Shown here piece after piece: positions 1 through 64,000 of a stretch of 64,000 bases of DNA. The number at the start of each line of letters is the position of its first letter. Within the stretch, counting starts at the first letter, position 1. The translations under genes were made by a program, and so were the position numbers. The notes below the pieces were generated by a model, which searched no databases, was not told where the DNA came from, and saw only the letters and a list, made by a program, of their open reading frames with translations. The stretch is taken from assembly GCA_947497245.1 (NCBI GenBank), contig CANMFO010000004.1:183759-247758 (forward strand), written 5' to 3'. The DNA is from an uncultured Flavobacteriaceae bacterium. Its GTDB lineage: Bacteria > Bacteroidota > Bacteroidia > Flavobacteriales > Flavobacteriaceae.

Positions 1-348
1 TTCCAGGTGTTTGGGATTCTTTACATAACCCTTCATCAGCATGCAATCATGTCCCGTCAACTTGTGGCATTCACATATCTCCGGCACGGTTTTTATAAAT
101 TCCTCGAAATGCTGTACCCGCCCAAACCGGATCTTGATCGAGATATAGACACCCAAGAGATATCCCAGGGCCTCCATATCCAATGTGGCGCGATACCCTT
201 TGATGATACCGAGATCCTCCATTTTTTGGATTCGTTCCGCAATAGAAGGGGACGATAGCCCCACTTTTTTTGAAATTTCGGTCAAGGGCATTCTCGCATT
301 GTTCTGCAATGCTTCTAAAATGAGCCAGTTTAATTTGTCGATGTTCAT
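1..348 (-). CDS. Lrp/AsnC-family transcriptional regulator (partial)
   Basis: The reading frame is open to the left edge, giving 116 residues without a stop; the C-terminus lies outside the window. Residues 1-60 are the winged-helix DNA-binding domain of Lrp/AsnC proteins (NIDKLNWLILEALQNNARM, then EISKKVGLSSPSIAERI as the recognition helix, and a LGIIKGYRATLD linker). The rest begins the RAM ligand domain. The family senses amino acids and related small molecules and controls adjacent or global genes. The ATG at 348 is the natural family start. It is divergent from the gene at 522, with an AT-rich inverted repeat between them that could be an operator. The family call is firm; the ligand cannot be read from the sequence. 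Confidence 0.93.
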   Translation of the reverse strand, partial: MNIDKLNWLILEALQNNARMPLTEISKKVGLSSPSIAERIQKMEDLGIIKGYRATLDMEALGYLLGVYISIKIRFGRVQHFEEFIKTVPEICECHKLTGHDCMLMKGYVKNPKHLE

Positions 349-397
349 AATTTAGGAAAAAATTATACATTGCCTTCAATATTAAGGTAAATAATTA

Positions 398-414
398 AAT
401 ATAACAATTATATT
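398..414. promoter_or_regulatory. AT-rich inverted repeat in Lrp/DinB divergent region
   Basis: A perfect 7-bp inverted repeat (AATATAA, 3-base spacer, TTATATT) lies between the divergent Lrp/AsnC gene and the gene at 522. Lrp/AsnC proteins bind AT-rich imperfect palindromes and usually autoregulate, so this is a candidate operator. In such AT-rich sequence a chance palindrome is quite possible. Confidence 0.3.
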
Positions 415-521
415 AATTTTTTATATGGCCGCTGTGGATTAACTTTGGTACCATCTAAAACCAACGACCCGATTTCAAAATTTTAAAAAACGGCAGCTAC
501 GAACACAATTTATAGGTTTCC

Positions 522-1040
522 ATGAGGACAAAAGATGTAAAAGAATCGGAATTTGAGGATTACTACGGGCGGTACCTTCGCAAGGTATGCGTCGATACCC
601 CCCTTCGGGAGGGATTTTCTGTAGGAAGGGACAGCGTTCTGGCGTTCTTCAAGGCCATTCCCGAGGAACAGTGGAACCACAAGTACGATAAGGACAAATG
701 GAGCATCAAGGAAGTATTGCAGCATATCATCGATACCGAACGTATTTTTGCCTACCGAACGTTCCGTATAGGGCGCAGGGACCTGACCCCTTTGGCCCCT
801 TTTGACCAGAACGGTTATATGGAACCATCCGATGCCGCCGGGAAAACCCCTTCCGAACTGTTGAAGGAGTATATAGCGGTAAGGGAAAGTACCCTCGCCC
901 TCATAAACAGTTTGAGCGACGACGACCTCTGTGCCATTGGCACTTCTAGTGACAAACCCATGTCGGCCCGGGCGGCGGCCTTTACCATTCTAGGCCATGA
1001 AATATGGCATGTGGACCTTATCAATGAACTTTATCTGTAG
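522..1040 (+). CDS. DinB-family putative metal-dependent protein
   Basis: The 172-residue protein has the four-helix-bundle pattern of the DinB/YfiT superfamily. His68 (WSIKEVLQHIIDTERIF), His159 and His163 (GHEIWHVDLI) are spaced as the usual metal-binding triad. Family members include thiol-dependent transferases using mycothiol or bacillithiol, but most are uncharacterised, so no substrate is assigned. It is the first gene of a compact plus-strand operon; the next ATG follows its stop by 5 bases. Confidence 0.88.
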   Translation: MRTKDVKESEFEDYYGRYLRKVCVDTPLREGFSVGRDSVLAFFKAIPEEQWNHKYDKDKWSIKEVLQHIIDTERIFAYRTFRIGRRDLTPLAPFDQNGYMEPSDAAGKTPSELLKEYIAVRESTLALINSLSDDDLCAIGTSSDKPMSARAAAFTILGHEIWHVDLINELYL

Positions 1041-1045
1041 TTTTT

Positions 1046-1336
1046 ATGTTAGAAATTAGACCTTGTTGCGAACATTGTGGCAAAGATTTGCCCAACATCT
1101 CCACTGAGGCCATGATCTGCAGCTTCGAATGCACCTATTGTGCGGATTGTGCCATCGACCTATTTGAAAATGTGTGCCCTGGTTGTGGAGGGAATTTTGA
1201 GAAACGGCCCATTAGACCATCGGGTTCGGCCCAAAAGCATCCCCCTTCCAACCAACGAAAGGTGGCGCCCAAAAATATGAAGGAAGCAGGCCGGCTGATC
1301 GCAAAGTACGGATCTTTAAAACCGGAACAACGATGA
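1046..1336 (+). CDS. DUF1272 cysteine-rich zinc-binding protein
   Basis: The 96-residue protein carries the compact DUF1272 domain in residues 1-57. Cysteines at 7, 8, 11, 25, 29, 32, 35, 44 and 47 are spaced like a RING or treble-clef type zinc site (CCEHCG, CTYCADC, CPGCGG). Residues 58-96 are a basic tail, which is longer than in many family members. The molecular function of DUF1272 is unknown. It overlaps the next gene by 4 bases (ATGA), so the two are translationally coupled. Confidence 0.88.
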   Translation: MLEIRPCCEHCGKDLPNISTEAMICSFECTYCADCAIDLFENVCPGCGGNFEKRPIRPSGSAQKHPPSNQRKVAPKNMKEAGRLIAKYGSLKPEQR

Positions 1337-1809
1337 GCGCACTGTTTGAAACCTATAAGCCCCGAATCATAGACTTTAGGGAATTGGTGATGGTCGATGA
1401 TTGGCGGGTAAAGGTATACACCATCACAAAGGAGAAAAGATTTTCGTCCTATGGTACCTTGGAGTGCATTAAAACGGAGCTGCCCAGGATGCTCCAGGTA
1501 GCACAATACTCGAATTTGCCTACCTATAAAATTGCCTTTCTGATGGTCCATGAGGCCAGGGAAGGGGTTTTGATCCTGTTGACCTGGTGGACCGGAGGAG
1601 AAATGGTGGAGTCTAAAATATTCTTCTCCGATTACGCTACGCCCGATAAGATTGAACCTTCTCCCTTTAAAAACAAGGCCTTGGTCTGTATTTGGGAGTT
1701 GGAGGTTTTTGCCCATGAACGAAAGGCCTGGATCGAACATGTTCTGTCAAAGGCACAGAATCCGGATATCAATGCATACCTCAATTCCCACTTAAAACAG
1801 GAAAAATGA
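1333..1809 (+). CDS. conserved hypothetical protein, 158 aa
   Basis: I do not recognise a named family. The protein has no signal peptide or membrane segment and alternates hydrophobic and acidic residues in a way that suggests a soluble alpha/beta fold. It is rich in Trp and Tyr in the middle (LLTWWTGGEMVESKIFF). ATGA overlaps at both ends place it firmly in an operon with the DUF1272 protein before it and the GNAT after it, which supports it being a real gene. Confidence 0.75.
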   Translation: MSALFETYKPRIIDFRELVMVDDWRVKVYTITKEKRFSSYGTLECIKTELPRMLQVAQYSNLPTYKIAFLMVHEAREGVLILLTWWTGGEMVESKIFFSDYATPDKIEPSPFKNKALVCIWELEVFAHERKAWIEHVLSKAQNPDINAYLNSHLKQEK

Positions 1810-2279
1810 TGAGTGTACGGCATATTCGCTTTGCGGAAAGAAATGATGTCCCGCAGATCGTTGAACTTTGTTCGTTGCACGCGGCCTTCGAAAAAGCGGC
1901 CTACGACAGCGAAGGAAAGGCAAAGGGATTGGAGAGAGATTTGTTTTCCAACGATCCAAAACTGTACTGTTTGGTGGTGGAAAGTGATGGCCAGCTGATC
2001 GGCTATGCCACTTACATGAAACAATACGCCACCTGGGAGGCCGAAGAATACCTTTACATGGATTGCCTGTACCTGAAACCCCAGGCACGGGGAATGGGTA
2101 TCGGCAGGGAGCTGGTGCATCGAATCCAAGAGGAAGGGAGAAAAATGGGCTGTGGGGAAGTACAGTGGCAGACCCCTAATTTCAATACAAGGGCCATTAA
2201 GTTCTATAAAAGGCTAGGGGCCGTTGCAAAGCCCAAGGAACGCTTTTTCCTTAAAGAACGTAAGGGGGGGATTGGATAA
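1806..2279 (+). CDS. GNAT-family N-acetyltransferase (diamine-acetyltransferase-like)
   Basis: The 157-residue protein is a single GNAT domain. The acetyl-CoA pyrophosphate loop is ARGMGIG (Arg95 to Gly100) after the beta-4 strand YLYMDCLYLKP. The block QYATWEAEEYLYMDCLYL resembles spermidine/diamine acetyltransferases, and NFNTRAIKFYKRLGA is the usual C-terminal motif B. The substrate is therefore perhaps an amine, but this is not certain. It is the last gene of the operon, and a strong hairpin follows. Confidence 0.9.
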   Translation: MMSVRHIRFAERNDVPQIVELCSLHAAFEKAAYDSEGKAKGLERDLFSNDPKLYCLVVESDGQLIGYATYMKQYATWEAEEYLYMDCLYLKPQARGMGIGRELVHRIQEEGRKMGCGEVQWQTPNFNTRAIKFYKRLGAVAKPKERFFLKERKGGIG

Positions 2280-2285
2280 GATGAA

Positions 2286-2309
2286 AAATCGGGCCCCGGG
2301 GCCCGATTT
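2286..2309. terminator. GC-rich palindrome between convergent genes
   Basis: A 24-base perfect palindrome (AAATCGGGCCCC and its complement) sits between the GNAT gene and the convergent TPR gene. It is flanked by A-rich and T-rich ends, as expected of a bidirectional intrinsic terminator, although the downstream T-run is short. Confidence 0.65.
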
Positions 2310-2332
2310 CTACCATGTTGTACGTGGGGCGA

Positions 2333-3034
2333 TTATTCTTCCTTCTCTGCTGCAGGTGGATTTTTTCGGGATTCCAAGGCTTGCTTGCTCAAGCTTGCCA
2401 GATTAAAATTGGGATCGATCTTCAAAGCTTCATCGATCAGTGCCAGGGCCGCATCAATATCGTTTTTGTCCTGATTGTACTGGTTTAGCCCCTTTAAATG
2501 TAGGAAAGCGGCCTTTAGCGGTACTTCGTAGGGCTGTTGCCGCTCGTAAAAGGCATATTTCATATCTTCCTTGGCATTCGCGATACCGTACTCAATGTTT
2601 ACGGTCGCCCCGGTATTGTCGCCGGTCTGAATCTTGAGGTCTGCAAGTTCATAGGCCAAATAGGCATTCGGCGTCCTTTTGTTCAAAATCTCAAATTGTT
2701 CCACGGAACGCTTGGGCTGGTTCAGTGCCTTTAGGGAAATCGCCTTCACCTGCACGGCCAAGTCCGAATCTGCCTCATTCTTTTCGATTCCTATGGTGTT
2801 CAAAGCCTGCAAATGTTGATTGTCATTGGCATAGATATATGCCAGGGTATCCCTTCGCTCTGTTGACGGGGCAATGACGTTCAAGTGGGTCATGGCATTG
2901 ATTACCCCGTTTACATCGCCCTGAAGGCGCATGGCCTGGTAGTAGGCCTCATAGTGTTTTTGCAGTTCGCTCTTGGTCTGGGCACTGGCAAAAAGGCCCA
3001 TCATCAATAGTAAAGTAATCGCTATCCTTTTCAT
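2333..3034 (-). CDS. secreted TPR-like protein
   Basis: I start at the ATG at 3034 (MKRIAITLLLMMGLFASAQ) because it gives a clean Sec signal peptide cleaved after ASA or AQ; an in-frame ATG 21 bases upstream would add seven polar residues. The mature protein of about 214 residues is helical with TPR-like repeats. The last is clearest (IDAALALIDEALKIDPNFNLA), and others lie around LNTIGIEKNEADSDLAVQVKA and VEQFEILNKRTPNAYLAYELA. It probably acts as a periplasmic protein-interaction scaffold. No partner is evident. Confidence 0.82.
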   Translation of the reverse strand: MKRIAITLLLMMGLFASAQTKSELQKHYEAYYQAMRLQGDVNGVINAMTHLNVIAPSTERRDTLAYIYANDNQHLQALNTIGIEKNEADSDLAVQVKAISLKALNQPKRSVEQFEILNKRTPNAYLAYELADLKIQTGDNTGATVNIEYGIANAKEDMKYAFYERQQPYEVPLKAAFLHLKGLNQYNQDKNDIDAALALIDEALKIDPNFNLASLSKQALESRKNPPAAEKEE

Positions 3035-3179
3035 CTGATTAATTTTGGTGCGCAAAACTATTAAAATTATTCATACCATGGTGTTAATGAAAACCATAAA
3101 ACGCGAGTTCCCAATACGATAATGGTTCGAACCCCGCACTTCGTTGCTGATTTCCTACGCTTTCTGTACGGTCCAGGAC

Positions 3180-3215
3180 AAAGTAAAGGGACGCCCATGG
3201 GCGTCCCTTTACTTT
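3180..3215 (-). terminator. intrinsic terminator hairpin
   Basis: A 36-base perfect palindrome (AAAGTAAAGGGACGCCCA and its complement) lies directly downstream of the minus-strand gene that ends at 3237. The stem is GC-rich at the core and A/T-rich at the base, so it could work in both directions. Confidence 0.7.
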
Positions 3216-3236
3216 ATGGTGGTTCGGTCGTGGTAC

Positions 3237-3608
3237 CTAGGCAACCAGTATCCTGTCGTTGTTTTGGTACGATTTCAACAAGCCGGCATAAAACGCAAGG
3301 CTTCTATTGTCCTTATCCAGACAAGATCTTAGAAAATCGGCGAGATTTCGGAACCAAAGGTTTGCATGCAATATGGGTAAATCGGTATTTACCTTTTGGG
3401 GATCGTATGCCAGATCGTCCATCACAATATCCATTTCCACCCTCTTTCTGTGATAGTCAATGGAGACATCGGCTGCATTGTAGTACTTTTTTAATAGTGC
3501 AACGTGCAAGTTTTCAAACTTTATGGGAACCTTTTGCTTGGGACAACTTTGGGCTATCAGACTTTCGATTTCCCGTAAAATCCGCCCTTTTAAACTTGAA
3601 TTTTCCAT
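3237..3608 (-). CDS. hypothetical protein, 123 aa
   Basis: No family is recognised. The protein is soluble, without a signal peptide. The N-terminal part is basic and helical (SLKGRILREIESLIAQSCPK), and the C-terminal half is helical with a conserved-looking LHANLWFRNLADFLRS segment. The ATG start has no better alternative. It stands alone, with a strong terminator downstream. Confidence 0.6.
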   Translation of the reverse strand: MENSSLKGRILREIESLIAQSCPKQKVPIKFENLHVALLKKYYNAADVSIDYHRKRVEMDIVMDDLAYDPQKVNTDLPILHANLWFRNLADFLRSCLDKDNRSLAFYAGLLKSYQNNDRILVA

Positions 3609-3720
3609 GGCAAAATGTTTATAAATTATAGATTAAAGTTACAGTTTAGTCGATGAAATGCACCTTATGTTAACAGAAATCGACGGACTTTGTTGTGAAA
3701 GTGTCCTTTTCTGTGGTGTA

Positions 3721-4530
3721 CTAAGAGACAATTGAAGTCTTGAAACGGAAGTTTTTAACATTTACCAGTGCAAACGGACGTACTTTCTTGCTTTCTGTGT
3801 GGTTATTTGACTTATATTCAGGAGGTTGCACTCCTCTTTTGAGGGCTTCAGAGGTGTAATATTCCTTTTTTGTGGGGTGAAATGGATAAACGCCATTGAA
3901 AATTTCGTTCCACCAGCCTCCATTGACGATATGCTCCAAAATACGGATACAATCCTCTTGATGGACCAGATTGATGAAGTCATTGCCATTGGTCAGTCCC
4001 TTTCTGCCGGACAAATTGTTCACGGGATGTCTGTCCGGGCCCAGCAATCCCCCGAAGCGCACTATCGTGGTCTGCCACTGGGAGGCGTTCCTAAAGATCG
4101 CTTCCGCCTCGCAAAGTTGTCTGCCCGATTCGGTGGCGGGCCGGGGAGGGGTGGTTTCCGTTACCTCCCCAACGGCATCCCCATATACGGAAGTACTGCT
4201 CACAAAAATAATTTTCTCCACCGTGGAGGCTCTGACCGAGCGGAACAGCAATTGCATGGTCCGTTCGTAGTTTTTGGCCCCCTTGCCCTTTAGTCTCGGG
4301 GGGATGTTGACGACCAGGATATCCAATCCCTCGAGAAAAGTGGAAATGGGCCCTTCTATCCCCTTCTGGGAAAGGGTAATCACAAAGCCGTTTATTCCCA
4401 ATTTTTTTAACGCCCTACATTTTTCTTGGGAAGTAGTACTGCCCCTTACCTGAAAGCCTTGCCCCACGAATGATTTCGCCAACGGAAGCCCCAGCCAGCC
4501 ACAGCCCATTATTCCAATGGTATCACTCAA
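3721..4530 (-). CDS. NAD(P)-binding Rossmann protein, YeeZ-like SDR/epimerase
   Basis: The N-terminal dinucleotide loop is GIMGCGWLGLPLA (residues 6-18). A VSSTSVYGD segment near residue 110 supplies the Ser and Tyr expected of extended SDR/epimerase proteins of the YeeZ type, and RFGGLLGPDRHP follows. The start must be TTG at 4530: the only nearby ATG is at residue 8 and would remove the first beta strand. That TTG lies inside the last codons of the M28 peptidase gene (8-base overlap), so translation is probably coupled. The substrate is unknown, although nucleotide sugars are usual for the fold. Confidence 0.84.
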   Translation of the reverse strand: MSDTIGIMGCGWLGLPLAKSFVGQGFQVRGSTTSQEKCRALKKLGINGFVITLSQKGIEGPISTFLEGLDILVVNIPPRLKGKGAKNYERTMQLLFRSVRASTVEKIIFVSSTSVYGDAVGEVTETTPPRPATESGRQLCEAEAIFRNASQWQTTIVRFGGLLGPDRHPVNNLSGRKGLTNGNDFINLVHQEDCIRILEHIVNGGWWNEIFNGVYPFHPTKKEYYTSEALKRGVQPPEYKSNNHTESKKVRPFALVNVKNFRFKTSIVS

Positions 4531-6808
4531 ATCGAACGGTTTTGGTGATCAATATGGCATCATTCAGCACAAAGGGCATGGGAATGCTGTTCTCGGGCCT
4601 TTCCGGAACGGTAAACTGTTGGTTTTCGAGAAGATCATTGGACGCTTCATAAATAGTGAGCTCCAAGATCGAATCCTGTGGAAGGCGTAGTTGCATCTCG
4701 GTGTACGCATTGTCACTGACGTAGTGCGTGATCAATTTTCCGCCTTTGCGATTTTCAAGGTAATAATCGGAAAGGGGCACGTTGTTTATGGTTGCGGCCT
4801 TGATCGGGACGTCGTTGGTAAAGATTTCCAACCGGTTGATATTTCGTTGGGGCGTGATACAGATGTCGAGCATGCGTTCCCCGTCCACAACCGTATCTCG
4901 GACCGTTTCAATTTTTGGGGGATCGATGTCTTTGGTCGGCGCTTCGGAAACAAAGGAAAAGCCGGAGCTGTACTTACTGCTGATGGTGCGTTCCGAAAGT
5001 TGTTCGGGCACTTTTTTGTCCTTTCCCAAAAATTGGGCGTTCCAGTCGATCAGAACATGATCGTAGGTGGCCCATTTAGCCGTGTTTCCATCAGTATCCA
5101 TCACATACAAAAGACTGCTCGGTTTGGCCCTATCCTTGGAAAAGCCCGAATTGAAATGGGCTGCGAGCATACATCCCAAAAAACAGAACACACCCCAATA
5201 GGCCCATATCTTTTTTTTGTGGTAGCGGCCAAAGATCGGGAGCAATAGGAAGAAGGTCAAAGTAGTGAGCAAGGTGGAGGTTACCATCATCTTGAGCCCA
5301 AGGCCAACGGGGAAAGTCTTTATGAAAGGCGCATAGATCCAGATGGCGGGGAGGGCCAAAAAGAACAATAGGTAAGCACTGGGTCTTTTTTGGTTGATCG
5401 ATACCAGGAAAGCGGCCAAAAATGCGAAAACGGGAACAATGAAAAAGCTTGCTCCCGGCAAGTAGGCCGCTGCCGCGGCACAAATGCCCAACCAAAGCAC
5501 CAAAGGTGCCACCAAGAGGTTTGGCGTATCAATGGCCCTGAACTTGGAATAGGCCCAAAAGCACACCGCGATCGACAGCAGTACGAAGGCAGCGATGTAG
5601 GTATACCCATTGTACGTAAAACCATGGAGCATATCCCGATAGCCCGGATACATCCATCTGAGCACGGTAAAACAGTAGTACCCCACCAGAATGTTGATGC
5701 CCATTGAAAGCAACATCGGCAAAAAACCTTTGGCTATTTGAACAGGTTCCAGCACCTTTTTTCGAAGACCATGGGCAAGGAGAAGTACAAATGCCAAGAT
5801 GGCAATTCCGCACATGGACCAGATCCAGTCGAACGGATAGGAGACCAGACGGAAAAAGGGGACATTGAAATACACCCGGTCGTCCAGGCTTTTGAGATTT
5901 TCCAAATCGGCCTCACCAAAATGGTCCAGCAGGGGCATCAGGTAGCTCCCTTGATGTGCCAGGGTCTTTTTATCCAGTCGTTCATACGTATCTTGTGCGG
6001 TATGGTAGTCGTAATGGTCACCGATAAAGGCAAAGTTCAGGCCTTCAATATCACCGTCCTCCCGAAAAATGGTAAGATCGGTGTCATTCGGCAACATTTT
6101 GTAAATACTGTATACCAGGGAATTGGCCATAGGGTATTCCGGGTTGGCCGCGGTGAACTCTTCGATCAATTTGGCGTTGCCCCGGTTCGTTTCGATCAAC
6201 ATATAACTGGGGCCGCCACTTCCACGGGCCTCAAAATTCAGGACCAACCCCACTTCCTTGGCCCAGGGATGCTCGTTCACAAAAAGATCGGCACCGTTCA
6301 GCCCCAGTTCCTCCGCATCGGAGATAAGAACGATGATGTCGTTCGTTGGCTGCGCATTTGCCGACAGAAAAGCCCGCAAACCCTCCAAAACAGTGGCGAC
6401 CCCACTTCCCGCGTCACTGGCCCCCAGCGAAGAGTGGGGGCTGCTATCGTAATGTGATAGGAGCAAAAGCGCCTTCCCTGGCCGGGAACCCTTGATTCGC
6501 GCCAAGATATTGGTTGCTCGGCTCAGATTGCCCCAATCGCCAGCGGTAAACCCTTGCTGCAATGTGGTTTCCAATCCCATCTTCCGAAGCTCGGAGACAA
6601 TATATTGCCGTACTTCGGCATGGGCGGGAAAGCCAACACCATGGGGTTTTTGCGACAGTTCCTTTACATGTTCCAAGGCCGCATCGGTGGAAAATGCGTG
6701 CTCGGCAATTTCCTTGCTTCCCCCATAATCGGGCATACTTGCCTGAAATACCCAATAAATGGCCAATAGGATCAGAAAAAATGAGGGGACCGCGGGAAAT
6801 CGTTTCAT
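4523..6808 (-). CDS. M28-family zinc aminopeptidase with C-terminal membrane domain
   Basis: The 761-residue protein has an N-terminal signal anchor (residues 6-24) and an M28 peptidase domain (about 40-310). Visible metal and catalytic residues are His119 and Asp121 (SHYDSSPHS), Asp132 (GASDAGSG), Glu166/Glu167 (SDAEELGLNG), Glu193 and the late DYHTAQD motif. About eight membrane spans follow (320-560), then a beta-rich periplasmic domain to the C-terminus. This arrangement is that of ER-type or Bacteroidota membrane M28 exopeptidases, which trim peptides outside the cytoplasm. It overlaps the Rossmann gene by 8 bases. Confidence 0.92.
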   Translation of the reverse strand: MKRFPAVPSFFLILLAIYWVFQASMPDYGGSKEIAEHAFSTDAALEHVKELSQKPHGVGFPAHAEVRQYIVSELRKMGLETTLQQGFTAGDWGNLSRATNILARIKGSRPGKALLLLSHYDSSPHSSLGASDAGSGVATVLEGLRAFLSANAQPTNDIIVLISDAEELGLNGADLFVNEHPWAKEVGLVLNFEARGSGGPSYMLIETNRGNAKLIEEFTAANPEYPMANSLVYSIYKMLPNDTDLTIFREDGDIEGLNFAFIGDHYDYHTAQDTYERLDKKTLAHQGSYLMPLLDHFGEADLENLKSLDDRVYFNVPFFRLVSYPFDWIWSMCGIAILAFVLLLAHGLRKKVLEPVQIAKGFLPMLLSMGINILVGYYCFTVLRWMYPGYRDMLHGFTYNGYTYIAAFVLLSIAVCFWAYSKFRAIDTPNLLVAPLVLWLGICAAAAAYLPGASFFIVPVFAFLAAFLVSINQKRPSAYLLFFLALPAIWIYAPFIKTFPVGLGLKMMVTSTLLTTLTFFLLLPIFGRYHKKKIWAYWGVFCFLGCMLAAHFNSGFSKDRAKPSSLLYVMDTDGNTAKWATYDHVLIDWNAQFLGKDKKVPEQLSERTISSKYSSGFSFVSEAPTKDIDPPKIETVRDTVVDGERMLDICITPQRNINRLEIFTNDVPIKAATINNVPLSDYYLENRKGGKLITHYVSDNAYTEMQLRLPQDSILELTIYEASNDLLENQQFTVPERPENSIPMPFVLNDAILITKTVRFE

Positions 6809-6926
6809 GGGTTCGTCTTATGCCCTAAAAATATGAAATTCTGAGAGGGCATCGTATTACAACGACTTTTTTTACAGGATTCGCAAAAATTCCCTATCTT
6901 TATTAATCAACCTAAAATCAAACGCT

Positions 6927-7391
6927 ATGGGAATAAAGAGTTTTCAAGGAGTCAGGAAGGCGGTTAAGAAAGAGTTCAATGCCCCCATATTGGTCACTGA
7001 TTATATGACAAAAAAGCTGGTGACCTTCACCCCGGAGCAATCCATATTGGAGGTGATGGAACTGTTCACCAAGTACAACATATCCGGAGGACCCGTATTG
7101 GACGGAAACGGATTTCTCGTAGGCATTATCTCCGAGGCCGATTGCATGAAACAGATTTCCGAAAGTCGATATTTCAACCAGCCCATACTGGATAAAAGTG
7201 TGGAGAAGTTCATGACCAAAAATGTGGAGACCATCCAGCATGATATCAGTATTTTTGATGCCGCAGGGGTTTTCCACAAAGGCAATAGAAGGCGCTTGCC
7301 CGTTATGAAAGACGGATTGCTCATAGGGCAGATCAGTAGAAAGGATATTGTGGTGGCCGCGCTAAAGCTTAGTGGGCAGAACTGGAAATAA
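6927..7391 (+). CDS. CBS-domain pair protein
   Basis: The 154-residue protein consists of an N-terminal basic helix (1-20) and two CBS motifs, about 22-82 (DYMTKKLVTFTPEQSILEVM) and 91-148 (FMTKNVETIQHDISIFDAA). Both end in the typical LVGIISEADCM or LIGQISRKDIV strand-helix. Paired CBS domains bind adenine nucleotides and act as energy sensors or regulatory modules; there is no attached enzyme here. It is a single-gene unit followed by a clear terminator. Confidence 0.92.
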   Translation: MGIKSFQGVRKAVKKEFNAPILVTDYMTKKLVTFTPEQSILEVMELFTKYNISGGPVLDGNGFLVGIISEADCMKQISESRYFNQPILDKSVEKFMTKNVETIQHDISIFDAAGVFHKGNRRRLPVMKDGLLIGQISRKDIVVAALKLSGQNWK

Positions 7392-7417
7392 ATTCGGGAC
7401 CGTAAAGAAACAAGCTG

Positions 7418-7446
7418 AATGCTTCCCATTGGGAAGCATTTTTTGT
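7418..7446 (+). terminator. rho-independent terminator of the CBS gene
   Basis: The stem AATGCTTCCC / GGGAAGCATT with a 2-3 base loop is followed by a run of T residues, about 27 bases after the CBS gene stop. It is a textbook intrinsic terminator. Confidence 0.85.
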
Positions 7447-7481
7447 ACGTAGGGGCGGGCCTTCCCCTCCGCGCTGTGGAC

Positions 7482-7832
7482 CTATTCCCGCTTTACGATC
7501 ATGTAGTAATCGTTGTCCAGGGGCAGATAGCCCAAATCGTAGACAAAGTAATAGGTAGTGCCCTTTTTGGTGGTGTACAGGTTGGTAATAAAATCGAAAT
7601 CAAAATTCTTGTCCAGCAAGCGGGTCCTGGTTGTCCGTGTCTTACAATCTTTTAATGGAAAACTGTCCAATATCCTATAATTTTTACGGAGCCGGTTGTT
7701 GATATTGCGGATCAAGTTTTTGCTGTCCTTGTTCACTTTGTTGTGATAGGCATTGCGGCAATAGTCCGAGCAGAACTTTTTGTCTACCCGGCCCAAGATT
7801 TCGGTCCCGCATTCCAAACATTCCCTTTTCAA
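7482..7832 (-). CDS. zinc-ribbon hypothetical protein
   Basis: The N-terminus has a C-x2-C-x12-C-x3-C zinc ribbon (Cys5, Cys8, Cys21, Cys25: ECLECG and CSDYC) followed by basic helices. The C-terminal half is Tyr-rich and beta-like (TYYFVYDLGYLPLDNDYYM). Similar small zinc-ribbon proteins are widespread in Flavobacteriia, without known function. The start is TTG at 7832, because an in-frame stop lies two codons upstream and there is no ATG before the first cysteine. Confidence 0.75.
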   Translation of the reverse strand: MKRECLECGTEILGRVDKKFCSDYCRNAYHNKVNKDSKNLIRNINNRLRKNYRILDSFPLKDCKTRTTRTRLLDKNFDFDFITNLYTTKKGTTYYFVYDLGYLPLDNDYYMIVKRE

Positions 7833-8005
7833 AACCTAGCGCGCCTATAATTGAACTTTACTTCTTCTTCCCGGCCTTCATCCCGTTGTATCCGACCATA
7901 GATGTTGATTTCCACATCACTGATTTTCTCAAGGGCAAACCCACCACAATATACGAAATATCCGTTTGTACACGGATAGGGACATAAATACCCGGTGCCC
8001 CAAAA

Positions 8006-8578
8006 TCAGGCTATGACAATATCGTATTTCCCCAACAGCCCAAAAACACCTTCCTTGGAAAACAGTGCTTTTTTCAACCGGTTCCGTTCCGGGTCGATGG
8101 TATAGTTGATGGCCGTTCTAAAATCGGCCTTTTCGAGATCGGTATGGGAAAAAATGGCGCGTTCCAGATTGCATTTGTGGAACAGGGCGGCCTTGAGTTG
8201 GGCTTCACTGAAATCGACCTCTACCAACCTGCACCTCTCGAATTTTTGGTTTTTCATTGCAAGCCCATAGAAAGAGGAAAGGTCGAGGGTACAGTCCAAA
8301 AAATGAAAATCCATGAGAAATGTATTGCATTCCTCAAATTTGAGGCCCATCATTTTGCAATGGGAAAAAACGACCTCCTTAAAAATGGAATGGGCCAAAT
8401 TGGCGTTGCTCAGGTTGCAGTCGATAAACTCGCATTCCATGAAATTTTGATTGTCGAGGTACCCGTTTGAAAAATCGCAACCTTCAAAGGTGCAGCTTTC
8501 ATAGTCTGCCTTGGGCAGGCGTACCTGGGTGTGGTCCTTACCAACAAAGGTTTGATCTACTATGAATTCTTTGCTCAT
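8006..8578 (-). CDS. pentapeptide-repeat protein (Qnr-like family)
   Basis: From about residue 20 to 160 the 190-residue protein is built of A(D/N)LXX-type pentapeptides (CTFEGCDFSNG, CEFIDCNLSNANL, CNLERAIFSHTDLEKADF). These fold as a right-handed quadrilateral beta helix. The size and the LFSKEGVFGLLGKYDIVI C-terminus match Bacteroidota members related to Qnr/MfpA. Such proteins can mimic DNA and protect gyrase, but chromosomal copies mostly have no proven resistance role, so none is claimed. Confidence 0.9.
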   Translation of the reverse strand: MSKEFIVDQTFVGKDHTQVRLPKADYESCTFEGCDFSNGYLDNQNFMECEFIDCNLSNANLAHSIFKEVVFSHCKMMGLKFEECNTFLMDFHFLDCTLDLSSFYGLAMKNQKFERCRLVEVDFSEAQLKAALFHKCNLERAIFSHTDLEKADFRTAINYTIDPERNRLKKALFSKEGVFGLLGKYDIVIA

Positions 8579-9033
8579 TGTTCTTTAATTGGGATCATGG
8601 CGGGCGACCTAAGTTCCGCATGCTTTTTGTATTGGGCCTTCATAGGTTTTTTTTGGGCGTTGTGTTCTTTTTAATGGACCTCTCAGCGCCCCATCTGCAC
8701 AATACCGCATTGTTTTTGGCCATATCCAAGGTTTCCGCAGTTTGGATAGGGGCCGACCGATCCGGTAAATATAATTATTTATGTCCAGGATGGAATACGC
8801 AAAACTTCCAGTAGATCGCATTGGGGCACCGGAATGGAATTCAAGACAGCGGAAAAAGCAACAATGCCGTTCAACGTCGTTGGCTGGTACCGTTCCCGGA
8901 TGTAATAGGGTACCAGCTGTTTGCCCTATTTGTTCCTTGAAGTACAGCTTTTTTTAAAAAAGCAGAAAAAAATAGGGTGTTTTAAAAGTTGTCTGTTGTT
9001 ATAAAAAGTGAATGTTGAATTAAAACCATAATT
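8579..9033. other. 455-base stretch without a supported gene
   Basis: Short open frames here have no coding character. The only structure seen is a 9-bp inverted repeat, GCTGGTACC (8883-8891) and GGTACCAGC (8909-8917), with a 17-base loop. No T-run follows it, so it may be an operator or a leader hairpin for the lipoprotein gene at 9034 rather than a terminator. Confidence 0.4.
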
Positions 9034-10086
9034 ATGAAGCGCCTCAAATATTGGAGATTTCTGATGTTACTTTTCCTGGCCATTGGTCTGTTCCAATCCT
9101 GTGAAAAGGATATGGATGATATTGTTGCCCCAACCTCAATTACCGACACAACGGGGACCGACACCAAGGATGAAGAACCGGATCCAGGGCCAAATCCGGA
9201 TGTCGGAAGTGGCGAACAGGGAGGGGACTCGGACAATGACCCCCCTGCTGAAGGTGATCCGGGCAGCATAACGCTGTATTCCGTGGAAGGTGGCAACCTT
9301 ATAAAACAAAAGGACTTTAAGGTCTCGGGAAAGGAGCTGGAGTTGCAAAAGGATACAAACAAACATCAGGAAATCTGGGAACTGACCAAGAAGATCATTC
9401 CTCCGAACTACCTATCAAAGATGAGCGAGTTTATGATTTTTGCGGGTGAGGGAGATGGTACGGCGGGCTATGTTTTTAACACCGCCACGGATCTATCGAA
9501 GTGGCAAATGGGCATTGCCATCGATTTTGCATATGAGGGAGGCTTCAATGCCGGGGGGGAGCTCGCCTACACCATCATTCACGAGTTTGGGCATATTTTG
9601 ACCTTGGACAATACACAGGTGGACGCCTCGGTATCCGAGGACAAGTGTGAAAACTATTTTGTTGGGGAAGGTTGTGCAAGAACCAGCTCCTATATCAATA
9701 AAACCTATAAAAAAGGCTGGGCGGATATCTGGGACGCATTCTTAAAAGTGCGGGACGCGGAGAGCGAAAGTGCTTCAGAGGAGTTTTACAACAAATACAG
9801 GGACCGTTTTGTAACAGGATATGCCTCCACCAATCCGGGAGAGGACATTGCCGAGGTATTCGCCACATTTGTCACAAGGAACGGAGGGGTAAACGGCAGC
9901 ACCATTGCCGAGCAGAAAATACAGATTATGTACGATCATCCGGAACTGATAGAATTGCGGAATTTCATCAGGGGCAATACCGCAACCGCCAAAGGAAGAA
10001 GTTATTTGCCGGTAGCCGGCTCGTGGAAGAAGGCGGCCACGTTTGGAAACCCCAAAAAATCGCACTGCTCCCGACCTGCAAAGTAA
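9034..10086 (+). CDS. secreted zincin-type metallopeptidase lipoprotein
   Basis: A signal peptide ends in a lipobox (LFQSC, lipidated Cys23), followed by a long acidic Pro/Asp/Gly linker (30-78) that would hold the domain away from the membrane. The catalytic motif is HEFGH (His183-Glu184-Phe-Gly-His187) followed by ILTLD, giving HExxHxxxxxD-like spacing as in several Bacteroidota surface zincins. Downstream, GYASTNPGEDIAEVFATFV gives a likely third metal ligand (Glu). The substrate is not deducible. It starts a plus-strand run of exported proteins. Confidence 0.85.
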   Translation: MKRLKYWRFLMLLFLAIGLFQSCEKDMDDIVAPTSITDTTGTDTKDEEPDPGPNPDVGSGEQGGDSDNDPPAEGDPGSITLYSVEGGNLIKQKDFKVSGKELELQKDTNKHQEIWELTKKIIPPNYLSKMSEFMIFAGEGDGTAGYVFNTATDLSKWQMGIAIDFAYEGGFNAGGELAYTIIHEFGHILTLDNTQVDASVSEDKCENYFVGEGCARTSSYINKTYKKGWADIWDAFLKVRDAESESASEEFYNKYRDRFVTGYASTNPGEDIAEVFATFVTRNGGVNGSTIAEQKIQIMYDHPELIELRNFIRGNTATAKGRSYLPVAGSWKKAATFGNPKKSHCSRPAK

Positions 10087-10145
10087 ATTCCGGAATACGG
10101 GTGCTTTGGGTCCGATCCCAAGGCGTCCATTGAAAAAAAACAACA

Positions 10146-10601
10146 ATGAAAAAGGTGGTAATGATTCTGATCTTGGCCCTCTTCTCTTGCAAACCGGGGA
10201 AGAACAAGGGAGCGGGCACGGACAAAAAGAATGTTCTTTTGTACTATGCCAAAGGACCTTGTTTGGGAAGGTGTCCCGTATACCACTTGTGGGTTTTTAC
10301 CGATGGGACCATCCTGTACAAAGGCGTGGACAAGGGAGATCAAAAAAAGGAAATTAAAAGTAGGCTGTCATCCAATGCGATTGCAGATCTGGTAATGCTC
10401 TTGGATAGCGATTTGGTCCGACCCATGCGCCTTAACAGAATACGGGACATACCGGTGACCACCTTGAAATTTGATGGCAAAGAATATGAATACCACGCCT
10501 CCCAGGTTAAGGGGCAGTTAAAAAAAGTCAATTTAAAAATTGAGGGATGGGTAACACAATTAAGCTTGGACCTGCCCATAAACTCGGAACGGGAAAAATG
10601 A
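10146..10601 (+). CDS. DUF6438-type lipoprotein
   Basis: The 151-residue protein has a short signal with lipobox ALFSC (Cys15). The pattern LLYYAKGPCLGRCPVYHLWVF followed by DGTILYKG is that of DUF6438 proteins, small Bacteroidota lipoproteins with two conserved Cys in CxGxCPxY. Function is unknown. It overlaps the next gene by 4 bases (ATGA). Confidence 0.8.
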   Translation: MKKVVMILILALFSCKPGKNKGAGTDKKNVLLYYAKGPCLGRCPVYHLWVFTDGTILYKGVDKGDQKKEIKSRLSSNAIADLVMLLDSDLVRPMRLNRIRDIPVTTLKFDGKEYEYHASQVKGQLKKVNLKIEGWVTQLSLDLPINSEREK

Positions 10602-11224
10602 TGAAAAACCTATCAAGGGCAGTATTGGTTTTATATGCGATAGCGGGAATCGTTTCTTTTACCTCATGCAACAAGGATGATATAGGGCCAAATGGAGATC
10701 AAAGAACTTTTGGAATTTTCAGCGTCTTGGCGGGAGATACGGTTATTGCCATGAACGGCACCATAAACGGCAAAACCCCCTCGGATTTTGATAAACTGGT
10801 AAAAGCCTTCCCCAAGGCAAAAAAGATAAATATGATCCTGTGTCCGGGCTCTGAAGACGATGAAGCGAATCTCCTCGTATCTAAAAAAATGCACGACCAA
10901 GGCTTTGCCTTTCATCTTTTTTCGACATCGGTAGTAGCATCGGGCGCGGTTGATATGTACGTCGCAGGAATCAAGAGGACCCGGGAGTTGGGAAGTAAAA
11001 TAGGGGTACACGCATGGGGAGCGGGCTCGGGAGAACCTGCAGCCACTTCGTATCCCAGAGGACATAAGGAGCACCTAAAATACATTGACTACTATGTATC
11101 TGTTGGTTTTACACAAAAGCAGGCAGAGGATTTTTATTATTTCACCATCAATGCCGCCTCGGCCGATGATATCCATTATATGACGGAAATGGAAATAGAA
11201 ACCTATGGGCTCACGAAGGGGTAG
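10598..11224 (+). CDS. lipoprotein with ClpP/crotonase-like (COG3904-type) fold
   Basis: The start is the ATG at 10598, which overlaps the previous stop and opens a signal peptide with lipobox SFTSC; an in-frame ATG at 10547 would place 17 polar residues before it. After a beta strand, GKTPSDFDKLVKAFPKAKKI and MILCPGSEDDEANLLVSKKM match the GGSxxEA turn of ClpP/crotonase-fold periplasmic proteins. VVASGAVDMYVAGIKRT and SKIGVHAWG fit the region that carries Ser-Ala-Cys and Gly-Val-His in COG3904. The nucleophile position is Ser-Gly-Ala here, so activity is uncertain. Confidence 0.68.
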   Translation: MMKNLSRAVLVLYAIAGIVSFTSCNKDDIGPNGDQRTFGIFSVLAGDTVIAMNGTINGKTPSDFDKLVKAFPKAKKINMILCPGSEDDEANLLVSKKMHDQGFAFHLFSTSVVASGAVDMYVAGIKRTRELGSKIGVHAWGAGSGEPAATSYPRGHKEHLKYIDYYVSVGFTQKQAEDFYYFTINAASADDIHYMTEMEIETYGLTKG

Positions 11225-11285
11225 TGGAAAAGGGAATGCCCGAAACGGCAATTTAAAGAATGGTCAACTATAAAATAAGAGCATT

Positions 11286-11978
11286 ATGAACAGGAAAGGA
11301 TTCATTAAAAAAGTGGGAATGGGCGCAATGATCGCTCCAATTCTGCCAACGGCATTGGTTTCGTGCGATAAGAACGATGACAACGACCCAACCACCAACC
11401 AGGGAAATTGTACCGTTTCGGCCGCCGAAACGGATGGGCCATTTCCCATAAAGACCCCAGCAGATCGGGTTAGGGAAAACATCGTTGGGAACCGCAAGGG
11501 GGTCGCGTTGATGATCAACTTGACCATTCAGAATACCAACAAGGAATGTGCGGCCCTGGCAGATGCCCTTGTAGATATTTGGCAATGTGATGCCGCAGGA
11601 AATTATTCCGAATACAACAACCAGTTGGACGGGAATTTTACCAATGAACATTTTCTGAGAGGAAGACAAACCACCAATGCCAACGGCAAGGTATCCTTTG
11701 TCAGTGTGTATCCCGGTTGGTACCCAGGACGGGCCCCCCACCTTCACTTGGAAATACGGAATGGCTCGGGCAAATCGCTATTGATCACGCAAATCGCCTT
11801 TCCGGAGGCTATTTCGAAAGTGGTTTACGCAACCCAGGGCTATAAGGGTAATTTCGATACCCCAAACACCAGCGATGGAATATTCTCCGATAGTTTGACA
11901 CATAACCTGGCCGACTCCCTAACCGGGAATACTACGGATGGCTATACCCTGACCAAAATCATTAAAGTAGCGGGGTAA
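11286..11978 (+). CDS. exported intradiol ring-cleavage dioxygenase-fold protein
   Basis: The protein has a signal region with a lipobox-like LVSC (Cys27). The intradiol fold follows: ETDGPF entry (49-53), DIWQCDAAGNYSEY (Tyr107 as likely iron ligand), and YPGWYPGRAPHLHLEI, giving Tyr146, His152 and His154. All four Fe(III) ligands of protocatechuate/catechol 1,2-dioxygenases are therefore visible. Exported members are common in Bacteroidota and their natural aromatic substrates are largely unknown. The family is firm; a catabolic pathway is not shown by neighbours. Confidence 0.86.
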   Translation: MNRKGFIKKVGMGAMIAPILPTALVSCDKNDDNDPTTNQGNCTVSAAETDGPFPIKTPADRVRENIVGNRKGVALMINLTIQNTNKECAALADALVDIWQCDAAGNYSEYNNQLDGNFTNEHFLRGRQTTNANGKVSFVSVYPGWYPGRAPHLHLEIRNGSGKSLLITQIAFPEAISKVVYATQGYKGNFDTPNTSDGIFSDSLTHNLADSLTGNTTDGYTLTKIIKVAG

Positions 11979-12011
11979 GCATAGAATGGACATCCCGGAA
12001 CGGACGGGCCA

Positions 12012-13301
12012 CTATTTTTTGTCCAGGGCCAAAATGGTATGCAATAGTACATTGGCCCCGTTCGCCATGTCCCCGGCCGAGGTAAATTCTTTTGGGGAGT
12101 GGCTGATTCCCCCTTTGCTGGGTACAAAAATCATTCCTGTGGGCGCAATTCGGGCCATATCCTGTGCATCGTGGCCCGCACCACTCGGCATTTTGATGGT
12201 GGAGAGGCCCAGTTTTTTGGAGGAACGTTCAATTTCCCTTTGAATGGATTTGTCGGTCAGTGCGGGATCGGAGGTCGTATCCAAGGGGTGGAATTCAATT
12301 TTTACATGGGTCGCTGCAGCGATTTCCGCCCCTTTGCGCTTTATGGCTTGAAATACACTTTCTATGACCTCGGAAGAAAGGTCGCGAATTTCCAAACTGG
12401 TGACGACCTTTCCCGGAATCACGTTGGGCGCTCCGGGATCGGCCTTGATTCGACCCACGGTACCTACCTGTTTTCCATCAAAGCTGTTAGTGATCTCGTT
12501 GACGGCCACAATGAATTTGGCCGCGGCCAAGAGGGCATCCTGTCTGGCGTTCATGGGCGTGGTGCCGGCATGGTTGGCAAAGCCGGTAAATTCCACGTCC
12601 CACCATTTGAGTCCCACTATGCCTTCCACGACCCCGATGTCCAATCCTTTTTGCTCCAAAATACCCCCTTGTTCAATATGCAGTTCCAGGAAAGCGGCCA
12701 TGTCCCCTTTTTTTCGTTCCACCTCGGCAATGCGGGTGGTGTCGCCACCAAGTCGCATGATGCCCTCGCCCATCGAATAGCCCGTATTATTGACCACTCC
12801 CAATGCCTTTTTGGTCAGATGTCCACTCATGGCGCGGCTGCCCATGACCCCACCTTCCTCATTGGAAAAGATGATCACTTCCAAAGGATGTCGGGTCTTG
12901 ATCATATTTTCGTTCAGTACTTCAATGACTTCCAGTGCCGCCATTGCCCCTACACAACCGTCATAGTTGCCGCCGTGCGGTACCCTGTCGATATGGGAAC
13001 CGAAAGAAACAGGTTTTTTGGAATCATCGGAACCTTGGCGGGTACCAATGATATTTCCTGCAAAATCGGTGTACACGGCCATCCCCAGGTTGGCCATGGT
13101 GTTCACCACCCAGTTCCGCGATTCCATATCGGCATCGCTGAAGGCCACCCGCTCGGTTTCCCCATTGTCCTGTAGGCCGAATTTGGCCAATTCAAAAATG
13201 CGTTTTTCCAAACGGTCCTGGTTGATGGTGGGCCGGGATCTTTGTGCAAGCGCCATCGCACATCCAAGAAAAAAAAGAAAGATTGGAAGAGGTAAAGGCA
13301 T
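12012..13301 (-). CDS. secreted M20-family hydantoinase/carbamoylase-type amidase
   Basis: The 429-residue protein has a signal peptide (cleaved near MALAQ, residue 20) followed by the M20 amidase fold. Metal ligands are His103 (GSHIDRVPHGG), Asp114 (NYDGCVGA), Glu148/Glu149 (FSNEEGG) and the LELHIEQG motif near 210. GAGHDAQDM near the C-terminus completes the site. These are hallmarks of N-carbamoyl-L-amino acid hydrolase, allantoate amidohydrolase and ureidoglycolase. Export is common for Bacteroidota members. The exact substrate cannot be chosen. Confidence 0.9.
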   Translation of the reverse strand: MPLPLPIFLFFLGCAMALAQRSRPTINQDRLEKRIFELAKFGLQDNGETERVAFSDADMESRNWVVNTMANLGMAVYTDFAGNIIGTRQGSDDSKKPVSFGSHIDRVPHGGNYDGCVGAMAALEVIEVLNENMIKTRHPLEVIIFSNEEGGVMGSRAMSGHLTKKALGVVNNTGYSMGEGIMRLGGDTTRIAEVERKKGDMAAFLELHIEQGGILEQKGLDIGVVEGIVGLKWWDVEFTGFANHAGTTPMNARQDALLAAAKFIVAVNEITNSFDGKQVGTVGRIKADPGAPNVIPGKVVTSLEIRDLSSEVIESVFQAIKRKGAEIAAATHVKIEFHPLDTTSDPALTDKSIQREIERSSKKLGLSTIKMPSGAGHDAQDMARIAPTGMIFVPSKGGISHSPKEFTSAGDMANGANVLLHTILALDKK

Positions 13302-13607
13302 AGGAGGAAAATTTAGCCTGAAAGTATGAAATTAATTTTTGGTATGTACCGTTTCCATGTGGTACAAAGGGATGTTTTTTCGTCTGTGCCGGGCTACATA
13401 CCGTGAAAAAGAAAAAAAACGGTTGTACCGAAAGAACATGTGCGGGACTCTTAAATTCCAGACTCCCCTTTTGACAGGGCCCTTCCATAATTTCTTTATG
13501 AATGCACGAAACGGTTTCGATCGTACCGTTTTAGGAAAGGAGAAGTACGGGATATCTTCCGAATCTTAATGGGGTCTGAAGGAGCGTTCCAGCTACTTGG
13601 CCAGCGA
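13302..13607. other. 306-base intergenic stretch
   Basis: No gene is supported. A 7-bp inverted repeat AAACGGT / ACCGTTT occupies 13509-13531 with a 9-base loop. Related GTACCGTTT or AAACGGTTGTACC strings occur near 13342 and 13418. They might be repeated operator half-sites for the minus-strand amidase gene whose start is at 13301, but this is speculative. Confidence 0.3.
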
Positions 13608-14000
13608 TTACAATGGATACACCAATACCGCCTTGCCATTTTCGCAGGCTACATCACTCGGGCTTTGGACCAGGGCACAGTCCGAAAAGATCCCCCATTT
13701 GGCATTGAACTGATTTTCATCGTTTCTGTACTGTTCCAACTTGGCAAAAAATTGTACGGTGTCTATGGAGACCGCATAGGCAATATAACCTTTAGGGCCA
13801 CCACAGGCCTTACTGCCGATTGGGGCGAACCTCCAGTCATCGGAATCCTCACAGCTTACACTTTCGGAAATGTCCACCAGATTTTCGAGTGTTTCGTTCA
13901 AGAGCAACCTTTCCTGCTCTATGGTCAAACCTCCGTTGTCGTTGTTACAGGAGCTTGTTCCAAATACAAATAACAAGCCCAAAATAAGTGATGGCCTCAT
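13608..14000 (-). CDS. small lipoprotein, unrecognised family
   Basis: The 130-residue protein has a signal peptide with lipobox GTSSC (Cys18), an acidic helix (EQERLLLNETLENLVDISES) and then CEDSDDWRFAPIGSKACGGP, where two Cys probably form a disulfide. Similar small lipoproteins occur in Flavobacteriia without known function. It lies 88 bases after the last flexirubin gene on the same strand, so it may be read through from that operon, but nothing else ties it to the pathway. Confidence 0.72.
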   Translation of the reverse strand: MRPSLILGLLFVFGTSSCNNDNGGLTIEQERLLLNETLENLVDISESVSCEDSDDWRFAPIGSKACGGPKGYIAYAVSIDTVQFFAKLEQYRNDENQFNAKWGIFSDCALVQSPSDVACENGKAVLVYPL

Positions 14001-14088
14001 GTTTTTTTTTTAATAGACGCAGAAAACCGCGTTTGGTTGCGACCGATCTTGGAATATCTGCCGCAAAGCATTTTTTTGTACAGGGTTT

Positions 14089-15387
14089 TCAATCGTTCCT
14101 GGCCCGCCTGTCGATTACGCTGATAGGCTTTCTTCCCAATTTTGACATCCGCAGTTTTTGGATCTCCTCCGAAGGGCGGAATTCGATGGCGGGGGTGACC
14201 CGTAGCTTGGATCGAAAGTGGTCTTTGATATCCCGCAATAGGTCGTCGCTTGGGGAATTTGTTGCAATTTTAATAAGAATCTCGTCCGTACCGATGCTGT
14301 TATGGTCGATTTCGATAACAAAGCTGGTGACTTCGGCAAAATCGTTCAGGGCGTTGTGCATGGCGGGGGGATAAAGTGTGGTACCCTTGTATTTCACCAT
14401 TTGTTTTTTACGGCCGACCACCGATCCCAGGCGCAATGTATTCCGACCACAGTCGCAGGCCCGATCATGGGCCACTACAATGTCCCCTGTTTTGAACCGC
14501 AATAGGGGCATGGCCTCCACGCCCAGGGTAGTGATCGTGAGTTCCCCCTCCGAACCTGGGCGCACTGGATTTTCGCTTTCATCCAAAAGCTCCACGATGA
14601 TCAACTCGGGATGGTGGTGCCCCCCCTGTTGTTGTTCACATTCGGTAAAGGCCGTGCTCATTTCGGTGGAGGCATAGGTAGAATAGAGTTCAATGTCCCA
14701 GGCCGATTTGATCTTGCTTCCCAAAACATTCAGTGAGAAGTCCTGGTCGCGTAGGGCCTCTCCGATACATATGGCACCTTTGACGCCCGAACGGGCCAGA
14801 TCGATTCCATGCTGGTCGGCATATTCGATCAAGATCAATAGAAAGGAAGGGACCACGATCAAATAACTGGGCTTGAATTTAAGAATGGTATCCCACTGCA
14901 GTTCCGGGATCCCCGCGCCAACCCGGACAATACCTGCGCCCAACTCCCTGGCCCCCAAAAAGTACGCAAGTCCGGCCATGAACCTGCGGTCCATCGTAGT
15001 GGTCAACTGCAATATGTCCTCATCCCCAACACCGGCACAGCTAAAGGAGATGGCTTCGTTGTAGGCCAGACGGTCGAGATCGTTATCGGTAAGGGCAATG
15101 GTCACAGGCTCGCCCAATGTACCTGAAGTGGTCACGAAATCCACGATCTTGGTACGGGGAACACATAAAAAATCATCATTGAACTGTTGCAATTGCTCTT
15201 TGGAAGTGGTCGGAACGTGCACCAAATCTTCCAAAGTGTTGATGGAGGACAGGTCCAGTCCATGTTCTTGGAACAATCGTTGGTAATAGGGCGAACTACT
15301 TTGCAGGTACTCCAAAAGCTCTTTCAGTTTTTGTTCTTGGTACATTTTGATTTCGGAGGCACTGGCCTGTTCTATTTCGGGTATCAT
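14089..15387 (-). CDS. PaaK-like adenylate-forming ligase, flexirubin cluster
   Basis: The 432-residue protein is a phenylacetate-CoA-ligase-type acyl-activating enzyme. It has TTSGTLGEP (86-94, P-loop), YASTEM (238-243), RFKTGD (297-302), a CDCG pair (311-314) that may bind zinc, GRKKQMVKYKG (325-335), and a C-terminal RMSKLGRKP with the probable catalytic lysine. By position in a flexirubin cluster it should activate a hydroxycinnamate made by the ammonia lyase at 42992, or another acyl group, for loading onto an ACP. It overlaps the C45 gene by 4 bases and ends the operon. Confidence 0.9.
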   Translation of the reverse strand: MIPEIEQASASEIKMYQEQKLKELLEYLQSSSPYYQRLFQEHGLDLSSINTLEDLVHVPTTSKEQLQQFNDDFLCVPRTKIVDFVTTSGTLGEPVTIALTDNDLDRLAYNEAISFSCAGVGDEDILQLTTTMDRRFMAGLAYFLGARELGAGIVRVGAGIPELQWDTILKFKPSYLIVVPSFLLILIEYADQHGIDLARSGVKGAICIGEALRDQDFSLNVLGSKIKSAWDIELYSTYASTEMSTAFTECEQQQGGHHHPELIIVELLDESENPVRPGSEGELTITTLGVEAMPLLRFKTGDIVVAHDRACDCGRNTLRLGSVVGRKKQMVKYKGTTLYPPAMHNALNDFAEVTSFVIEIDHNSIGTDEILIKIATNSPSDDLLRDIKDHFRSKLRVTPAIEFRPSEEIQKLRMSKLGRKPISVIDRRARND

Positions 15388-17066
15388 AAAGTGGATCGTC
15401 GCTGCAACTTTTTAATGTATTTTTCTACTTTTTTTCTACTGGGCAAGGTGGTTATTTCCTTGGTCTCCGCTTTCCTAAAGGCGGCGAGGGCCAATCGGTC
15501 GTACCCTTTTTTAAAGTAGTACGTTCCGATCAAATAGTGCACCTCCCAAAATTCCGGGTTGCTCTCCTCAAATTCTTTGATCGCCCCTGCCTTTACACGT
15601 TCTCCGGATGCAATGGCCGCCGAAACTTCCTTGGACAGTTTCCGATAGCGTTGATATTGCCCGAAGGCCTCAGTTTGTATAAAGGGGTCTTTTTGGATAT
15701 TCCCGTACTTTCTGGAAACGGATACGGCCCTGGGATTGTTTTTCCCCGTTTCAAAGACCGTGTTTAGGTCATAGGCCACAAATTCTCCCAATTGGTAGGG
15801 GTTGCTCGACACCCAGACGAGGAGATCTTCCGGTTGGAAGACGATCCCATGATGCGCCAGCAATTGGTTCAAGGCTTTTTCGTTTCCATAACCGATGTCC
15901 TTTCCTCCCAGGCCCCTGGTATCCCTGAGCAGGTCAACCGCCAGCTTTGGGGTCATTTTTGGATTTTCGTCCAACAGTTCCTCCATCCGCTCATAGCGGT
16001 ACTGGGAATGGCTTTCAAGAATATGCCTTTGATTGTCCCTGTCGTTGGCATAAGCCGCACTTTGGAAATGGTTGGAGCAGATCAATTGATTGGAACTCCC
16101 CACTTCGTACACCCCAAATTTTTTAGGGGATACCTCGATGATAACCGCTTTTTTGTCCTTGGCGCTTCCAACAAAAATCGACTCTGAAACAAATACCTTT
16201 CGCTTTTTGGCAATGGCAATGGCCTCCTCAATGTTGGAGGCGTATTGCAGAATTTCCCGGGTCACGATCGAAATAGGGGTCTTCGCCACCAAGGGGATGG
16301 ATGATTTCCCCGCGTTGATGGTCAGGGTCAGCCCCTGGTCGTTCATGCCCGAGAGTACCCCGATAAAACCGCCCCAGGTAACCGACATGAACTTATGCCC
16401 CTTATCCGGTGCCACAAAGGCGATGATCTTATTTTTGGCAAATTCGTCCCCCGCATAGAAATCGAAGTTACGGCCAATGAGCAGCTTGCCATCCGCTGTA
16501 TGATCGCCCCAAGCCGCAAAGGAGGAACAGCCCACCAAAGCAAGATCCTGCAGGGCATGCCCAATGTCATGCGCTCCATGGAAGTAGAGCACCCTGGGGT
16601 AGGGCTCGGCGACATGGTCATAGTCCTTGGAGGCATATTGGGAGATGCCGTAGATTTCGGCCTTGTACTGGGAATCGACATTCAGGTACATCTTTCTGTT
16701 GTACCAGGCCAGAAATTTCTTGAGCAGTTTCTGTTTCCCTTCCGAGGGTACCAGCTCGTTGATCTTGTTTATAAAAACGGTTTCCTGCCAATTGAACAGT
16801 TCTTGGGTAAGGCTTCCGGTCTTTAGGCCAATTTCCAAAGGGTCCCCGTTCACATAGAGCTCCCAAAGCCCTTGCTTGTTCTTGGTGAGAAAATTGTTGC
16901 CCAGGACAAAGGAGGAATCGGACAGTTGCACACGTTCTGGAATCTCAGCATTGTACGTGCTGATATCGGGAAGATCGCGCAAGGATCGCGCCACGCCACA
17001 GGAGGCAAGGATCAGGATCAGGCCCAGGCCCAGGAAGATGTTTTTTATGAATCTGGTTTTTGGCAT
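15384..17066 (-). CDS. C45-family autoproteolytic acyltransferase/hydrolase lipoprotein
   Basis: I choose the ATG at 17066 because it gives a lipoprotein signal (LILASC, Cys23); a TTG at 17099 would add 11 polar residues. The Ntn-hydrolase nucleophile is Cys180 in LVGCSSFAAWG, exposed after self-cleavage, with GRNFDF (Arg199, Asn200, Asp202) as the conserved substrate or oxyanion region. The fold is related to acyl-CoA:6-APA acyltransferase. Residues after about 490 look like a TPR-type tail. Homologues accompany flexirubin clusters. A role in transferring or removing an acyl group outside the cytoplasm is plausible but not established. Confidence 0.85.
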   Translation of the reverse strand: MPKTRFIKNIFLGLGLILILASCGVARSLRDLPDISTYNAEIPERVQLSDSSFVLGNNFLTKNKQGLWELYVNGDPLEIGLKTGSLTQELFNWQETVFINKINELVPSEGKQKLLKKFLAWYNRKMYLNVDSQYKAEIYGISQYASKDYDHVAEPYPRVLYFHGAHDIGHALQDLALVGCSSFAAWGDHTADGKLLIGRNFDFYAGDEFAKNKIIAFVAPDKGHKFMSVTWGGFIGVLSGMNDQGLTLTINAGKSSIPLVAKTPISIVTREILQYASNIEEAIAIAKKRKVFVSESIFVGSAKDKKAVIIEVSPKKFGVYEVGSSNQLICSNHFQSAAYANDRDNQRHILESHSQYRYERMEELLDENPKMTPKLAVDLLRDTRGLGGKDIGYGNEKALNQLLAHHGIVFQPEDLLVWVSSNPYQLGEFVAYDLNTVFETGKNNPRAVSVSRKYGNIQKDPFIQTEAFGQYQRYRKLSKEVSAAIASGERVKAGAIKEFEESNPEFWEVHYLIGTYYFKKGYDRLALAAFRKAETKEITTLPSRKKVEKYIKKLQRRSTL

Positions 17067-17105
17067 GGATTCAATGGGTGATTTTTGATAAATGTTCAAT
17101 GCTTA

Positions 17106-17987
17106 TTACGAATTCCGAATCCTCTGCAAATTCCGCTCGGTTCGTTTGATGGCCCATGTCTCCTTACGGTCCAACCATTTTTGTCCCCAGTGTTTTCGGG
17201 TAAAATTGTCTATATGGCGCATTATGAACACGTTGTACATCATGGTCGCAAATCGCTTGGGATTCCGTGGCAATGCCCTTAGGGTCATTGAAAACCCACC
17301 GTTGAGATACCGTATGGAATGCCAATAGCCACTGGGCATGTACAGGGCATCTCCATGCTTCATTTCGGCCCGGATGCCCTGAGCGTATTGCAGGGCGGGA
17401 TATTTATTGAAATCAGGATTGTCCATGTCAATAGCGTCAATGTTATGGATACTAAAGGGCACCTTGTACAGATATTTCGTCTGGGCCGGAGAGAAAAGGT
17501 TCACCACTTTGTCCCCATCAAAATGAAAGTGCATGCAGTCGGGCAAGTCAATATCGTAATGCATAAAGACCTTGCTCTTGCCCCCGCCGAAAAAAAGAGC
17601 GGGTAGTTTCTTAAAAAATTTGAGGCCTAGATCGGGGTATTGAAAGTCTTCCAAAAGCCCGGGCATTTCTTTAAGGATATTGTAAAAGAAAATCCGAAGG
17701 TCTGTGGGTCGGGTCTTTAGGATCTCGATATAATCGTACAATCTCATTTCCTTGACCGGGGCATACACGCTCTGTTTGTCCCTGGCCGGTTCGTTGTTGT
17801 ACAAGGGGACAATTTGGTCTCCAGCGCGCTGCTGTACATAGTCCAGCTTCCATTTTTCATAGGCAGGCCATTCTTTGGTCAATCCTGTGATCAAAACCGG
17901 AAGTTGTGGCTTATAGAAGTTTTCGACAAAGTCTTTTCTCGATATGTTTTCGACCCGTGTGACCGGGCTGGTCGCGAATTGTCCCAT
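17106..17987 (-). CDS. JmjC/cupin-8-type Fe(II)/2-oxoglutarate oxygenase-like protein
   Basis: The 293-residue protein has the cupin-like (Cupin_8) order: an N-terminal FYKPQLPVLITGLTKEWPA block, then FMHYDIDLPDCMHFHFDG, giving the His143-x-Asp145 iron dyad, and SGYWHSIRYL with the distal His223. Related proteins hydroxylate proteins or small molecules using 2-oxoglutarate. A role in flexirubin tailoring, perhaps ring or chain hydroxylation, is inferred only from its place in the operon. A single base separates it from the oxidoreductase gene upstream (17987 shared). Confidence 0.85.
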   Translation of the reverse strand: MGQFATSPVTRVENISRKDFVENFYKPQLPVLITGLTKEWPAYEKWKLDYVQQRAGDQIVPLYNNEPARDKQSVYAPVKEMRLYDYIEILKTRPTDLRIFFYNILKEMPGLLEDFQYPDLGLKFFKKLPALFFGGGKSKVFMHYDIDLPDCMHFHFDGDKVVNLFSPAQTKYLYKVPFSIHNIDAIDMDNPDFNKYPALQYAQGIRAEMKHGDALYMPSGYWHSIRYLNGGFSMTLRALPRNPKRFATMMYNVFIMRHIDNFTRKHWGQKWLDRKETWAIKRTERNLQRIRNS

Positions 17988-19525
17988 TATGCCGTTTTTA
18001 TCTTTTTACCGTCCCCTGTGATCTTGTTGATCAGATATTCGCCTCCCAACAGCTCCGAACAGGTAAGCACACCGCTGATGGTCACTCCCAAAATACCGTG
18101 CATGTTTAGGTTCTGGCCGGTAAAAAGGAGGTTGGGAATCCGGGTCCGGGGAGATATGAAGGATTTCAAGGGGTTGGCGACATCCTTAACCGATCCGTAC
18201 ATCGATCCCCTGTGACAACCTATATAATCACGATATGAAAGAGGTGTCGAGGTATGGATGGACTGGATGCATTCTCGAATGTTGGGGAATTTTTTTTCGA
18301 TTTCTTTTATAAAAACCTCGGTTTTGATGCTTTTGAATTCCTCGTAGGTCTCGCCCCTGTCATTTTTGTGTGCCACTGTATTGAAGGTCTCGGCCCAGGG
18401 TTCAACCTCCTCGAAACGCATATAGCTGATGGCCGTCAGTTGGTCGGTCCATTCATCTTGATCTTTGCGCACTCCCATGGAGACCATATAGGTTTCCGGC
18501 CAACTTTCCATGGTGTATTTATGGCCGTTCCATACCGCGTTGTAATCTTTGAAATGGTAATAATTTTTGTTGAGGTACTTAAAGGATCGCGGCTTCAGGA
18601 CCATATGGATGCTAAAGGCCGAAATGGTATTCTCTATATCTCCTATGCGGTTGCAGTACGATTTTCTAAAGTGGGTCTCCCCGACCAGTTTTACAGTGGT
18701 TTTGGGCTCGATATTGGAAATAAAGACGTCGCCCCTTACCACATTCCCCTTCCCGGTACGAACCGAAACAACTTTTTTGTCCTCCACATCAAAACGTACC
18801 ACCTCTTGGTGGTTATAGGCCTCGCCACCGTGTTCCTTTAATTTGCGGACAAGCATTTTAGTGATTTGGCTCCCCCCGTTGGCACAACGGTAGGCACTTT
18901 CGATATAGGAGTTCACGGAGAGGGCGTGCACGTACAACGGGCTCTTGTCCTCATCTCCGGCATATAGCAGATTCGAACCGGCCAGTACGGCCTTCAGTTT
19001 TTCGTTCCGCGTTAGGGAGTCGATATATTTTTTCACCGGAAATTCGAACATATTGGAATTCTCATAGTACGGCTTCCCCAGTTTTAAATTGTACAATGGA
19101 AATTTTTCGCAGGTTTCCCTCAACTTGGCGGTATAGGCCCTTATGGCAGGCGCCTCATCCGGAAATTGGCCGATCAAACTGTTCTCAAAATTTTCATAGC
19201 CCTGTGCATGGGGATACTCCGTTTCGTCGCCATCAAAAGTAATGATGTCGAATCCATCCTTATCGAGCTGCTTTAAATCCAGGCCATCCAAAATATCCAG
19301 ATAATCAAAGTACCGATATAGGTTTTGGCCTTCGGAGAGTCCGCCCAGATAATGTACGCCGGTATCAAAAATGGTTTTTTCGCGCACAAAGGTCTGCAGG
19401 TTGCCCCCGTACTGGTTGTTCTTTTCCAAAACACAGACCGATCTCCCTTCACGTGCCAGGATATTGGCAGCTACCAGGCCGCCCATACCACTCCCCACGA
19501 TTACCACATCATAGTGCTCCTTCAT
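17987..19525 (-). CDS. phytoene-dehydrogenase-like FAD oxidoreductase
   Basis: The N-terminus has the FAD-binding DVVIVGSGMGGLVAA loop (residues 6-20). The C-terminus has LLFTGQNLNMHGILGVTISG, typical of carotenoid desaturases and all-trans-retinol 13,14-reductase-like enzymes. At 512 residues it is full length. In flexirubin clusters this enzyme is a standard member and may reduce or desaturate the polyene or form the aromatic ring of the resorcinol. The exact reaction is not shown here. It overlaps the MMPL fusion gene by 17 bases. Confidence 0.88.
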   Translation of the reverse strand: MKEHYDVVIVGSGMGGLVAANILAREGRSVCVLEKNNQYGGNLQTFVREKTIFDTGVHYLGGLSEGQNLYRYFDYLDILDGLDLKQLDKDGFDIITFDGDETEYPHAQGYENFENSLIGQFPDEAPAIRAYTAKLRETCEKFPLYNLKLGKPYYENSNMFEFPVKKYIDSLTRNEKLKAVLAGSNLLYAGDEDKSPLYVHALSVNSYIESAYRCANGGSQITKMLVRKLKEHGGEAYNHQEVVRFDVEDKKVVSVRTGKGNVVRGDVFISNIEPKTTVKLVGETHFRKSYCNRIGDIENTISAFSIHMVLKPRSFKYLNKNYYHFKDYNAVWNGHKYTMESWPETYMVSMGVRKDQDEWTDQLTAISYMRFEEVEPWAETFNTVAHKNDRGETYEEFKSIKTEVFIKEIEKKFPNIRECIQSIHTSTPLSYRDYIGCHRGSMYGSVKDVANPLKSFISPRTRIPNLLFTGQNLNMHGILGVTISGVLTCSELLGGEYLINKITGDGKKIKTA

Positions 19526-22500
19526 CGTTTTTTACCGTTTTCTTTAAGACCATAAAGTTATCATTTTGTTCGATAGTGGCGAAACCCTTGTCCCCGATAC
19601 CCGTTCCCGAAAATCTTTGGGCTTCCTTCAGCAAAATGAACATTTCCGTTTCCGTCATTTTTTCCTTGTCCATGGAAGCGGGATCGACCGACTCCAAATC
19701 CCAAATCACTACGGTTGATCTATTTTGCCATGCCTCTTCCAACGAATCCACGACTGTTATTTTACTGTATTGATGGATGAGGAAGTTGTTTTTGAGGAGG
19801 TTCCTTGCCTCTGGATCTTCAAGATATACCGTGATCTTCCTATCGATCGAGTCCAAGGCCAGTAGCAGGTCCAATTGCCCATGGTCCTGGGAAATATGGG
19901 CAATGGTACCGTCTTTTCCGACCAACTCCATGATGGAGCGGTAGCTTTTTTGTTGTGCCTCCAGGTCTTTTTTGATTTGTCGATACACCGCATCGCCTTT
20001 GTAGCGAAAGTGTTCCAAAATGGATCTTTGCCAGTAGCGCTCCGTTTCTACCTGGTCTCGAAAACGGCGGAATTCCTGTCTGAAGTGGCGCCCTATTTTT
20101 TTGGCGCGCTCTCGATAGCCACTCCCAAAACTGTGGTCATCGGTCTTTATTCTTGGTAAAACTTCAATAGTGATACTACCATCCCGGATAATAAAGCTTC
20201 CCTTGGGCAAGACCTCCGAATTGCCGTGGATGAGCACGGGAAGTATGTCCAGGTCAAACTGCTCCGCCAAATAAAAGGCCCCTCGGTGAAAACGACGGAT
20301 CTTGTTGCTGGTCGAACGGGTGCCTTCGGGAAAGGCAACCAGGTTGAACCCTTGTTCCACTTTTTTCTTCAAGTAGGTCTCCCCCTGCTCGATACCTCCC
20401 GACACGGGGTAGGCACCTGCCAGTTTCGCCCCGTTTCCAAATACGGGGGACCCGTATACCCAATCGTTTACCAAGAAGACCATCTTGGGGTGCAGCATGC
20501 CAATGGACAGGATATCCAAAAAGGAAGTATGGTTGGCGATGATCATTGCGGGTCTTTCAAAGGTTTCACCAAGCGGATTGTCAATTTTCTTGGATACGAA
20601 GGGGTTCGTGTACAGGACGGAACGCATCAAGCTGGAAACCATTTTATGGAAACCCGTATTTGGTTTTTCCCTGCTTTGTGGGAACCATTTGAGAACCATC
20701 CAAGCGTAGGTCGAGAGGACGAACCCACCACCACCAAAATAACCGAAAGACAGTACGGAATGGATCAGATATCGCAATGAAATGGGCCTTTTTGTACGAT
20801 TTCCTATGAACAACCGGAACAATAGGGGCTGGAGGGTAAATGCCACCAGGGCCGCAGATAGGATACCGATCAAGGACACTGCCGAAATGGTGTACAACAC
20901 CGGATGTTTGGCAAAGATCAGCACCCCTACGCCGGCCATGGTGGTGATCACGGACAATACTATGGAAGTCTTATGGGTAGGAAGCGTTTTCTCCCCACTG
21001 CGGTATTCGGTCAATAGGCCATTGGTGATAAAAATACTGTAGTCCACGCCGAGACCAAAAATAAAGCTACAGATTATGATATTGAAAATATTAAATTCCA
21101 TATGGAAGAGCCCCATGACCCCGACGGTGAGAAACCATGTTAAAAAAATGGGTATACTGGTGACCAAGGTCAGGGATAGGCTTCTGTAGAACAGGAACAG
21201 TATCAACAATACCACGATCAACGAGTACCTTATGAGGCTGTTGAAATCGTTTTTTAGATTGCCCAGAAAGGTTTCGTTTACCTGCTGGCGGTCAATGAGC
21301 AAGGTATTGGGGTCGTTGGAGAAGCTTTCCCGTACCGCGGGGACATTTGGGCCATCGACCTTGATCAGGGAGGTAATGGTAGTGCCGTTTTCATCTTCGA
21401 CGATGTAATCGTCGACGGCCAATGATTTTACGGCCCCGAAATCCTCCATGCTTATTGGACCAAATTCATTCTCCAATAGGGAATAGAAGCGGTCGAAGGC
21501 GTTTTCCTTAAAGCCGAAACTGGAACTGCCCCTTATAAGATTTTCCCTTACTTGAACTTTTTTTTCAGCTTGCCAGAAGCGGTTCCATTGTTCAATTTTC
21601 TGGTTTTGGACCTTTTTGGAATGTACCAGGGCCCCAACGGAACTATAGCTGATCACCGCTCCCTTTTCCCGCAACCGTTCCAGTTTTTGGTGGAGTGCAT
21701 CGTTCTGGAGCAAAACACCCTCCCGATCGGCACCATAGGTCGAAAGGTAAATCGATTTTGAACCGATGTCCGTTGATTTTTCCAGACGTTGTCTGGCCTT
21801 GAAAAGGGTTTCGGACTCATAGTTGAGTTTGGTAATGTCTTTGTTGAAAATGACCGTGTGATAGGTAAATACACTGACGGCCCCGACGGCCAATACCGCA
21901 AAAATGGCCACCTTGTTGCGGTGAAGCTTATAGGCCGCCACCCGGTCCAGTACCGTAGTCTTTTCTTTCTTTACGGTGTGGTATACCTGTGGAATGAACA
22001 ATAGGGCAAAAACCGAGGCCCCCATGACACTGACCGCGGCAAATATTCCCAGATCCTGCAGGGCCTGGGACTCCAGGAACAACAGACATAAAAAGGCCGA
22101 AGCAGTGGTGAGGCTGCTCATTAGAATCGATGGCGCCACCTCTTTGTACAGACTGGGAAGGCTTTTTCCATTTCGTATATGTGTCAGGATATGCAGGGCA
22201 TAATCCAAAGTGACTCCGAGCAATACCGACCCAATGCCCAGTGAAATGGCCGAAATTTTAGTACGGATCAAACAGAGAAAGGCCACCGACAAGAGAACCC
22301 CAAAAACGGTTGGGGAAAATAGGATCAGGGGCAGGGTCAATTTGCGGTAGAAAAAGATCAGCAACAGGGCCAGCAAGGTCATCGCGATACTTACGGTAAA
22401 CCGGATGTCCTGTCGAATCTGTTTGGCATTTGCCACGGCCACCAAAGCTGCCCCGTAATACTCGCATTGTGCCTTCCGGCTGTATTTGGTGTTCAATTTT

Positions 22501-23210
22501 TCCCGCAGCGCATAGAGATCGTCCGAAAAGGAGATGTTTTGGTCCGTTCCGTTCGATCCATATGTAGGGGTCAGAAAAAGCAAGATATGCGACTCGTCCC
22601 GGCTCAGGAGAAAACCGTTCTTTAGTTTGAAGCCATCGGCTATGCCCAATTGTTGCATTTTTTTGAGGGCAATGAGTGAAAGCCCCAAGGGGTCCTTAAC
22701 GATGTTCCGTTTGGCAACAATGCCCGAAGGTGAGATAAGGACACGATAGTTTTCCCCCATGATCTTGGCAATGCTGTCCGGGGATAGCCTCCGATCGATC
22801 TGTTCGTAATCCGGGGCATCAAGGAAAAGAGGAAGGTTGTTGTAGATGAGGTCCAAGGTTTTTGGTATCGTCCCATCGTCGACCCTGCCCTGGATATTCT
22901 TGATGAATTCCGCATTGTTCGTTTGGACACTGTCCAGGAACTCCATGGCGTATTGGGTAAGATCATCGACGCTACCTTGCGGTTCCTTTAGGATATTGAC
23001 CACGATCTTATCGGTGAAGGTGATGGATCTCAGTACTTTCTGAATGCGTTGGGCATCTCTGTTCGATGGGATCAAGGAGGTGATGTCATCTTCGAAGCGA
23101 ATTTGTCGCACGGCCCCCAATAGGCCAACGACGATCAACAAAAGCCCTACCAAGCTCCACCAACGTTTTTTGGTGATCCACTGGTGCGCCCTAAAGAATG
23201 CCTTACCCAT
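19509..23210 (-). CDS. MMPL/RND transporter - lysophospholipid acyltransferase - methyltransferase-like fusion
   Basis: The 1233-residue protein is a three-part fusion seen in flexirubin clusters. Residues 1-800 form an MMPL/RND exporter with two six-helix bundles and paired GVTLDYALH (332-340) and GVDYSIF (721-727) proton-relay motifs. Residues 815-1060 form a PlsC-type acyltransferase with NHTSFLD (His894, Asp899) and FPEGTRS (960-966). Residues 1065-1233 occupy the place of a class I methyltransferase, but the glycine-rich SAM loop is replaced by IAHISQDHGQ. It probably exports or positions the pigment at the membrane and may acylate it. Confidence 0.92.
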   Translation of the reverse strand: MGKAFFRAHQWITKKRWWSLVGLLLIVVGLLGAVRQIRFEDDITSLIPSNRDAQRIQKVLRSITFTDKIVVNILKEPQGSVDDLTQYAMEFLDSVQTNNAEFIKNIQGRVDDGTIPKTLDLIYNNLPLFLDAPDYEQIDRRLSPDSIAKIMGENYRVLISPSGIVAKRNIVKDPLGLSLIALKKMQQLGIADGFKLKNGFLLSRDESHILLFLTPTYGSNGTDQNISFSDDLYALREKLNTKYSRKAQCEYYGAALVAVANAKQIRQDIRFTVSIAMTLLALLLIFFYRKLTLPLILFSPTVFGVLLSVAFLCLIRTKISAISLGIGSVLLGVTLDYALHILTHIRNGKSLPSLYKEVAPSILMSSLTTASAFLCLLFLESQALQDLGIFAAVSVMGASVFALLFIPQVYHTVKKEKTTVLDRVAAYKLHRNKVAIFAVLAVGAVSVFTYHTVIFNKDITKLNYESETLFKARQRLEKSTDIGSKSIYLSTYGADREGVLLQNDALHQKLERLREKGAVISYSSVGALVHSKKVQNQKIEQWNRFWQAEKKVQVRENLIRGSSSFGFKENAFDRFYSLLENEFGPISMEDFGAVKSLAVDDYIVEDENGTTITSLIKVDGPNVPAVRESFSNDPNTLLIDRQQVNETFLGNLKNDFNSLIRYSLIVVLLILFLFYRSLSLTLVTSIPIFLTWFLTVGVMGLFHMEFNIFNIIICSFIFGLGVDYSIFITNGLLTEYRSGEKTLPTHKTSIVLSVITTMAGVGVLIFAKHPVLYTISAVSLIGILSAALVAFTLQPLLFRLFIGNRTKRPISLRYLIHSVLSFGYFGGGGFVLSTYAWMVLKWFPQSREKPNTGFHKMVSSLMRSVLYTNPFVSKKIDNPLGETFERPAMIIANHTSFLDILSIGMLHPKMVFLVNDWVYGSPVFGNGAKLAGAYPVSGGIEQGETYLKKKVEQGFNLVAFPEGTRSTSNKIRRFHRGAFYLAEQFDLDILPVLIHGNSEVLPKGSFIIRDGSITIEVLPRIKTDDHSFGSGYRERAKKIGRHFRQEFRRFRDQVETERYWQRSILEHFRYKGDAVYRQIKKDLEAQQKSYRSIMELVGKDGTIAHISQDHGQLDLLLALDSIDRKITVYLEDPEARNLLKNNFLIHQYSKITVVDSLEEAWQNRSTVVIWDLESVDPASMDKEKMTETEMFILLKEAQRFSGTGIGDKGFATIEQNDNFMVLKKTVKNDEGAL

Positions 23211-24372
23211 TGTCGACGGTCATTTTTCTTCTTGATAAAACCATAAGGGAAAAATAGCCTACAAAGCCAAAGAGGAGGGACGCCAAAACGGCCAATACAA
23301 AACTCCCAATGACATAGGTCTTCAGATGTTTCAAGACCTGGAAGTTGGCAGCGAAGTTCTCAATCGAAAAACGAAGTTCGTCCCCGGTGACGAGCGCACC
23401 CAATTGTACGCTCAAATAGAGGATAAAAGGAATGAGCGGAGGGATGCTGATGTTCGAAAACGTTAGGGCAATGACCTTATTGAGCTTGAGAAACACCGCT
23501 AAGGCAAAAACGAGCAGCGTTTGAAAGCCCCAAAAGGGGGTAATGCCGATAAATACCCCGAGAGCAATGGACAGTGCTTTCTTTTTTGGGGAATCGTCAT
23601 GTTGGAGCACGTTTTCCCTAAGGAATTTTTGCAACCCTTTTTTTTTCACTTTTCTAAAGAAATCCCTGGGTTTGATGTAGAAGATCGCCTTGATGACCAA
23701 CCAGGTGTTGAGTACGCTGATCCGTGTGAAATCGGGCACGGTTCGAAAATGGGAGACTCTTTCCGCTTCGTCGTAGGATATCCTTACAGGAATGTTTTCG
23801 ACCAAAGTACCGTTCCAGGACGCTTTTACGATCACCTCGATTTCGAATTCGAACCTGGGGGTCAGGAGCTTTAGTTTTTCCAATTCCCTTAACGGGTAGA
23901 GCCTATAGCCACATTGGGTATCCTCCAACCATTTTCCGGTCTCGAACCGGAACCAAAAATTGGAAAATTTGTTTCCAAAACTGCTTTTGCCCGGCACGTC
24001 GGACTGTTCCATGTTCCTTGCTCCTATGAATAGGACATTTTTGGTTTCGGATGCCTGCAGCGCCCGGAGAAATACCGGAATATCCTCGGGAAAATGCTGC
24101 CCGTCCGAGTCAATGGTGATCGCAAAGTCATAGTCCAGCGCCCGGGCCTCTTGAAACCCAATGCGCAGGGCGTTCCCCTTTCCTTTGTTTTTAGGGAGTT
24201 GTATGCTGTGGACTTTGGGGTAGGCACTTAAAATGGCCGACGTGGCATCGGTCGCCCCATCGTTGATTACAATGACGTGCCGTGTGTATTCCAGAATACC
24301 GTCCAAGACTCTTTGCAAGGTGCCCGCGTTGTTGTAGGTGGGCACCAGCACACAGCATTTGAGTTGCTGCAT
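23203..24372 (-). CDS. GT2 glycosyltransferase fused to DUF2062 membrane domain
   Basis: I start at the ATG at 24372 (MQQLKCCVLVPTYNN), which begins directly with the first beta strand; a TTG at 24411 would add 13 residues. The GT2 domain shows VINDGATD, DSDGQH (the metal-binding DxD) and DTQCGYRLYP, as in dolichol-phosphate-mannose-synthase-like enzymes. The last 130 residues are a DUF2062 domain with several membrane helices (ALGVFIGITPFWGFQTLL). This fusion is regular in flexirubin clusters. A sugar on the pigment has not been implied by known structures, so its job is open. Confidence 0.9.
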   Translation of the reverse strand: MQQLKCCVLVPTYNNAGTLQRVLDGILEYTRHVIVINDGATDATSAILSAYPKVHSIQLPKNKGKGNALRIGFQEARALDYDFAITIDSDGQHFPEDIPVFLRALQASETKNVLFIGARNMEQSDVPGKSSFGNKFSNFWFRFETGKWLEDTQCGYRLYPLRELEKLKLLTPRFEFEIEVIVKASWNGTLVENIPVRISYDEAERVSHFRTVPDFTRISVLNTWLVIKAIFYIKPRDFFRKVKKKGLQKFLRENVLQHDDSPKKKALSIALGVFIGITPFWGFQTLLVFALAVFLKLNKVIALTFSNISIPPLIPFILYLSVQLGALVTGDELRFSIENFAANFQVLKHLKTYVIGSFVLAVLASLLFGFVGYFSLMVLSRRKMTVDNG

Positions 24373-24475
24373 GGTTTCATGGGTCGATGTAGTAGCTGTG
24401 GGCACAGGCAATTTTGTTCAAAACGGCAGGATATCGAGCGCGCCTTATTTTGACCAAATATACGGATATCAGTTC

Positions 24476-24964
24476 CTAAAACAATTGCTTTTCGGCCTCG
24501 TTGAAAACTTCGGATTGGGAAACATAGCCCTTGATGAATTTCTTGGCCCCATTATCCGTCATGGATTGGTAGTGGTCCAGAATAAATTGTTTGTCCTCCT
24601 CAATATTTTGCTTGTAACCCACTATTTTGGGCGAATTTTCCTGTACGCTCAGGCGTATATAGCGTATCTCCGTGTTTTTGGGGTCAGCGGCCACGGCAAG
24701 TTCCAATAGCTGCATGCCTTCCTTGAAATAGGTCTTTTTTTGTTTGATCCCCCTGGTATATTTGGCCATCAGTGTGGTCACCGCGCCCTTGTAGGCCACC
24801 AAGATCCTGTCATCGTCCTTTGTCACCGAGGCGAGATGGTCATACAACTGTTTGGCACGATCCCCACTTCGTGAAGCCTCACGATAGTTTTGTCTCACTT
24901 GAGAGATGTCGGGGCCCAAAGATACTGCGTACAGCAGGGCAAGAAAGAAGGTCGCAAATTTCAT
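24476..24964 (-). CDS. periplasmic helical protein of the flexirubin cluster
   Basis: The 162-residue protein has a signal peptide (MKFATFFLALLYAVSLG) and then an all-helical, TPR-like body (KTYFKEGMQLLELAVAADP, EIRYIRLSVQENSP). I do not know a named family; genes of this size and type recur in flexirubin operons. It sits between the hotdog gene (1 base upstream) and the GT2 gene. Confidence 0.75.
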   Translation of the reverse strand: MKFATFFLALLYAVSLGPDISQVRQNYREASRSGDRAKQLYDHLASVTKDDDRILVAYKGAVTTLMAKYTRGIKQKKTYFKEGMQLLELAVAADPKNTEIRYIRLSVQENSPKIVGYKQNIEEDKQFILDHYQSMTDNGAKKFIKGYVSQSEVFNEAEKQLF

Positions 24965-24965
24965 A

Positions 24966-25334
24966 TTATGTCAGGATTTTAAATGTCGCGTTTAGTTTTA
25001 GTGCCAAGGTTTCCCCAAAACTTACACTGTTTTTTACTTTGATGCCAGCCTCAGTTTCGGTAAGGTCGAGAATTACCTGGATGGTATCGTCCTTTTCCGG
25101 ATTGATGATGGCCATAAACTTGACATTCGAAGCTACCGACAAAAAGAGGTTTTTCCCACTGGCCTTTTCGGTAAGCTCCTTGATTATCTGTATCATACAA
25201 ACTCCGGGCATCACGGGGTTTCCTGGAAAATGGCCCTTGAAAACCTCGTGGTTCTTGTTCAACTGGATATCGGCAACAACCTGCAGCCCCTCCTGCTCAA
25301 AACTTAAAATGGAATACAATCCTGTTATCAACAT
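24966..25334 (-). CDS. FabZ-like hotdog protein with Gln in place of catalytic Glu
   Basis: The 122-residue single hotdog domain has GHFPGNPVMPGVCMIQ. The FabZ catalytic His is present, but the residue 14 positions later, Glu in FabZ, is Gln. It therefore resembles 3-hydroxyacyl-ACP dehydratases in fold but lacks half of the usual dyad, as in aryl polyene ApeI-type proteins that act with a partner. The two other hotdog proteins of the operon (35626 and 36082) keep the Glu but lack the His, so pairing is conceivable. Confidence 0.86.
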   Translation of the reverse strand: MLITGLYSILSFEQEGLQVVADIQLNKNHEVFKGHFPGNPVMPGVCMIQIIKELTEKASGKNLFLSVASNVKFMAIINPEKDDTIQVILDLTETEAGIKVKNSVSFGETLALKLNATFKILT

Positions 25335-25357
25335 ATTACCTTGGTATTAGGAAATTT

Positions 25358-25963
25358 TCAAATAGCGTTCAGCACGATGCGCAATGCCATGTTCTTGTGT
25401 ACGATTTCAATGTGCTTTGCAATGTTATCATTAATTCCCGAAAATAGAAACCCTACTTTTTCCTTTCCTTTGCGCACTCTGGTTATCTTGAGCAATTTTC
25501 CCTCCACAAAGGTGTAATAGTGTTTGTTCGACAGTAGATCGACCTGTACCAGGCTTTCGTTCCCGTTTCCATATGTTTTTTCTATGCGGAGTGATTCCTT
25601 GGTCAGGGCCACAAAGTCCCTTTTCAGCACATTGACCAGAATTTTTCGGTTCATTTCCCTTACTATCCGGTTGACCTCGAAGGTCTCCCCGATCAAGGAA
25701 AAATCAAAAAGGGTATTCCCCATTCTGGTAGTGAACACAATGCGGTGGTGTTCCCGTCCCAACTTTTTTACCACCAGGATTCCCCCAAAGGATTTGTCAA
25801 AGGCGGTAACGGTCGCCTTGTAGATATAATCTTTGGCCATATCCGAAAAATACGGGTTCCTTATTTCCTTCTGAACAGGGGCAAGGTCGGAAAAACCATT
25901 TTTTTTTGGATACGGGGCACATCCTACCAGAACAAGGCAAAGGCTAGTGAGCAAAAATCGCAT
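25358..25963 (-). CDS. flexirubin-cluster lipoprotein
   Basis: The 201-residue protein has a signal peptide with lipobox LVGC (Cys15). The mature part is beta-rich (GILVVKKLGREHHRIVFTTRM, TLFDFSLIGETFEVNRI), which recalls LolB-like or DUF3261-type lipoproteins of aryl polyene clusters, though I cannot show the relationship by motif. It overlaps the LolA-like gene by 20 bases, which suggests a joint role in moving a lipid-like product across the periplasm. Confidence 0.75.
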   Translation of the reverse strand: MRFLLTSLCLVLVGCAPYPKKNGFSDLAPVQKEIRNPYFSDMAKDYIYKATVTAFDKSFGGILVVKKLGREHHRIVFTTRMGNTLFDFSLIGETFEVNRIVREMNRKILVNVLKRDFVALTKESLRIEKTYGNGNESLVQVDLLSNKHYYTFVEGKLLKITRVRKGKEKVGFLFSGINDNIAKHIEIVHKNMALRIVLNAI

Positions 25964-26561
25964 CGGACAGGGGTTGGTTTTGACTTCGGTTGCTGAAGAT
26001 GATCTGGGTATAGTCGCCCGAGGGCTCTATCATTTTTAACATATCAACCTCCCCCGCAGTGCCGAACCGTATGTGGAAGGCTTTGATGAATTCTGCGAAC
26101 TGCTCGTCCTTGGGCATGAAATGGACCAGATCATGGCCCTCTAGGGTGTAATAATCAATATCGAACGCCGCCTCGTCGAACATATCACCTCGGATGCTGG
26201 CAGCGATCAAACGGTTCAATTGCATAAAGATCGTACTGCCCCCCAAGTCCATGCTGCTCTTATTGCCGCCATCGTTGATGTAGAGCTTTTGGTTCTTGAA
26301 AAGTACGGAATAGGCGAAGGGCACCGTGTATTCCCACTTGATCTGGTCAGGGGCCTTGAAAGCCAATTTGCCCTTTGATTCGATATCGCTGGACAAAAAA
26401 TCGAGGTGTTTGTATTGTGTAAAATCACTGGTGATGGTCCGGGTCGACCCGGACTGCGCCTTGACCTTGCTGCGCAGCTCGGTGGCCCGGGCCGGGTCCA
26501 TCTTGGTCTGGGCCCCGACACTGGTCGCCATCAGAAAGAACATAAATGCCAATTTACGCAT
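25944..26561 (-). CDS. LolA-like periplasmic lipid carrier protein
   Basis: The 205-residue protein has a signal peptide (cut after VGAQ, residue 18). The body matches LolA: SDFTQYKHLDFLSSDIESKG, then LAFKAPDQIKWEYTVPF and KLYINDGGNKSSMDLGG. LolA proteins carry lipoproteins from inner to outer membrane; cluster-specific copies occur with aryl polyenes and flexirubins, so the cargo may be the pigment or a lipoprotein partner. Confidence 0.88.
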   Translation of the reverse strand: MRKLAFMFFLMATSVGAQTKMDPARATELRSKVKAQSGSTRTITSDFTQYKHLDFLSSDIESKGKLAFKAPDQIKWEYTVPFAYSVLFKNQKLYINDGGNKSSMDLGGSTIFMQLNRLIAASIRGDMFDEAAFDIDYYTLEGHDLVHFMPKDEQFAEFIKAFHIRFGTAGEVDMLKMIEPSGDYTQIIFSNRSQNQPLSDAIFAH

Positions 26562-27330
26562 AGGCCTGTATCTTGAGCAGTTGGTCCACTGGGACCGACC
26601 GCAGCTTTTTCTCCCGCAAAAATAACAATAACTGTTCCAAAAGGCCCACCGTTTTTTCGCTGGTGTCGTGCAATAGGATGATATCGCCCCGGGACACCCT
26701 GGAAGTAATGCGCTTCAACACCACGGCTTTCGATCTCGATGTGGTATCCAGCGAGCGTATGTTCCATCCTATGGAAAACAATCCTAGGTCCCTTACCGCC
26801 TTTTTTATGGTCGGATTCGTCACTCCGAAGGCAGGGCGGTAGAGCTTCATTTCAAGTCCCGAGAGTGCCTGGACGACGGTATTGGTCCGTTTCATCTCGA
26901 AAGTTACCTTGTTCAACCCGAAGAACCCGAACAATTTGGAATGCGAATAGGTATGGTTGCCCACCGTATGGCCTTCGGCGAGGATATCGGTCAGGATATT
27001 GGGGTGTTTTTCCACCTCCTGTCCTATACAGAAGAAAGTGGCCTTTGCATCGTACCGCCTGAGCAAAGCAAGGACTTTTGGGGTGAATTCAGGGTGGGGC
27101 CCATCGTCGAAAGTAATGGAAACCAGCGGTTTTTCAATGGCCCTATTCGCGTGAAGCGAGGGCAGGTGATAGTTCCACCGTATCAGGAAAGACCCACCCA
27201 AAGTGATCAAAAACCATGAAAATGCTAGTGTCAGGTAAAGATAGGGCGGTACCGGCAAAAAAAAGTCTACCCCTATCAAGCCGATCATGGCCAGCAGGGC
27301 AAGGGTACTGATGACCCTGTGCCTCAGCAT
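26554..27330 (-). CDS. polysaccharide deacetylase (NodB-like) family protein
   Basis: I start at ATG 27330 (MLRHRVISTLALL) since the longer frame has no membrane or domain character and lies within the upstream KS-like gene. Two membrane helices (about 8-25 and 30-50) precede a NodB domain with TFDDGPH (Asp75, Asp76) and GNHTYSH (His126, His130), the metal-binding residues of CE4 enzymes. RPAFGVTN and ILLHD complete the site. Its deacetylase substrate in a flexirubin cluster is unknown. Confidence 0.88.
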   Translation of the reverse strand: MLRHRVISTLALLAMIGLIGVDFFLPVPPYLYLTLAFSWFLITLGGSFLIRWNYHLPSLHANRAIEKPLVSITFDDGPHPEFTPKVLALLRRYDAKATFFCIGQEVEKHPNILTDILAEGHTVGNHTYSHSKLFGFFGLNKVTFEMKRTNTVVQALSGLEMKLYRPAFGVTNPTIKKAVRDLGLFSIGWNIRSLDTTSRSKAVVLKRITSRVSRGDIILLHDTSEKTVGLLEQLLLFLREKKLRSVPVDQLLKIQAYA

Positions 27331-28388
27331 TTTCGGAGCAAGGTGAGGCTGTGGTTTTCCCCCCTGTACTGGTTGTACAACAAGATATTTTTCAGTTTGG
27401 GTGCTTGCAAGTGATTTAGCCGTACGACATCTGGCACGGTCTGGGTTTTTATGATTTTGGCGGCCAGCCACAGGGCGAAGCCCGAAGCCGTATCGAATTC
27501 CCCGGATAGGTGCTTGTAATACGCCTGCGGGGTATCCCCGAAGAGGTCGTCTGCCAGGGTCTGGTAATAGCCATCAAAGGCAATATCCCCATTATTTCCG
27601 GAAATGACCAGGTCAATGTCCCCAACGGTCAGTCCATTCTCGCTTAAAAACACGGACACTTTTTCCCCTATTTTGTTTTCCGATAGCGTATTAAAGGTCC
27701 TGACCCCTGCCAATTCGGCATAGGTCGACGTCTGTTTTTGGTTGGAAAGCACAAAAAAATGGGCTCCTTCCGCCATAACGCACCCTTCGGTCCCCGATTG
27801 GAGCAGTTGGCTCGAATCTACGGGTTCGGCCTTTATGTGCTTGATCAGCCTGTGGGTGTCCACGTGGTGGTCCACCAGTTCATCGACCCCACCGACAAGG
27901 ACATTCGAAGCTTCCCCATTTTTTAGCTGGATCAAAGCGTCCAAAAGGCTCGATTCAAAAGAAATGGAGGAATGCACATAGGTGAAGTTGTAGCCCTTGC
28001 ATCCGATAGCCATCGCAATTTGACCCGAAACGGTGTTGTGGGATGACTGTATAAAACGGGTAGGTGTCAAAAATTGCTCCTTGTTGTCGATAATGGCACT
28101 TACGAATTTTTCCGAATCCCCAATACAGCCCAAACCCGTTCCCACGACTATGGCGTCTACCCGTTCCAGCCCGGCTTCTTTCAGCGCGGTATTGGAACTG
28201 ACCGTGCTCATTTTGATGCCCTTGGCCATCCTACGGGCGGCGGCAGGAGGAATATAGGATTTATAATCCGGGTCAATGACCCGGATCACCGTGTCGTTGT
28301 AAATGGCCACCTCTTCCAAAAAAGTGGTGCCATCAAAAGTTTTTTGGGCGGAAACTGAACCGACACTATTTATAAAAACTGTGCTCAT
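27324..28388 (-). CDS. ketosynthase-like chain-length-factor protein (inactive site)
   Basis: The start is ATG 28388, overlapping the upstream stop by one base (TAATG). The 354-residue protein is a thiolase-fold ketosynthase homologue, but the nucleophile region reads YVHSSISFESSLLDA with no Cys. The HGTxxxxxD and GHxxGAxG histidine motifs are also replaced (GNNGDIAFDGYYQ; KHLSGEFDTASG). It therefore should not condense on its own; it probably pairs with the active KS encoded directly upstream, as chain-length factors do in type II PKS and aryl polyene systems. Confidence 0.87.
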   Translation of the reverse strand: MSTVFINSVGSVSAQKTFDGTTFLEEVAIYNDTVIRVIDPDYKSYIPPAAARRMAKGIKMSTVSSNTALKEAGLERVDAIVVGTGLGCIGDSEKFVSAIIDNKEQFLTPTRFIQSSHNTVSGQIAMAIGCKGYNFTYVHSSISFESSLLDALIQLKNGEASNVLVGGVDELVDHHVDTHRLIKHIKAEPVDSSQLLQSGTEGCVMAEGAHFFVLSNQKQTSTYAELAGVRTFNTLSENKIGEKVSVFLSENGLTVGDIDLVISGNNGDIAFDGYYQTLADDLFGDTPQAYYKHLSGEFDTASGFALWLAAKIIKTQTVPDVVRLNHLQAPKLKNILLYNQYRGENHSLTLLRKC

Positions 28389-29587
28389 TAGACTTCTTTG
28401 GAAAACAATAAGGTAGTGCAATTTCCGCCAAAACCGAAGGAATTGGAGAGTACTACGTTCAGTTCCTTGCGCACTAGCTCTGTCTGCGGTAGCAGTTCAA
28501 ACTCCTGCATCGGGTTTTTGAAATTGAGATTGGGATACACGACATTGTTCTGCAAGGCCAATACGGAGTATATGGCTTCGATGGCACCTGCTACGGCCAG
28601 TGTATGGCCGGTATAGGCCTTGGTGGAGCTAAATTCCGGTACTTTTTTGTCAAAGATCCGCAACATGGCCCTGCCTTCCGAAAGGTCGTTGTTGGGGGTT
28701 GCCGTCCCGTGGGCATTGATGTAGTCGACCTTATCCGGGGTCAAACCCGCAATTTTGAGTGCTTTTTCCATGGCCAGTACCGCCCCGTCCCCGTTGTCGG
28801 AGGAAGCCGTTTGGTGAAAGGCATCGTTTGCATTCCCAAAGCCTTTTATATAGCCCAATACCGTCCTGTTTTCCTTTTCCACCAGCGCTGGCGACTCCAG
28901 TACCAAATAGGCCGCCGCCTCCCCCAAATTGAGCCCTTTTCTTTTGTCGTCAAAAGGAGTGTTGTACGTATCGGATAAGATCATCAAGGTCTTGAAACCA
29001 TTGATCGTAAACTTTGAAAGGCTGTCCGTTCCGCCGACCACAACGCGATCTAGTTGGCCCGATTTGATCATGCGGGCGCCCAGCATAATAGCGTTCGCCG
29101 CCGACGAACAGGCCGTGCTTATGGTGGTGGCAAAACTCTCTTCCAGCCCCAATTTGGATGCGATCTTTCGTGTAGAGTCCCCGGCATGGAGGCCATTGAT
29201 ATGGTGCCATGCCCTGTCGTTCTCAAAATAATCGTAGAAATATTGTTCCGATTTGTCCATGCCGCCCACCGTAGTGCCGGAAATCAAACCGGTCCGCGCA
29301 TCATTGATATCCGAAATTCCGGCCTGATGTACCGCCTCTTGGGCCGCGATCGCCCCGAGAAGTGCGGTCCGTGACCAGGAATCCCTGGGAAGCCCGAGCT
29401 GCTCTTCCAATTTCGCATTGTCGGTCGGTATCTCGCCGACCATGATATCGTTTTTATGGACCGTATCGATATGGGTAATTCTCGAAATACCCGTTCGACC
29501 GGCAACAAGGGCCCCGTAGTTTTCCCGAACATTGTTTCCGATGGCCGAGATAACCCCCATTCCCGTTATTGCTACTCCTTTGCCCAT
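28388..29587 (-). CDS. FabF-type beta-ketoacyl-ACP synthase
   Basis: At 399 residues it is a full-length KAS II. The nucleophile is Cys160 in STACSSAANAIML, the first His is in NAHGTATPNND, and the second is in KAYTGHTLAVAGAIE. It should elongate the aryl polyene on an ACP by decarboxylative condensation, together with the Cys-less homologue encoded immediately downstream (TAATG junction). Confidence 0.95.
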   Translation of the reverse strand: MGKGVAITGMGVISAIGNNVRENYGALVAGRTGISRITHIDTVHKNDIMVGEIPTDNAKLEEQLGLPRDSWSRTALLGAIAAQEAVHQAGISDINDARTGLISGTTVGGMDKSEQYFYDYFENDRAWHHINGLHAGDSTRKIASKLGLEESFATTISTACSSAANAIMLGARMIKSGQLDRVVVGGTDSLSKFTINGFKTLMILSDTYNTPFDDKRKGLNLGEAAAYLVLESPALVEKENRTVLGYIKGFGNANDAFHQTASSDNGDGAVLAMEKALKIAGLTPDKVDYINAHGTATPNNDLSEGRAMLRIFDKKVPEFSSTKAYTGHTLAVAGAIEAIYSVLALQNNVVYPNLNFKNPMQEFELLPQTELVRKELNVVLSNSFGFGGNCTTLLFSKEV

Positions 29588-29735
29588 AAAAACTACCGAA
29601 AAGTTCTCAGCCGCAAAAATACGAAGTTCATATGGTTTTATTGGAATTTTAATGCGCCGCTTTTTTTGGCGCCCCGGTAGGCCAATGGGTCTGCTGAAGG
29701 CGGGTCCGGTACGGACAGGGTATTGAAAGGGAAAC

Positions 29736-29990
29736 CTATTTCCGATGTTCGGAAATGTAGGAGGCCATGGTCTCCACCGATTCGAATATGGCCCTTCCCT
29801 CTTTTGGGTCGGCCAATTTTATCCCGTAGTCCTTGTCAAGCATAACAATGAGCTCAAGGGCATCGATGGAGTCGAGGCCCAGGCCTTCACCAAAAAGGGG
29901 GTCTTTGTCCGCAATTTCCTCAATGGCGACATCCTCCAGGTTCAGTTGCTCAATTATTTTCGCTTTCAATTCTTCTTTTAAATCTGTCAT
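29736..29990 (-). CDS. acyl carrier protein
   Basis: The 84-residue acidic protein carries the 4-phosphopantetheine site in GLGLDSIDALEL (Ser41). It is one of two ACPs in the operon, the other being at 39546. The 4-base overlap with the KS-like gene upstream suggests coupled translation. Which ACP serves the aryl polyene chain and which serves the resorcinol chain is not decided by sequence. Confidence 0.95.
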   Translation of the reverse strand: MTDLKEELKAKIIEQLNLEDVAIEEIADKDPLFGEGLGLDSIDALELIVMLDKDYGIKLADPKEGRAIFESVETMASYISEHRK

Positions 29991-30592
29991 GGAGTCAGGT
30001 ATAATCGGTTTATTTCTTCTATGGAATGGGCAAAAATACCATTCTTCGCAACAACGTACAAAAAGGCGTCGTATTTTCCCTGATCAAATTCCATCCATCC
30101 ACAAATCACCTTTTCCGATTTTTGGTTTGCCAATAGGCTATTGGCGTATTCGAACAGGGAATCGGCGTTAAAACGGTCAAATATAAAAAAACTATTCTCG
30201 GAAAACAGCCGGTGCCTGATGCTGATTTCCCCCAAACAGATGTTCGGAAGGGTGTAGACGAATACGGCGGGACTGGCGAAAGGGTTTTCGATATCCTGTA
30301 TGGTTTTTTGGTGCCTTCGATCGGTATCCAGACTTGCGGCCCTGTTCGAAAGTGCCAGGGCGATGTTCTTTTCATTTTCGTTTTCCAAAAGCACATCGGA
30401 GGCGATCAATGCAAGCTTGCTCAAGGAATCCATTTTAAAAAACTTGGGATATTGGGTATCGAAGTTTTTGTAAGCCGACTTAATGAAGATGGAAAAGTCC
30501 GTTTCATTGCTCTCAAAGCGGGGTATTCCGTTCAGGGAAATCCTTCCCTGTCGGATATGGCCATAACGTTGTATGCGATATTCCTTGTTCAT
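29987..30592 (-). CDS. ketosynthase N-terminal-like protein (Ketoacyl-synt_2 type)
   Basis: The 201-residue protein resembles only the N-terminal half of ketosynthases. NPFASPAVFVYTLPNICLGEISIRHRLF (residues about 100-128) is the signature of the short Ketoacyl-synt_2 group. There is no active-site Cys motif afterwards (ENSFFIFDRFN), so it is not a catalyst by itself and may be a structural or chain-length partner. It overlaps both neighbours by 4 bases. Confidence 0.78.
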   Translation of the reverse strand: MNKEYRIQRYGHIRQGRISLNGIPRFESNETDFSIFIKSAYKNFDTQYPKFFKMDSLSKLALIASDVLLENENEKNIALALSNRAASLDTDRRHQKTIQDIENPFASPAVFVYTLPNICLGEISIRHRLFSENSFFIFDRFNADSLFEYANSLLANQKSEKVICGWMEFDQGKYDAFLYVVAKNGIFAHSIEEINRLYLTP

Positions 30593-31737
30593 TTCCCTGC
30601 TTTTTGAAATACCACTGCCGTGTTACAGCCTCCAAAGCCCGAAGCCGTTTTTAGAAAGGTATCCAGTTTTTTTGACGTTGTGCTTTGAATGATGGCCAAA
30701 GGTTGGGATATCCCCAATTCCTGAAATCCCTTTGAGGCGAAGAGTGTGTTTTGGTGTAGGGAGTGCATCCCAACAATGGTCTCCAAAAGTCCTGAAGCGC
30801 CCAATGTATGGCCGAAATAGCCCTTTAGACTGTTCAAGGGGACACTCTGGAGCTCGGCCCGATTAAATGCGATGGCTTCCATCTCGTCGTTGAAGGGAGT
30901 GGCCGTTCCGTGTGCAGAGATATAGTCGATATCCGCTGCCAAGAGCCCAGATTGATCCAAGGCAGCTCGAATGCTCCTGTACAGTCCCTCCCCCGTGCGC
31001 GAGGGCCCGGAAATGTGGTTGGCGTCGTTACAGGAGGCCTCGCCCAAGATCACGACAGATTCATCGGCAAGATGTTTCCGGTCCGAAGTGATCAGGGCAC
31101 TGACCCCAACCTCGCCGATATTGATGCCCGAACGGGTTTTACAGAACGGGCGGCAAGGCTCCTGGCTCAATGCCTGGAACGCGTTGAAGCCCGAAAGGAT
31201 GAACCGCGTCACCAGATCTCCCGCGACCACGAACACATGGTCGTAACGGCCCTGGGCGATAAAACGTTTGGCAACCGCGATGGCGAGTATGCCCGACACA
31301 CAGGCGTTGGAGAGTACAATGGCCTCGTTCCGGAATCCAAAAAAGGTCTTGATCTTTTTGCCCAAAACGGAAAGGTAGGCACGCTCCTCCGGAAATGGAC
31401 CGTCGGTTTCGAGCACATCGATGTTTCCTTTGGTGGTCGAAACGATCAGGCCCACCCTGTCGTCCAACTCAATTTGTGATGCGGCAATGGTCTTTTCCAG
31501 GGAAACGAGCAGCAACTGTTCTAGGCGGGTATGCTTTTCGGTAGGTCCGAGGTTGCCATAGGCTTCTTGAAGCAGACTGTCGGCAATACGGGAGCTACAG
31601 AAGGGATGGGGAAGAATGTTTTCATCTTCCATCGGTTTCAGGTCGGAAACTTCCTTTTTTATGCCTTCAAGGGCCGAAACCGAACCGAACCCAAAACCCG
31701 AAACGATGTTGCTATGTGATAGGTAGATCTTATTCAT
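30589..31737 (-). CDS. beta-ketoacyl synthase (KAS II-like)
   Basis: The 382-residue protein has the complete catalytic triad: Cys146 (VLSNACVSGILA), His in SAHGTATPFND, and His in KGYFGHTLGASG. It is more divergent at the N-terminus than the KS at 28388 and probably has a different chain or starter preference. It overlaps the thioesterase gene upstream by 8 bases and the KS-like gene downstream by 4. Confidence 0.93.
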   Translation of the reverse strand: MNKIYLSHSNIVSGFGFGSVSALEGIKKEVSDLKPMEDENILPHPFCSSRIADSLLQEAYGNLGPTEKHTRLEQLLLVSLEKTIAASQIELDDRVGLIVSTTKGNIDVLETDGPFPEERAYLSVLGKKIKTFFGFRNEAIVLSNACVSGILAIAVAKRFIAQGRYDHVFVVAGDLVTRFILSGFNAFQALSQEPCRPFCKTRSGINIGEVGVSALITSDRKHLADESVVILGEASCNDANHISGPSRTGEGLYRSIRAALDQSGLLAADIDYISAHGTATPFNDEMEAIAFNRAELQSVPLNSLKGYFGHTLGASGLLETIVGMHSLHQNTLFASKGFQELGISQPLAIIQSTTSKKLDTFLKTASGFGGCNTAVVFQKAGK

Positions 31738-32167
31738 CCAACAGCCCTACTTTTTTCTTCCATTGCATAAAAAAATCAGGAATGGTCAGGGAAAGTTCCC
31801 CGCCCAGTTCCACAAAGACCTGTACCGTTTTGCCCGTACAAACCACCTGTCCCCGGGGATTGAGGATTTCGTACTTGAAGACCATCTTGGCCGCTTCCGA
31901 ATCGATATAGGTGGTCTTTACAGTGGCCACATCACCATAGGTCAGGGGCAGTTTATGTTCGCATTTGGAGCTTACGATCGGGGTGGAAAAGTTCCGGGCC
32001 TTTTGGTCCAGGTACGAAATACCGTGATGCCGGCCAAAGGCTTCGCGTCCGTCTTCAAAGTATTGAATGTAGTTGCCGTGCCAAACGATTCCCAAAGGGT
32101 CGGTTTCCGCGAACCGAACGCGCACTTCGCTGGTGTAACTTATTTCTTTTTGTGTCTTAGAGGGCAT
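31730..32167 (-). CDS. 4HBT/YbgC-type acyl thioesterase
   Basis: The 145-residue hotdog protein has RVRFAETDPLGIVWHGNYIQYFEDGR. Asp23 and Glu38 fit the 4-hydroxybenzoyl-CoA thioesterase catalytic Asp and neighbouring helix. It probably releases or edits acyl-CoA or acyl-ACP chains in the pathway. It overlaps both flanking genes (KS by 8, ABC permease by 11 bases). Confidence 0.9.
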   Translation of the reverse strand: MPSKTQKEISYTSEVRVRFAETDPLGIVWHGNYIQYFEDGREAFGRHHGISYLDQKARNFSTPIVSSKCEHKLPLTYGDVATVKTTYIDSEAAKMVFKYEILNPRGQVVCTGKTVQVFVELGGELSLTIPDFFMQWKKKVGLLDE

Positions 32168-33425
32168 TTTTTCGATTGTTATAACCCATGGCGATTAAAG
32201 TGGTCAGGACAAAAAATACGAACAAAAGGGCAATTTCAGGTAGGATTTCCCTAAATCCGACATTCCTCAAAAATACGTCATAAAAGGCATTTAAACCCCA
32301 ATTCATGGGAGAGAGGTTTGACAGTGTCTGCATGAACCTGGGCATGGCGAATACCGGAACCCAAACACCTCCAATGGCCGCCAAGATCACCACAAAGGTA
32401 GCCGCAAACGGAGCGGATTGTTCCTGGGTCTTTGCGATAGTGCCCAACAAAAGCCCCAACCCGACCGCGGCCAGGCCAGCAAAGAGGGCAACTACCAGCA
32501 ACAGGGGCAATCGGCCGGCGACCTCCAATTTGGGCAAGCCGATGAGCGGGAAAAGATAAAGGCCCACCAAGATCATCAAGGCGAACTGAATCAGGGAAAC
32601 GAGCAAAAAGATCAGCGCCTTTCCTCCCAGGACCGTGGCATAGGACACGGGCTGGGTGCGCAAACGCACAAAGGTGCCCTGGTTTTTTTCCTGTACCATA
32701 TTGATGCCCAGGGGGAGCATGATAAAGAAAATGGCAAAGAGCGTCCATGCCGGAATATTGTGCTGTGTTGAATTTGGAACAAGGGACGGTCGGTCGTTGG
32801 TGGGATCGATTTCGGTAAAGGAAATGAAGTGCCCGGTATCGAAGATCTCTTCGGATTCATCTTCCGCCAACTGTTCCTGAAAGGCCTTGTAAATGGTCTG
32901 GCTCTCGATCTCTGAAATCATTTGGTTGATGTTGCTCCTCACCGAACTTTTGAACGATTGTTGGGTGGTGGGATCAAAATAGAGTTTTACCTCCTTGGGC
33001 TCCAATTTTGATCGTGGCCTGGGAACACTGTCCGTCTCCAGACCAAATTTGGACAGGACGCTCTCCACGTTTTCCGTTATTTTCAGGTCGAGGTCCCTGG
33101 AAAGGTTTTCGGGGATGACTATGGCCAATTGATAGGTGCCCTTTTGTACCATTTCCCTGGCCTTGGCCTCATCATGACCCCTGGTCACCTCGAACAGTTC
33201 TGATGCGGTCAGATTTTCATGGATGTTCCGGGAAACATCGCCCTGGTCCCGGTCAACCAAAAGCAGCGGTATTTTCAACGCCTCCAAAGTCTTGAACGTA
33301 CCGTCCTGAATGGTGGTTATGGTGATGACCAGGAGCAAGGGCATAACAAACAATACGGCCAGCCCGCCAATATCGCGGGTGAGCAGTAAAAATTCCTTGT
33401 ATGTCGATGCCCAAAGTTTATGCAT
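32157..33425 (-). CDS. ABC-2 type transporter permease
   Basis: The 422-residue membrane protein has one N-terminal helix (about 20-40), a large extracytoplasmic domain (about 45-225), then five helices (WTLFAIFFIMLPLGINMV, ALIFLLVSLIQFALMILVGLYLF, LLLVVALFAGLAAVGLGLLLG, FVVILAAIGGVWVPVFAM, IALLFVFFVLTTLIAMGY). This is the YhhJ-like layout of ABC-2 exporters. It forms an export pair with the ATPase encoded by the overlapping upstream gene (8 bases), probably for the pigment or its precursor. Confidence 0.92.
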   Translation of the reverse strand: MHKLWASTYKEFLLLTRDIGGLAVLFVMPLLLVITITTIQDGTFKTLEALKIPLLLVDRDQGDVSRNIHENLTASELFEVTRGHDEAKAREMVQKGTYQLAIVIPENLSRDLDLKITENVESVLSKFGLETDSVPRPRSKLEPKEVKLYFDPTTQQSFKSSVRSNINQMISEIESQTIYKAFQEQLAEDESEEIFDTGHFISFTEIDPTNDRPSLVPNSTQHNIPAWTLFAIFFIMLPLGINMVQEKNQGTFVRLRTQPVSYATVLGGKALIFLLVSLIQFALMILVGLYLFPLIGLPKLEVAGRLPLLLVVALFAGLAAVGLGLLLGTIAKTQEQSAPFAATFVVILAAIGGVWVPVFAMPRFMQTLSNLSPMNWGLNAFYDVFLRNVGFREILPEIALLFVFFVLTTLIAMGYNNRKNAL

Positions 33426-34161
33426 GGTCCCTAAGGGCTTTACCGGTGAGTGCCAAAAAAAGGTCTTCCAAATGTTCCGCGTTCCGGTGCTGTGCGATCA
33501 AGGTTTTGGGGGCACCTTTGCAGATCACTTTCCCGCGGTCTATGATCGCCACCCGGGTACAGAATTGCTCTGCTTCGTTCAGATGGTGGGAGGTATATAC
33601 TATGGTGGTGCCCTGGGCGTTCAATTGTTCGAGATGTTCGATGATCGCGTTTCTCGATTGTACATCGACCCCCACGGTAGGCTCGTCAAGAAAAAGTACT
33701 TGGGGACGGTGCAAAATGCCCGAGATCAAATTGACCCGCCTTTTCATTCCCCCCGAAAATGTTTTGATCGGTCTGTGCGCAAAATCGGAGAGGCCAAGGG
33801 TGTTCAGGTGCTCGGCGATATCGTCTTTTAGCGATTTCCCCTTTAAACCGTACATACTTCCAAAATACACTAGGTTTTCGAAAGCCGTCAGGGAAGGGTA
33901 CAGGGCATATTCCTGGGGCACGATACCGATCAATTGCTTCAGCTCCTTTTTGTTGGAGGCATAGTTGAGCCCATTGATGCTAAAACTTCCAGAGGTGGGC
34001 TTCAGCAGTGAACACAATATCGAGATCAAGGTTGTTTTTCCGGCCCCATTGGGACCGAGCAGTCCAAATATTTCCCCTTCCCCGATCCGAAGATCCATAT
34101 TGTGCACGGAAAAATGATCCGCGCCTTTGTATTTTTTGGAAAGTTGGTTGATTTCGATCAT
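33418..34161 (-). CDS. ABC transporter ATP-binding protein
   Basis: The 247-residue ATPase has Walker A GPNGAGKTT (36-44), signature FSGGMKRR and Walker B VLFLDEPTVGVD. It belongs to the ABC-2 (CcmA/DrrA-like) class and overlaps its permease gene by 8 bases. Export of flexirubin or of a precursor is the likely role by location. Confidence 0.95.
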   Translation of the reverse strand: MIEINQLSKKYKGADHFSVHNMDLRIGEGEIFGLLGPNGAGKTTLISILCSLLKPTSGSFSINGLNYASNKKELKQLIGIVPQEYALYPSLTAFENLVYFGSMYGLKGKSLKDDIAEHLNTLGLSDFAHRPIKTFSGGMKRRVNLISGILHRPQVLFLDEPTVGVDVQSRNAIIEHLEQLNAQGTTIVYTSHHLNEAEQFCTRVAIIDRGKVICKGAPKTLIAQHRNAEHLEDLFLALTGKALRDHA

Positions 34162-34212
34162 GGGTCCATTGCATCCCGGTCAATCGCCGGGTTCTTGGTT
34201 TAGGTTCCTGAT

Positions 34213-35208
34213 TTATATCGCTTTTTTGAGTTTTCCAAAAAAAGCGGCTTCCCTATTGCCGATGGCCTCGAGTTGGTCGGCGACCTTGTTGTAGGCGTCG
34301 GTATGTACGCTCCGGTTCTTATAGATACGGGAGGCGTCCAGGGCAAAATCGCGCCATTGGTCCCCTATTTCGGTCATTTCCCTAGAGAGCTCCGCCAGCC
34401 GGTCGTTGCCCAAAATTTTGCTTGATTCCTGCAAAAATGCGGCATAGATATACCGGAAGCCTCCACCACCCGTTCCGATCTCTTCCTGCATCCGAACCAC
34501 TTGGCCCAAATAATGGTTGGCTTTTTTTGTGCCGTGTTTCTTGGGCCATTTTCGAATCAGTTTGGCAACGGTCTTAACCCCTTTGGCCCCTACAATGGGG
34601 ACCGGGGCCAGCATCTCGCGGCAGGTGTGCCGGATTCCCTTGACAATGGCCTTTTTCAGGTCCAGGGTCTCGGGAAAGGCGACCGGGTAGTACATATGCC
34701 CCTTGGGGGCAAAGGCCCCTTTGGCATAGCGCACTTTTTCGAGTTCCTTCTCGGTAAGTGTGGTGACGTGCTGCATCACCGGGTCGCTGATCAGATACTG
34801 CCCATTTTCCTTGCCATAGACCACTAGGTTGTGCGCGTTGAAATGGAAGCGGTACTCATCGGGGAAGTAGACCAGGTTGTATACCCCTACCTGCAGGCCT
34901 ACCGGGTTGTTGCCCTTTAGGTTTTCGTCCAGCCGTTCCCTGGCTTTTTTGGGATCCTTGAATTTTTCCCTTTTGATCTTTATGCCCACCCGTTTGGCAA
35001 AGCGGCTAAAAATGAAACCGGCCATGGCACGGTAGGTGATCAACGGGGCATAGTTGATCTTGACAAAGGGAATATAGCAAAACAATAATCCCGAACCGAT
35101 GCCAAAAACCATGGGTTCGCTTACCTGATATCCATTGAAGCGCATTAAATTGGAGACCACTCCATTTTCGCAGTGCGCGGATTGTTTGTGTTCAAAATCT
35201 ATTTTCAT
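34213..35208 (-). CDS. BtrH-like (DUF4872) protein
   Basis: The 331-residue protein starts with a BtrH N-terminal domain: SAHCENGVVSNLMRFNGYQ puts Cys13 in the place of the papain-like nucleophile, with His in RFHFNAHNLVVYG and Asp in YLISDPVMQ. BtrH transfers an acyl group from ACP to an aminoglycoside, so this protein may move an aryl polyene or other acyl chain from an ACP to the resorcinol hydroxyl. The C-terminal 130 residues are the helical DUF4872 part. The acceptor is inferred only. Confidence 0.87.
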   Translation of the reverse strand: MKIDFEHKQSAHCENGVVSNLMRFNGYQVSEPMVFGIGSGLLFCYIPFVKINYAPLITYRAMAGFIFSRFAKRVGIKIKREKFKDPKKARERLDENLKGNNPVGLQVGVYNLVYFPDEYRFHFNAHNLVVYGKENGQYLISDPVMQHVTTLTEKELEKVRYAKGAFAPKGHMYYPVAFPETLDLKKAIVKGIRHTCREMLAPVPIVGAKGVKTVAKLIRKWPKKHGTKKANHYLGQVVRMQEEIGTGGGGFRYIYAAFLQESSKILGNDRLAELSREMTEIGDQWRDFALDASRIYKNRSVHTDAYNKVADQLEAIGNREAAFFGKLKKAI

Positions 35209-35212
35209 GGGA

Positions 35213-35659
35213 TCAGTGTTCGATATCTTTTAATTGTTCGATGGTTATTTCGAACACCTCGGCATATTTTTGAAGGGTTTTTTCCCGCAGCCTTTTAAAG
35301 ACCGCTGGCTTAAAATGTCTTTTCACGCGCCATTGCCACATGCCCATATAACTGGCAAGTACGGCAGGCTCCATTTTGCAGACCTCCATGTAGTACACAA
35401 TGGGGCTGATTTTGTTTTCGAGCACCCGTTGTCGGGCATCGGCGATGCGTTCCCCAATTTCTTTCAGTGCGTTGTCCAGGGCAATGGTCTTGGCCTCCCA
35501 ACCCGAACTTAGGGCCGTGGTATAATTGCCGTCCTCGTCCACTGCATAGCACAGTTCCTTGCCGTGTTCCTCCTTAAAGAAGCTTTTGTCCTGTGGTACC
35601 TCTTCTTTTTTCAAAATAGGGTTTCTTAGATTCCGTGAATTAAAAAATTTAAGGTACAA
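35213..35659 (-). CDS. flexirubin-cluster conserved hypothetical, HTH-like
   Basis: The protein of up to 148 residues is helical and basic at the C-terminus (YMGMWQWRVKRHFKPAVF, then LQKYAEVFEITIEQLKDI), which looks like a small DNA-binding-like fold but may be structural. There is no ATG in a sensible place. TTG at 35659 overlaps the upstream hotdog gene by 34 bases; a second TTG at 35614 would give 133 residues and no overlap. I keep the longer form. Homologues accompany BtrH-like genes in flexirubin clusters. Confidence 0.72.
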   Translation of the reverse strand: MYLKFFNSRNLRNPILKKEEVPQDKSFFKEEHGKELCYAVDEDGNYTTALSSGWEAKTIALDNALKEIGERIADARQRVLENKISPIVYYMEVCKMEPAVLASYMGMWQWRVKRHFKPAVFKRLREKTLQKYAEVFEITIEQLKDIEH

Positions 35660-36081
35660 GCTACGATTAATTCACCTTTTCTGAAAGTCGAAGATTCTAT
35701 GGTACAGATACTAAAAGTATCATTGTCGTGCCTCGACAATAAATTTCCTTTGGTGACTATGGTGTCATTGACTTTTGGGAGTTGGAAAATTTCAACTTTT
35801 TTCACAGCGCTTATATAGCCGATCACCTTGCTTCGCTTTCCTTCGTAATCATCGTCCTCAAAAAAACTCTGTCCAACGATGGTGGCACAGGTTTGGGCGG
35901 CGTTTTCAATAAGTCCGGTTTCGGTGAGCCGATCATCTTGGATAAAAATGCAGGATGCCTCGATCTTGAAATGGGTCTCTACCGAGGTCGAATCCAGATA
36001 GGGCATGTAGTTCGCCATGAGCATGGGGTCCCGATGCGGCAAGAACTTTTTGATATCGATATTGTGCCGAATTTTTTCCAA
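35626..36081 (-). CDS. hotdog protein, aryl-polyene dehydratase-like (His-less)
   Basis: The 151-residue hotdog protein has FLPHRDPMLM at the N-terminus and DDRLTETGLIENAAQTCA, where the Glu aligns with the FabZ catalytic acid. The FabZ His, expected 14 residues earlier, is Ile here. It is a clear paralogue of the next protein (36082). The start is TTG at 36081, immediately after the upstream TAA; the next ATG would delete the LPHRDPM block. The two paralogues may act as a pair. Confidence 0.83.
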   Translation of the reverse strand: MEKIRHNIDIKKFLPHRDPMLMANYMPYLDSTSVETHFKIEASCIFIQDDRLTETGLIENAAQTCATIVGQSFFEDDDYEGKRSKVIGYISAVKKVEIFQLPKVNDTIVTKGNLLSRHDNDTFSICTIESSTFRKGELIVACTLNFLIHGI

Positions 36082-36519
36082 TTATTTTGCCAATATGGTT
36101 TTCATTTCACTGGTTGCCAACAGTGTCCCGTCCAGGGCAACTTTGGCCTTTACAAGGGTCACGCCCATGATATCGTGCAGGATTTCCACTGTTGTGCGGA
36201 GCTCGGAACCGATTTGGGGCAGCGACAGTACCTCTGCCCTTTTGATCGCCCCAATATAGCCCACGGGAGCCGGTTGCCGGTCCAGATAAAAGCTGTAGCC
36301 CGTGTGCAGGGCAACGGTCTGCGCCATATTTTCGATAAGCCCTGGTTCCGTGAAACGATCGCCCGAAGCAAAAATATTGGTGGAAGGGACGGTGAAGCCC
36401 GAAATTATTTTGTTCCCGGAAAAGTAAAGGAGTTTGTCCACCATGACGAAGGGGGATTTTTGCGGAATCAACTTCTGTAGAAAATCCCGGTCGGTGATGT
36501 GCACGTTCAATGGGTTCAT
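36082..36519 (-). CDS. hotdog protein, aryl-polyene dehydratase-like (His-less)
   Basis: The 145-residue protein has LIPQKSPFVMVDKLLYF and then SGDRFTEPGLIENMAQTVA. The acid equivalent to FabZ Glu is present, but the His position is Ile. It shares the I-F-x3-D-R-x-T-E-x-G-L-I-E-N-x-A-Q pattern with its neighbour at 35626, showing duplication. It lies directly between that gene and darB with zero spacing on both sides, which suggests tight co-expression. Confidence 0.84.
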   Translation of the reverse strand: MNPLNVHITDRDFLQKLIPQKSPFVMVDKLLYFSGNKIISGFTVPSTNIFASGDRFTEPGLIENMAQTVALHTGYSFYLDRQPAPVGYIGAIKRAEVLSLPQIGSELRTTVEILHDIMGVTLVKAKVALDGTLLATSEMKTILAK

Positions 36520-37653
36520 CTAATGTACCGTTAGATAAGCATAGGTATAGGAAAAGCGGGCACTTTCCGGAACGAACAACAAGATACGGTCCCCTTTTTT
36601 GAGGGTTCCGGAATGTACAAGTTCTTCCAACATGATGTAGATGGACGCCGAACCGATGTTTCCTACCTTTTCCAGGTTCAAGAACCATTTGTCATAGGGC
36701 ATTTCCACACCTTTGTCCTTCATCTCATCGTAAAAGCCTTGTTTGAAATAGTTCGATGAAATATGGGGTAGATAATAATCTACATCTGCCGGGGAGATTC
36801 CGTGTTTTTCATAAGCCTTCTTAAGACTGTCCACGGCCTTTTCAAGAATATGCTCCCCCAAGAGCTTTACATCCTGCTTTACCGAAAAAAGTGACTGCTT
36901 GCCCCATTCTTCCGAGGAATAATCGCTCCAGGGCTTCAAGCTGCCATCTTCCAGTTTTTCGCCTCCGGAATACATACAGGTCTCCATTTCAAAGGCATAG
37001 GAATAGCCTTCCATCCATTCGATCTTCAGTGAGATAGCGCCCTTTGGTTCGTTCTCCAACAGGACCGCCCCCGCCCCGTCCGAGAGCATCCATCTTAAAA
37101 AGTCCTTTTCAAAGGCGATTATGGGGTTGGCCTCCAATTTTTTAAGATTCGATACCTCATCTTCAAAAACCGTGGATTTGAGCCTGGACGAAGACCTTTC
37201 GGAACCCGTGCAAACGGCGTTGGAAACCTGATCCGATTTAACGGAAAGATAACCGAACTTTAGAGCGTTCATGCCGGAACAGCATACCCCGGAGGCCGAA
37301 TTGATCTCCAGGTTACGATTTTTTAGTAGGCCGTGGACCATCGCCGCGTGTGAAGGCAACAATTGGTCGGGGCTGGAAGTCCCACAGGACAACAGTTCCA
37401 TGTCATTGACGGTAAATTCGTCATCACACAAATTTTTTATGGCCTCTTCCGTCAATTGGGCATTGCTGTGTGTCATTTCCCCGTTCTCCCCAATGGCGTA
37501 ATACCTGGTCTTGATTTGGTTACTACGGAGAACGATGTTCTTGGCCCTGGAGGGACTGTCATTGACATATCCCAATTTTTCCTCCATTTGATCGTTGCCA
37601 ACCGGCAGATTGGGCAGAAACTTCGAAATCCTTGTGATGTATACGTCTTTCAT
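36520..37653 (-). CDS. darB: DarB-type KAS III (dialkylresorcinol synthase)
   Basis: The 377-residue protein is a KAS III homologue. The nucleophile region is SASGVCCSGMNAL (Cys124 or Cys125), with His in YYLPHISSNYF and Asn in KVGNIGSAS. DarB joins two beta-ketoacyl units to form the 1,3-cyclohexanedione precursor of 2,5-dialkylresorcinol, which DarA then aromatises. The pairing with darA in adjacent genes (55 bases apart) is the diagnostic context for flexirubin-type DAR biosynthesis. Confidence 0.9.
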   Translation of the reverse strand: MKDVYITRISKFLPNLPVGNDQMEEKLGYVNDSPSRAKNIVLRSNQIKTRYYAIGENGEMTHSNAQLTEEAIKNLCDDEFTVNDMELLSCGTSSPDQLLPSHAAMVHGLLKNRNLEINSASGVCCSGMNALKFGYLSVKSDQVSNAVCTGSERSSSRLKSTVFEDEVSNLKKLEANPIIAFEKDFLRWMLSDGAGAVLLENEPKGAISLKIEWMEGYSYAFEMETCMYSGGEKLEDGSLKPWSDYSSEEWGKQSLFSVKQDVKLLGEHILEKAVDSLKKAYEKHGISPADVDYYLPHISSNYFKQGFYDEMKDKGVEMPYDKWFLNLEKVGNIGSASIYIMLEELVHSGTLKKGDRILLFVPESARFSYTYAYLTVH

Positions 37654-37708
37654 GTAATCAAACCTATTCTTTGGGGGAACGACCTCGTCTTCTGACCCAT
37701 CCGCCCAT

Positions 37709-38635
37709 TTACCGATTTTTTAAATGGACGGAGGAATAATATTTGGTGTCCCTTTTTATTTTTCCGTACAACGGAATATAAGTCAGCAAAAATACAATAA
37801 AAACGATAGGGGAAATAATCCAGATAGCAAATAAAAGATAGTATTTGAAGAAGACAAGCCATTTTTTGCGGGACCGGGGCGCGGCCTGTGTCTTCTTTTG
37901 AATCAAGTTCGCCCATTTTGTGAAAATGATGTTCCCGCGCTTTTCTGTCGAAATAAGGGCCGGTTTTATCCGTACGGCACCGAGGGACAAAAGGGTATCC
38001 TGAAGGCTTTCGAAATTTCCCTTGGACAGGGCCTCCCCAATGGGTGCGCCAAATTTTTTCGCTCCCAAAATGTCCGCATCGGAAACCCCGGGTTTGGGAA
38101 AAATACCGAACATGCGGTCTTTTTTTCCATTTAGCATCCAATGCACGATGGTCAGAACACTGATATGGTTCCAGTGCCGATCCACCAAGGCAATATTGCC
38201 TACCAGGCGCGCTTCACAGTCTACCAAAAGCCTTTTTACCTTTTCCTGTGACTGGAACCACATGTTCCGGGCGCCGATTACCGTCACGACAGGAGTGTTT
38301 TTCAGGAGATGTTTCGCAGCATCGGATTTTAAAAAGGAGTTCAGGGGGATGGATGGCGACAAGAACCAAACTTGATGGCCCAGGAGTACCAAATCGTATT
38401 TTTTTTGCATCAGTTCGGGGGCCGGGACATTGATTTCGGTTGGAATCTGGAGAAAGGATTCGGGAAAGGCATCCATGAATTTTTCCTGTTCCCATGGAAA
38501 GTCATAGGGTTCATTTGGAACAATCTGATGAAAATTCAGATTTACGCCCTCCCCTTTCATGGCCGAGGCAATATTCACAAGAATGTCGAACAACTGCCCC
38601 GTTTGCGAATAGTAGACTACCAATACTTCTTTCAT
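37709..38635 (-). CDS. darA: DarA-type aromatase (dialkylresorcinol condensing enzyme)
   Basis: The N-terminus is flavodoxin-like (EVLVVYYSQTGQLFDIL), with YDLVLLGHQVWFLSPSIP and VVTVIGARNMWFQSQEKV. The C-terminus has two membrane helices (FKYYLLFAIWIISPIVFIVF). This is the DarA layout; DarA is an FMN-dependent enzyme that aromatises the DarB product to a dialkylresorcinol. It overlaps the upstream acyltransferase gene by 4 bases. Confidence 0.9.
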   Translation of the reverse strand: MKEVLVVYYSQTGQLFDILVNIASAMKGEGVNLNFHQIVPNEPYDFPWEQEKFMDAFPESFLQIPTEINVPAPELMQKKYDLVLLGHQVWFLSPSIPLNSFLKSDAAKHLLKNTPVVTVIGARNMWFQSQEKVKRLLVDCEARLVGNIALVDRHWNHISVLTIVHWMLNGKKDRMFGIFPKPGVSDADILGAKKFGAPIGEALSKGNFESLQDTLLSLGAVRIKPALISTEKRGNIIFTKWANLIQKKTQAAPRSRKKWLVFFKYYLLFAIWIISPIVFIVFLLTYIPLYGKIKRDTKYYSSVHLKNR

Positions 38636-39525
38636 TGTTCGGTTTTATCGTTCCAAAAATCAAAATAATTGAACCATTGCAAAGGGTACTTTTCCAAGAT
38701 CCACTCCAAGTTTTTGGTATATTCCCTGAGCAGGCCTTGGGCATCGCCCCTTTGTACTTCGGCCGTCCTGGCGTAAAGATGGTACTTCCTTTTGGTTTCT
38801 TTCATGACATACACAAAAAGTACCGGTACCTTTAACCTTGAGGCCAAGCGATAGGGCCCTAAAGGGAATTTCGCCTTTTTGCCCAACAGGGTTTCCTCCA
38901 AAAGTTTTGACTCTTCCATAAAACGATCTCCCGTAAAGCAAACCAACTCGCCCTGGCTCAGGGCGTCGTGTATTTCAAAAATATGGGACATGTCCTCTTT
39001 CACCAAAATAAATTTGACTGTGGACCTGACCGTAGCGCTATCCAGATAGCTCTTGATCTTTTCGTGCTCCGTATCCCAGGTAACCACGCTGATCTGTGAC
39101 TGTGACATTTCATCCAATTCTTGAAAAAAATAAGGGGAGACCTCAAAATTACCGGCATGGGCGCTTAGCAGAATCCCGCCTTTTTTTTGGACAAGCAATC
39201 TTTTGATGTTCCCGATACCGTCGAACTCATAGGTAAAACGATCTCTAAGGCCTGAAGAAATGGTAGCCCTATCTATCAGTGTTTGTCCAAACCGGTAGTA
39301 GCTCGTGTAGATGTTGAGCATACTTTTCGTCCTGGAATACCCCTGTCTCTTGTGGAGATAGTAGTAGATGGCCCTGGAGCTTTTGGGTGAAAAGATACAG
39401 AAGTAAACCACTACAAAGTGGAGTAACAGGTAGGAGGCATTTAGGCCAAGGTACTTAATGAAAAAGATATAGATCCTATATCCTAAGACCGTACCCCTGG
39501 ATTTTCCTTCCCATTCCGTTGCCAT
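38632..39525 (-). CDS. LpxL-like lysophospholipid acyltransferase
   Basis: The 297-residue protein has N-terminal membrane helices (15-50) and a HAGNFE motif (His123, Glu128), the Hx4(D/E) dyad of LpxL/HtrB-type acyltransferases, followed by FTGDRFMEE. In flexirubin clusters such enzymes are candidates for esterifying the aryl polyene acid to the dialkylresorcinol. The BtrH-like and C45 proteins are alternatives for that step. Confidence 0.88.
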   Translation of the reverse strand: MATEWEGKSRGTVLGYRIYIFFIKYLGLNASYLLLHFVVVYFCIFSPKSSRAIYYYLHKRQGYSRTKSMLNIYTSYYRFGQTLIDRATISSGLRDRFTYEFDGIGNIKRLLVQKKGGILLSAHAGNFEVSPYFFQELDEMSQSQISVVTWDTEHEKIKSYLDSATVRSTVKFILVKEDMSHIFEIHDALSQGELVCFTGDRFMEESKLLEETLLGKKAKFPLGPYRLASRLKVPVLFVYVMKETKRKYHLYARTAEVQRGDAQGLLREYTKNLEWILEKYPLQWFNYFDFWNDKTEQ

Positions 39526-39545
39526 TCATTTGGTGGTTGTTTCAG

Positions 39546-39794
39546 TCAGTCCAGTTTTCTTTCGATCAGGTCATAAAAATCCTGTAGGGTAGTGATGTTC
39601 ACGAAGTCCTCGCCCACCAATTTCACCCCAAAGTTGCTCTCAACGGCAACGACAAGGTCTACAAAATCCAAACTATCGAGGCCCACGGCATCCTTTAGGT
39701 TTGCTCCCGGGGCGAGTTCTTCTTTATCGACCTCGAATTCGTCGATGAGGAATGCGTCTATCTTTTCAACAATAACTTGTTTGGTCATTATCAT
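39546..39794 (-). CDS. acyl carrier protein
   Basis: The 82-residue acidic ACP has VGLDSLDFVDLV, with Ser41 as the phosphopantetheine site. The start at 39794 overlaps the upstream KS stop as ATGA, favouring it over the ATG at 39788. It shares its local context with the KS and FabG genes, so it may be the main elongation ACP. Confidence 0.95.
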   Translation of the reverse strand: MIMTKQVIVEKIDAFLIDEFEVDKEELAPGANLKDAVGLDSLDFVDLVVAVESNFGVKLVGEDFVNITTLQDFYDLIERKLD

Positions 39795-41017
39795 TTTTCG
39801 CTAGCAGTTTTTATGATCAAAGCGGAGTTTGTACCTCCAAACCCGAATGAATTTGACAAAAATACGTCAATTTTTTTATTTAAGGTTTTCTTAACGATGT
39901 TTAATTTGGCCGAAACCTCATCGGGATTTTCCAGATTGATGTTGGGCGCAATAAACGAATTTTGCATCATCAACATCGAATAGATGACCTCGCTTGCCCC
40001 GGCCATCCAGCATTCATGCCCGGTCATCGATTTGGTGGAGCTCACATGGGGGCAGTTTTCCCCAAAAACTTCCAGGATGGCCCTGGCCTCATTGGCATCG
40101 CCGACCGGGGTCGATGTGGCATGTGCGTTCACGTAATCGATGTTCGAAGGGACTATTCCCGCTTCGTTCAAGGCTTTTTTCATTGCTCTTGAAGGGCCTT
40201 CCATATTGGGGGTTGAAATATGGTCGCCGTTGGAAGAAAAGCCATATCCGATGATCTCCCCTAAGATATTGGCCCCGCGGTTCCTGGCGGATTCATAGCT
40301 TTCCAATACCAGGGTAGCGCCCCCACCGCTGGGCACAAGTCCGTTCCTGTCCTTGTCAAAGGGCCTGGAAGCACTTTTGGGATTGTCCTTGTGCGTGGCA
40401 AAGACGCCGAGACCGTCAAAACTGCCCATGGCCAGAGGATTGATTTCCTGGGCCCCTCCCGTAAGAATACAGTCTTGAAGGCCACTTTTTATGAGGTGGT
40501 AGGCGGTACCGATGGAATGGGACCCGCTCGCACAGGCCGCACTGATGGTGAAGTTCACCCCCTTGAGCTTGAAAATGGTGGAGAGGTTCATCGTTACCGT
40601 GGAGTTCATGGCCTTGAAAATGGCACCTGAGCCCACCAAGGTCGTATCCCTTTTCTCGCGCATCACATCGATCGATTCGATAACCGATTTGGCCGTGCTG
40701 TCATTGCCATAGATGATGCCCACTTCATGGGCATCCAAAAAATCTTGGTCGATCTTGGCATTTGTCAATGCCTCCAGGGTCGCCATATAGGCATATTGGG
40801 TCTCTTCGCCCATGCTGATACGCTGCCTCCTCGAAAGCATGGGCTTTAGATCGGGTGCGTCCACAGCACCGGTCAGTGGGGAACGGTATCCGAAATCTGC
40901 GCGTTCCTGGTCGTAGATGATGCCCGACCTGCCCTCGTACAGGGAGGTTTTGACCTCGTCCAAATTCTTGCCAATGCAAGAATAAATGCCCATTCCTGTA
41001 ATAACTACTCGCTTCAT
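39791..41017 (-). CDS. beta-ketoacyl-ACP synthase (FabF-like)
   Basis: The 408-residue protein has Cys162 in SAACASGSHSIG, His in NAHATSTPVGD (HAT in place of the usual HGT) and His in KSMTGHECWMAGASE. Lys-Ser-Met and Gly-His are conserved, so it should be active. It is one of three complete KAS II-type enzymes in the operon and is encoded next to its ACP with an ATGA overlap. Confidence 0.94.
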   Translation of the reverse strand: MKRVVITGMGIYSCIGKNLDEVKTSLYEGRSGIIYDQERADFGYRSPLTGAVDAPDLKPMLSRRQRISMGEETQYAYMATLEALTNAKIDQDFLDAHEVGIIYGNDSTAKSVIESIDVMREKRDTTLVGSGAIFKAMNSTVTMNLSTIFKLKGVNFTISAACASGSHSIGTAYHLIKSGLQDCILTGGAQEINPLAMGSFDGLGVFATHKDNPKSASRPFDKDRNGLVPSGGGATLVLESYESARNRGANILGEIIGYGFSSNGDHISTPNMEGPSRAMKKALNEAGIVPSNIDYVNAHATSTPVGDANEARAILEVFGENCPHVSSTKSMTGHECWMAGASEVIYSMLMMQNSFIAPNINLENPDEVSAKLNIVKKTLNKKIDVFLSNSFGFGGTNSALIIKTASEK

Positions 41018-41034
41018 GATCTTTTGCTACCTGC

Positions 41035-41778
41035 CTAAGAATAGATGCCCCCGTTGATATTGATTACCTCTCCGGTGATATAGGACGCTTTGGACGACGC
41101 CAAAAACGATACCATATGTGCCACTTCCCCTGCCTCGCCAAAACGGTTGGCCGGAATCATCTTCTTTAGCTCCTGTTCGTTCAGTTCACTGGTCATGTCC
41201 GTTTTTATGAACCCGGGCGCGACCGCATTTACAGTAACGTTTCTTTTTGCTACTTCTTGTGCAAGCGCCTTTGTGGCACCGATTACCGCAGCTTTGGCGG
41301 CCGAATAATTGGTCTGTCCCGGGGTGCCCTTGAGGCCCGATACCGATACCAAATTGATGATTCTTCCGTATTTGTTGACCAGTAATTTTTGAATCAGTGC
41401 ATTGGTGACATTGTAAAAGCCATTTAGGCTCGTATCGATAACATTCGACCAGTCTTCCCTGGGCATCCACATGAAAAGGCCGTCCTTGGTGATGCCCGCA
41501 TTGTTCACCACGACCTCTATAACGGCATTTTTATGCTGTTCGTGCCAAGTTTCCAGAACCGATTTGACCTGTTCCGCATCGACCACATCAAAGGGCATCA
41601 ATTCCCCCGTGCCCCCCGCAGCCTGCACAAGCCTAAGAGTTTCGGCCGCCGCCTCCCCATTCCGGTTGTAGTTGATGAGGATGGGATAGTCCAGGTCCTT
41701 GGCAAGTTGCTCGCATATCGCTCTGCCGATGCCCCGGGAACCTCCGGTGACCAATGCATACTTCTTTTTTTTCTCCAT
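41035..41778 (-). CDS. fabG: FabG-like 3-oxoacyl-ACP reductase
   Basis: The 247-residue SDR has TGGSRGIG (11-18), a VVNNAGI core, and catalytic YSAAK in GQTNYSAAKAAV, with SVSGLKG supplying the Ser. AVAPGFIKTDM is typical of FabG. It is the only ketoreductase in the operon and should reduce beta-keto groups of the polyene chain with NADPH. Confidence 0.95.
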   Translation of the reverse strand: MEKKKKYALVTGGSRGIGRAICEQLAKDLDYPILINYNRNGEAAAETLRLVQAAGGTGELMPFDVVDAEQVKSVLETWHEQHKNAVIEVVVNNAGITKDGLFMWMPREDWSNVIDTSLNGFYNVTNALIQKLLVNKYGRIINLVSVSGLKGTPGQTNYSAAKAAVIGATKALAQEVAKRNVTVNAVAPGFIKTDMTSELNEQELKKMIPANRFGEAGEVAHMVSFLASSKASYITGEVININGGIYS

Positions 41779-41864
41779 ATTTTCTGTCCTGGCCCACAGA
41801 TAAAAATTATAAAATTATTGTAAGAATGTCAAGGGCCGTATGTATTGCCATCCTATTGGAAGGG

Positions 41865-42995
41865 TCATTTCATCGAAACGAAGGGTTCGGCATTTTTGAA
41901 CCATTTGTTGGCAAGGAGTTCCCCTTTTTCATTCAGATACCCCCATCCTTTTTTTGACTTGACCCGTGCTAGGCCATTTTTGAACCCTTTTTGCTCGGCA
42001 CCTTTAAGAAATGCCAATCCTGCGGTGATATCGTATTCCATGGGGATGACCAAATTGCCGGTCTTGTCGATAAAGCCCCAACGCTTTTCCTTGACGGGAG
42101 CCAGTCCGTTGTCGGCGAAAACCTCGGCATCCTTGTATTGGTAGTCCACGACCATTTGCCCTTTGCCATCAATGTAGCCCCATAGTTTTCCCTTGGCGAC
42201 CGGGGCCAGACCGTTTGCGAAAGACCGGGCCTTATCAAATGTGGGTTGAATGACCCATTCCCCTTTGCTATTTACAAAACCCACCTTCTTTGCCTTGCGG
42301 GCATAGGTAAGGTCGGAACCCGTATGGAAATTCCAGACTTTGTCCGCCCCCTCGATCGGACTAAAGGTACCCTTTTGGATAATTCCAAAGGCCCCTCCCT
42401 TCTTGGCATAGACCCCATTGCTACTGTACGTATTCCCGACCTCCTCGTACTCGACCGGGATGACCACCTCGCCTTTGGCGTTGATCATGCCCCATTGTTC
42501 GCCGCTTTGCACTTTGGCATGGCCGTTCCTGAATTTTTTTATCGATCTGTAGGTGGGTTCCAGGATTACTTTGCCATCGGGTCCCAATAGGCCCACCATT
42601 TCCATTTTTTTGTAGGGCGCCACCCCTTCCTCAAAATCGTAATATTTATCGGCGGCAGGAACATCCAGGACCTTTCCGGACCGATCGATATACTGCCATT
42701 GGTCGTCTTGGTTTACCAGGGCGACCCCCGAATTGAAGTGCTTTACCTTCTTGTACCGGGGTTTGATGGCCCATGCGCCGGTAGCATCTATATAGCCCCA
42801 TTGATCGGCCTCTTCGGCAGCGGCCAGGCCATCGGAAAAGCTCTTCGCCCTTTCGAATCTTGGTTCGATCACATATTCGCCCGAGGTGTTGATATAACCA
42901 AATCGGTCCCCTTCCCTTACCAATGCCAGATCTTGGGCATAGGATGAAAAAATACTCAAAAAAACAAGCAAAAAAACAGTGTAAAAAGTTCTCAT
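41865..42995 (-). CDS. secreted WG-repeat protein
   Basis: The 376-residue protein has a signal peptide (MRTFYTVFLLVFLSIFSSYA) followed by about ten WG-type repeats, each near 35 residues, with cores such as WGYIDATGAWAIKP, WGMINAKGEVVIP, WGYIDGKGQMVVD and WGFIDKTGNLVIP. WG repeats are beta-hairpin modules of unknown biochemical role, usually at the cell surface or periplasm. It overlaps the ammonia lyase gene by 4 bases. I know of no proven role in pigment formation. Confidence 0.92.
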   Translation of the reverse strand: MRTFYTVFLLVFLSIFSSYAQDLALVREGDRFGYINTSGEYVIEPRFERAKSFSDGLAAAEEADQWGYIDATGAWAIKPRYKKVKHFNSGVALVNQDDQWQYIDRSGKVLDVPAADKYYDFEEGVAPYKKMEMVGLLGPDGKVILEPTYRSIKKFRNGHAKVQSGEQWGMINAKGEVVIPVEYEEVGNTYSSNGVYAKKGGAFGIIQKGTFSPIEGADKVWNFHTGSDLTYARKAKKVGFVNSKGEWVIQPTFDKARSFANGLAPVAKGKLWGYIDGKGQMVVDYQYKDAEVFADNGLAPVKEKRWGFIDKTGNLVIPMEYDITAGLAFLKGAEQKGFKNGLARVKSKKGWGYLNEKGELLANKWFKNAEPFVSMK

Positions 42996-44527
42996 GATTT
43001 TTTATTTTGATGGTTTATAATATAGTCCTTAACAGCGTTTACATAAGGATACATAACAATATCCTCTTTAAAGGGGGGAACTATATTTCTGACCGCGTCG
43101 TACAGTTTTTTGGTCTTGCTCGAAACCTTGTCCTGTACCTGTAGGAACTCTATGGCCTGTACCACGGTTATCATTTCAATGGCGATGATCTCGAAGGCGT
43201 TCTCGATCACCTTTTTGGTGATCAGGGCCGCGTTGGTGCCCATGCTCACTATATCCTGGTTGTCGTTGTTGTTGGGAATGCTGTGGACATACATGGGATT
43301 CGACAGCATTTGATTCTCCGCGGCGGTCGAAGTGGCGGTAAACTGCACTCCCTGCATACCGAAATTCAGGCCCAAGGTCCCCAAGTTTACAAAGGGAGGT
43401 AGGATGTCGTTCAACTTTGAGTTCAAGAGGTAGTTCAATTGCCGTTCCGCGAGCATGCCCATTTTGGTAACGACAATTTTCAATTTGTCCATTTCAAGGG
43501 ATACGTAGTCTCCGTGAAAGTTTCCTCCGTGGTATACATTTTTTTTGGCCACATCAACAATAGGGTTGTCATTGGCGGAATTTACTTCTTCGATGATAAT
43601 GCGTTCCACATTGTTCAAGGTGTCCAAAACGGGCCCCAAAATTTGGGGCACGCAGCGTAGGGAATAGTATTCCTGTACTTTTTCCTCAAAGACGGTCACC
43701 TCCTCCGTTGAAACGTACAGATGGTGCTCCCTCTTTCTGGTCAGACCGCTATCCTGTAAATGGCTGCGCATGGATCGGGCGATTTCGCGCTGTCCCAAAT
43801 GTTTTTTGGTCTGGTTGAGATCCTCGCCCAGGTGATCGTCGTAGGCCTCCACTATTTCGTTGATGGCCGAGGAACAACAGATCATCCATTCCAACAACCT
43901 TCGGGTGTATATGGTGTTCACCACCCCGATTCCGGTCATGACCGAGGTACCGTTGATCAGTGCGAGGCCCTCTCGAAGCTCGACCTGGATGGGGGAGATG
44001 CCCTCTTTTTCGAAAACGTCCTTCGTGGGCCGTCGCTCCCCATGGTAAAAGACCTCCCCTTCGCCAATCAGCACCAGTGCCAAATGGGCCAGTTGTACCA
44101 AATCCCCACTGGCACCGACACCTCCATGTTCATAGATCAGGGGAATAATATTTTTGTTGATCAGTTTGACCATTACATCAATGACCGATGCATGCACTCC
44201 CGAATTTCCCAAACTAAGCGTGTTCAACCGTGCCAACATGGCGGCCTTTACATATTTGGGTGCAATGGGGTTCCCAGTGCCCGACGCATGGCTCCGAATC
44301 AGGTTGTATTGCAAGCGTACCGTTTCGGAATCTTTGATCTTGTATTGGGCCATGGGGCCAAAGCCGGTATTCACTCCATAGATGATCTTGTTCTTGGAGA
44401 ACTCCTTTAGAAAGTCAAAACTTTTTTGGACGGTACTGAGAACGGCTTCATCTACTGCAATGGGTTCATCTTCAAATATAACTTCGTAAAACTCCCGTAT
44501 TCCTAACTTTCCTTTAATTTTTGGCAT
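42992..44527 (-). CDS. HAL/TAL-type aromatic amino acid ammonia lyase
   Basis: The 511-residue protein has the self-processing MIO triad Ala139-Ser140-Gly141 in GGVGASGDLVQLAHLA. YGVNTGFGP and SIPNNNDNQDIVSMG are further class motifs. In flexirubin producers this enzyme makes 4-hydroxycinnamate from tyrosine, the aromatic starter. The selectivity pair in NLIRSHASG is Ser79-His80, which is more like histidine ammonia lyases than the His-Leu of Rhodobacter TAL, so substrate assignment rests on context. It is the first gene of the operon. Confidence 0.88.
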   Translation of the reverse strand: MPKIKGKLGIREFYEVIFEDEPIAVDEAVLSTVQKSFDFLKEFSKNKIIYGVNTGFGPMAQYKIKDSETVRLQYNLIRSHASGTGNPIAPKYVKAAMLARLNTLSLGNSGVHASVIDVMVKLINKNIIPLIYEHGGVGASGDLVQLAHLALVLIGEGEVFYHGERRPTKDVFEKEGISPIQVELREGLALINGTSVMTGIGVVNTIYTRRLLEWMICCSSAINEIVEAYDDHLGEDLNQTKKHLGQREIARSMRSHLQDSGLTRKREHHLYVSTEEVTVFEEKVQEYYSLRCVPQILGPVLDTLNNVERIIIEEVNSANDNPIVDVAKKNVYHGGNFHGDYVSLEMDKLKIVVTKMGMLAERQLNYLLNSKLNDILPPFVNLGTLGLNFGMQGVQFTATSTAAENQMLSNPMYVHSIPNNNDNQDIVSMGTNAALITKKVIENAFEIIAIEMITVVQAIEFLQVQDKVSSKTKKLYDAVRNIVPPFKEDIVMYPYVNAVKDYIINHQNKKS

Positions 44528-44591
44528 GTATGGTTGATTCTGTCGGCCTTAAGTGATATTTTAGTACTTAAAAGTAGCCATTTCGGTTGGC

Positions 44592-44617
44592 AAATTTATA
44601 ATAATTAGGGAAGCAAT
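44592..44617 (-). promoter_or_regulatory. candidate promoter of the flexirubin operon
   Basis: On the minus strand there is an exact TAAATTTG, matching the Bacteroidota -7 element TAnnTTTG, at 44592-44599. A TTG lies 15 bases upstream (44615-44617). The distance to the ammonia lyase ATG is about 65 bases. The spacer is shorter than the usual 17-23, so this is a candidate only. It is in the divergent region shared with the halogenase-like gene; on the other strand TATTTTTG (44623-44630) could serve that gene. Confidence 0.42.
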
Positions 44618-44725
44618 ATCGTATTTTTGTTACCAATACCCAATTACAAATCAAATTTTCAAAGTTTTTGAACCCAATGCCCTTATTTTGTTTCTGACAA
44701 CGGAAAAGGCGCTAAAAAATGGAGT

Positions 44726-45976
44726 ATGAAAAACCAGAACGTCGATGTTCTCATTATAGGTGCCGGACCTTCGGGCGCTGTGGCCGCAGCCTATCTTCAT
44801 CATCAGGGAATTTCGGTAAAAGTGGTCGAAAAGAACCGCTTTCCGAGATTTGTGATCGGGGAGAGCCTTATCCCAAGGTGCATGGACCATTTTGAGGCGG
44901 TAGGACTTTTGGACTGTTTGGAGGAAAAGGGGTTTGAAATTAAAAAAGGGGCCCGGTTCATTAGGAAGCCCGGACAGGTCTGCGAGTTCGATTTTGCAGA
45001 AAAACACGGGGAAGGATGGGATTGGACCTGGCAGGTGCCACGTGCCGATTTCGATAAGGCGCTCACCGATGAGCTCCAGAAGTGGGGCCTGGACATCGAT
45101 TTTGAAAAGGAAGTGGTGGATGTTGAATTCTCGGGCACCGGTTCCAAAACCACGATCAAGGACAGCGCTGGGGACCTCGACACGATCGAAGCAAAATACA
45201 TAATAGATTCCAGCGGATACGGAAGGGTCCTGCCCCGCTTGCTCGGTTTGGACAAGCCCTCGGAAATTCCAAAACACTCCTCGATATTTACCCATGTCAA
45301 GGACATCAGGAGGCCCGAGGGCCGCGAAGGCACCATGATCACATTTGATGTGGTGAGCCAAGAGACCTGGTTGTGGGTAATCCCTTTTTCCAACGGGACT
45401 ACCAGCATCGGTTACGTGGGGCCGACCGAATATTTGGAATCTTTTGAGGGAACGACCACCGACAAACTGGCCAAAATGATGGAGCTGTCGTGCTACTATT
45501 TCGACAGGTTCGATGGGGTCGATTATCTTTTTGAGCCCAAAATGATCCGAAATTTCTCCAAATCGGTAAAGCAGTTGTATGGGCCGGGCTATGTGCTTAC
45601 CGGCAACAGCGCCGAATTCCTGGATCCAGTGTTTTCATCGGGGGTCGCCTTTGCCACGGAATCTGCCTACCTTGCCGCCAAATTGATCACCAGGGAACTG
45701 GACGGGGAAAAGATAGATTGGGAAACCCAGTATACGCAGTACATTTTGGAAGGGGTCGGTGTATTTTCCACCTACGTAAAGGAATGGTACACCGGGAACC
45801 TACAGAAAATCTTTTTCCACACTTCCGTCAACGAATCCATTAAACGGCAGATCTGCGCTGTTTTGGCCGGTTATGTCTGGGACAAGTCGAACCCTTTTGT
45901 AAAAAACCACGACCGCCTGGTAAAGACCGTGGCACATATAGCCGATATGGAGATGTCCCGGACCGTGGACCCTTGA
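44726..45976 (+). CDS. flavin-dependent halogenase-like oxidoreductase
   Basis: The 416-residue protein has the FAD loop GAGPSGAVAAAYL (residues 12-24) and GESLIP. Trp215-Leu-Trp217-Val-Ile219-Pro220 fits WxWxIP, and Phe298 to Gly306 (FLDPVFSSG) fits Fx.Px.Sx.G; both mark flavin-dependent halogenases as opposed to simple hydroxylases. Lys73 or Lys74 in FEIKKGARF fits the catalytic lysine region of phenolic halogenases. It would need a separate flavin reductase. It is transcribed away from the flexirubin operon across a shared 198-base region. Some flexirubins are chlorinated on the ring, so this is a plausible tailoring step; a hydroxylase cannot be excluded. Confidence 0.83.
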   Translation: MKNQNVDVLIIGAGPSGAVAAAYLHHQGISVKVVEKNRFPRFVIGESLIPRCMDHFEAVGLLDCLEEKGFEIKKGARFIRKPGQVCEFDFAEKHGEGWDWTWQVPRADFDKALTDELQKWGLDIDFEKEVVDVEFSGTGSKTTIKDSAGDLDTIEAKYIIDSSGYGRVLPRLLGLDKPSEIPKHSSIFTHVKDIRRPEGREGTMITFDVVSQETWLWVIPFSNGTTSIGYVGPTEYLESFEGTTTDKLAKMMELSCYYFDRFDGVDYLFEPKMIRNFSKSVKQLYGPGYVLTGNSAEFLDPVFSSGVAFATESAYLAAKLITRELDGEKIDWETQYTQYILEGVGVFSTYVKEWYTGNLQKIFFHTSVNESIKRQICAVLAGYVWDKSNPFVKNHDRLVKTVAHIADMEMSRTVDP

Positions 45977-45981
45977 TCGCC

Positions 45982-46578
45982 CTAAGTTTTCCGGTGCAGG
46001 AATTTTGAAATCCAATTCCCCAGGTCGCTATAGGCCGTACCGATTCGAAATTGATCAGAATCGCCGCTCAGTCCCTCACCATGAATGATTTCACTGGAAT
46101 AAAGAACGTTCGAAGGGTTTGCTGTTTCGAATATCGTTATGGTCGCTTCCAATTTTGCATGCTCCAATACTATGCCAAGATAATATCCGGGATAAATGAG
46201 ATGTGTTTTGACAGAAATGGTGTATTTGGCATTTGGATGGTCTCTCGAGATGCTGATTTTCTTCTTTTTGAGTTCAAACTTATGAAACCCTTCGAGGAAA
46301 CTTGGCTCAAAGTGGCTTTGCCTATTTTCAAACCATTCACGCCTAAACTTTTCCCCGGAACCGACCTTTAACCTCTCACGCTTTTCAACCTGTTTCTCCA
46401 AGTAGTTTTTTTCCGACCCGAAATTGGGCACTTGCATATCGTCGGCATATTCAAATTCAATGTTGTATTCCCTTACCTTCTCCAGAGACTTGATGCTTCC
46501 CGTTACGGCCTTATAATTCTGTGCGGCAAGGAATACGATGGGAAACGCCATCAGAAAACAAAACAATATCTTTCTCAT
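45982..46578 (-). CDS. secreted protein, paralogue of the next gene
   Basis: I start at ATG 46578 (MRKILFCFLMAFPIVFLAAQ), which gives a clear signal peptide. The mature part of about 180 residues has a helical, charged first half and a beta-rich second half with YTISVKTHLIYPGYYLGI and ATITIFETANPSNVL. The same pattern occurs in the protein at 46698 (YTLIVDTVWVYPGWDAGI; LLTFVETANRDNIL). The family is unknown to me. Confidence 0.78.
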   Translation of the reverse strand: MRKILFCFLMAFPIVFLAAQNYKAVTGSIKSLEKVREYNIEFEYADDMQVPNFGSEKNYLEKQVEKRERLKVGSGEKFRREWFENRQSHFEPSFLEGFHKFELKKKKISISRDHPNAKYTISVKTHLIYPGYYLGIVLEHAKLEATITIFETANPSNVLYSSEIIHGEGLSGDSDQFRIGTAYSDLGNWISKFLHRKT

Positions 46579-46640
46579 GGCAAAGTTTTGCGGTCGAAAC
46601 AGTAGTGTTCCATAGGAACATTGGAGATTTAATGTAATGA

Positions 46641-46674
46641 ACAAAGGCGGGGAAACAATCTTCCCGCCCTTGTT
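46641..46674 (-). terminator. hairpin after the gene at 46698
   Basis: An imperfect inverted repeat (ACAAAGGCGGGGAA and TTCCCGCCCTTGT, 5-6 base loop) lies between the tandem paralogues. The GC stem suits a terminator, though a long T-run is lacking, so some read-through into the next gene is possible. Confidence 0.45.
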
Positions 46675-46697
46675 GGATATGCGATGGCCCTATGGCT

Positions 46698-47303
46698 TCA
46701 GAACGCTTTTTTCCGAATTAGTTTCGCAAAGGACTTGCCTGTTTTGGCATAGCCTTCCCCCATACGGTTTTCGTTGCTGAAACTACTGCCCCACTGATCT
46801 CCCGGGGCATTTTTACTGCTTACCTGGGCCAAAATGTTATCGCGGTTCGCGGTTTCGACGAACGTCAGGAGGGTGGATACTTTGGCGGGTTGCTTCATGA
46901 TTCCGGCATCCCATCCCGGGTACACCCATACGGTATCCACAATTAGGGTATACTGCGCCTCTGGCTGTTCTTCTCCAAAATAAATGCCATGGTCTTCATG
47001 TAAATAACGGTTCATGAGTTCCAAAAACTTGGGGGCATAGATAAGCTCCCTACTGGCATACCAGCTCTTTTCCCATGTTTTGCCCTTGCCCTTTGCATCT
47101 TCCTCCAATTCGGCGGAGTGTTCCTTTACATACTGGTCATTGGACAGGTTTTTTTTCAAGAGCTTCATATTGTCATAGACGAACTCTACGTTGATTTGTT
47201 CCTGTCCCTTGATAAAATCGAACTCCCCTTGGGTAATCTTCATTTTTTGGGCAAAGGAAGCTACACTGACAAATACTACTATAAGCGTTAGGTTTTTTTT
47301 CAT
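46698..47303 (-). CDS. secreted protein, tandem paralogue
   Basis: The start is ATG 47303 (MKKNLTLIVVFVSVASFAQ), a clear signal peptide; an upstream in-frame extension is hydrophobic but not structured. The mature part has EFDFIKGQEQINVEFVYDN, WEKSWYASRELIYAPKFLELMN and the shared beta-rich YPGW and FVETAN segments. It resembles the neighbour at 45982 in length and order of elements, so the two arose by duplication. Function unknown. Confidence 0.78.
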   Translation of the reverse strand: MKKNLTLIVVFVSVASFAQKMKITQGEFDFIKGQEQINVEFVYDNMKLLKKNLSNDQYVKEHSAELEEDAKGKGKTWEKSWYASRELIYAPKFLELMNRYLHEDHGIYFGEEQPEAQYTLIVDTVWVYPGWDAGIMKQPAKVSTLLTFVETANRDNILAQVSSKNAPGDQWGSSFSNENRMGEGYAKTGKSFAKLIRKKAF

Positions 47304-47405
47304 GATGATGGTCATTAAGATTGTGATTATCGTATAAAAATAACTGTATAATGGTAACATTATTGCATTTACGGGTCCAGGACTTCCACCAATGGGAAGG
47401 GAAGG

Positions 47406-48698
47406 TCAATCATCCATGGCAGAAAATACCATCTGTCTGAACTTCCAAGCGGTAGGGTCATCGACCTTGCCCTGGGTCTGTTTCATCAAGACCCCGATGA
47501 TCTTCTCCTTGGGATCGGCAAAGTACTGGGTGTTGAAGTAGCCGCCCCAATCAAAGGTTCCCGTGCTGCCCTCTCCACCGGCATCTTGCCCTTCAGGGGT
47601 GACCACCCCGAAAGCAAGGCCATAGTGCTTTTTACCGCCCCCGAACTTGTCCCCGGTCTGGTTGCCCATGATGCTCTGCACCGTGGTACGGCTCAAAATA
47701 CGTTTCCCGTTGAGCTCGCCACCGTTAAGGTACATTTGGAGAAAAGTGGCATAATCCTTTGCCGTACTGGAGAGCCCCGCCCCACCGGAGAAAAACCGTT
47801 TGGCCCCTTTTTTCGGGTAGTCGGTGTCGTAGAAAGTGACGGGATAGCCCCTCCATTTACCATCGACCTTGTGCTGCACCCGTACCAAGCGATCGTGCTT
47901 TTCCCGGGGCAGGTAAAACCAAGTATCGTCCATGCCCAGAGGATCAAAAATACGCGTTCTCAGAAATTGATCGAAGGGCACGCCCGAGACTACCTCAATG
48001 AAATAGCCCAGCACGTCAAGTCCTTCGCTATACGTGAATTTTTCGCCGGGGTTATGGTGCAGCGGAAGCTTTGCCAGCTTTTTTACACTTTCCCCAATGC
48101 TAATGTTTTCCGTGGTGAACAGGTCGGTAATGCCCGCTTTGGCGTAGATTTTCCTAAAGCGCTCGTCCCCGTCGATGACCCCATAGCCCAGGCCCGAGGT
48201 ATGGGTGATCAAATCCCGGATAGTGATCTGATCTTCCGCGGGTTTGGTGGTATAGGTAGAATCTTGTGGGCTAAAGGTGTCCAAGATTTCGGCTTTCCCA
48301 AATTCGGGAATATAACTCGAGATGGGATCGTCCAATCGGAACCGACCTTCCTCCCATAGTATCATCACAGCGGTGGAAGTAATTGCCTTGGTCTGGGAGG
48401 CGATCCGGAAGATGGTGTTTTTTTCCATTTCCTTTTTGTCGGCATTGTCGGCCATTCCATAGGCATTGTGAAAAACGATTTTTCCGTTCCGCGCGATCAA
48501 AGCCACGGCCCCGGGAAGCTGGCCGTTGGCGACGACCTCTTTTAGCAAGGCATCGATTTTCGCCAATCGTTCCTCGGCCATACCCGCTTCGGAAGGTTGG
48601 GCGTTGGACAATGGGGGGGAGGTTTTTATGGAGTTGGTCTGACCCGGAAGGGTGATGGCCCATAAAAATAAGAGGAAGACAATGTACGCTTTTTTCAT
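47406..48698 (-). CDS. class C beta-lactamase-family serine hydrolase
   Basis: The 430-residue secreted protein (signal to about residue 20, LPGQ) has the nucleophile motif Ser101-Gln-Thr-Lys104 (FRIASQTKAITS), Tyr in FTYSEGLDVLG (the YxN position is YSE) and a late GSTGTFDWGGYFNTQYF segment. Such proteins are esterases, D-Ala peptidases or beta-lactamases; the sequence does not single out beta-lactamase activity. Confidence 0.9.
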   Translation of the reverse strand: MKKAYIVFLLFLWAITLPGQTNSIKTSPPLSNAQPSEAGMAEERLAKIDALLKEVVANGQLPGAVALIARNGKIVFHNAYGMADNADKKEMEKNTIFRIASQTKAITSTAVMILWEEGRFRLDDPISSYIPEFGKAEILDTFSPQDSTYTTKPAEDQITIRDLITHTSGLGYGVIDGDERFRKIYAKAGITDLFTTENISIGESVKKLAKLPLHHNPGEKFTYSEGLDVLGYFIEVVSGVPFDQFLRTRIFDPLGMDDTWFYLPREKHDRLVRVQHKVDGKWRGYPVTFYDTDYPKKGAKRFFSGGAGLSSTAKDYATFLQMYLNGGELNGKRILSRTTVQSIMGNQTGDKFGGGKKHYGLAFGVVTPEGQDAGGEGSTGTFDWGGYFNTQYFADPKEKIIGVLMKQTQGKVDDPTAWKFRQMVFSAMDD

Positions 48699-48769
48699 TT
48701 TTTCGATGGATTGGTGGTTGTTCTGATATTCAATTGATCATTGTGCCAAATATTGGGGTTCGCCCGGTC

Positions 48770-49372
48770 TCAATCGTAGACCCGGATAACCTCCCCGGCG
48801 GTTCTTCCGTACACACTTCGCACATAGGCGTTTACGGCTTTCTTCATTGAAATGGGATTATGTCCGGGAAAATAATCCTTGTATTTTTCATAGGCATCTT
48901 CGACCATGCCCAGAGAAACCACATTGACCCGGATTCCGTTTTGGATTTCCAATGCCACGGCCTGTACAAAACTATGGATTCCGCCGTTGACCATTGCTGC
49001 GCTTGCCGTTTTTACCACGGGGTCGTCTGCCAAGATACCGGTGGACAGGGTTATGGAGCCCCCTGGATTGGTATAGTGCTGCCCGATTCGGACCAGATTC
49101 ACCTGCCCCATTAATTTACTCTTCAGGCCAATGTGGTAGTCTTCTTCCGTCAGTTCGTTAAAATTGCCCCATTTTGCTTCCCCGGCAATACAGATCAGGG
49201 CATCTATCGCCCCTAGTTTTTCAAACATGGACCGTATGGAGGTGCTGTCGGCAATATCCACGATGATATCCCCTTTGGTCCTTCCCCCTATAACGATTTC
49301 CTCCGCGGCGGCCAGGTGCGAGACCACCCGGTTCCCAATGGTCCCGTTTCCGCCTATGATCAGTATTTTCAT
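48770..49372 (-). CDS. SDR-fold protein lacking the YxxxK motif
   Basis: The 200-residue protein has a Rossmann start ILIIGGNGTIGNRVV (residues 3-17) and ICIAGEAKW, but at the usual YxxxK position it reads SAAMVNGGIHSFVQA. This subgroup of short-chain dehydrogenases without the Tyr/Lys pair is widespread, and its activity is uncertain. It overlaps the methyltransferase gene by 4 bases (ATGA), so the two are probably one transcription unit. Confidence 0.82.
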   Translation of the reverse strand: MKILIIGGNGTIGNRVVSHLAAAEEIVIGGRTKGDIIVDIADSTSIRSMFEKLGAIDALICIAGEAKWGNFNELTEEDYHIGLKSKLMGQVNLVRIGQHYTNPGGSITLSTGILADDPVVKTASAAMVNGGIHSFVQAVALEIQNGIRVNVVSLGMVEDAYEKYKDYFPGHNPISMKKAVNAYVRSVYGRTAGEVIRVYD

Positions 49373-49935
49373 TTTTTTAGCACTATCATCCTATAGTTGG
49401 TCTTTGAGGTATGGCCACTATCGCCTTCTTCAAAAACGTACTCAAATTTTTTGTCCCGCGAACGCTCCAAAGGGATTTCCGTACGCGCCGCTTCATTCAG
49501 AATTCTGACCTTGTTCCCCGTGTCCTGGATGCAAAGTACGAGTTGGCAGCCCTTCTGGATTTTGGTGATGATCTTTTTGACAAAGCCGGTTTCCTTCTGA
49601 CGGTCTTTTTGGGCAAAGTGGAGCATGCTATCGAGCAGTACAAAGTCGTACCCGTCGAAATCGTCAAATTCAAAAATATCCGCGACCGATCCCTTTAGCG
49701 CCAAACCCTCTTTTTGGGCCATTTGGTTCATCTGTTCGATACCGATTTTGGAACTGTCGATGCCCACTACTTCAAATCCAAGCCGGGCAATGGCAATGGC
49801 ATCCCTTCCCTGCCCGCAACCCAGGTCCAGTACCCTGCCTTTTTCCGAATGTTCCGAAAAAAAATCGATCAGTTCGGGGTACGGGTTTCCGAACAGGTTT
49901 TCGGTTTGGTAATAGGTGTCGTATGCGTTGGACAT
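49369..49935 (-). CDS. class I SAM-dependent methyltransferase
   Basis: I start at ATG 49935 (MSNAYDTYYQ); a TTG 15 bases upstream is less likely. The 188-residue protein has motif I VLDLGCGQGRDAIAIA (35-50), the acidic post-I residue in VVGIDSS, and LLDSMLHF. The closest features are those of small TehB-like or thiopurine-like methyltransferases. The substrate is not deducible. Confidence 0.87.
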   Translation of the reverse strand: MSNAYDTYYQTENLFGNPYPELIDFFSEHSEKGRVLDLGCGQGRDAIAIARLGFEVVGIDSSKIGIEQMNQMAQKEGLALKGSVADIFEFDDFDGYDFVLLDSMLHFAQKDRQKETGFVKKIITKIQKGCQLVLCIQDTGNKVRILNEAARTEIPLERSRDKKFEYVFEEGDSGHTSKTNYRMIVLKK

Positions 49936-50408
49936 GAGGGTCTTGGTCAATGATCAACGACAAGGTAAAAAAAATCCGTATGAACACGCAAGATGGTCAT
50001 AAGAATATTGCGGGTTTTATTAGATGCCCTTGGTACGGAACGCGGGGAAATTGAAAATGTGAAGGTGCCATGACGATCACGGCCAGTTGCGAAAGGCCCG
50101 GTACGGCAACCCGATTTTCCCAATTTCCAGGCCTCCCTTGGCATCAGGTCCCAAACAGATTTCATATATTAGCGGATGGCCCGAAACATACGGGAGCCAC
50201 CTTTTGGGGCATGGTTTTGACCGGGTTTTTTGGTCGGCCAATATACGCTAAAGGTTGTGGTACGGTGTGATCCATAGAGAAAACGTCCAAGCTGGTCAAA
50301 GGACGGGAAGGGCACGGAGCAAGGCCCGTGGATCCAAACAAAATAGGGCCCAATGGAAAGCGCGTGCTTTCCAAAGGCATCGACACGCCCCCATGATTAA
50401 TTTCCATT
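49936..50408. other. 473-base stretch without a supported gene
   Basis: No open frame here has coding character or a plausible start, and no strong hairpin or promoter was found. It separates the divergent methyltransferase gene (minus) and the small secreted protein gene (plus), and so probably carries both promoters. Confidence 0.4.
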
Positions 50409-50828
50409 ATGAAAAAAACACTGCTAGCGCTTTTTTTGTTCTATAACCTGACTTCTTGCTCACAATCCTTGATCATTGCCGGGGACTATGGCGCGAAATA
50501 TGGAGCGGTCCAATACCAACTTACCTTGAATCCCGATGGCACCTTTTTGTTCCACTCCTACAACAAATTCAATGGCGGTCTCCCGGCAGAACCGAGCATT
50601 AGTGGAAAAGGGACCTGGCAAACCGAAAAGAACATTGTTCTGTTCTCCATGGATGAGCAACGCGATCTGGATTATGCCCATACCCTGATCTTCAACAATT
50701 CCAAGGCGGTATTTGAAGGCAAATCCACTGGAATTATGGGCAATGGGACGATCGTGACCAAGCTCACTTTCTTGGAGTCCGACATTTTTTGGTTGGAAGG
50801 AATTGAACTGAAAAGAAGAAATACATAA
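50409..50828 (+). CDS. small secreted or lipoprotein, unrecognised
   Basis: The 139-residue protein has a signal peptide with a possible lipobox (NLTSC, Cys17). The mature part is all-beta with a repeating pattern YQLTLNPDGTFLFHSYN, GKGTWQTEKNIVLFS and VTKLTFLESDIFWLEG, recalling small beta-barrel lipoprotein domains. No family is named. Confidence 0.7.
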   Translation: MKKTLLALFLFYNLTSCSQSLIIAGDYGAKYGAVQYQLTLNPDGTFLFHSYNKFNGGLPAEPSISGKGTWQTEKNIVLFSMDEQRDLDYAHTLIFNNSKAVFEGKSTGIMGNGTIVTKLTFLESDIFWLEGIELKRRNT

Positions 50829-51065
50829 GCACCCACACTTCACCCAATCCTGTATTACACAACTACTGCATAAATGGACAATTTGTCCCGCGGTACCATC
50901 AACAAATCGGTAGCTTTCCCTATCGGTAGAGAAAGGCATTGGCACATGTTGATTTTTAACAACTAAAAATGTATGTGTAAAGATGGCCAAGATGTTAAAA
51001 TTGCGTATTTTATGGATTGAACTGGCGGCCAATCCACATCTGGCATTGATTTGGCTGTTTTAGAC

Positions 51066-51770
51066 ATGACCATCATGCCGTTTTTTGGAGCTATAGCGGG
51101 CGTTATAAAAGGGATTGGCAGCGCCCTGTTAGGGGTGGTATCTGTCGGAGGTGGCTTTCTGGAAGAATTTTTCGGTCGGTTTTTTGGCCTTCCAGGCCTC
51201 TTCCTGGACCTGATCGGAATACGGCCCAAGAAGAAGCTTAGGTTGCGGTTCCTGATCTTGGCCAATCAATTTGGGCCTTTGGTCCCCCCGGCCAATTTGC
51301 AGGAGACTTTTAAGCTGACCAAACGGATTTACGATGAACAGGCCGATATCAAGGTCATTCAGTCCGACACATCGATTGCCTATGGCGCACCCGAAGGGGC
51401 GTTGGAGGTGACCACGCCCATTATGAACAATATTGGCCATTTCGGAGAAGTCGGCGCCTATTTCCACGGGCTTTCGGGATTGGGGTTCTTTACTCGGAGG
51501 TTGTCCGTGATTATTGTGAATACCATAGACGGCAACCAAGGTCGGGCGTATTGGGCGGCGGGCAACTTTGTAATAATCGAGAAACGTTTTTTTGACGACC
51601 CCAAGGACACCACCACACTGGTAGCCCACGAAATAGGCCATGCCTGTGGACTGATATTGCACCGTGACAAAAAGGAAAACCTTATGTACAGGAATCATAA
51701 AAGGGGAGAAAAACTGGATCGATGGCAAAGCTCGATAGTGAGGGGCTCAAAGTTCGTCTGGTATATCTAA
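51066..51770 (+). CDS. zincin metallopeptidase with non-standard motif spacing
   Basis: I start at ATG 51066; TTG at 51051 would add five residues. The N-terminus (3-50) is hydrophobic and Gly-rich (AGVIKGIGSALLGVVSVGGG) and may be a membrane segment. The zinc motif is HEIGHACGLILH (His188, Glu189, His192, His199), and NLMYR follows as a Met-turn. Metzincins normally have HExxHxxGxxH; here three residues, not two, separate Gly195 from the last His. The substrate is unknown. Confidence 0.78.
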   Translation: MTIMPFFGAIAGVIKGIGSALLGVVSVGGGFLEEFFGRFFGLPGLFLDLIGIRPKKKLRLRFLILANQFGPLVPPANLQETFKLTKRIYDEQADIKVIQSDTSIAYGAPEGALEVTTPIMNNIGHFGEVGAYFHGLSGLGFFTRRLSVIIVNTIDGNQGRAYWAAGNFVIIEKRFFDDPKDTTTLVAHEIGHACGLILHRDKKENLMYRNHKRGEKLDRWQSSIVRGSKFVWYI

Positions 51771-51803
51771 TCATTCCAAATGCTTTCACCCTTGTCGGAG
51801 CAA

Positions 51804-51852
51804 GTAGCATAGAATAGCATGTGCCACTACTGTTTTTTGTTGGTAGCATAGA
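51804..51852. repeat. two copies of GTAGCATAGA element
   Basis: GTAGCATAGA occurs at 51804-51813 and 51843-51852, 39 bases apart, between the zincin and response-regulator genes. The first copy extends to GTAGCATAGAATAGCAT, which is repeated with one change at 63242-63258 upstream of the GH36 gene. Shared regulatory sites are possible. Confidence 0.45.
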
Positions 51853-51969
51853 TTGTAAAACCTTTCCTACGACAAATTTAATGGGGCGCTCCAATATTGT
51901 TACATTCCTTACAATCTCCTAAGTTTTGATCTATCATTTGGTAAATTAAAGGGACCCAACCCGTCCTTG

Positions 51970-52641
51970 ATGAAGAGCACAGTGCGAATATTGGCCGTTG
52001 ACGATCACAAAATGGCCGTATTGGGCTATAAGTACATCTTGGAGGATTTGACGTTTACCGGATTCGAGATCCAGGTGGCGGTGGAGACGGAGTACGAACG
52101 GGCCCAGGAACGCATTGTCAGCGCGGCCGATACCGATCCCTACGACATTTTGTTCCTCGACATCCAATTGTTCCCTTACGGGGCCAAGGACCCCAGGACG
52201 GGCATGACACTGGCCTTATGGGCGAAAAAGATATCTCCGGAATCCAAGATCGTGTTCATGTCCACATTCGGTGATACGTTTCGGATCAACAGTATCATCG
52301 GCGAGGTGGACCCGGACGGTTACATGCTCAAAACGGAGATGGACGAACTGAGCCTAAAGGAAATGGTGACCACCGTACTTTTCGATCCGCCGTACTATAC
52401 CCCCGGGGTCTTGGAGGCATTCCGGGACAAACTGGCCGACGCATACCATCCGGACCGGATAGATGTCGCCATCCTGTACGAATTGGGCAGGGGTACCCAT
52501 ACCCCAATAATGGCGAATCTGTTGAAGATCTCCCAACAGACCATCGAGGAGCGCAAGAAGAAAATGAAGGTAAAATTCGAGATAAAGGACAAGAACGATC
52601 TGGCCCTGATCGACGAAGCGAGGAAACGGGGTTTTATATGA
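51970..52641 (+). CDS. orphan response regulator with C-terminal HTH
   Basis: I start at ATG 51970; TTG at 51967 precedes it. Residues 1-125 form a receiver domain: acidic pocket Asp11/Asp12 (LAVDDHK), phospho-acceptor Asp64 (ILFLDIQ), Ser in IVFMSTFG and Lys in YMLKTEMDEL. After a linker, THTPIMANLLKISQQTIEERKKKMK (about 180-200) is a LuxR-like helix-turn-helix. No histidine kinase gene is adjacent, so its partner lies elsewhere. Confidence 0.88.
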   Translation: MKSTVRILAVDDHKMAVLGYKYILEDLTFTGFEIQVAVETEYERAQERIVSAADTDPYDILFLDIQLFPYGAKDPRTGMTLALWAKKISPESKIVFMSTFGDTFRINSIIGEVDPDGYMLKTEMDELSLKEMVTTVLFDPPYYTPGVLEAFRDKLADAYHPDRIDVAILYELGRGTHTPIMANLLKISQQTIEERKKKMKVKFEIKDKNDLALIDEARKRGFI

Positions 52642-52782
52642 AACGCCCCGGACCCTTTTTGTTCCGTCCCGCAGATAAGTTTGTATACGGGCTCCATAGG
52701 TGTTCCATACAAGTTTGGTATCGGATTTAAACCTCCATTGCCTATTTCATATGGTCTTCGGTCAATCCGAAAGGGCTTCCTG

Positions 52783-53289
52783 CTACGACTTTTTTCTGAA
52801 AGTATACCCTAGTTTGATGGAGCCCATAAAAGGTAGCGTATTGATCTGGTCCCAATCATTTTCAACAAAATTTGGGCCGATATCGACCTGGACCGTAAAT
52901 CCCTTAAGGGATAGGTATTCATAACCTATAGGGAGGTATGCGCCCCATTGGCTTTCGCTGGAAGAACCGAACAAGTTCACGCTGTTGGTCAGGGTCAGCT
53001 GTGCCCCGATATAAAAAGATGCTTTTTTATTCGTCCTTTGGGTCAGATATACGTTCGTGCCCAAATGGGCATCTAGCAGCACCCCGACCCCGGCATTGAT
53101 GGAAACCCTATGGTCCAAATTATGGTTTACGTGAACACCGACCACTTCGGCACCCCATAATTGGCCCATTAGGGAAGTACTTCCCTTTACCCCCCCCGAG
53201 CTGTTTTGGGCCAGCAACGGGCCATGGAACACAAGGATCGTGAAAAACAAAACCGTTGAAGAATATAAACGCTTTTTGGTCCTAGGCAT
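52783..53289 (-). CDS. outer-membrane beta-barrel protein
   Basis: I start at ATG 53289 (MPRTKKRLYSSTVLFFTILVF), giving a basic n-region and signal peptide cleaved near LLAQ. The mature part alternates hydrophobic and polar residues with Gly and aromatic girdles (AGVGVLLDAHLGTNVYL, ASFYIGAQLTLTNSVNLF, YLPIGYEYLSLKGFTVQV) and ends in Tyr-Thr-Phe-Arg, as expected of an eight-strand barrel. No named family. Confidence 0.76.
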   Translation of the reverse strand: MPRTKKRLYSSTVLFFTILVFHGPLLAQNSSGGVKGSTSLMGQLWGAEVVGVHVNHNLDHRVSINAGVGVLLDAHLGTNVYLTQRTNKKASFYIGAQLTLTNSVNLFGSSSESQWGAYLPIGYEYLSLKGFTVQVDIGPNFVENDWDQINTLPFMGSIKLGYTFRKKS

Positions 53290-53448
53290 AATCGTAAAGA
53301 TAGTATAAAGTTGGTTTCCCATGGTTTTGACATTGAAATCCACAGCCGTGTCACAATTTATGCTGCTGCTTCAATTTGTCCATGAGCGCCTCGAACAAGC
53401 TTTGAACGCACGTAAACCTGGAAACGTGGGGAACGTATTTATTTCGGA

Positions 53449-53787
53449 TCAACACCTCGGTAAATCCATCATTTTTATTTTTTTGTCATCGTTCAGATCC
53501 CTTACGTAGGCATCCAAACAATCAACGGCCTTGGCAAACAGCGCTCCCCTGGTTTCCCGAAGTTCATATTCCTGCATTATTTGCCCATATCTTTTGGAAT
53601 TTGGAAGAATCGCAACGATCCTGTTCATGGGCGCCTGCTCTTTTTCATGCTTGGGCCCGGACTCTTGGGGGTCGTTAAATTTGGCATCTCTGGCACAAAC
53701 CTCCACAAGGTCATGATAGAGATGGTATTCGGGCACTTTTAAACGGTCTAAGGGTTCGTCGATATATTCCAAAAGAATATCCGCCAA
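53449..53787 (-). CDS. hypothetical protein, TTG start
   Basis: The 112-residue protein is soluble, charged and helical (ILPNSKRYGQIMQEYELRETRG). The only start near the upstream stop is TTG at 53787. No family is recognised, and it sits in a stretch that looks AT-richer than its surroundings, so it may be a recent arrival or a decaying gene. Confidence 0.45.
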   Translation of the reverse strand: MADILLEYIDEPLDRLKVPEYHLYHDLVEVCARDAKFNDPQESGPKHEKEQAPMNRIVAILPNSKRYGQIMQEYELRETRGALFAKAVDCLDAYVRDLNDDKKIKMMDLPRC

Positions 53788-54128
53788 TAACTTACAGCTC
53801 TAAGTATGTTCCGCAGTACTTTCCTTTCTACCTCTCATATTCTGCCCCCGTTCGACGGTCTTTAACTTTTCCAATTCCGTCAAACATCGAATCAATTTAT
53901 CCATTTGGTATCCCGTATGTTACGATTATCTGATAAGGACATTGACGCGGTCCCGATCATGTTAACCAGGATACTAAATCTTTGGGGCAAACCTACTATA
54001 TGCCGATCAGGCCCTTGCGGGATGTTGGTGTGGAACTCTAATGATTCCCCACATATTTCCTGTTTTGTAGAAAGTTTCATGAAGGCGTGGGCGACATCCG
54101 AATATTCGCCATTCCCAAAGGCGATATT
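53788..54128. other. 341-base stretch, gene content doubtful
   Basis: A 62-residue minus-strand frame (53892-54080) begins with ATG but has no recognisable motif or coupling to neighbours, so it is not called. Nothing else is visible. Confidence 0.3.
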
Positions 54129-54563
54129 TCAATTATCATTGATAAACAATTGAACATCCCGAAGGGCAGATGGCAAGGTTATGCAACCCTGATCGAGCAT
54201 CTGCATCAGTATTCGCATTCTTTGTAAGTTGGTAGTAGCCTCATCCATACTTCTTCGCAGACTTATACAAGGGTCGATCCTAATTGGAGGTGTTGATGGA
54301 GAACTACATTCTATATAATCATATAGGCCGTTTGATATTTCCCAACATATATTGATCTCTCCTGGCCTTGGCACCGGCTTGATTCTAAATTTAAGATTGA
54401 CTTCAGCAACATTGTCCTTAATCTTTCCTTTCTCAAAAGATTCTGCCGCGTCGCGCATCAATTGATGTACAACGGATTTGGCAAATTCGGAAATATCGTG
54501 GGTTTGCGCCGCTTTTTTTCTTAACGAATCGGCATAGTCCTGAGGAGTCATCTTCTTTTCCAT
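54129..54563 (-). CDS. hypothetical protein, 144 aa
   Basis: The protein starts with a helical segment (TPQDYADSLRKKAAQTHDI), then beta-like VAEVNLKFRIKPVPRPGEI, and ends in a helix (MDEATTNLQRMRILMQML). There is no signal peptide or transmembrane segment. No family recognised. The ATG start is preceded by A-rich sequence, as is usual for Bacteroidota genes. Confidence 0.55.
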   Translation of the reverse strand: MEKKMTPQDYADSLRKKAAQTHDISEFAKSVVHQLMRDAAESFEKGKIKDNVAEVNLKFRIKPVPRPGEINICWEISNGLYDYIECSSPSTPPIRIDPCISLRRSMDEATTNLQRMRILMQMLDQGCITLPSALRDVQLFINDN

Positions 54564-55117
54564 TTGATTTATTTTTTGATCATTGCTTTACGTTCTTCCA
54601 TAAAACATATCTGTCAATATTTATGGTGTCTACGATACAAAGGCATCTAAACGATAGATGTTTTGTAGTATTTTTAACATATTTAGGTTTAAAATGGCAC
54701 TATTAATATATGAAGAATCCTACTGAATGAACGTTAAAATCCACTAAAATGTTTGCTGTCGTTCCCAGCCGGTACACGCTTTGAAGGACGTCGGATAAAA
54801 CACGGTTAGACATGGAAAATTAGGTCAAGCCGCATTTTTTTAAAAATGTTAAAATTAAACCCTAACTTTTCCTATTGACAGAGTAAAGCACGGGGACACA
54901 TTGATTTCAATCTCTAAAAACAGGTGCATAAACTACGGTCAGTATCAAACCCATCACTGCAATTTTCCTTTTGATCGTCGCGATCATCACATTGGCCGTG
55001 GTATTGGTAAAAACGGTCAACGGAGCTATCTAAGAACCTTCCCGAACCGAAAAAAGAGCCTAGGTACCCGGGCCTAAAACAAACAAAGTGTTATCTTACA
55101 GGGGATAAAGATCATCT
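54564..55117. other. 554-base stretch with a possible start-less membrane peptide
   Basis: Most of this stretch shows nothing. At 54944-55033 a plus-strand frame encodes a 29-residue peptide with one membrane helix (IKPITAIFLLIVAIITLAVV, then LVKTVNGAI and a stop), but its first codon is ATC and a stop lies four codons upstream. An ATG-to-ATC change or a non-standard start would explain it. Confidence 0.4.
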
Positions 55118-55249
55118 ATGGAAACTGATAAGGAAACCACAGCGGTCATTACAAGTGCCGTTTTAACGATAGTGTCCTTGGTGGCTATTTGGTTGTACAG
55201 ACGTTATCGATCCTTGAAAAAAACCGAAGAAGAACCTAAAGGTCGGTAA
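55118..55249 (+). CDS. small single-span membrane protein, 43 aa
   Basis: An ATG at 55118, 8 bases after GGGGATAAAG, opens a 43-residue frame with a short acidic N-terminus (METDKETTA), one membrane helix (VITSAVLTIVSLVAIWLY) and a very basic tail (RRYRSLKKTEEEPKGR). This topology is typical of genuine small membrane proteins. It follows another membrane-peptide frame at 54944. Function unknown. Confidence 0.55.
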   Translation: METDKETTAVITSAVLTIVSLVAIWLYRRYRSLKKTEEEPKGR

Positions 55250-55367
55250 GCCGCATTTGCCATGGCATTTACCCAATAGCTATATTTTAAAAGGGACCTA
55301 TTTGCTATTTGGAACAGGATCAAGTTAAGTGATGGGAAGGCCAGGGGGAATTGTCGGGCCTTTTGGT

Positions 55368-55862
55368 TCATTCCTTGCAAATGATCCCTAGCTGGATGAT
55401 CTTGTGGCCCTCCGGTGTGGTCATTGTGGACCTGATCTCCATGCAATTGTTTCGAATTTCAAGTTTCTCCACTACAATACCGTTGCTCTCCTGGAAATCG
55501 TCCTGTTCTTCGTCCAGATCCATTTCCGAACCATCATATTTTAAACGATAGGTACAGTCGTCGATCCACTCAACGCGCACGTGGGCCACTGGTTCTCCGG
55601 TGGCAATTTCATTTATCCATTCCGTTTGTTTGCTGTCCTTGCGAACGATCAGGTACTTTTCAACATTGGGGTCCCGGTCATGTGTGAATTCAATCGGTTC
55701 TTTGCCTATACTATCGAATACGATGGTCCGGTACTTTTTGGGAGAATTGGAGACCGGCATATAAAACGTACCGCTTCTAAAATCCGCACAGCTCAGATCA
55801 GGGGAGCAGTTGGTGATTGCCACTAAGGTCAAGGCCAATAAAAAAATTTTGATCGTTCCCAT
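55368..55862 (-). CDS. lipoprotein, unrecognised family
   Basis: I start at ATG 55862 (MGTIKIFLLALTLVAITNC), where Cys19 in the lipobox ITNC would be lipidated. The mature part is beta-rich with DLSCADFRSGTFY, then HVRVEWIDDCTYRLKYDGS and a C-terminal IIQLGIICKE. Cys residues could pair. Similar lipoproteins occur in Flavobacteriia without assigned role. Confidence 0.75.
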   Translation of the reverse strand: MGTIKIFLLALTLVAITNCSPDLSCADFRSGTFYMPVSNSPKKYRTIVFDSIGKEPIEFTHDRDPNVEKYLIVRKDSKQTEWINEIATGEPVAHVRVEWIDDCTYRLKYDGSEMDLDEEQDDFQESNGIVVEKLEIRNNCMEIRSTMTTPEGHKIIQLGIICKE

Positions 55863-56094
55863 GATGCTATAATAATCCAAATGGCTGGACAACGAAACTA
55901 ATGAAAATTAGATCATTTCAATTGGTCTTGGCCCGAAGTAGGCCGGTCTGGAGCAGCAATGCAGCGACACGGATGCGTATTGATCGTTTATTAAGTAAAA
56001 TATTTCTTACCTAATACTAAAATCTATTTCCTACAAATTTATTATATTTAAACAACGGACAGCTAGAGATTTGCCAATTATTGAATGCGCTATT

Positions 56095-56472
56095 ATGAAA
56101 CTTTTCCGAGCCCTTTTTCCAACGCTCCTACTTCTAGGCTGCAATAGCATTGATAAGGACAAGGTTCGTTCTGCCCTTCGGGATATTGAGAACTGCCAAC
56201 AGGAATGCGGTTCCCAGGTCGACCAGATCGAGGAGGAATATTCCGAATGTGAAACGATCACATACTCCCGCTTGCTAAGTAATCTGGAAAGGTGCTTTGC
56301 CGAAAACACGGGTGATTCGCATGGATTCAAGGGCTGCCAGCTTACTGAGGAACAGATATATCAGGGCGAACGCGAAAAATGCATGCAAATAAGGGACCAA
56401 CGATTGGAAATTGTAAAGACCTGCCAACGGCAGTGCATCGAGGAGACATTGGGTGTCCTTGCACTCGACTAG
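56095..56472 (+). CDS. cysteine-rich lipoprotein
   Basis: I start at ATG 56095 (MKLFRALFPTLLLLGC), where Cys16 is the lipid attachment site. The mature 110 residues are highly charged and helical, with paired CxxxC-like motifs (ENCQQECGSQ, KTCQRQCIEE) and further Cys (SECETI, ERCFAE, KGCQL, EKCMQ), suggesting a disulfide-bonded helical hairpin fold. No family recognised. Confidence 0.72.
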   Translation: MKLFRALFPTLLLLGCNSIDKDKVRSALRDIENCQQECGSQVDQIEEEYSECETITYSRLLSNLERCFAENTGDSHGFKGCQLTEEQIYQGEREKCMQIRDQRLEIVKTCQRQCIEETLGVLALD

Positions 56473-56652
56473 CTATGGACCCAAAGACAAAGAATCCAAA
56501 AATCGATCGGGAAAGGAAAAAGGGGCTTGTGCCCTACTACAGATCCTTTTGTTCGGCCTCATAGCCATAGATGGTTTTGGGGACACCCTATCTTTCTGTC
56601 AAGAAAATAATGGGACAGATCAATTGTTCGTTTGGCCAAAGACTTGCGCCGA

Positions 56653-57765
56653 CTACTCATCTGATTTTTCCAATGGGCCGGTATACACTTTTTTCATCAC
56701 TTCTGTTTTACCATCGTCCTCGGCCACCGCGGAAGTCGTGAACATCATCACACCGCTGGATTCGCCAGCCAGGCCGCCTTTGAGGACCATTTCAAATTCC
56801 TCTTTGGAAATGGTCCTTGGATCATTATGGGCTTGGACGATGGGCCATACCTTTGGGTAAGACCCCTTTTTGATGTTTAGCCGATCGCTAAACCAGTCGA
56901 TGTTATCTTTTACCCAATGGGGGCCCCTTTCCATTCTCCCATGGTATACCATAGGGGAAAATACGTCAATGGTTTCTCTTAATAGATCATAGTCGAGCCC
57001 CAGTATGCGACGTCTTGCGCCATTGAACTCGCGATCGTTCCACGGACAATGATAAAGTCCAAGGAGCGCCCCCGGTCTTATTTCCTTGATGATGCTTTTC
57101 ATTTCATAGGACCAATCATAAATTACCTTGCACCTCCAATTGCGCCATAATGTATCATGGTTGTTCAGTATCCATAATGCCTTTTTTGAAATGGTCCCGT
57201 CAGGTATTTCGATACCGGAATCTTTTGAAAAGCCATCAAGACAATGATCACAAAAACAGGTTTCCGGCAAGATGGGTTCCGGTTCTTCAAACTGGGCATG
57301 CCAATGTACATAGTCCATCCAAACACCATCCAGGTCATACTCCATAAGTAAATCCCGCAACTGGCCAAAACGATACTGTCGGAAACCGGGTTCGGTAGGA
57401 CAAACCCCCATAAACCAGGACGCCGCTTGCACTTTTTCACCTTTTTCATTGATCGCCCATGCCTCAGGGTGCGTTTCCACGTAGTTTTTACCGTTCAAAG
57501 TGGCAAATTCAGCATACACCATGGCACCCTCAGATCGGGCCCTGTTGACCATATCGCGGTCGATAGATCCGCTGTGGACAAAAATAGCGTTGACCCCAAG
57601 GGCATTTAGCTTGAACCCTTTGTCCCACAAAGGTTCGGGGTTACCGTAAACACCCTTTATTTCAAAGGTTTCAGCTGATTTTTGTCCGCAGGAAACAAAT
57701 AATAATGGTCCTAGGGCGGCATAGCATAAAATACATAGGGAACAGGTTTTGATAATTGCATTCAT
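56653..57765 (-). CDS. lipoprotein of a putative TIM-barrel glycoside hydrolase (GHL6-like)
   Basis: I start at ATG 57765, which leads a signal peptide with lipobox FVSC; the longer frame has 36 basic residues before it. The body follows a TIM-barrel glycosidase pattern: LNALGVNAIFVHSG, GAMVYAEFATLNG, LRDLLMEYDLDGVWMDYVHW (Asp pair as likely acid residues), CFCDHCLDGF, ALLGLYHCPWN and VFSPMVYHG. The CxCxxC block after the barrel Asp fits GHL6-type hypothetical hydrolases. Substrate unknown. Confidence 0.8.
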   Translation of the reverse strand: MNAIIKTCSLCILCYAALGPLLFVSCGQKSAETFEIKGVYGNPEPLWDKGFKLNALGVNAIFVHSGSIDRDMVNRARSEGAMVYAEFATLNGKNYVETHPEAWAINEKGEKVQAASWFMGVCPTEPGFRQYRFGQLRDLLMEYDLDGVWMDYVHWHAQFEEPEPILPETCFCDHCLDGFSKDSGIEIPDGTISKKALWILNNHDTLWRNWRCKVIYDWSYEMKSIIKEIRPGALLGLYHCPWNDREFNGARRRILGLDYDLLRETIDVFSPMVYHGRMERGPHWVKDNIDWFSDRLNIKKGSYPKVWPIVQAHNDPRTISKEEFEMVLKGGLAGESSGVMMFTTSAVAEDDGKTEVMKKVYTGPLEKSDE

Positions 57766-58023
57766 GTTTATCGCTTTTTTGAACTTTGCTAGGGCCCAAA
57801 TTTTCGTCCTAAGCCTAAAGATAATCAACGTTGGGAAGTATACCGTGGTTTGGATGCACTTTCTAAATATCATGTGTGGCCACCTCCCAATACCACTTTT
57901 TGTTACAGGCCAATGCCATTGAATTCATAAAATCCACATACGAAATTTCCTGTAAGACAGTTTATAAGGTTAGAACCAATGGATCAATTTTTATCGATTC
58001 CGTTTCGACCAACCCACTATGGA

Positions 58024-59091
58024 ATGAAAAAAGTTGCTTTCCTGCTCGTTCTGGCATGTATGAAGGGCCTATCGGCCCAACAAACCAATGTGACCCCTGC
58101 GAGAGATGGTTTTATCGGTATTGCGACGGACGCCAGGGCGTTGGGCCAGGGTGATATGGGAGTAGCCACTTCTGCGGATGCCTTTTCCCAATTTTGGAAC
58201 CCTTCCAAATATGTTTTTTCGGATAAAAAATTTGAATTGGGAATTACACAAATTCTAGCGAACAGAAAGGAATTGAATGGATTTTCCCAGCTCAGCATAA
58301 GCTTTTACAACAAACTCGATAAGCGCAGCGCGTATGGCCTGAGTGTTCGAAATTATGCCTATACCATCGATCAATTCGTTGAATTTGGAGCGGCCCGGGC
58401 AACCCATGAAGTATCGATAGATGGTTCCTATTCCCTAAGATTGGGCGATACGTTTGCCATGTCGGTCGGCGGCCGTTTCATTTCTTTAAAGGGCAAAGCG
58501 CCCCTCCGAAACGGTTTTAGCGAAGAATCTGCCTCGAATTTGTACGGTATCGATGTTTCCGGCTTCTTTTACGGAAATGAAATGGCCTACAAGAAATTCA
58601 ATGGAAGGTGGAGGGCAGGTTTCAATGTGTCCAATTTAAGGGGAAGGTCTTTAAACGACAATACGGATATCGAAATCTACGCCCCATCCATGTTAAAGGT
58701 AGGAACCGGCTTTGACTTTATTTTTGACCAAGACCGTATTCTCGGTATTACTTCGGAGTATAAAATGTTACTGGATCCACATATTGAAAATGCTGATGGG
58801 GAAAAACTTGATTTCGGCCTGGAAGGCTCCGTGGCCTCCCTGGGGCTGGAATTTGTGTTTAGGGAAAAATTGGTAGCTAGAACAGGCTGTTCATATGGGA
58901 TCGATCGGCCGACCGATTCCTTTGTTCCGCTAGGTGCCGGCTTCCGCGGGCGTTATGTCGATGTGGATGTCGCTTTTTTGTTGGGATTGGCAGAAGAGGA
59001 GAACCCGGTACGAAGAAAGCTGCGTATATCGTTAAGCCTTGATCTGGAGGAAGTGTTTTCAGGTGAAAGGCTGGTTTCCGAAACTCCGTGA
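58024..59091 (+). CDS. PorV/PorQ-like outer-membrane protein
   Basis: I start at ATG 58024 (MKKVAFLLVLACMKGLSAQ), a clear signal peptide. The N-terminal mature segment GFIGIATDARALGQGDMGVA, then TSADAFSQFWNPSKYVF, is the family signature of PorV-type FadL-fold barrels of the type IX secretion system. Beta strands follow to the end at 355 residues, close to usual length. PorV shuttles secreted cargo to the attachment complex. No porU or other T9SS gene is adjacent, so it may be a paralogue with a different task. Confidence 0.83.
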   Translation: MKKVAFLLVLACMKGLSAQQTNVTPARDGFIGIATDARALGQGDMGVATSADAFSQFWNPSKYVFSDKKFELGITQILANRKELNGFSQLSISFYNKLDKRSAYGLSVRNYAYTIDQFVEFGAARATHEVSIDGSYSLRLGDTFAMSVGGRFISLKGKAPLRNGFSEESASNLYGIDVSGFFYGNEMAYKKFNGRWRAGFNVSNLRGRSLNDNTDIEIYAPSMLKVGTGFDFIFDQDRILGITSEYKMLLDPHIENADGEKLDFGLEGSVASLGLEFVFREKLVARTGCSYGIDRPTDSFVPLGAGFRGRYVDVDVAFLLGLAEEENPVRRKLRISLSLDLEEVFSGERLVSETP

Positions 59092-59197
59092 CGAAATAAG
59101 ATCACCAATCGCTTTGGGTCAGCAAAACAGAAAACATTTCATCTAAATTCAAGATTTTCAGAATGACATAAGTATACTGATAACCAGATATTAAAAA

Positions 59198-59229
59198 GTT
59201 TACAAACGACAACAAACGTTTACAAACGA
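59198..59229. repeat. two direct repeats with 20-base period upstream of ssb
   Basis: GTTTACAAACGA is present exactly at 59198-59209 and 59218-59229, i.e. with a 20-base period (about two helical turns). Such tandem half-sites commonly bind a regulator. The sequence lies 108-139 bases before the ssb start. No matching regulator is identified. Confidence 0.55.
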
Positions 59230-59270
59230 AAGTAATTATTTCCCAACCGGATCTTTTCTAGGGGCCGTTT

Positions 59271-59278
59271 TAGGTTTG
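59271..59278 (+). promoter_or_regulatory. TAnnTTTG element upstream of ssb
   Basis: TAGGTTTG matches the Bacteroidota -7 consensus 58 bases before the ssb start. A good TTG at -33 is lacking, so this is a weak candidate. Confidence 0.3.
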
Positions 59279-59336
59279 CAGTGTCGGATCAGGGAGATTC
59301 GATGGCATTAACTGTTTAACATTAAAACCAATAATT

Positions 59337-59669
59337 ATGAACGCAATTAAAAACAAAGTACAGTTGATTGGAAACTTGGGCCAGGACCCAGAAATCGTAA
59401 ACTTGGAAAACGGCAGCAAGCTCGCCAAATTTTCCATCGCCACCAGCGAAAGCTACAAAAATGCACAGGGCGAAAAAGTGGAGGAAACCCAATGGCACAA
59501 TATCGTGGCCTGGGGGAAGATCGCGGAGATCGTTGAAAATTTCCTCGCCAAGGGCAAACAAGTGGCCGTGGAGGGCAAACTGATCCACCGGTCCTACGAA
59601 ACCAAGGAAGGTGATAAAAGGTACATCACAGAGATCAAATGCAATGAACTTTTGATGTTGGGGAAGTAA
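59337..59669 (+). CDS. ssb: single-stranded DNA-binding protein, tail-less form
   Basis: The 110-residue protein is a single OB fold (KVQLIGNLGQDPEIVNLENG, KLAKFSIATSESYKN, TQWHNIVAWGKIAEIVENFL, GKQVAVEGKLIHRSYETK). It lacks the disordered C-terminal arm and acidic DDDIPF-type tip of normal SSB, which recruits RecQ and other partners; it ends in ELLMLGK. It is therefore probably an accessory copy. A hairpin separates it from recQ. Confidence 0.92.
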   Translation: MNAIKNKVQLIGNLGQDPEIVNLENGSKLAKFSIATSESYKNAQGEKVEETQWHNIVAWGKIAEIVENFLAKGKQVAVEGKLIHRSYETKEGDKRYITEIKCNELLMLGK

Positions 59670-59685
59670 TCGATCTTCCATAAAA

Positions 59686-59717
59686 AACGTCCCGCTTGTA
59701 AGAGCGGGATGTTTTTA
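59686..59717 (+). terminator. intrinsic terminator after ssb
   Basis: Stem ACGTCCCGCT / AGCGGGATGT (one G-T wobble) with a short loop and a T-run (TTTTT) follows the ssb stop by about 17 bases. Confidence 0.8.
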
Positions 59718-59720
59718 GTT

Positions 59721-59747
59721 TTGACCGACTGTTTATCCCTATTTTTG
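59721..59747 (+). promoter_or_regulatory. promoter-like TTG-N16-TATTTTTG before recQ
   Basis: TTG at 59721 and an exact TAnnTTTG (TATTTTTG) at 59740-59747 are separated by 16 bases, close to the Bacteroidota consensus spacing. The recQ ATG at 59759 is only about 11 bases downstream, so the transcript would be nearly leaderless. Confidence 0.5.
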
Positions 59748-59758
59748 TACCACAGATC

Positions 59759-61864
59759 ATGACAGCCGCCCTACAACAGAAACTTTTGCCCCTACTAAAG
59801 AAACACTTCGGCTATAGCTCGTTTCTTCCCAACCAGTTGGCGATCATAGAGGATGTGCTTTCCAAAAAGGACATCCTCGCGATCATGCCCACCGGTGGGG
59901 GAAAATCGCTTTGCTACCAACTGCCCGCTTTGGCCATGGAGGGCACCACGGTGGTGCTGTCCCCCCTTATCGCCTTGATGAAGGACCAGGTCGATGCACT
60001 CTGCGCCAATGGTATTGCCGCGGCCTATTACAACAGTTCCCAATCCCGGGAAAGGCAAGAGGAAATTTTCCAGCAGTTGCGGTTGGGCCAGCTAAAGCTG
60101 CTCTATGTCGCCCCTGAGGGCCTGGCCACGTTTGAGGCGTTGTTTCAGGAGATCGACATCGGTCTTTTTGCCGTCGATGAGGCCCATTGTATTTCCGCTT
60201 GGGGACACGACTTCCGTCCGGCCTATACCCAATTGGGCGGGCTAAAAGGCAGTTTTCCCGGTGTGCCGGTCATGGCCCTGACAGCAACGGCGGATCGTAC
60301 CACCCAGGACGATATCGCGGCACAGTTGGCCATTCCCAAGGCCAAAAGGCATCTGGCCTCTTTTAATCGGCCCAATCTTTTTTTGGAGGTCCGACCGGCG
60401 CAGAACCGCATCAAACAGATTCTGGATTTTCTGGCGGCACATCCGAACGAAAGCGGGATCATTTATTGTCTGAGCCGTAAGAACACCGAAAAGATAGCCC
60501 AAAGACTACGTGATGCGGGACATCCGGCCAAATCGTACCACGCTGGCATGTCGGCGGTCGGACGCACTTCCGCCCAGGAAGATTTCATCAACGACAGAAC
60601 GCCCATTGTCGTGGCCACGATTGCCTTCGGCATGGGGATCGACAAGAGCAATGTACGGTGGGTCATACATTACAACCTGCCCAAAAATATCGAAGGCTAC
60701 TACCAGGAGATAGGCCGTGGTGGGCGTGACGGGCTTCCCGCACATGCCCTGCTGTTCTATAGCTTTGGGGATGTGACGCAACTGCGCACCTTCATTTCGC
60801 AAAGCGGGAATGCCCAGATCGAATACGCAAAGTTGGAACGCATGCAGCAATTTGCGGAGGCGCTGAGTTGCCGACGCATTGCCCTGCTCAATTATTTTGG
60901 GGAGCGGCTGACCGAAAACTGTGGCAATTGCGATATGTGCGCCCACCCACCGCGCTATTTCGACGCCACAGTACTGACCCAAAAGATCTGCTCGGCCGTT
61001 TCCCGTTTGCACGAAAGCGAGCCCATGGGCATGGTAGTGGATGTATTGCGGGGCGCACAGAACGCCCAGGTCTATGAAAAAGGGTACCAGAACATAAAAA
61101 CCTATGCAGCGGTAAAGGACGTTTCCTGGCGAGATCTGCAACAATATGTCATCCAATTGTTGAACCAAGGGGTGTTGGAAATCAATTTCAGGGAGGGTGC
61201 CAAAATAGGGCTTAGCCCGTTGGCCAAGAAAATTCTTTACCAGGGCAGGCCCGTTCAATTGGCCATTTTGGAGAAAGAAGGACCAAAGGCCGAACGCGAG
61301 TTGGGAACGCAGACCAAAAAAACGGGACTTTTCGAGAAACTGCGCCTATTGCGCCATAGAATCGCCGCGGAACGGAACGTGCCGGCCTACGTGGTCTTCG
61401 GAGATGCCAGTTTGAAGGACATGGAGGCCAGACTACCTGCGACAAAAGAGGCGTTCATGGAGGTTTCGGGGGTAGGGCAGGCCAAATTGGAAAAGTATGC
61501 CGAGGTTTTTCTCAAAGAAATAGCGGCCCATCAAAAGGAGCTCCATCCCAAGGTCCCCACGCACGAGCAGTCGTATGATCTTTTTAGGAAGGGACTTTCC
61601 GTAGCGGAAATTTCCGTACAGCGGCAGTTGAAGGAAGATACCGTTTATTCCCATTTGTTGAGGATGCATGCCCAAGGGGAGGCTCTTGACCTACGGCAAT
61701 TTATTGGCCCCGATGAGGTTGAAAAGGTGAGGAAGGCCAAAAAGGCCTTGCCCAAGGCGGAAGGTTTGAAAATGTATTTTGATCACTTTGAAGGACAGCT
61801 TCCGTATTGGAAGATTCGCATGGGGCTGTATTTTTTGGAAAACAAATGGGTCGATTCCCCATAA
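59759..61864 (+). CDS. recQ: RecQ DNA helicase
   Basis: The 701-residue protein has helicase core motifs: Walker A MPTGGGKSLC (43-52), DEAH (140-143, VDEAHCISAWGHDFRP), TATADR, and motif VI IGRGGRDG. The RecQ-C zinc site is Cys371, Cys388, Cys391, Cys394 (ENCGNCDMC), followed by a winged helix. An HRDC domain lies at about 530-605 (LRHRIAAERNVPAYVVFGD, VSGVGQAKLEKYAEVFL), and a C-terminal HTH-like segment follows. It unwinds DNA 3' to 5' in recombination repair. The start is the first ATG after the promoter-like element. Confidence 0.96.
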   Translation: MTAALQQKLLPLLKKHFGYSSFLPNQLAIIEDVLSKKDILAIMPTGGGKSLCYQLPALAMEGTTVVLSPLIALMKDQVDALCANGIAAAYYNSSQSRERQEEIFQQLRLGQLKLLYVAPEGLATFEALFQEIDIGLFAVDEAHCISAWGHDFRPAYTQLGGLKGSFPGVPVMALTATADRTTQDDIAAQLAIPKAKRHLASFNRPNLFLEVRPAQNRIKQILDFLAAHPNESGIIYCLSRKNTEKIAQRLRDAGHPAKSYHAGMSAVGRTSAQEDFINDRTPIVVATIAFGMGIDKSNVRWVIHYNLPKNIEGYYQEIGRGGRDGLPAHALLFYSFGDVTQLRTFISQSGNAQIEYAKLERMQQFAEALSCRRIALLNYFGERLTENCGNCDMCAHPPRYFDATVLTQKICSAVSRLHESEPMGMVVDVLRGAQNAQVYEKGYQNIKTYAAVKDVSWRDLQQYVIQLLNQGVLEINFREGAKIGLSPLAKKILYQGRPVQLAILEKEGPKAERELGTQTKKTGLFEKLRLLRHRIAAERNVPAYVVFGDASLKDMEARLPATKEAFMEVSGVGQAKLEKYAEVFLKEIAAHQKELHPKVPTHEQSYDLFRKGLSVAEISVQRQLKEDTVYSHLLRMHAQGEALDLRQFIGPDEVEKVRKAKKALPKAEGLKMYFDHFEGQLPYWKIRMGLYFLENKWVDSP

Positions 61865-61950
61865 TGGCAAGAACCGATCGCACCATTTTATCCGGGATGG
61901 CCTGGGTACACGATTCACGCTATTTCCCGAGAAGGAGACTGCAATGTCCC

Positions 61951-61966
61951 AATATTTTGTAATATT
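61951..61966. promoter_or_regulatory. inverted repeat upstream of GntR gene
   Basis: AATATT-TTGT-AATATT is a perfect 6-bp inverted repeat about 36-51 bases before the GntR-family gene start. GntR proteins bind short palindromes and often autoregulate, so it may be an operator. AATATT is itself palindromic and common in AT-rich DNA, so confidence is low. Confidence 0.3.
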
Positions 61967-62001
61967 ACGTATCGAACACTATTGAAACAAGACCCCGCCA
62001 T

Positions 62002-63015
62002 ATGTCCTTGTTGGATAAAATAAACGGCCTAAGGAGTGTCCATTCGCTTTCCAAGCACGAGCAATTGGTCCATGGGGTCATTGAGGCGATCGATGAAGGT
62101 ATTTTGGCCACGGGCGACCAACTTCCCTCGATCAACAGGATGGTGGCCGACCTGGGCTATGCAAGAAAGACCATTGTGAAGGCCTATGAGGAATTGAAGG
62201 AAAGGGGTTTGGTCGAATCCAAAAAACTAAAGGGCTATTTTATTATCAGTGAAGAGACCCAGGTGACACTCAAAATAGCATTGTTACTGTTCTCCTTCCA
62301 TCGCTTTCAGGAAGAATTTTACAATACCCTCCGTGAGGAATTGGGGAAACGGTTCCAAATCGATGTCTTCTTTCACCACAACAACATTGCCGTCTTTGAG
62401 ACCATTTTTAAAAACATAAAGGGGAAATATGGCAAGTACGTGGTGGCACCCATCCCCGATCCCAAGATCCGGCCGCTGTTGGCCGGTATCGACCCCCAGA
62501 AATTACTGGTCATAGACCGGTATTTGGAAATGGACGACACCTATTCCTACATTTCCCAGGAGTTCGAGGAGGGTACCTACCATCAATTGGTGGAACTGCT
62601 CCCGGATATCAAAAAATATGAAAGGTTCGTTCTTTTTTTTAGGGATGATGCGGATTACCCGAATGGCATACGCAACGCCTTCACCAGATTTTTATCGGAT
62701 CATGCCGTGGTCGGCAGTGTTCAAAGGAGGTATGGGCCCGAGGCCCTCCAGAAGGGAACGGCATATTTCTTTATCAGCGACACCTTCCTATGGGATGTAC
62801 TGCGCGATTGCAGCAACAAGGGGTACGTACTCGGCAGGGATGTAGGCATTCTCTCCCATAACGACCATGTGGTGAAGGAAATCCTACTTGGGGGAATCAC
62901 CACCATTTCGACCGACTTTAGGGATATGGCCGTACGGGCGGCGAACCATGTTAAGAACCAATCCCTTACCAGGGAGTTTATGCCGATCAACCTGATCAAA
63001 CGCGGCTCCTTGTAG
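62002..63015 (+). CDS. GntR-family regulator with sugar-binding-protein-like domain
   Basis: Residues 18-82 form a GntR winged helix (QLVHGVIEAIDEGILATGDQLPS, NRMVADLGYARKTIVKAYEEL). Residues 85-337 resemble LacI-type periplasmic-binding-like sensor domains (LLFSFHRFQEEFYNTL, YGKYVVAPIPDP, GTAYFFISDT, LGRDVGILSHNDHVVKEIL, GGITTISTDF). This domain pairing is common in Bacteroidota sugar regulators. It precedes a GH36 alpha-galactosidase gene on the same strand, so it may control a galactoside-use locus. Confidence 0.88.
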   Translation: MSLLDKINGLRSVHSLSKHEQLVHGVIEAIDEGILATGDQLPSINRMVADLGYARKTIVKAYEELKERGLVESKKLKGYFIISEETQVTLKIALLLFSFHRFQEEFYNTLREELGKRFQIDVFFHHNNIAVFETIFKNIKGKYGKYVVAPIPDPKIRPLLAGIDPQKLLVIDRYLEMDDTYSYISQEFEEGTYHQLVELLPDIKKYERFVLFFRDDADYPNGIRNAFTRFLSDHAVVGSVQRRYGPEALQKGTAYFFISDTFLWDVLRDCSNKGYVLGRDVGILSHNDHVVKEILLGGITTISTDFRDMAVRAANHVKNQSLTREFMPINLIKRGSL

Positions 63016-63118
63016 GTCCAATTTTGAGGCCTTACGTTTTTACCCACCATGGAAGAGAAGAGGGCTCCCAGCCATTGCGGCGGCGCAAGCTTCTGCACCA
63101 AGGCCACCTTTGAAGTTC

Positions 63119-63160
63119 AAAACCGCAGGTTGTTGTAGGCGGAATTTGCGGTTGTTTTTC
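63119..63160 (+). terminator. candidate terminator after GntR gene
   Basis: Stem AACCGCA (63121-63127) and TGCGGTT (63147-63153) is followed by GTTTTTC. The loop is long (19 bases), so stability is moderate. Confidence 0.45.
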
Positions 63161-63241
63161 GAAAGGACGCAGACTAAGCCACATTTTAAAAATTTGGCAC
63201 TTTTACTCCTTATGAAGCAATATTTATGGTAATTTTAAGGT

Positions 63242-63258
63242 GTAGCATAGAATAACAT
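63242..63258. repeat. GTAGCATAGAATAACAT element
   Basis: This 17-base element matches 51804-51820 at 16 of 17 positions and lies 104-120 bases before the GH36 start. It may be a regulator site shared by unlinked genes. Confidence 0.4.
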
Positions 63259-63361
63259 AGTATAAACAGTTTTATAACCTACCCCTTTTCAGTTCTTCAG
63301 TGTTTATGGAAATACCAAAATTTGCCGATACGGACTGTCCAAGGCGTCGAAAAAATGTAAA

Positions 63362-64000
63362 ATGATCAATACAACGGGCATTCCTGTAAGTGAAATACAT
63401 GTGGAAACCGCGGAAGCGGACCTAAAAACCTCCTTGACCGAGGTGTTTCACGAAGAGGGGATCATCATTTATGATTTTGAGATCAGCGGGAGGGAGGCAT
63501 CGCTTCCGCAGCCCATTGCTTTGACGTGGAAGATTCCTTCGCTCAATGTGAAAGGCGTTTGGAAACCCACCTCCGATTTTGCCAAACGCATCCAAGCAGA
63601 TTGGGAACTGGAGCATATGGAATCCAGAATATCGATAGATGCTCCCGTAATTTGTCTTTTTGGACATGATGACAGCAATGTGCTGACTTTTGCCTGTTCG
63701 GAGGCTATCCATAAATTGGAAATGAACGCGAGACTTCGGGAAGAGGACAACCATTTTTATTGCCATATCACCTTCTTTTCCGAACCCGAACAGACCCATT
63801 CGGGTTTTAGGGCGCAGTTGCGGTTGGATTACCGGACCGTTCATTTTTCTGATAGCCTCAAAAAGGTGGCCAAGTGGTGGGAAAGCTTCGAAAACATGGT
63901 TCCCGCCCACGTGCCCGCAATTGCCAAGAAGCCGTTGTATTCAACCTGGTACCAGTTTCATCAGAATCTGGATCTGGAGGTATTGCGCAAGGAATGCAAA
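63362..64000 (+). CDS. GH36-family alpha-galactosidase (partial)
   Basis: An ATG at 63362 opens a frame that continues off the right edge (213 residues). The N-terminal beta-sandwich region and KKPLYSTWYQFHQNLD at about 192-207 are typical of GH36 alpha-galactosidases, where this segment leads into the TIM barrel. The catalytic aspartates lie beyond the window. The upstream GntR/LBP-type regulator fits a galactoside-use unit. Confidence 0.85.
   Translation, partial: MINTTGIPVSEIHVETAEADLKTSLTEVFHEEGIIIYDFEISGREASLPQPIALTWKIPSLNVKGVWKPTSDFAKRIQADWELEHMESRISIDAPVICLFGHDDSNVLTFACSEAIHKLEMNARLREEDNHFYCHITFFSEPEQTHSGFRAQLRLDYRTVHFSDSLKKVAKWWESFENMVPAHVPAIAKKPLYSTWYQFHQNLDLEVLRKECK

Follow-up and report, generated by a model that had tools for sequence, protein, structure and literature searches.

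The flexirubin gene cluster

The window analysed in this study is a stretch of 64,000 nt from an uncultured Flavobacteriaceae bacterium. On its plus strand, an ORF with an ATG start (44726-45976) specifies a halogenase-type flavoenzyme of 416 aa, which is the orthologue of the eleventh gene of the flx cluster in a genome resembling that of Chitinophaga pinensis. Its head-to-head partner, across a divergent intergenic region of 198 bp (44528..44725), is the gene for an aromatic ammonia-lyase of the FlxA type (tyrosine ammonia-lyase; 42992..44527, minus strand), assigned by PF00221 (E 4e-166) and by synteny. From 44527 to 14089 the minus strand carries genes for the lyase, a ketoreductase, ketosynthases, an acyltransferase, DarB, DarH, LolA, a glycosyltransferase, an MMPL exporter and FlxY. 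The ketoreductase (FlxB-type, 41035..41778) and one ketosynthase (FlxC-type, 39791..41017) were recognized by Pfam and by tblastn to the C. pinensis-like genome, and the exporter, which is fused to an acyltransferase (19509..23210), by domain matches. Three more of these minus-strand genes exceeded their NCBIfam cut-offs, namely those for the dialkylresorcinol ketosynthase DarB (36520..37653; NF053539, 653.4 bits, cut-off 550), the BtrH-related acyltransferase DarH (34213..35208; NF053550, 509.7 bits, cut-off 300) and the flexirubin CoA ligase FlxY (14089..15387; NF053551, 712.9 bits, cut-off 520). A candidate for DarA (37709..38635, minus strand) was named by position only: its homologue adjoins darB in the C. 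pinensis-like genome, it matches no Pfam family at 0.001 and a flavodoxin match is sub-threshold. The presence together of lyase, FlxY, DarB, ketosynthases, LolA and MMPL exporter confirms, at the level of gene content, the predicted flexirubin biosynthesis cluster, and the original prediction was correct in describing the halogenase-type gene as divergent from the flexirubin operon.

The intergenic region carries two TAnnTTTG-type, -7-like elements, one on the lyase side (44591-44598, minus strand) and one on the halogenase side (44622-44629, plus strand). Both were sought, by consensus match only, in related 130-bp upstream stretches from 74 of the best 80 loci, six being left out; the lyase-side element occurred in 60 of the 74 (7.35 expected from simple shuffles), and the halogenase-side element in 26 (9.8 expected from shuffles). 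A scan for sigma-70-type promoters, less successful than that for the Bacteroidota-type elements above, returned three sites against 1.6 expected, and a scan for terminators returned none against 2.4 expected. An AT-rich block around CAAATTTATAATAATTA recurs between the lyase and the halogenase-type gene (44528-44725; L001-L080), and is possibly the lyase promoter.

On the other side of the halogenase-type gene are two tandem paralogues on the minus strand (45982-46644 and 46698-47360; 29% identity, 8e-24) without a Pfam match, the first of which is convergent to the halogenase-type gene, 5 bp separating the two reading frames. Beyond them lies a gene for a beta-lactamase-fold protein (PF00144; 47406-48698, minus strand), and further along one for a PorV-family protein of type IX secretion (57979-59091, plus strand).

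Conserved motifs and family membership

The protein was aligned with 174 others, giving 175 rows drawn from 208 loci with a match, after removal of duplicates, pieces of up to 380 aa and pieces with a stop. A script located the motifs WxWxIP (WLWVIP; residues 215-220, 45368..45385, plus strand) and FxxPxxSxG (FLDPVFSSG; residues 298-306, 45617..45643, plus strand) at the residues originally given for them. The residues K73, W215, W217, I219, P220, F298, D300, P301, F303, S305 and G306 are identical in all 175 rows, S304 occurs in 174, and the remaining motif residues are at least 99% conserved, including G12, G14 and G17 of the FAD-binding motif GxGxxG (residues 12-17, 44759..44776, plus strand). 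A lysine at 73 or 74 had been proposed to lie in the expected region. The script placed KKGA at residues 73-76, and of the two lysines only K73 (codon 44942..44944, plus strand) is conserved, K74 being found in 10 of the 175 rows.

In a comparison of columns, K73 aligns with a lysine in the halogenases CmlS, CndH, FasV and Bmp2, which we take to be their catalytic lysine, and also with one in the structure 3NIX. These five proteins match the window protein in the compared columns with few exceptions (S at 75 in CmlS; L at 303 in FasV; Q, T and Y at 305 in CmlS, FasV and Bmp2, respectively). Asp and Pro occupy the K73 column in two further flavoproteins from this genome, which lack the complete motifs. 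Phe303, which is common to the window protein, CmlS, CndH and Bmp2, presumably stands in the place of glutamate E346 of PrnA. This glutamate is named in the available text of the BrvH paper (PMC5945002), where WxWxIP is also said to have been suggested as a guard against monooxygenase action.

Search scores point in the same direction. The best Pfam family of known function was Trp_halogenase (E 3.2e-22, 79.5 bits against a cut-off of 21), matched in two stretches that cover part of the length, and in NCBIfam it was the CmlS equivalog NF033113 (150.9 bits, below its cut-off of 900). Among PDB sequences, phmmer gave 3NIX as the best match (E 8.8e-140 over residues 1-408), followed by CmlS (E 4.6e-38), FasV (8ZOP), CndH, Bmp2, PltA, ChlB4, RadH and Mpy16 at 95-134 bits. 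The remoter halogenases CtcP, PltM and PrnA scored 56, 55 and 26 bits, PrnA thus falling below the best digeranylgeranylglycerophospholipid reductase (38 bits); the best rifampin monooxygenase scored 35. An AlphaFold2 model built from 26 sequences (pLDDT 87.6, pTM 0.89) was closest to the six chains of 3NIX (TM 0.93-0.95, 47-48% identity), and among the best 50 rows of the fold search ranks 7-28 were halogenases, with monooxygenases starting at rank 29. The GxGxxG FAD module and, in the predicted model, the halogenase fold are both present. Residues 295-299 are the weakest stretch of the model, with pLDDT below 50, and since they overlap the start of the 298-306 motif, the predicted side-chain geometry there carries no weight here.

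The nearest characterised relatives by sequence and fold are therefore halogenases, and membership of the flavin-dependent halogenase family is supported by the search scores. Placement among hydroxylases or geranylgeranyl reductases, which had been named beforehand as evidence that would count against the prediction, was not what these scores gave. Some similarity to both does exist, as the geranylgeranyl reductase family GG-red-SF (TIGR02032) scored 108.4 bits (below its cut-off of 158.8), and FAD_binding_3, at 77.1 bits, nearly equalled Trp_halogenase. Against a protein of the geranylgeranyl-reductase or class A hydroxylase families stand the halogenases as top matches of known function in Pfam, NCBIfam, PDB sequence and PDB fold, and the absence of the lysine and complete motifs from the two other flavoproteins of the genome. 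Such an identity was rejected on these scores, and we regard it as very improbable.

The window protein would have the same fold, as modelled, as CmlS, CndH, FasV, PltA, Bmp2, Mpy16 and ChlB4, at 23-26% identity, and by column it shares the Lys position, WxWxIP and FxDPxxSxG with CmlS, CndH, FasV and Bmp2; all seven differ in serving other pathways. In a maximum-likelihood tree of 38 rows, which did not include PltA, Mpy16 or ChlB4, the Bacteroidota enzymes formed one clade (95/95) with 3NIX inside it, separate from the characterised halogenases, and the Proteobacterial aryl-polyene enzymes lay outside this clade. The backbone leading to the characterised halogenases had bootstraps of 27-48, with long outgroup and Bmp2 branches, and gives too little support to place the clade within that group. 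3NIX itself is a flavoprotein/dehydrogenase of Cytophaga hutchinsonii, released by structural genomics in 2010, and carries the same motifs and lysine, although its title gives no specific function.

Linkage to the lyase and distribution

Synteny was compared across the best 80 of 419 relatives. In 79 of these 80 loci the gene is head-to-head with the lyase gene, with 82-345 bp between the matched ends, the exception (L075) having both genes on one strand, 5.7 kb apart. Coordinates show this head-to-head arrangement in family f3 too, for 10 of its 13 carriers, with the two genes no more than about 430 bp from each other. The gene is a regular neighbour of the flexirubin cluster among these best 80 loci, and the idea of an isolated oddity was ruled out.

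Genomes were then scored at thresholds of 1e-100 for the lyase and, for the enzyme, 1e-60 in the phylum set and 1e-30 in the families. Among 296 genomes of the phylum of the window, 23 carry the enzyme, 25 the lyase and 27 DarB; the lyase accompanies the enzyme in all 23 carriers, and DarB accompanies the lyase in 24 of 25 genomes. One genome (G118) has enzyme and lyase and gave no DarB match, so that it perhaps makes an aryl polyene that lacks the resorcinol. In family f3 (121 genomes) the lyase occurs in 18 and the enzyme in 13, always with the lyase. Family f4 (147 genomes) has 47 lyase genomes and 39 enzyme carriers; 38 of these carriers also hold the lyase, and the remaining one, G631, is a 69% complete genome. 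The lyase was found in 3 of 121 genomes of family f11, one of which (G238) lacks the enzyme; this family enters the pooled counts through G238 alone, the other two lyase genomes being left out. With shared genomes counted once, 71 of 86 lyase genomes carry the enzyme, and 71 of 72 carriers hold the lyase. The enzyme follows the pathway yet can be missing while the lyase stays, and therefore behaves like a tailoring enzyme; such gene content fits a gene that would be dispensable for the pathway. In two genomes of one genus (G586 C1:3826034-3827305 and G664 C96:18170-19519) the match to the protein is broken near residue 238-251, both parts lying in an open frame; this points to an insertion.

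Relatives outside the phylum set were found in a plasmid database, where 143 records had a match; ten were examined, eight of them annotated. In three of the eight annotated records the gene belongs to an aryl-polyene operon that also encodes an aromatic ammonia-lyase (Pseudoalteromonas CF6-2, Pseudoalteromonas THAF3 and an Acinetobacter record; 37-42% identity). Relatives in Roseomonas and Azospirillum (30%) are found in clusters that resemble those for aryl polyenes, the stretch inspected having no annotated lyase, and one in Aureispira (48%) has flexirubin-type genes nearby. Two Streptomyces relatives have a type I polyketide setting and a non-ribosomal peptide setting, respectively. Two hits (H22 and H23; two-piece matches of about 39% identity) come from records that are entered as plasmids of Neisseria gonorrhoeae and, at 2.17 Mb, are probably chromosomes. 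Among viral contigs five stretches fitted a search pattern, and none was confirmed as a relative.

The close pairing with a lyase that makes 4-coumarate, and not with late pigment genes, could be taken to mean that the protein is a true halogenase of another substrate, such as free 4-coumarate or a small phenol, whose product is used or excreted apart from flexirubin. The main pigment of C. pinensis, which in the available text carries no halogen (PMC3992019), would fit this, as would those f4 genomes where the gene is far from the lyase (e.g., G017, G269). In the Proteobacterial records and the C. pinensis-like genome, however, the gene lies within the pigment operon and not beside the lyase, and a separate substrate of this kind is considered improbable.

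The orthologue in a very probable Chitinophaga pinensis genome

The genus g195 carries the gene in 78 of 79 genomes, twice as partial matches. One of these genomes, G700, has an orthologue with all the motifs, 48% identical to the window protein, inside its flx cluster. On the plus strand of G700, from lyase to FlxY, there are 25 consecutive ORFs of more than 80 aa, equal in number to the letters flxA to flxY in the available text of Schoner et al. Roles established by tblastn or Pfam agreed with that text for A, B, C, I, L (weakly), N, O, P, T, U and Y, the comparison leaving out F, Q, R and S. Two positions did not match cleanly: V, described as a possible ketoreductase, is in G700 a relative of the amine-oxidase-like flavoprotein of the window, and W, described as a 'ligase-like' enzyme, is an acyltransferase relative. 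DarB is apart, at 8.58 Mb, and the published account likewise puts it apart in C. pinensis. G700 is very probably C. pinensis DSM 2588.

Counted from flxA, the halogenase-type gene of G700 is the eleventh in the row, FlxK. It is like the window gene in its motifs and its flexirubin cluster but differs in position, since it is part of the operon, some 7 kb past the lyase and next to a gene for a methyltransferase (FlxJ, likewise by counting), where the window gene is head-to-head with the lyase; and the pigment of the strain is unchlorinated. According to the available text of PMC3992019, C. pinensis DSM 2588 was grown in LB with 5 g/L NaCl and its flexirubin is C43H54O4, chlorine-free. Feeding of ring-d4-tyrosine gave +3 Da, one ring deuterium being lost, which was attributed to methylation, and the resorcinol part gave an MS3 identical to that of the product of heterologous darA and darB (same source). 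From the lack of chlorine, the +3 Da and the unchanged resorcinol MS3, it follows that, in cells grown in this way, neither the ring nor the resorcinol of the main pigment bears a trace of the orthologue. The +3 Da also makes a cryptic halogenation of the C. pinensis ring unlikely. Unchlorinated pigment under chloride-replete growth, named in advance as a result that would speak against chlorination, thus appears to have been observed, for an orthologue of 48% identity and not for the strain of the window; minor chlorinated congeners and differences between lineages may play a part.

These data bring in another reading, that a halogenase-fold enzyme does not halogenate the pigment in nature, being a flavin monooxygenase or oxidase of the aryl-polyene pathway whose action adds nothing that persists in the main product, or having an accessory role. 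It draws on the presence of all motifs in what is very probably C. pinensis DSM 2588, with its halogen-free pigment, and of the gene throughout most of that genus, and on the adjoining methyltransferase gene of an organism whose pigment is methylated. Moreover, QhpG has a fold most like that of CmlS and is nevertheless a monooxygenase, at least in the available text of PMC7876137, so that a CmlS-like fold can serve hydroxylation. On the other hand, Lys73 and WxWxIP, the latter with its suggested action against monooxygenation (available text of PMC5945002), are kept in every row of the alignment, the d4-tyrosine result speaks against ring hydroxylation, and the resorcinol MS3 is that of the darA and darB product (both in the available text of PMC3992019). 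On balance a non-halogenating enzyme seems rather unlikely.

The methyltransferase FlxJ (Methyltransf_2 type; G700 C1:2267278-2268345) was followed across the loci that only some of the carrier genomes had given; the commonest lengths of the loci from the genome searches were 4.2-4.5 kb, too short to show a FlxJ further away. It is present in 55 of 57 loci of family f4 and genus g195 (L225-L281, G700 included), in three f4 loci (L103-L105), in 1 of 19 other loci of the phylum genome search, in none of 13 loci of family f3 and in 3 of the best 80 of 419 relatives. Where a locus holds both genes they are at most 250 bp apart in 59 of 63 cases. No FlxJ was found in the 64-kb window, and in the lineage of the window the ring may therefore be free for a halogen at the point of methylation in Chitinophaga. 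A neat division of lineages into methylated and halogenated ones is no more than suggested by this gene content.

Possible function

Ring chlorination of the polyene is a known flexirubin variation, as the original prediction had stated, and FlxY accepts 3-chlorocinnamic acid (available text of PMC3992019). Related pigments offer two parallels, both in aryl-polyene clusters and likened here by description only. Xanthomonas has a halogenase gene and brominated xanthomonadin, and Lysobacter has neither halogenase nor bromine (available text of PMC3691225); against this stands the aryl-polyene cluster of Azoarcus, where arcA is annotated as a halogenase and the available text of PMC3949708 mentions no halogen for the pigment. 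Both clusters differ from the present one in using a chorismate-derived starter, in contrast to a tyrosine lyase (available text of PMC3949708 and PMC3691225). A literature search found no enzyme assigned to flexirubin chlorination, no measured activity for any member of the flexirubin clade, and nothing joining flexirubin with tryptophan halogenase or 3NIX with halogenase; the available parts of PMC12584681, PMC8151938 and PMC5932025 contain nothing on halogenation.

The favoured explanation, to which we give a probability of roughly 0.6, is that the protein is a two-component flavin-dependent halogenase of the phenol/pyrrole type that tailors the phenol head group or its precursor. It is favoured because the catalytic set is uneroded across the 175 rows, and because the presence of the xanthomonadin halogenase gene tracks bromine, as described in the available text of PMC3691225. 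FADH2 would be supplied by a general flavin reductase encoded elsewhere, HOX (X = Cl or Br) would be made at the flavin, and this would pass along a tunnel to Lys73. Halogenation would then take place ortho to the phenol of the tyrosine-derived head group, the substrate probably being a free or carrier-bound 4-coumaroyl/aryl-polyene intermediate. It would be a tailoring step of which pigment assembly is independent, as some lineages are without the gene, and in Chitinophaga grown in the laboratory the main pigment would show no sign of it. The halogenating activity itself, the halide, substrate, regiochemistry, timing and FADH2 source are all inferred, and the halide could as well be bromide as the chloride of the original prediction.

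As to the flavin reductase, none had been seen near the gene, and this holds for Pfam PF01613, the sole match of the genome being on contig C3 (the window is on C4). A reductase on another contig would be compatible with a two-component halogenase; PF01613 also occurs in 13 of 14 control genomes, so its presence is not specific.

The original proposal has accordingly been upheld in part. The family, Lys73, the linkage to the pathway and a gene content typical of a dispensable step all favour it. Chlorination of the head group, as it was worded, is not supported, given the unchlorinated pigment of the strain that very probably has the orthologue. Activity on the pigment is plausible, yet as regards the main product it is contradicted by the single relative whose chemistry could be linked to a genome. 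If the enzyme does halogenate, it would do so conditionally, partially or in certain lineages only. It could tentatively be speculated, though we lean away from so broad a statement, that a widespread aryl-polyene clade, associated with pigments started by a tyrosine lyase in Bacteroidota and some Proteobacteria, keeps a full catalytic set without lasting halogen on the main pigment, and has a conditional or non-halogenating function, such as halogenation of the pigment confined to particular conditions of light, oxidant or bromide, or a part played together with the adjacent methyltransferase.

The halogenase-type gene is the clear candidate for the enzyme of flexirubin chlorination. Its occurrence in what is very probably a strain of unchlorinated pigment creates a contradiction that can be tested. 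Either flexirubins are halogenated conditionally and too few cases have been reported, or an entire clade that bears halogenase or oxidoreductase annotations acts otherwise. Natural controls for an effect on the pigment are provided by the 15 genomes that keep the lyase and lack the enzyme (G099, G299, G384, G395, G400, G238 and nine of family f4). Four of these 15 belong to group g28, where five genomes hold the lyase. DarB was looked for in two of the 15, G099 and G238, and was present in both.
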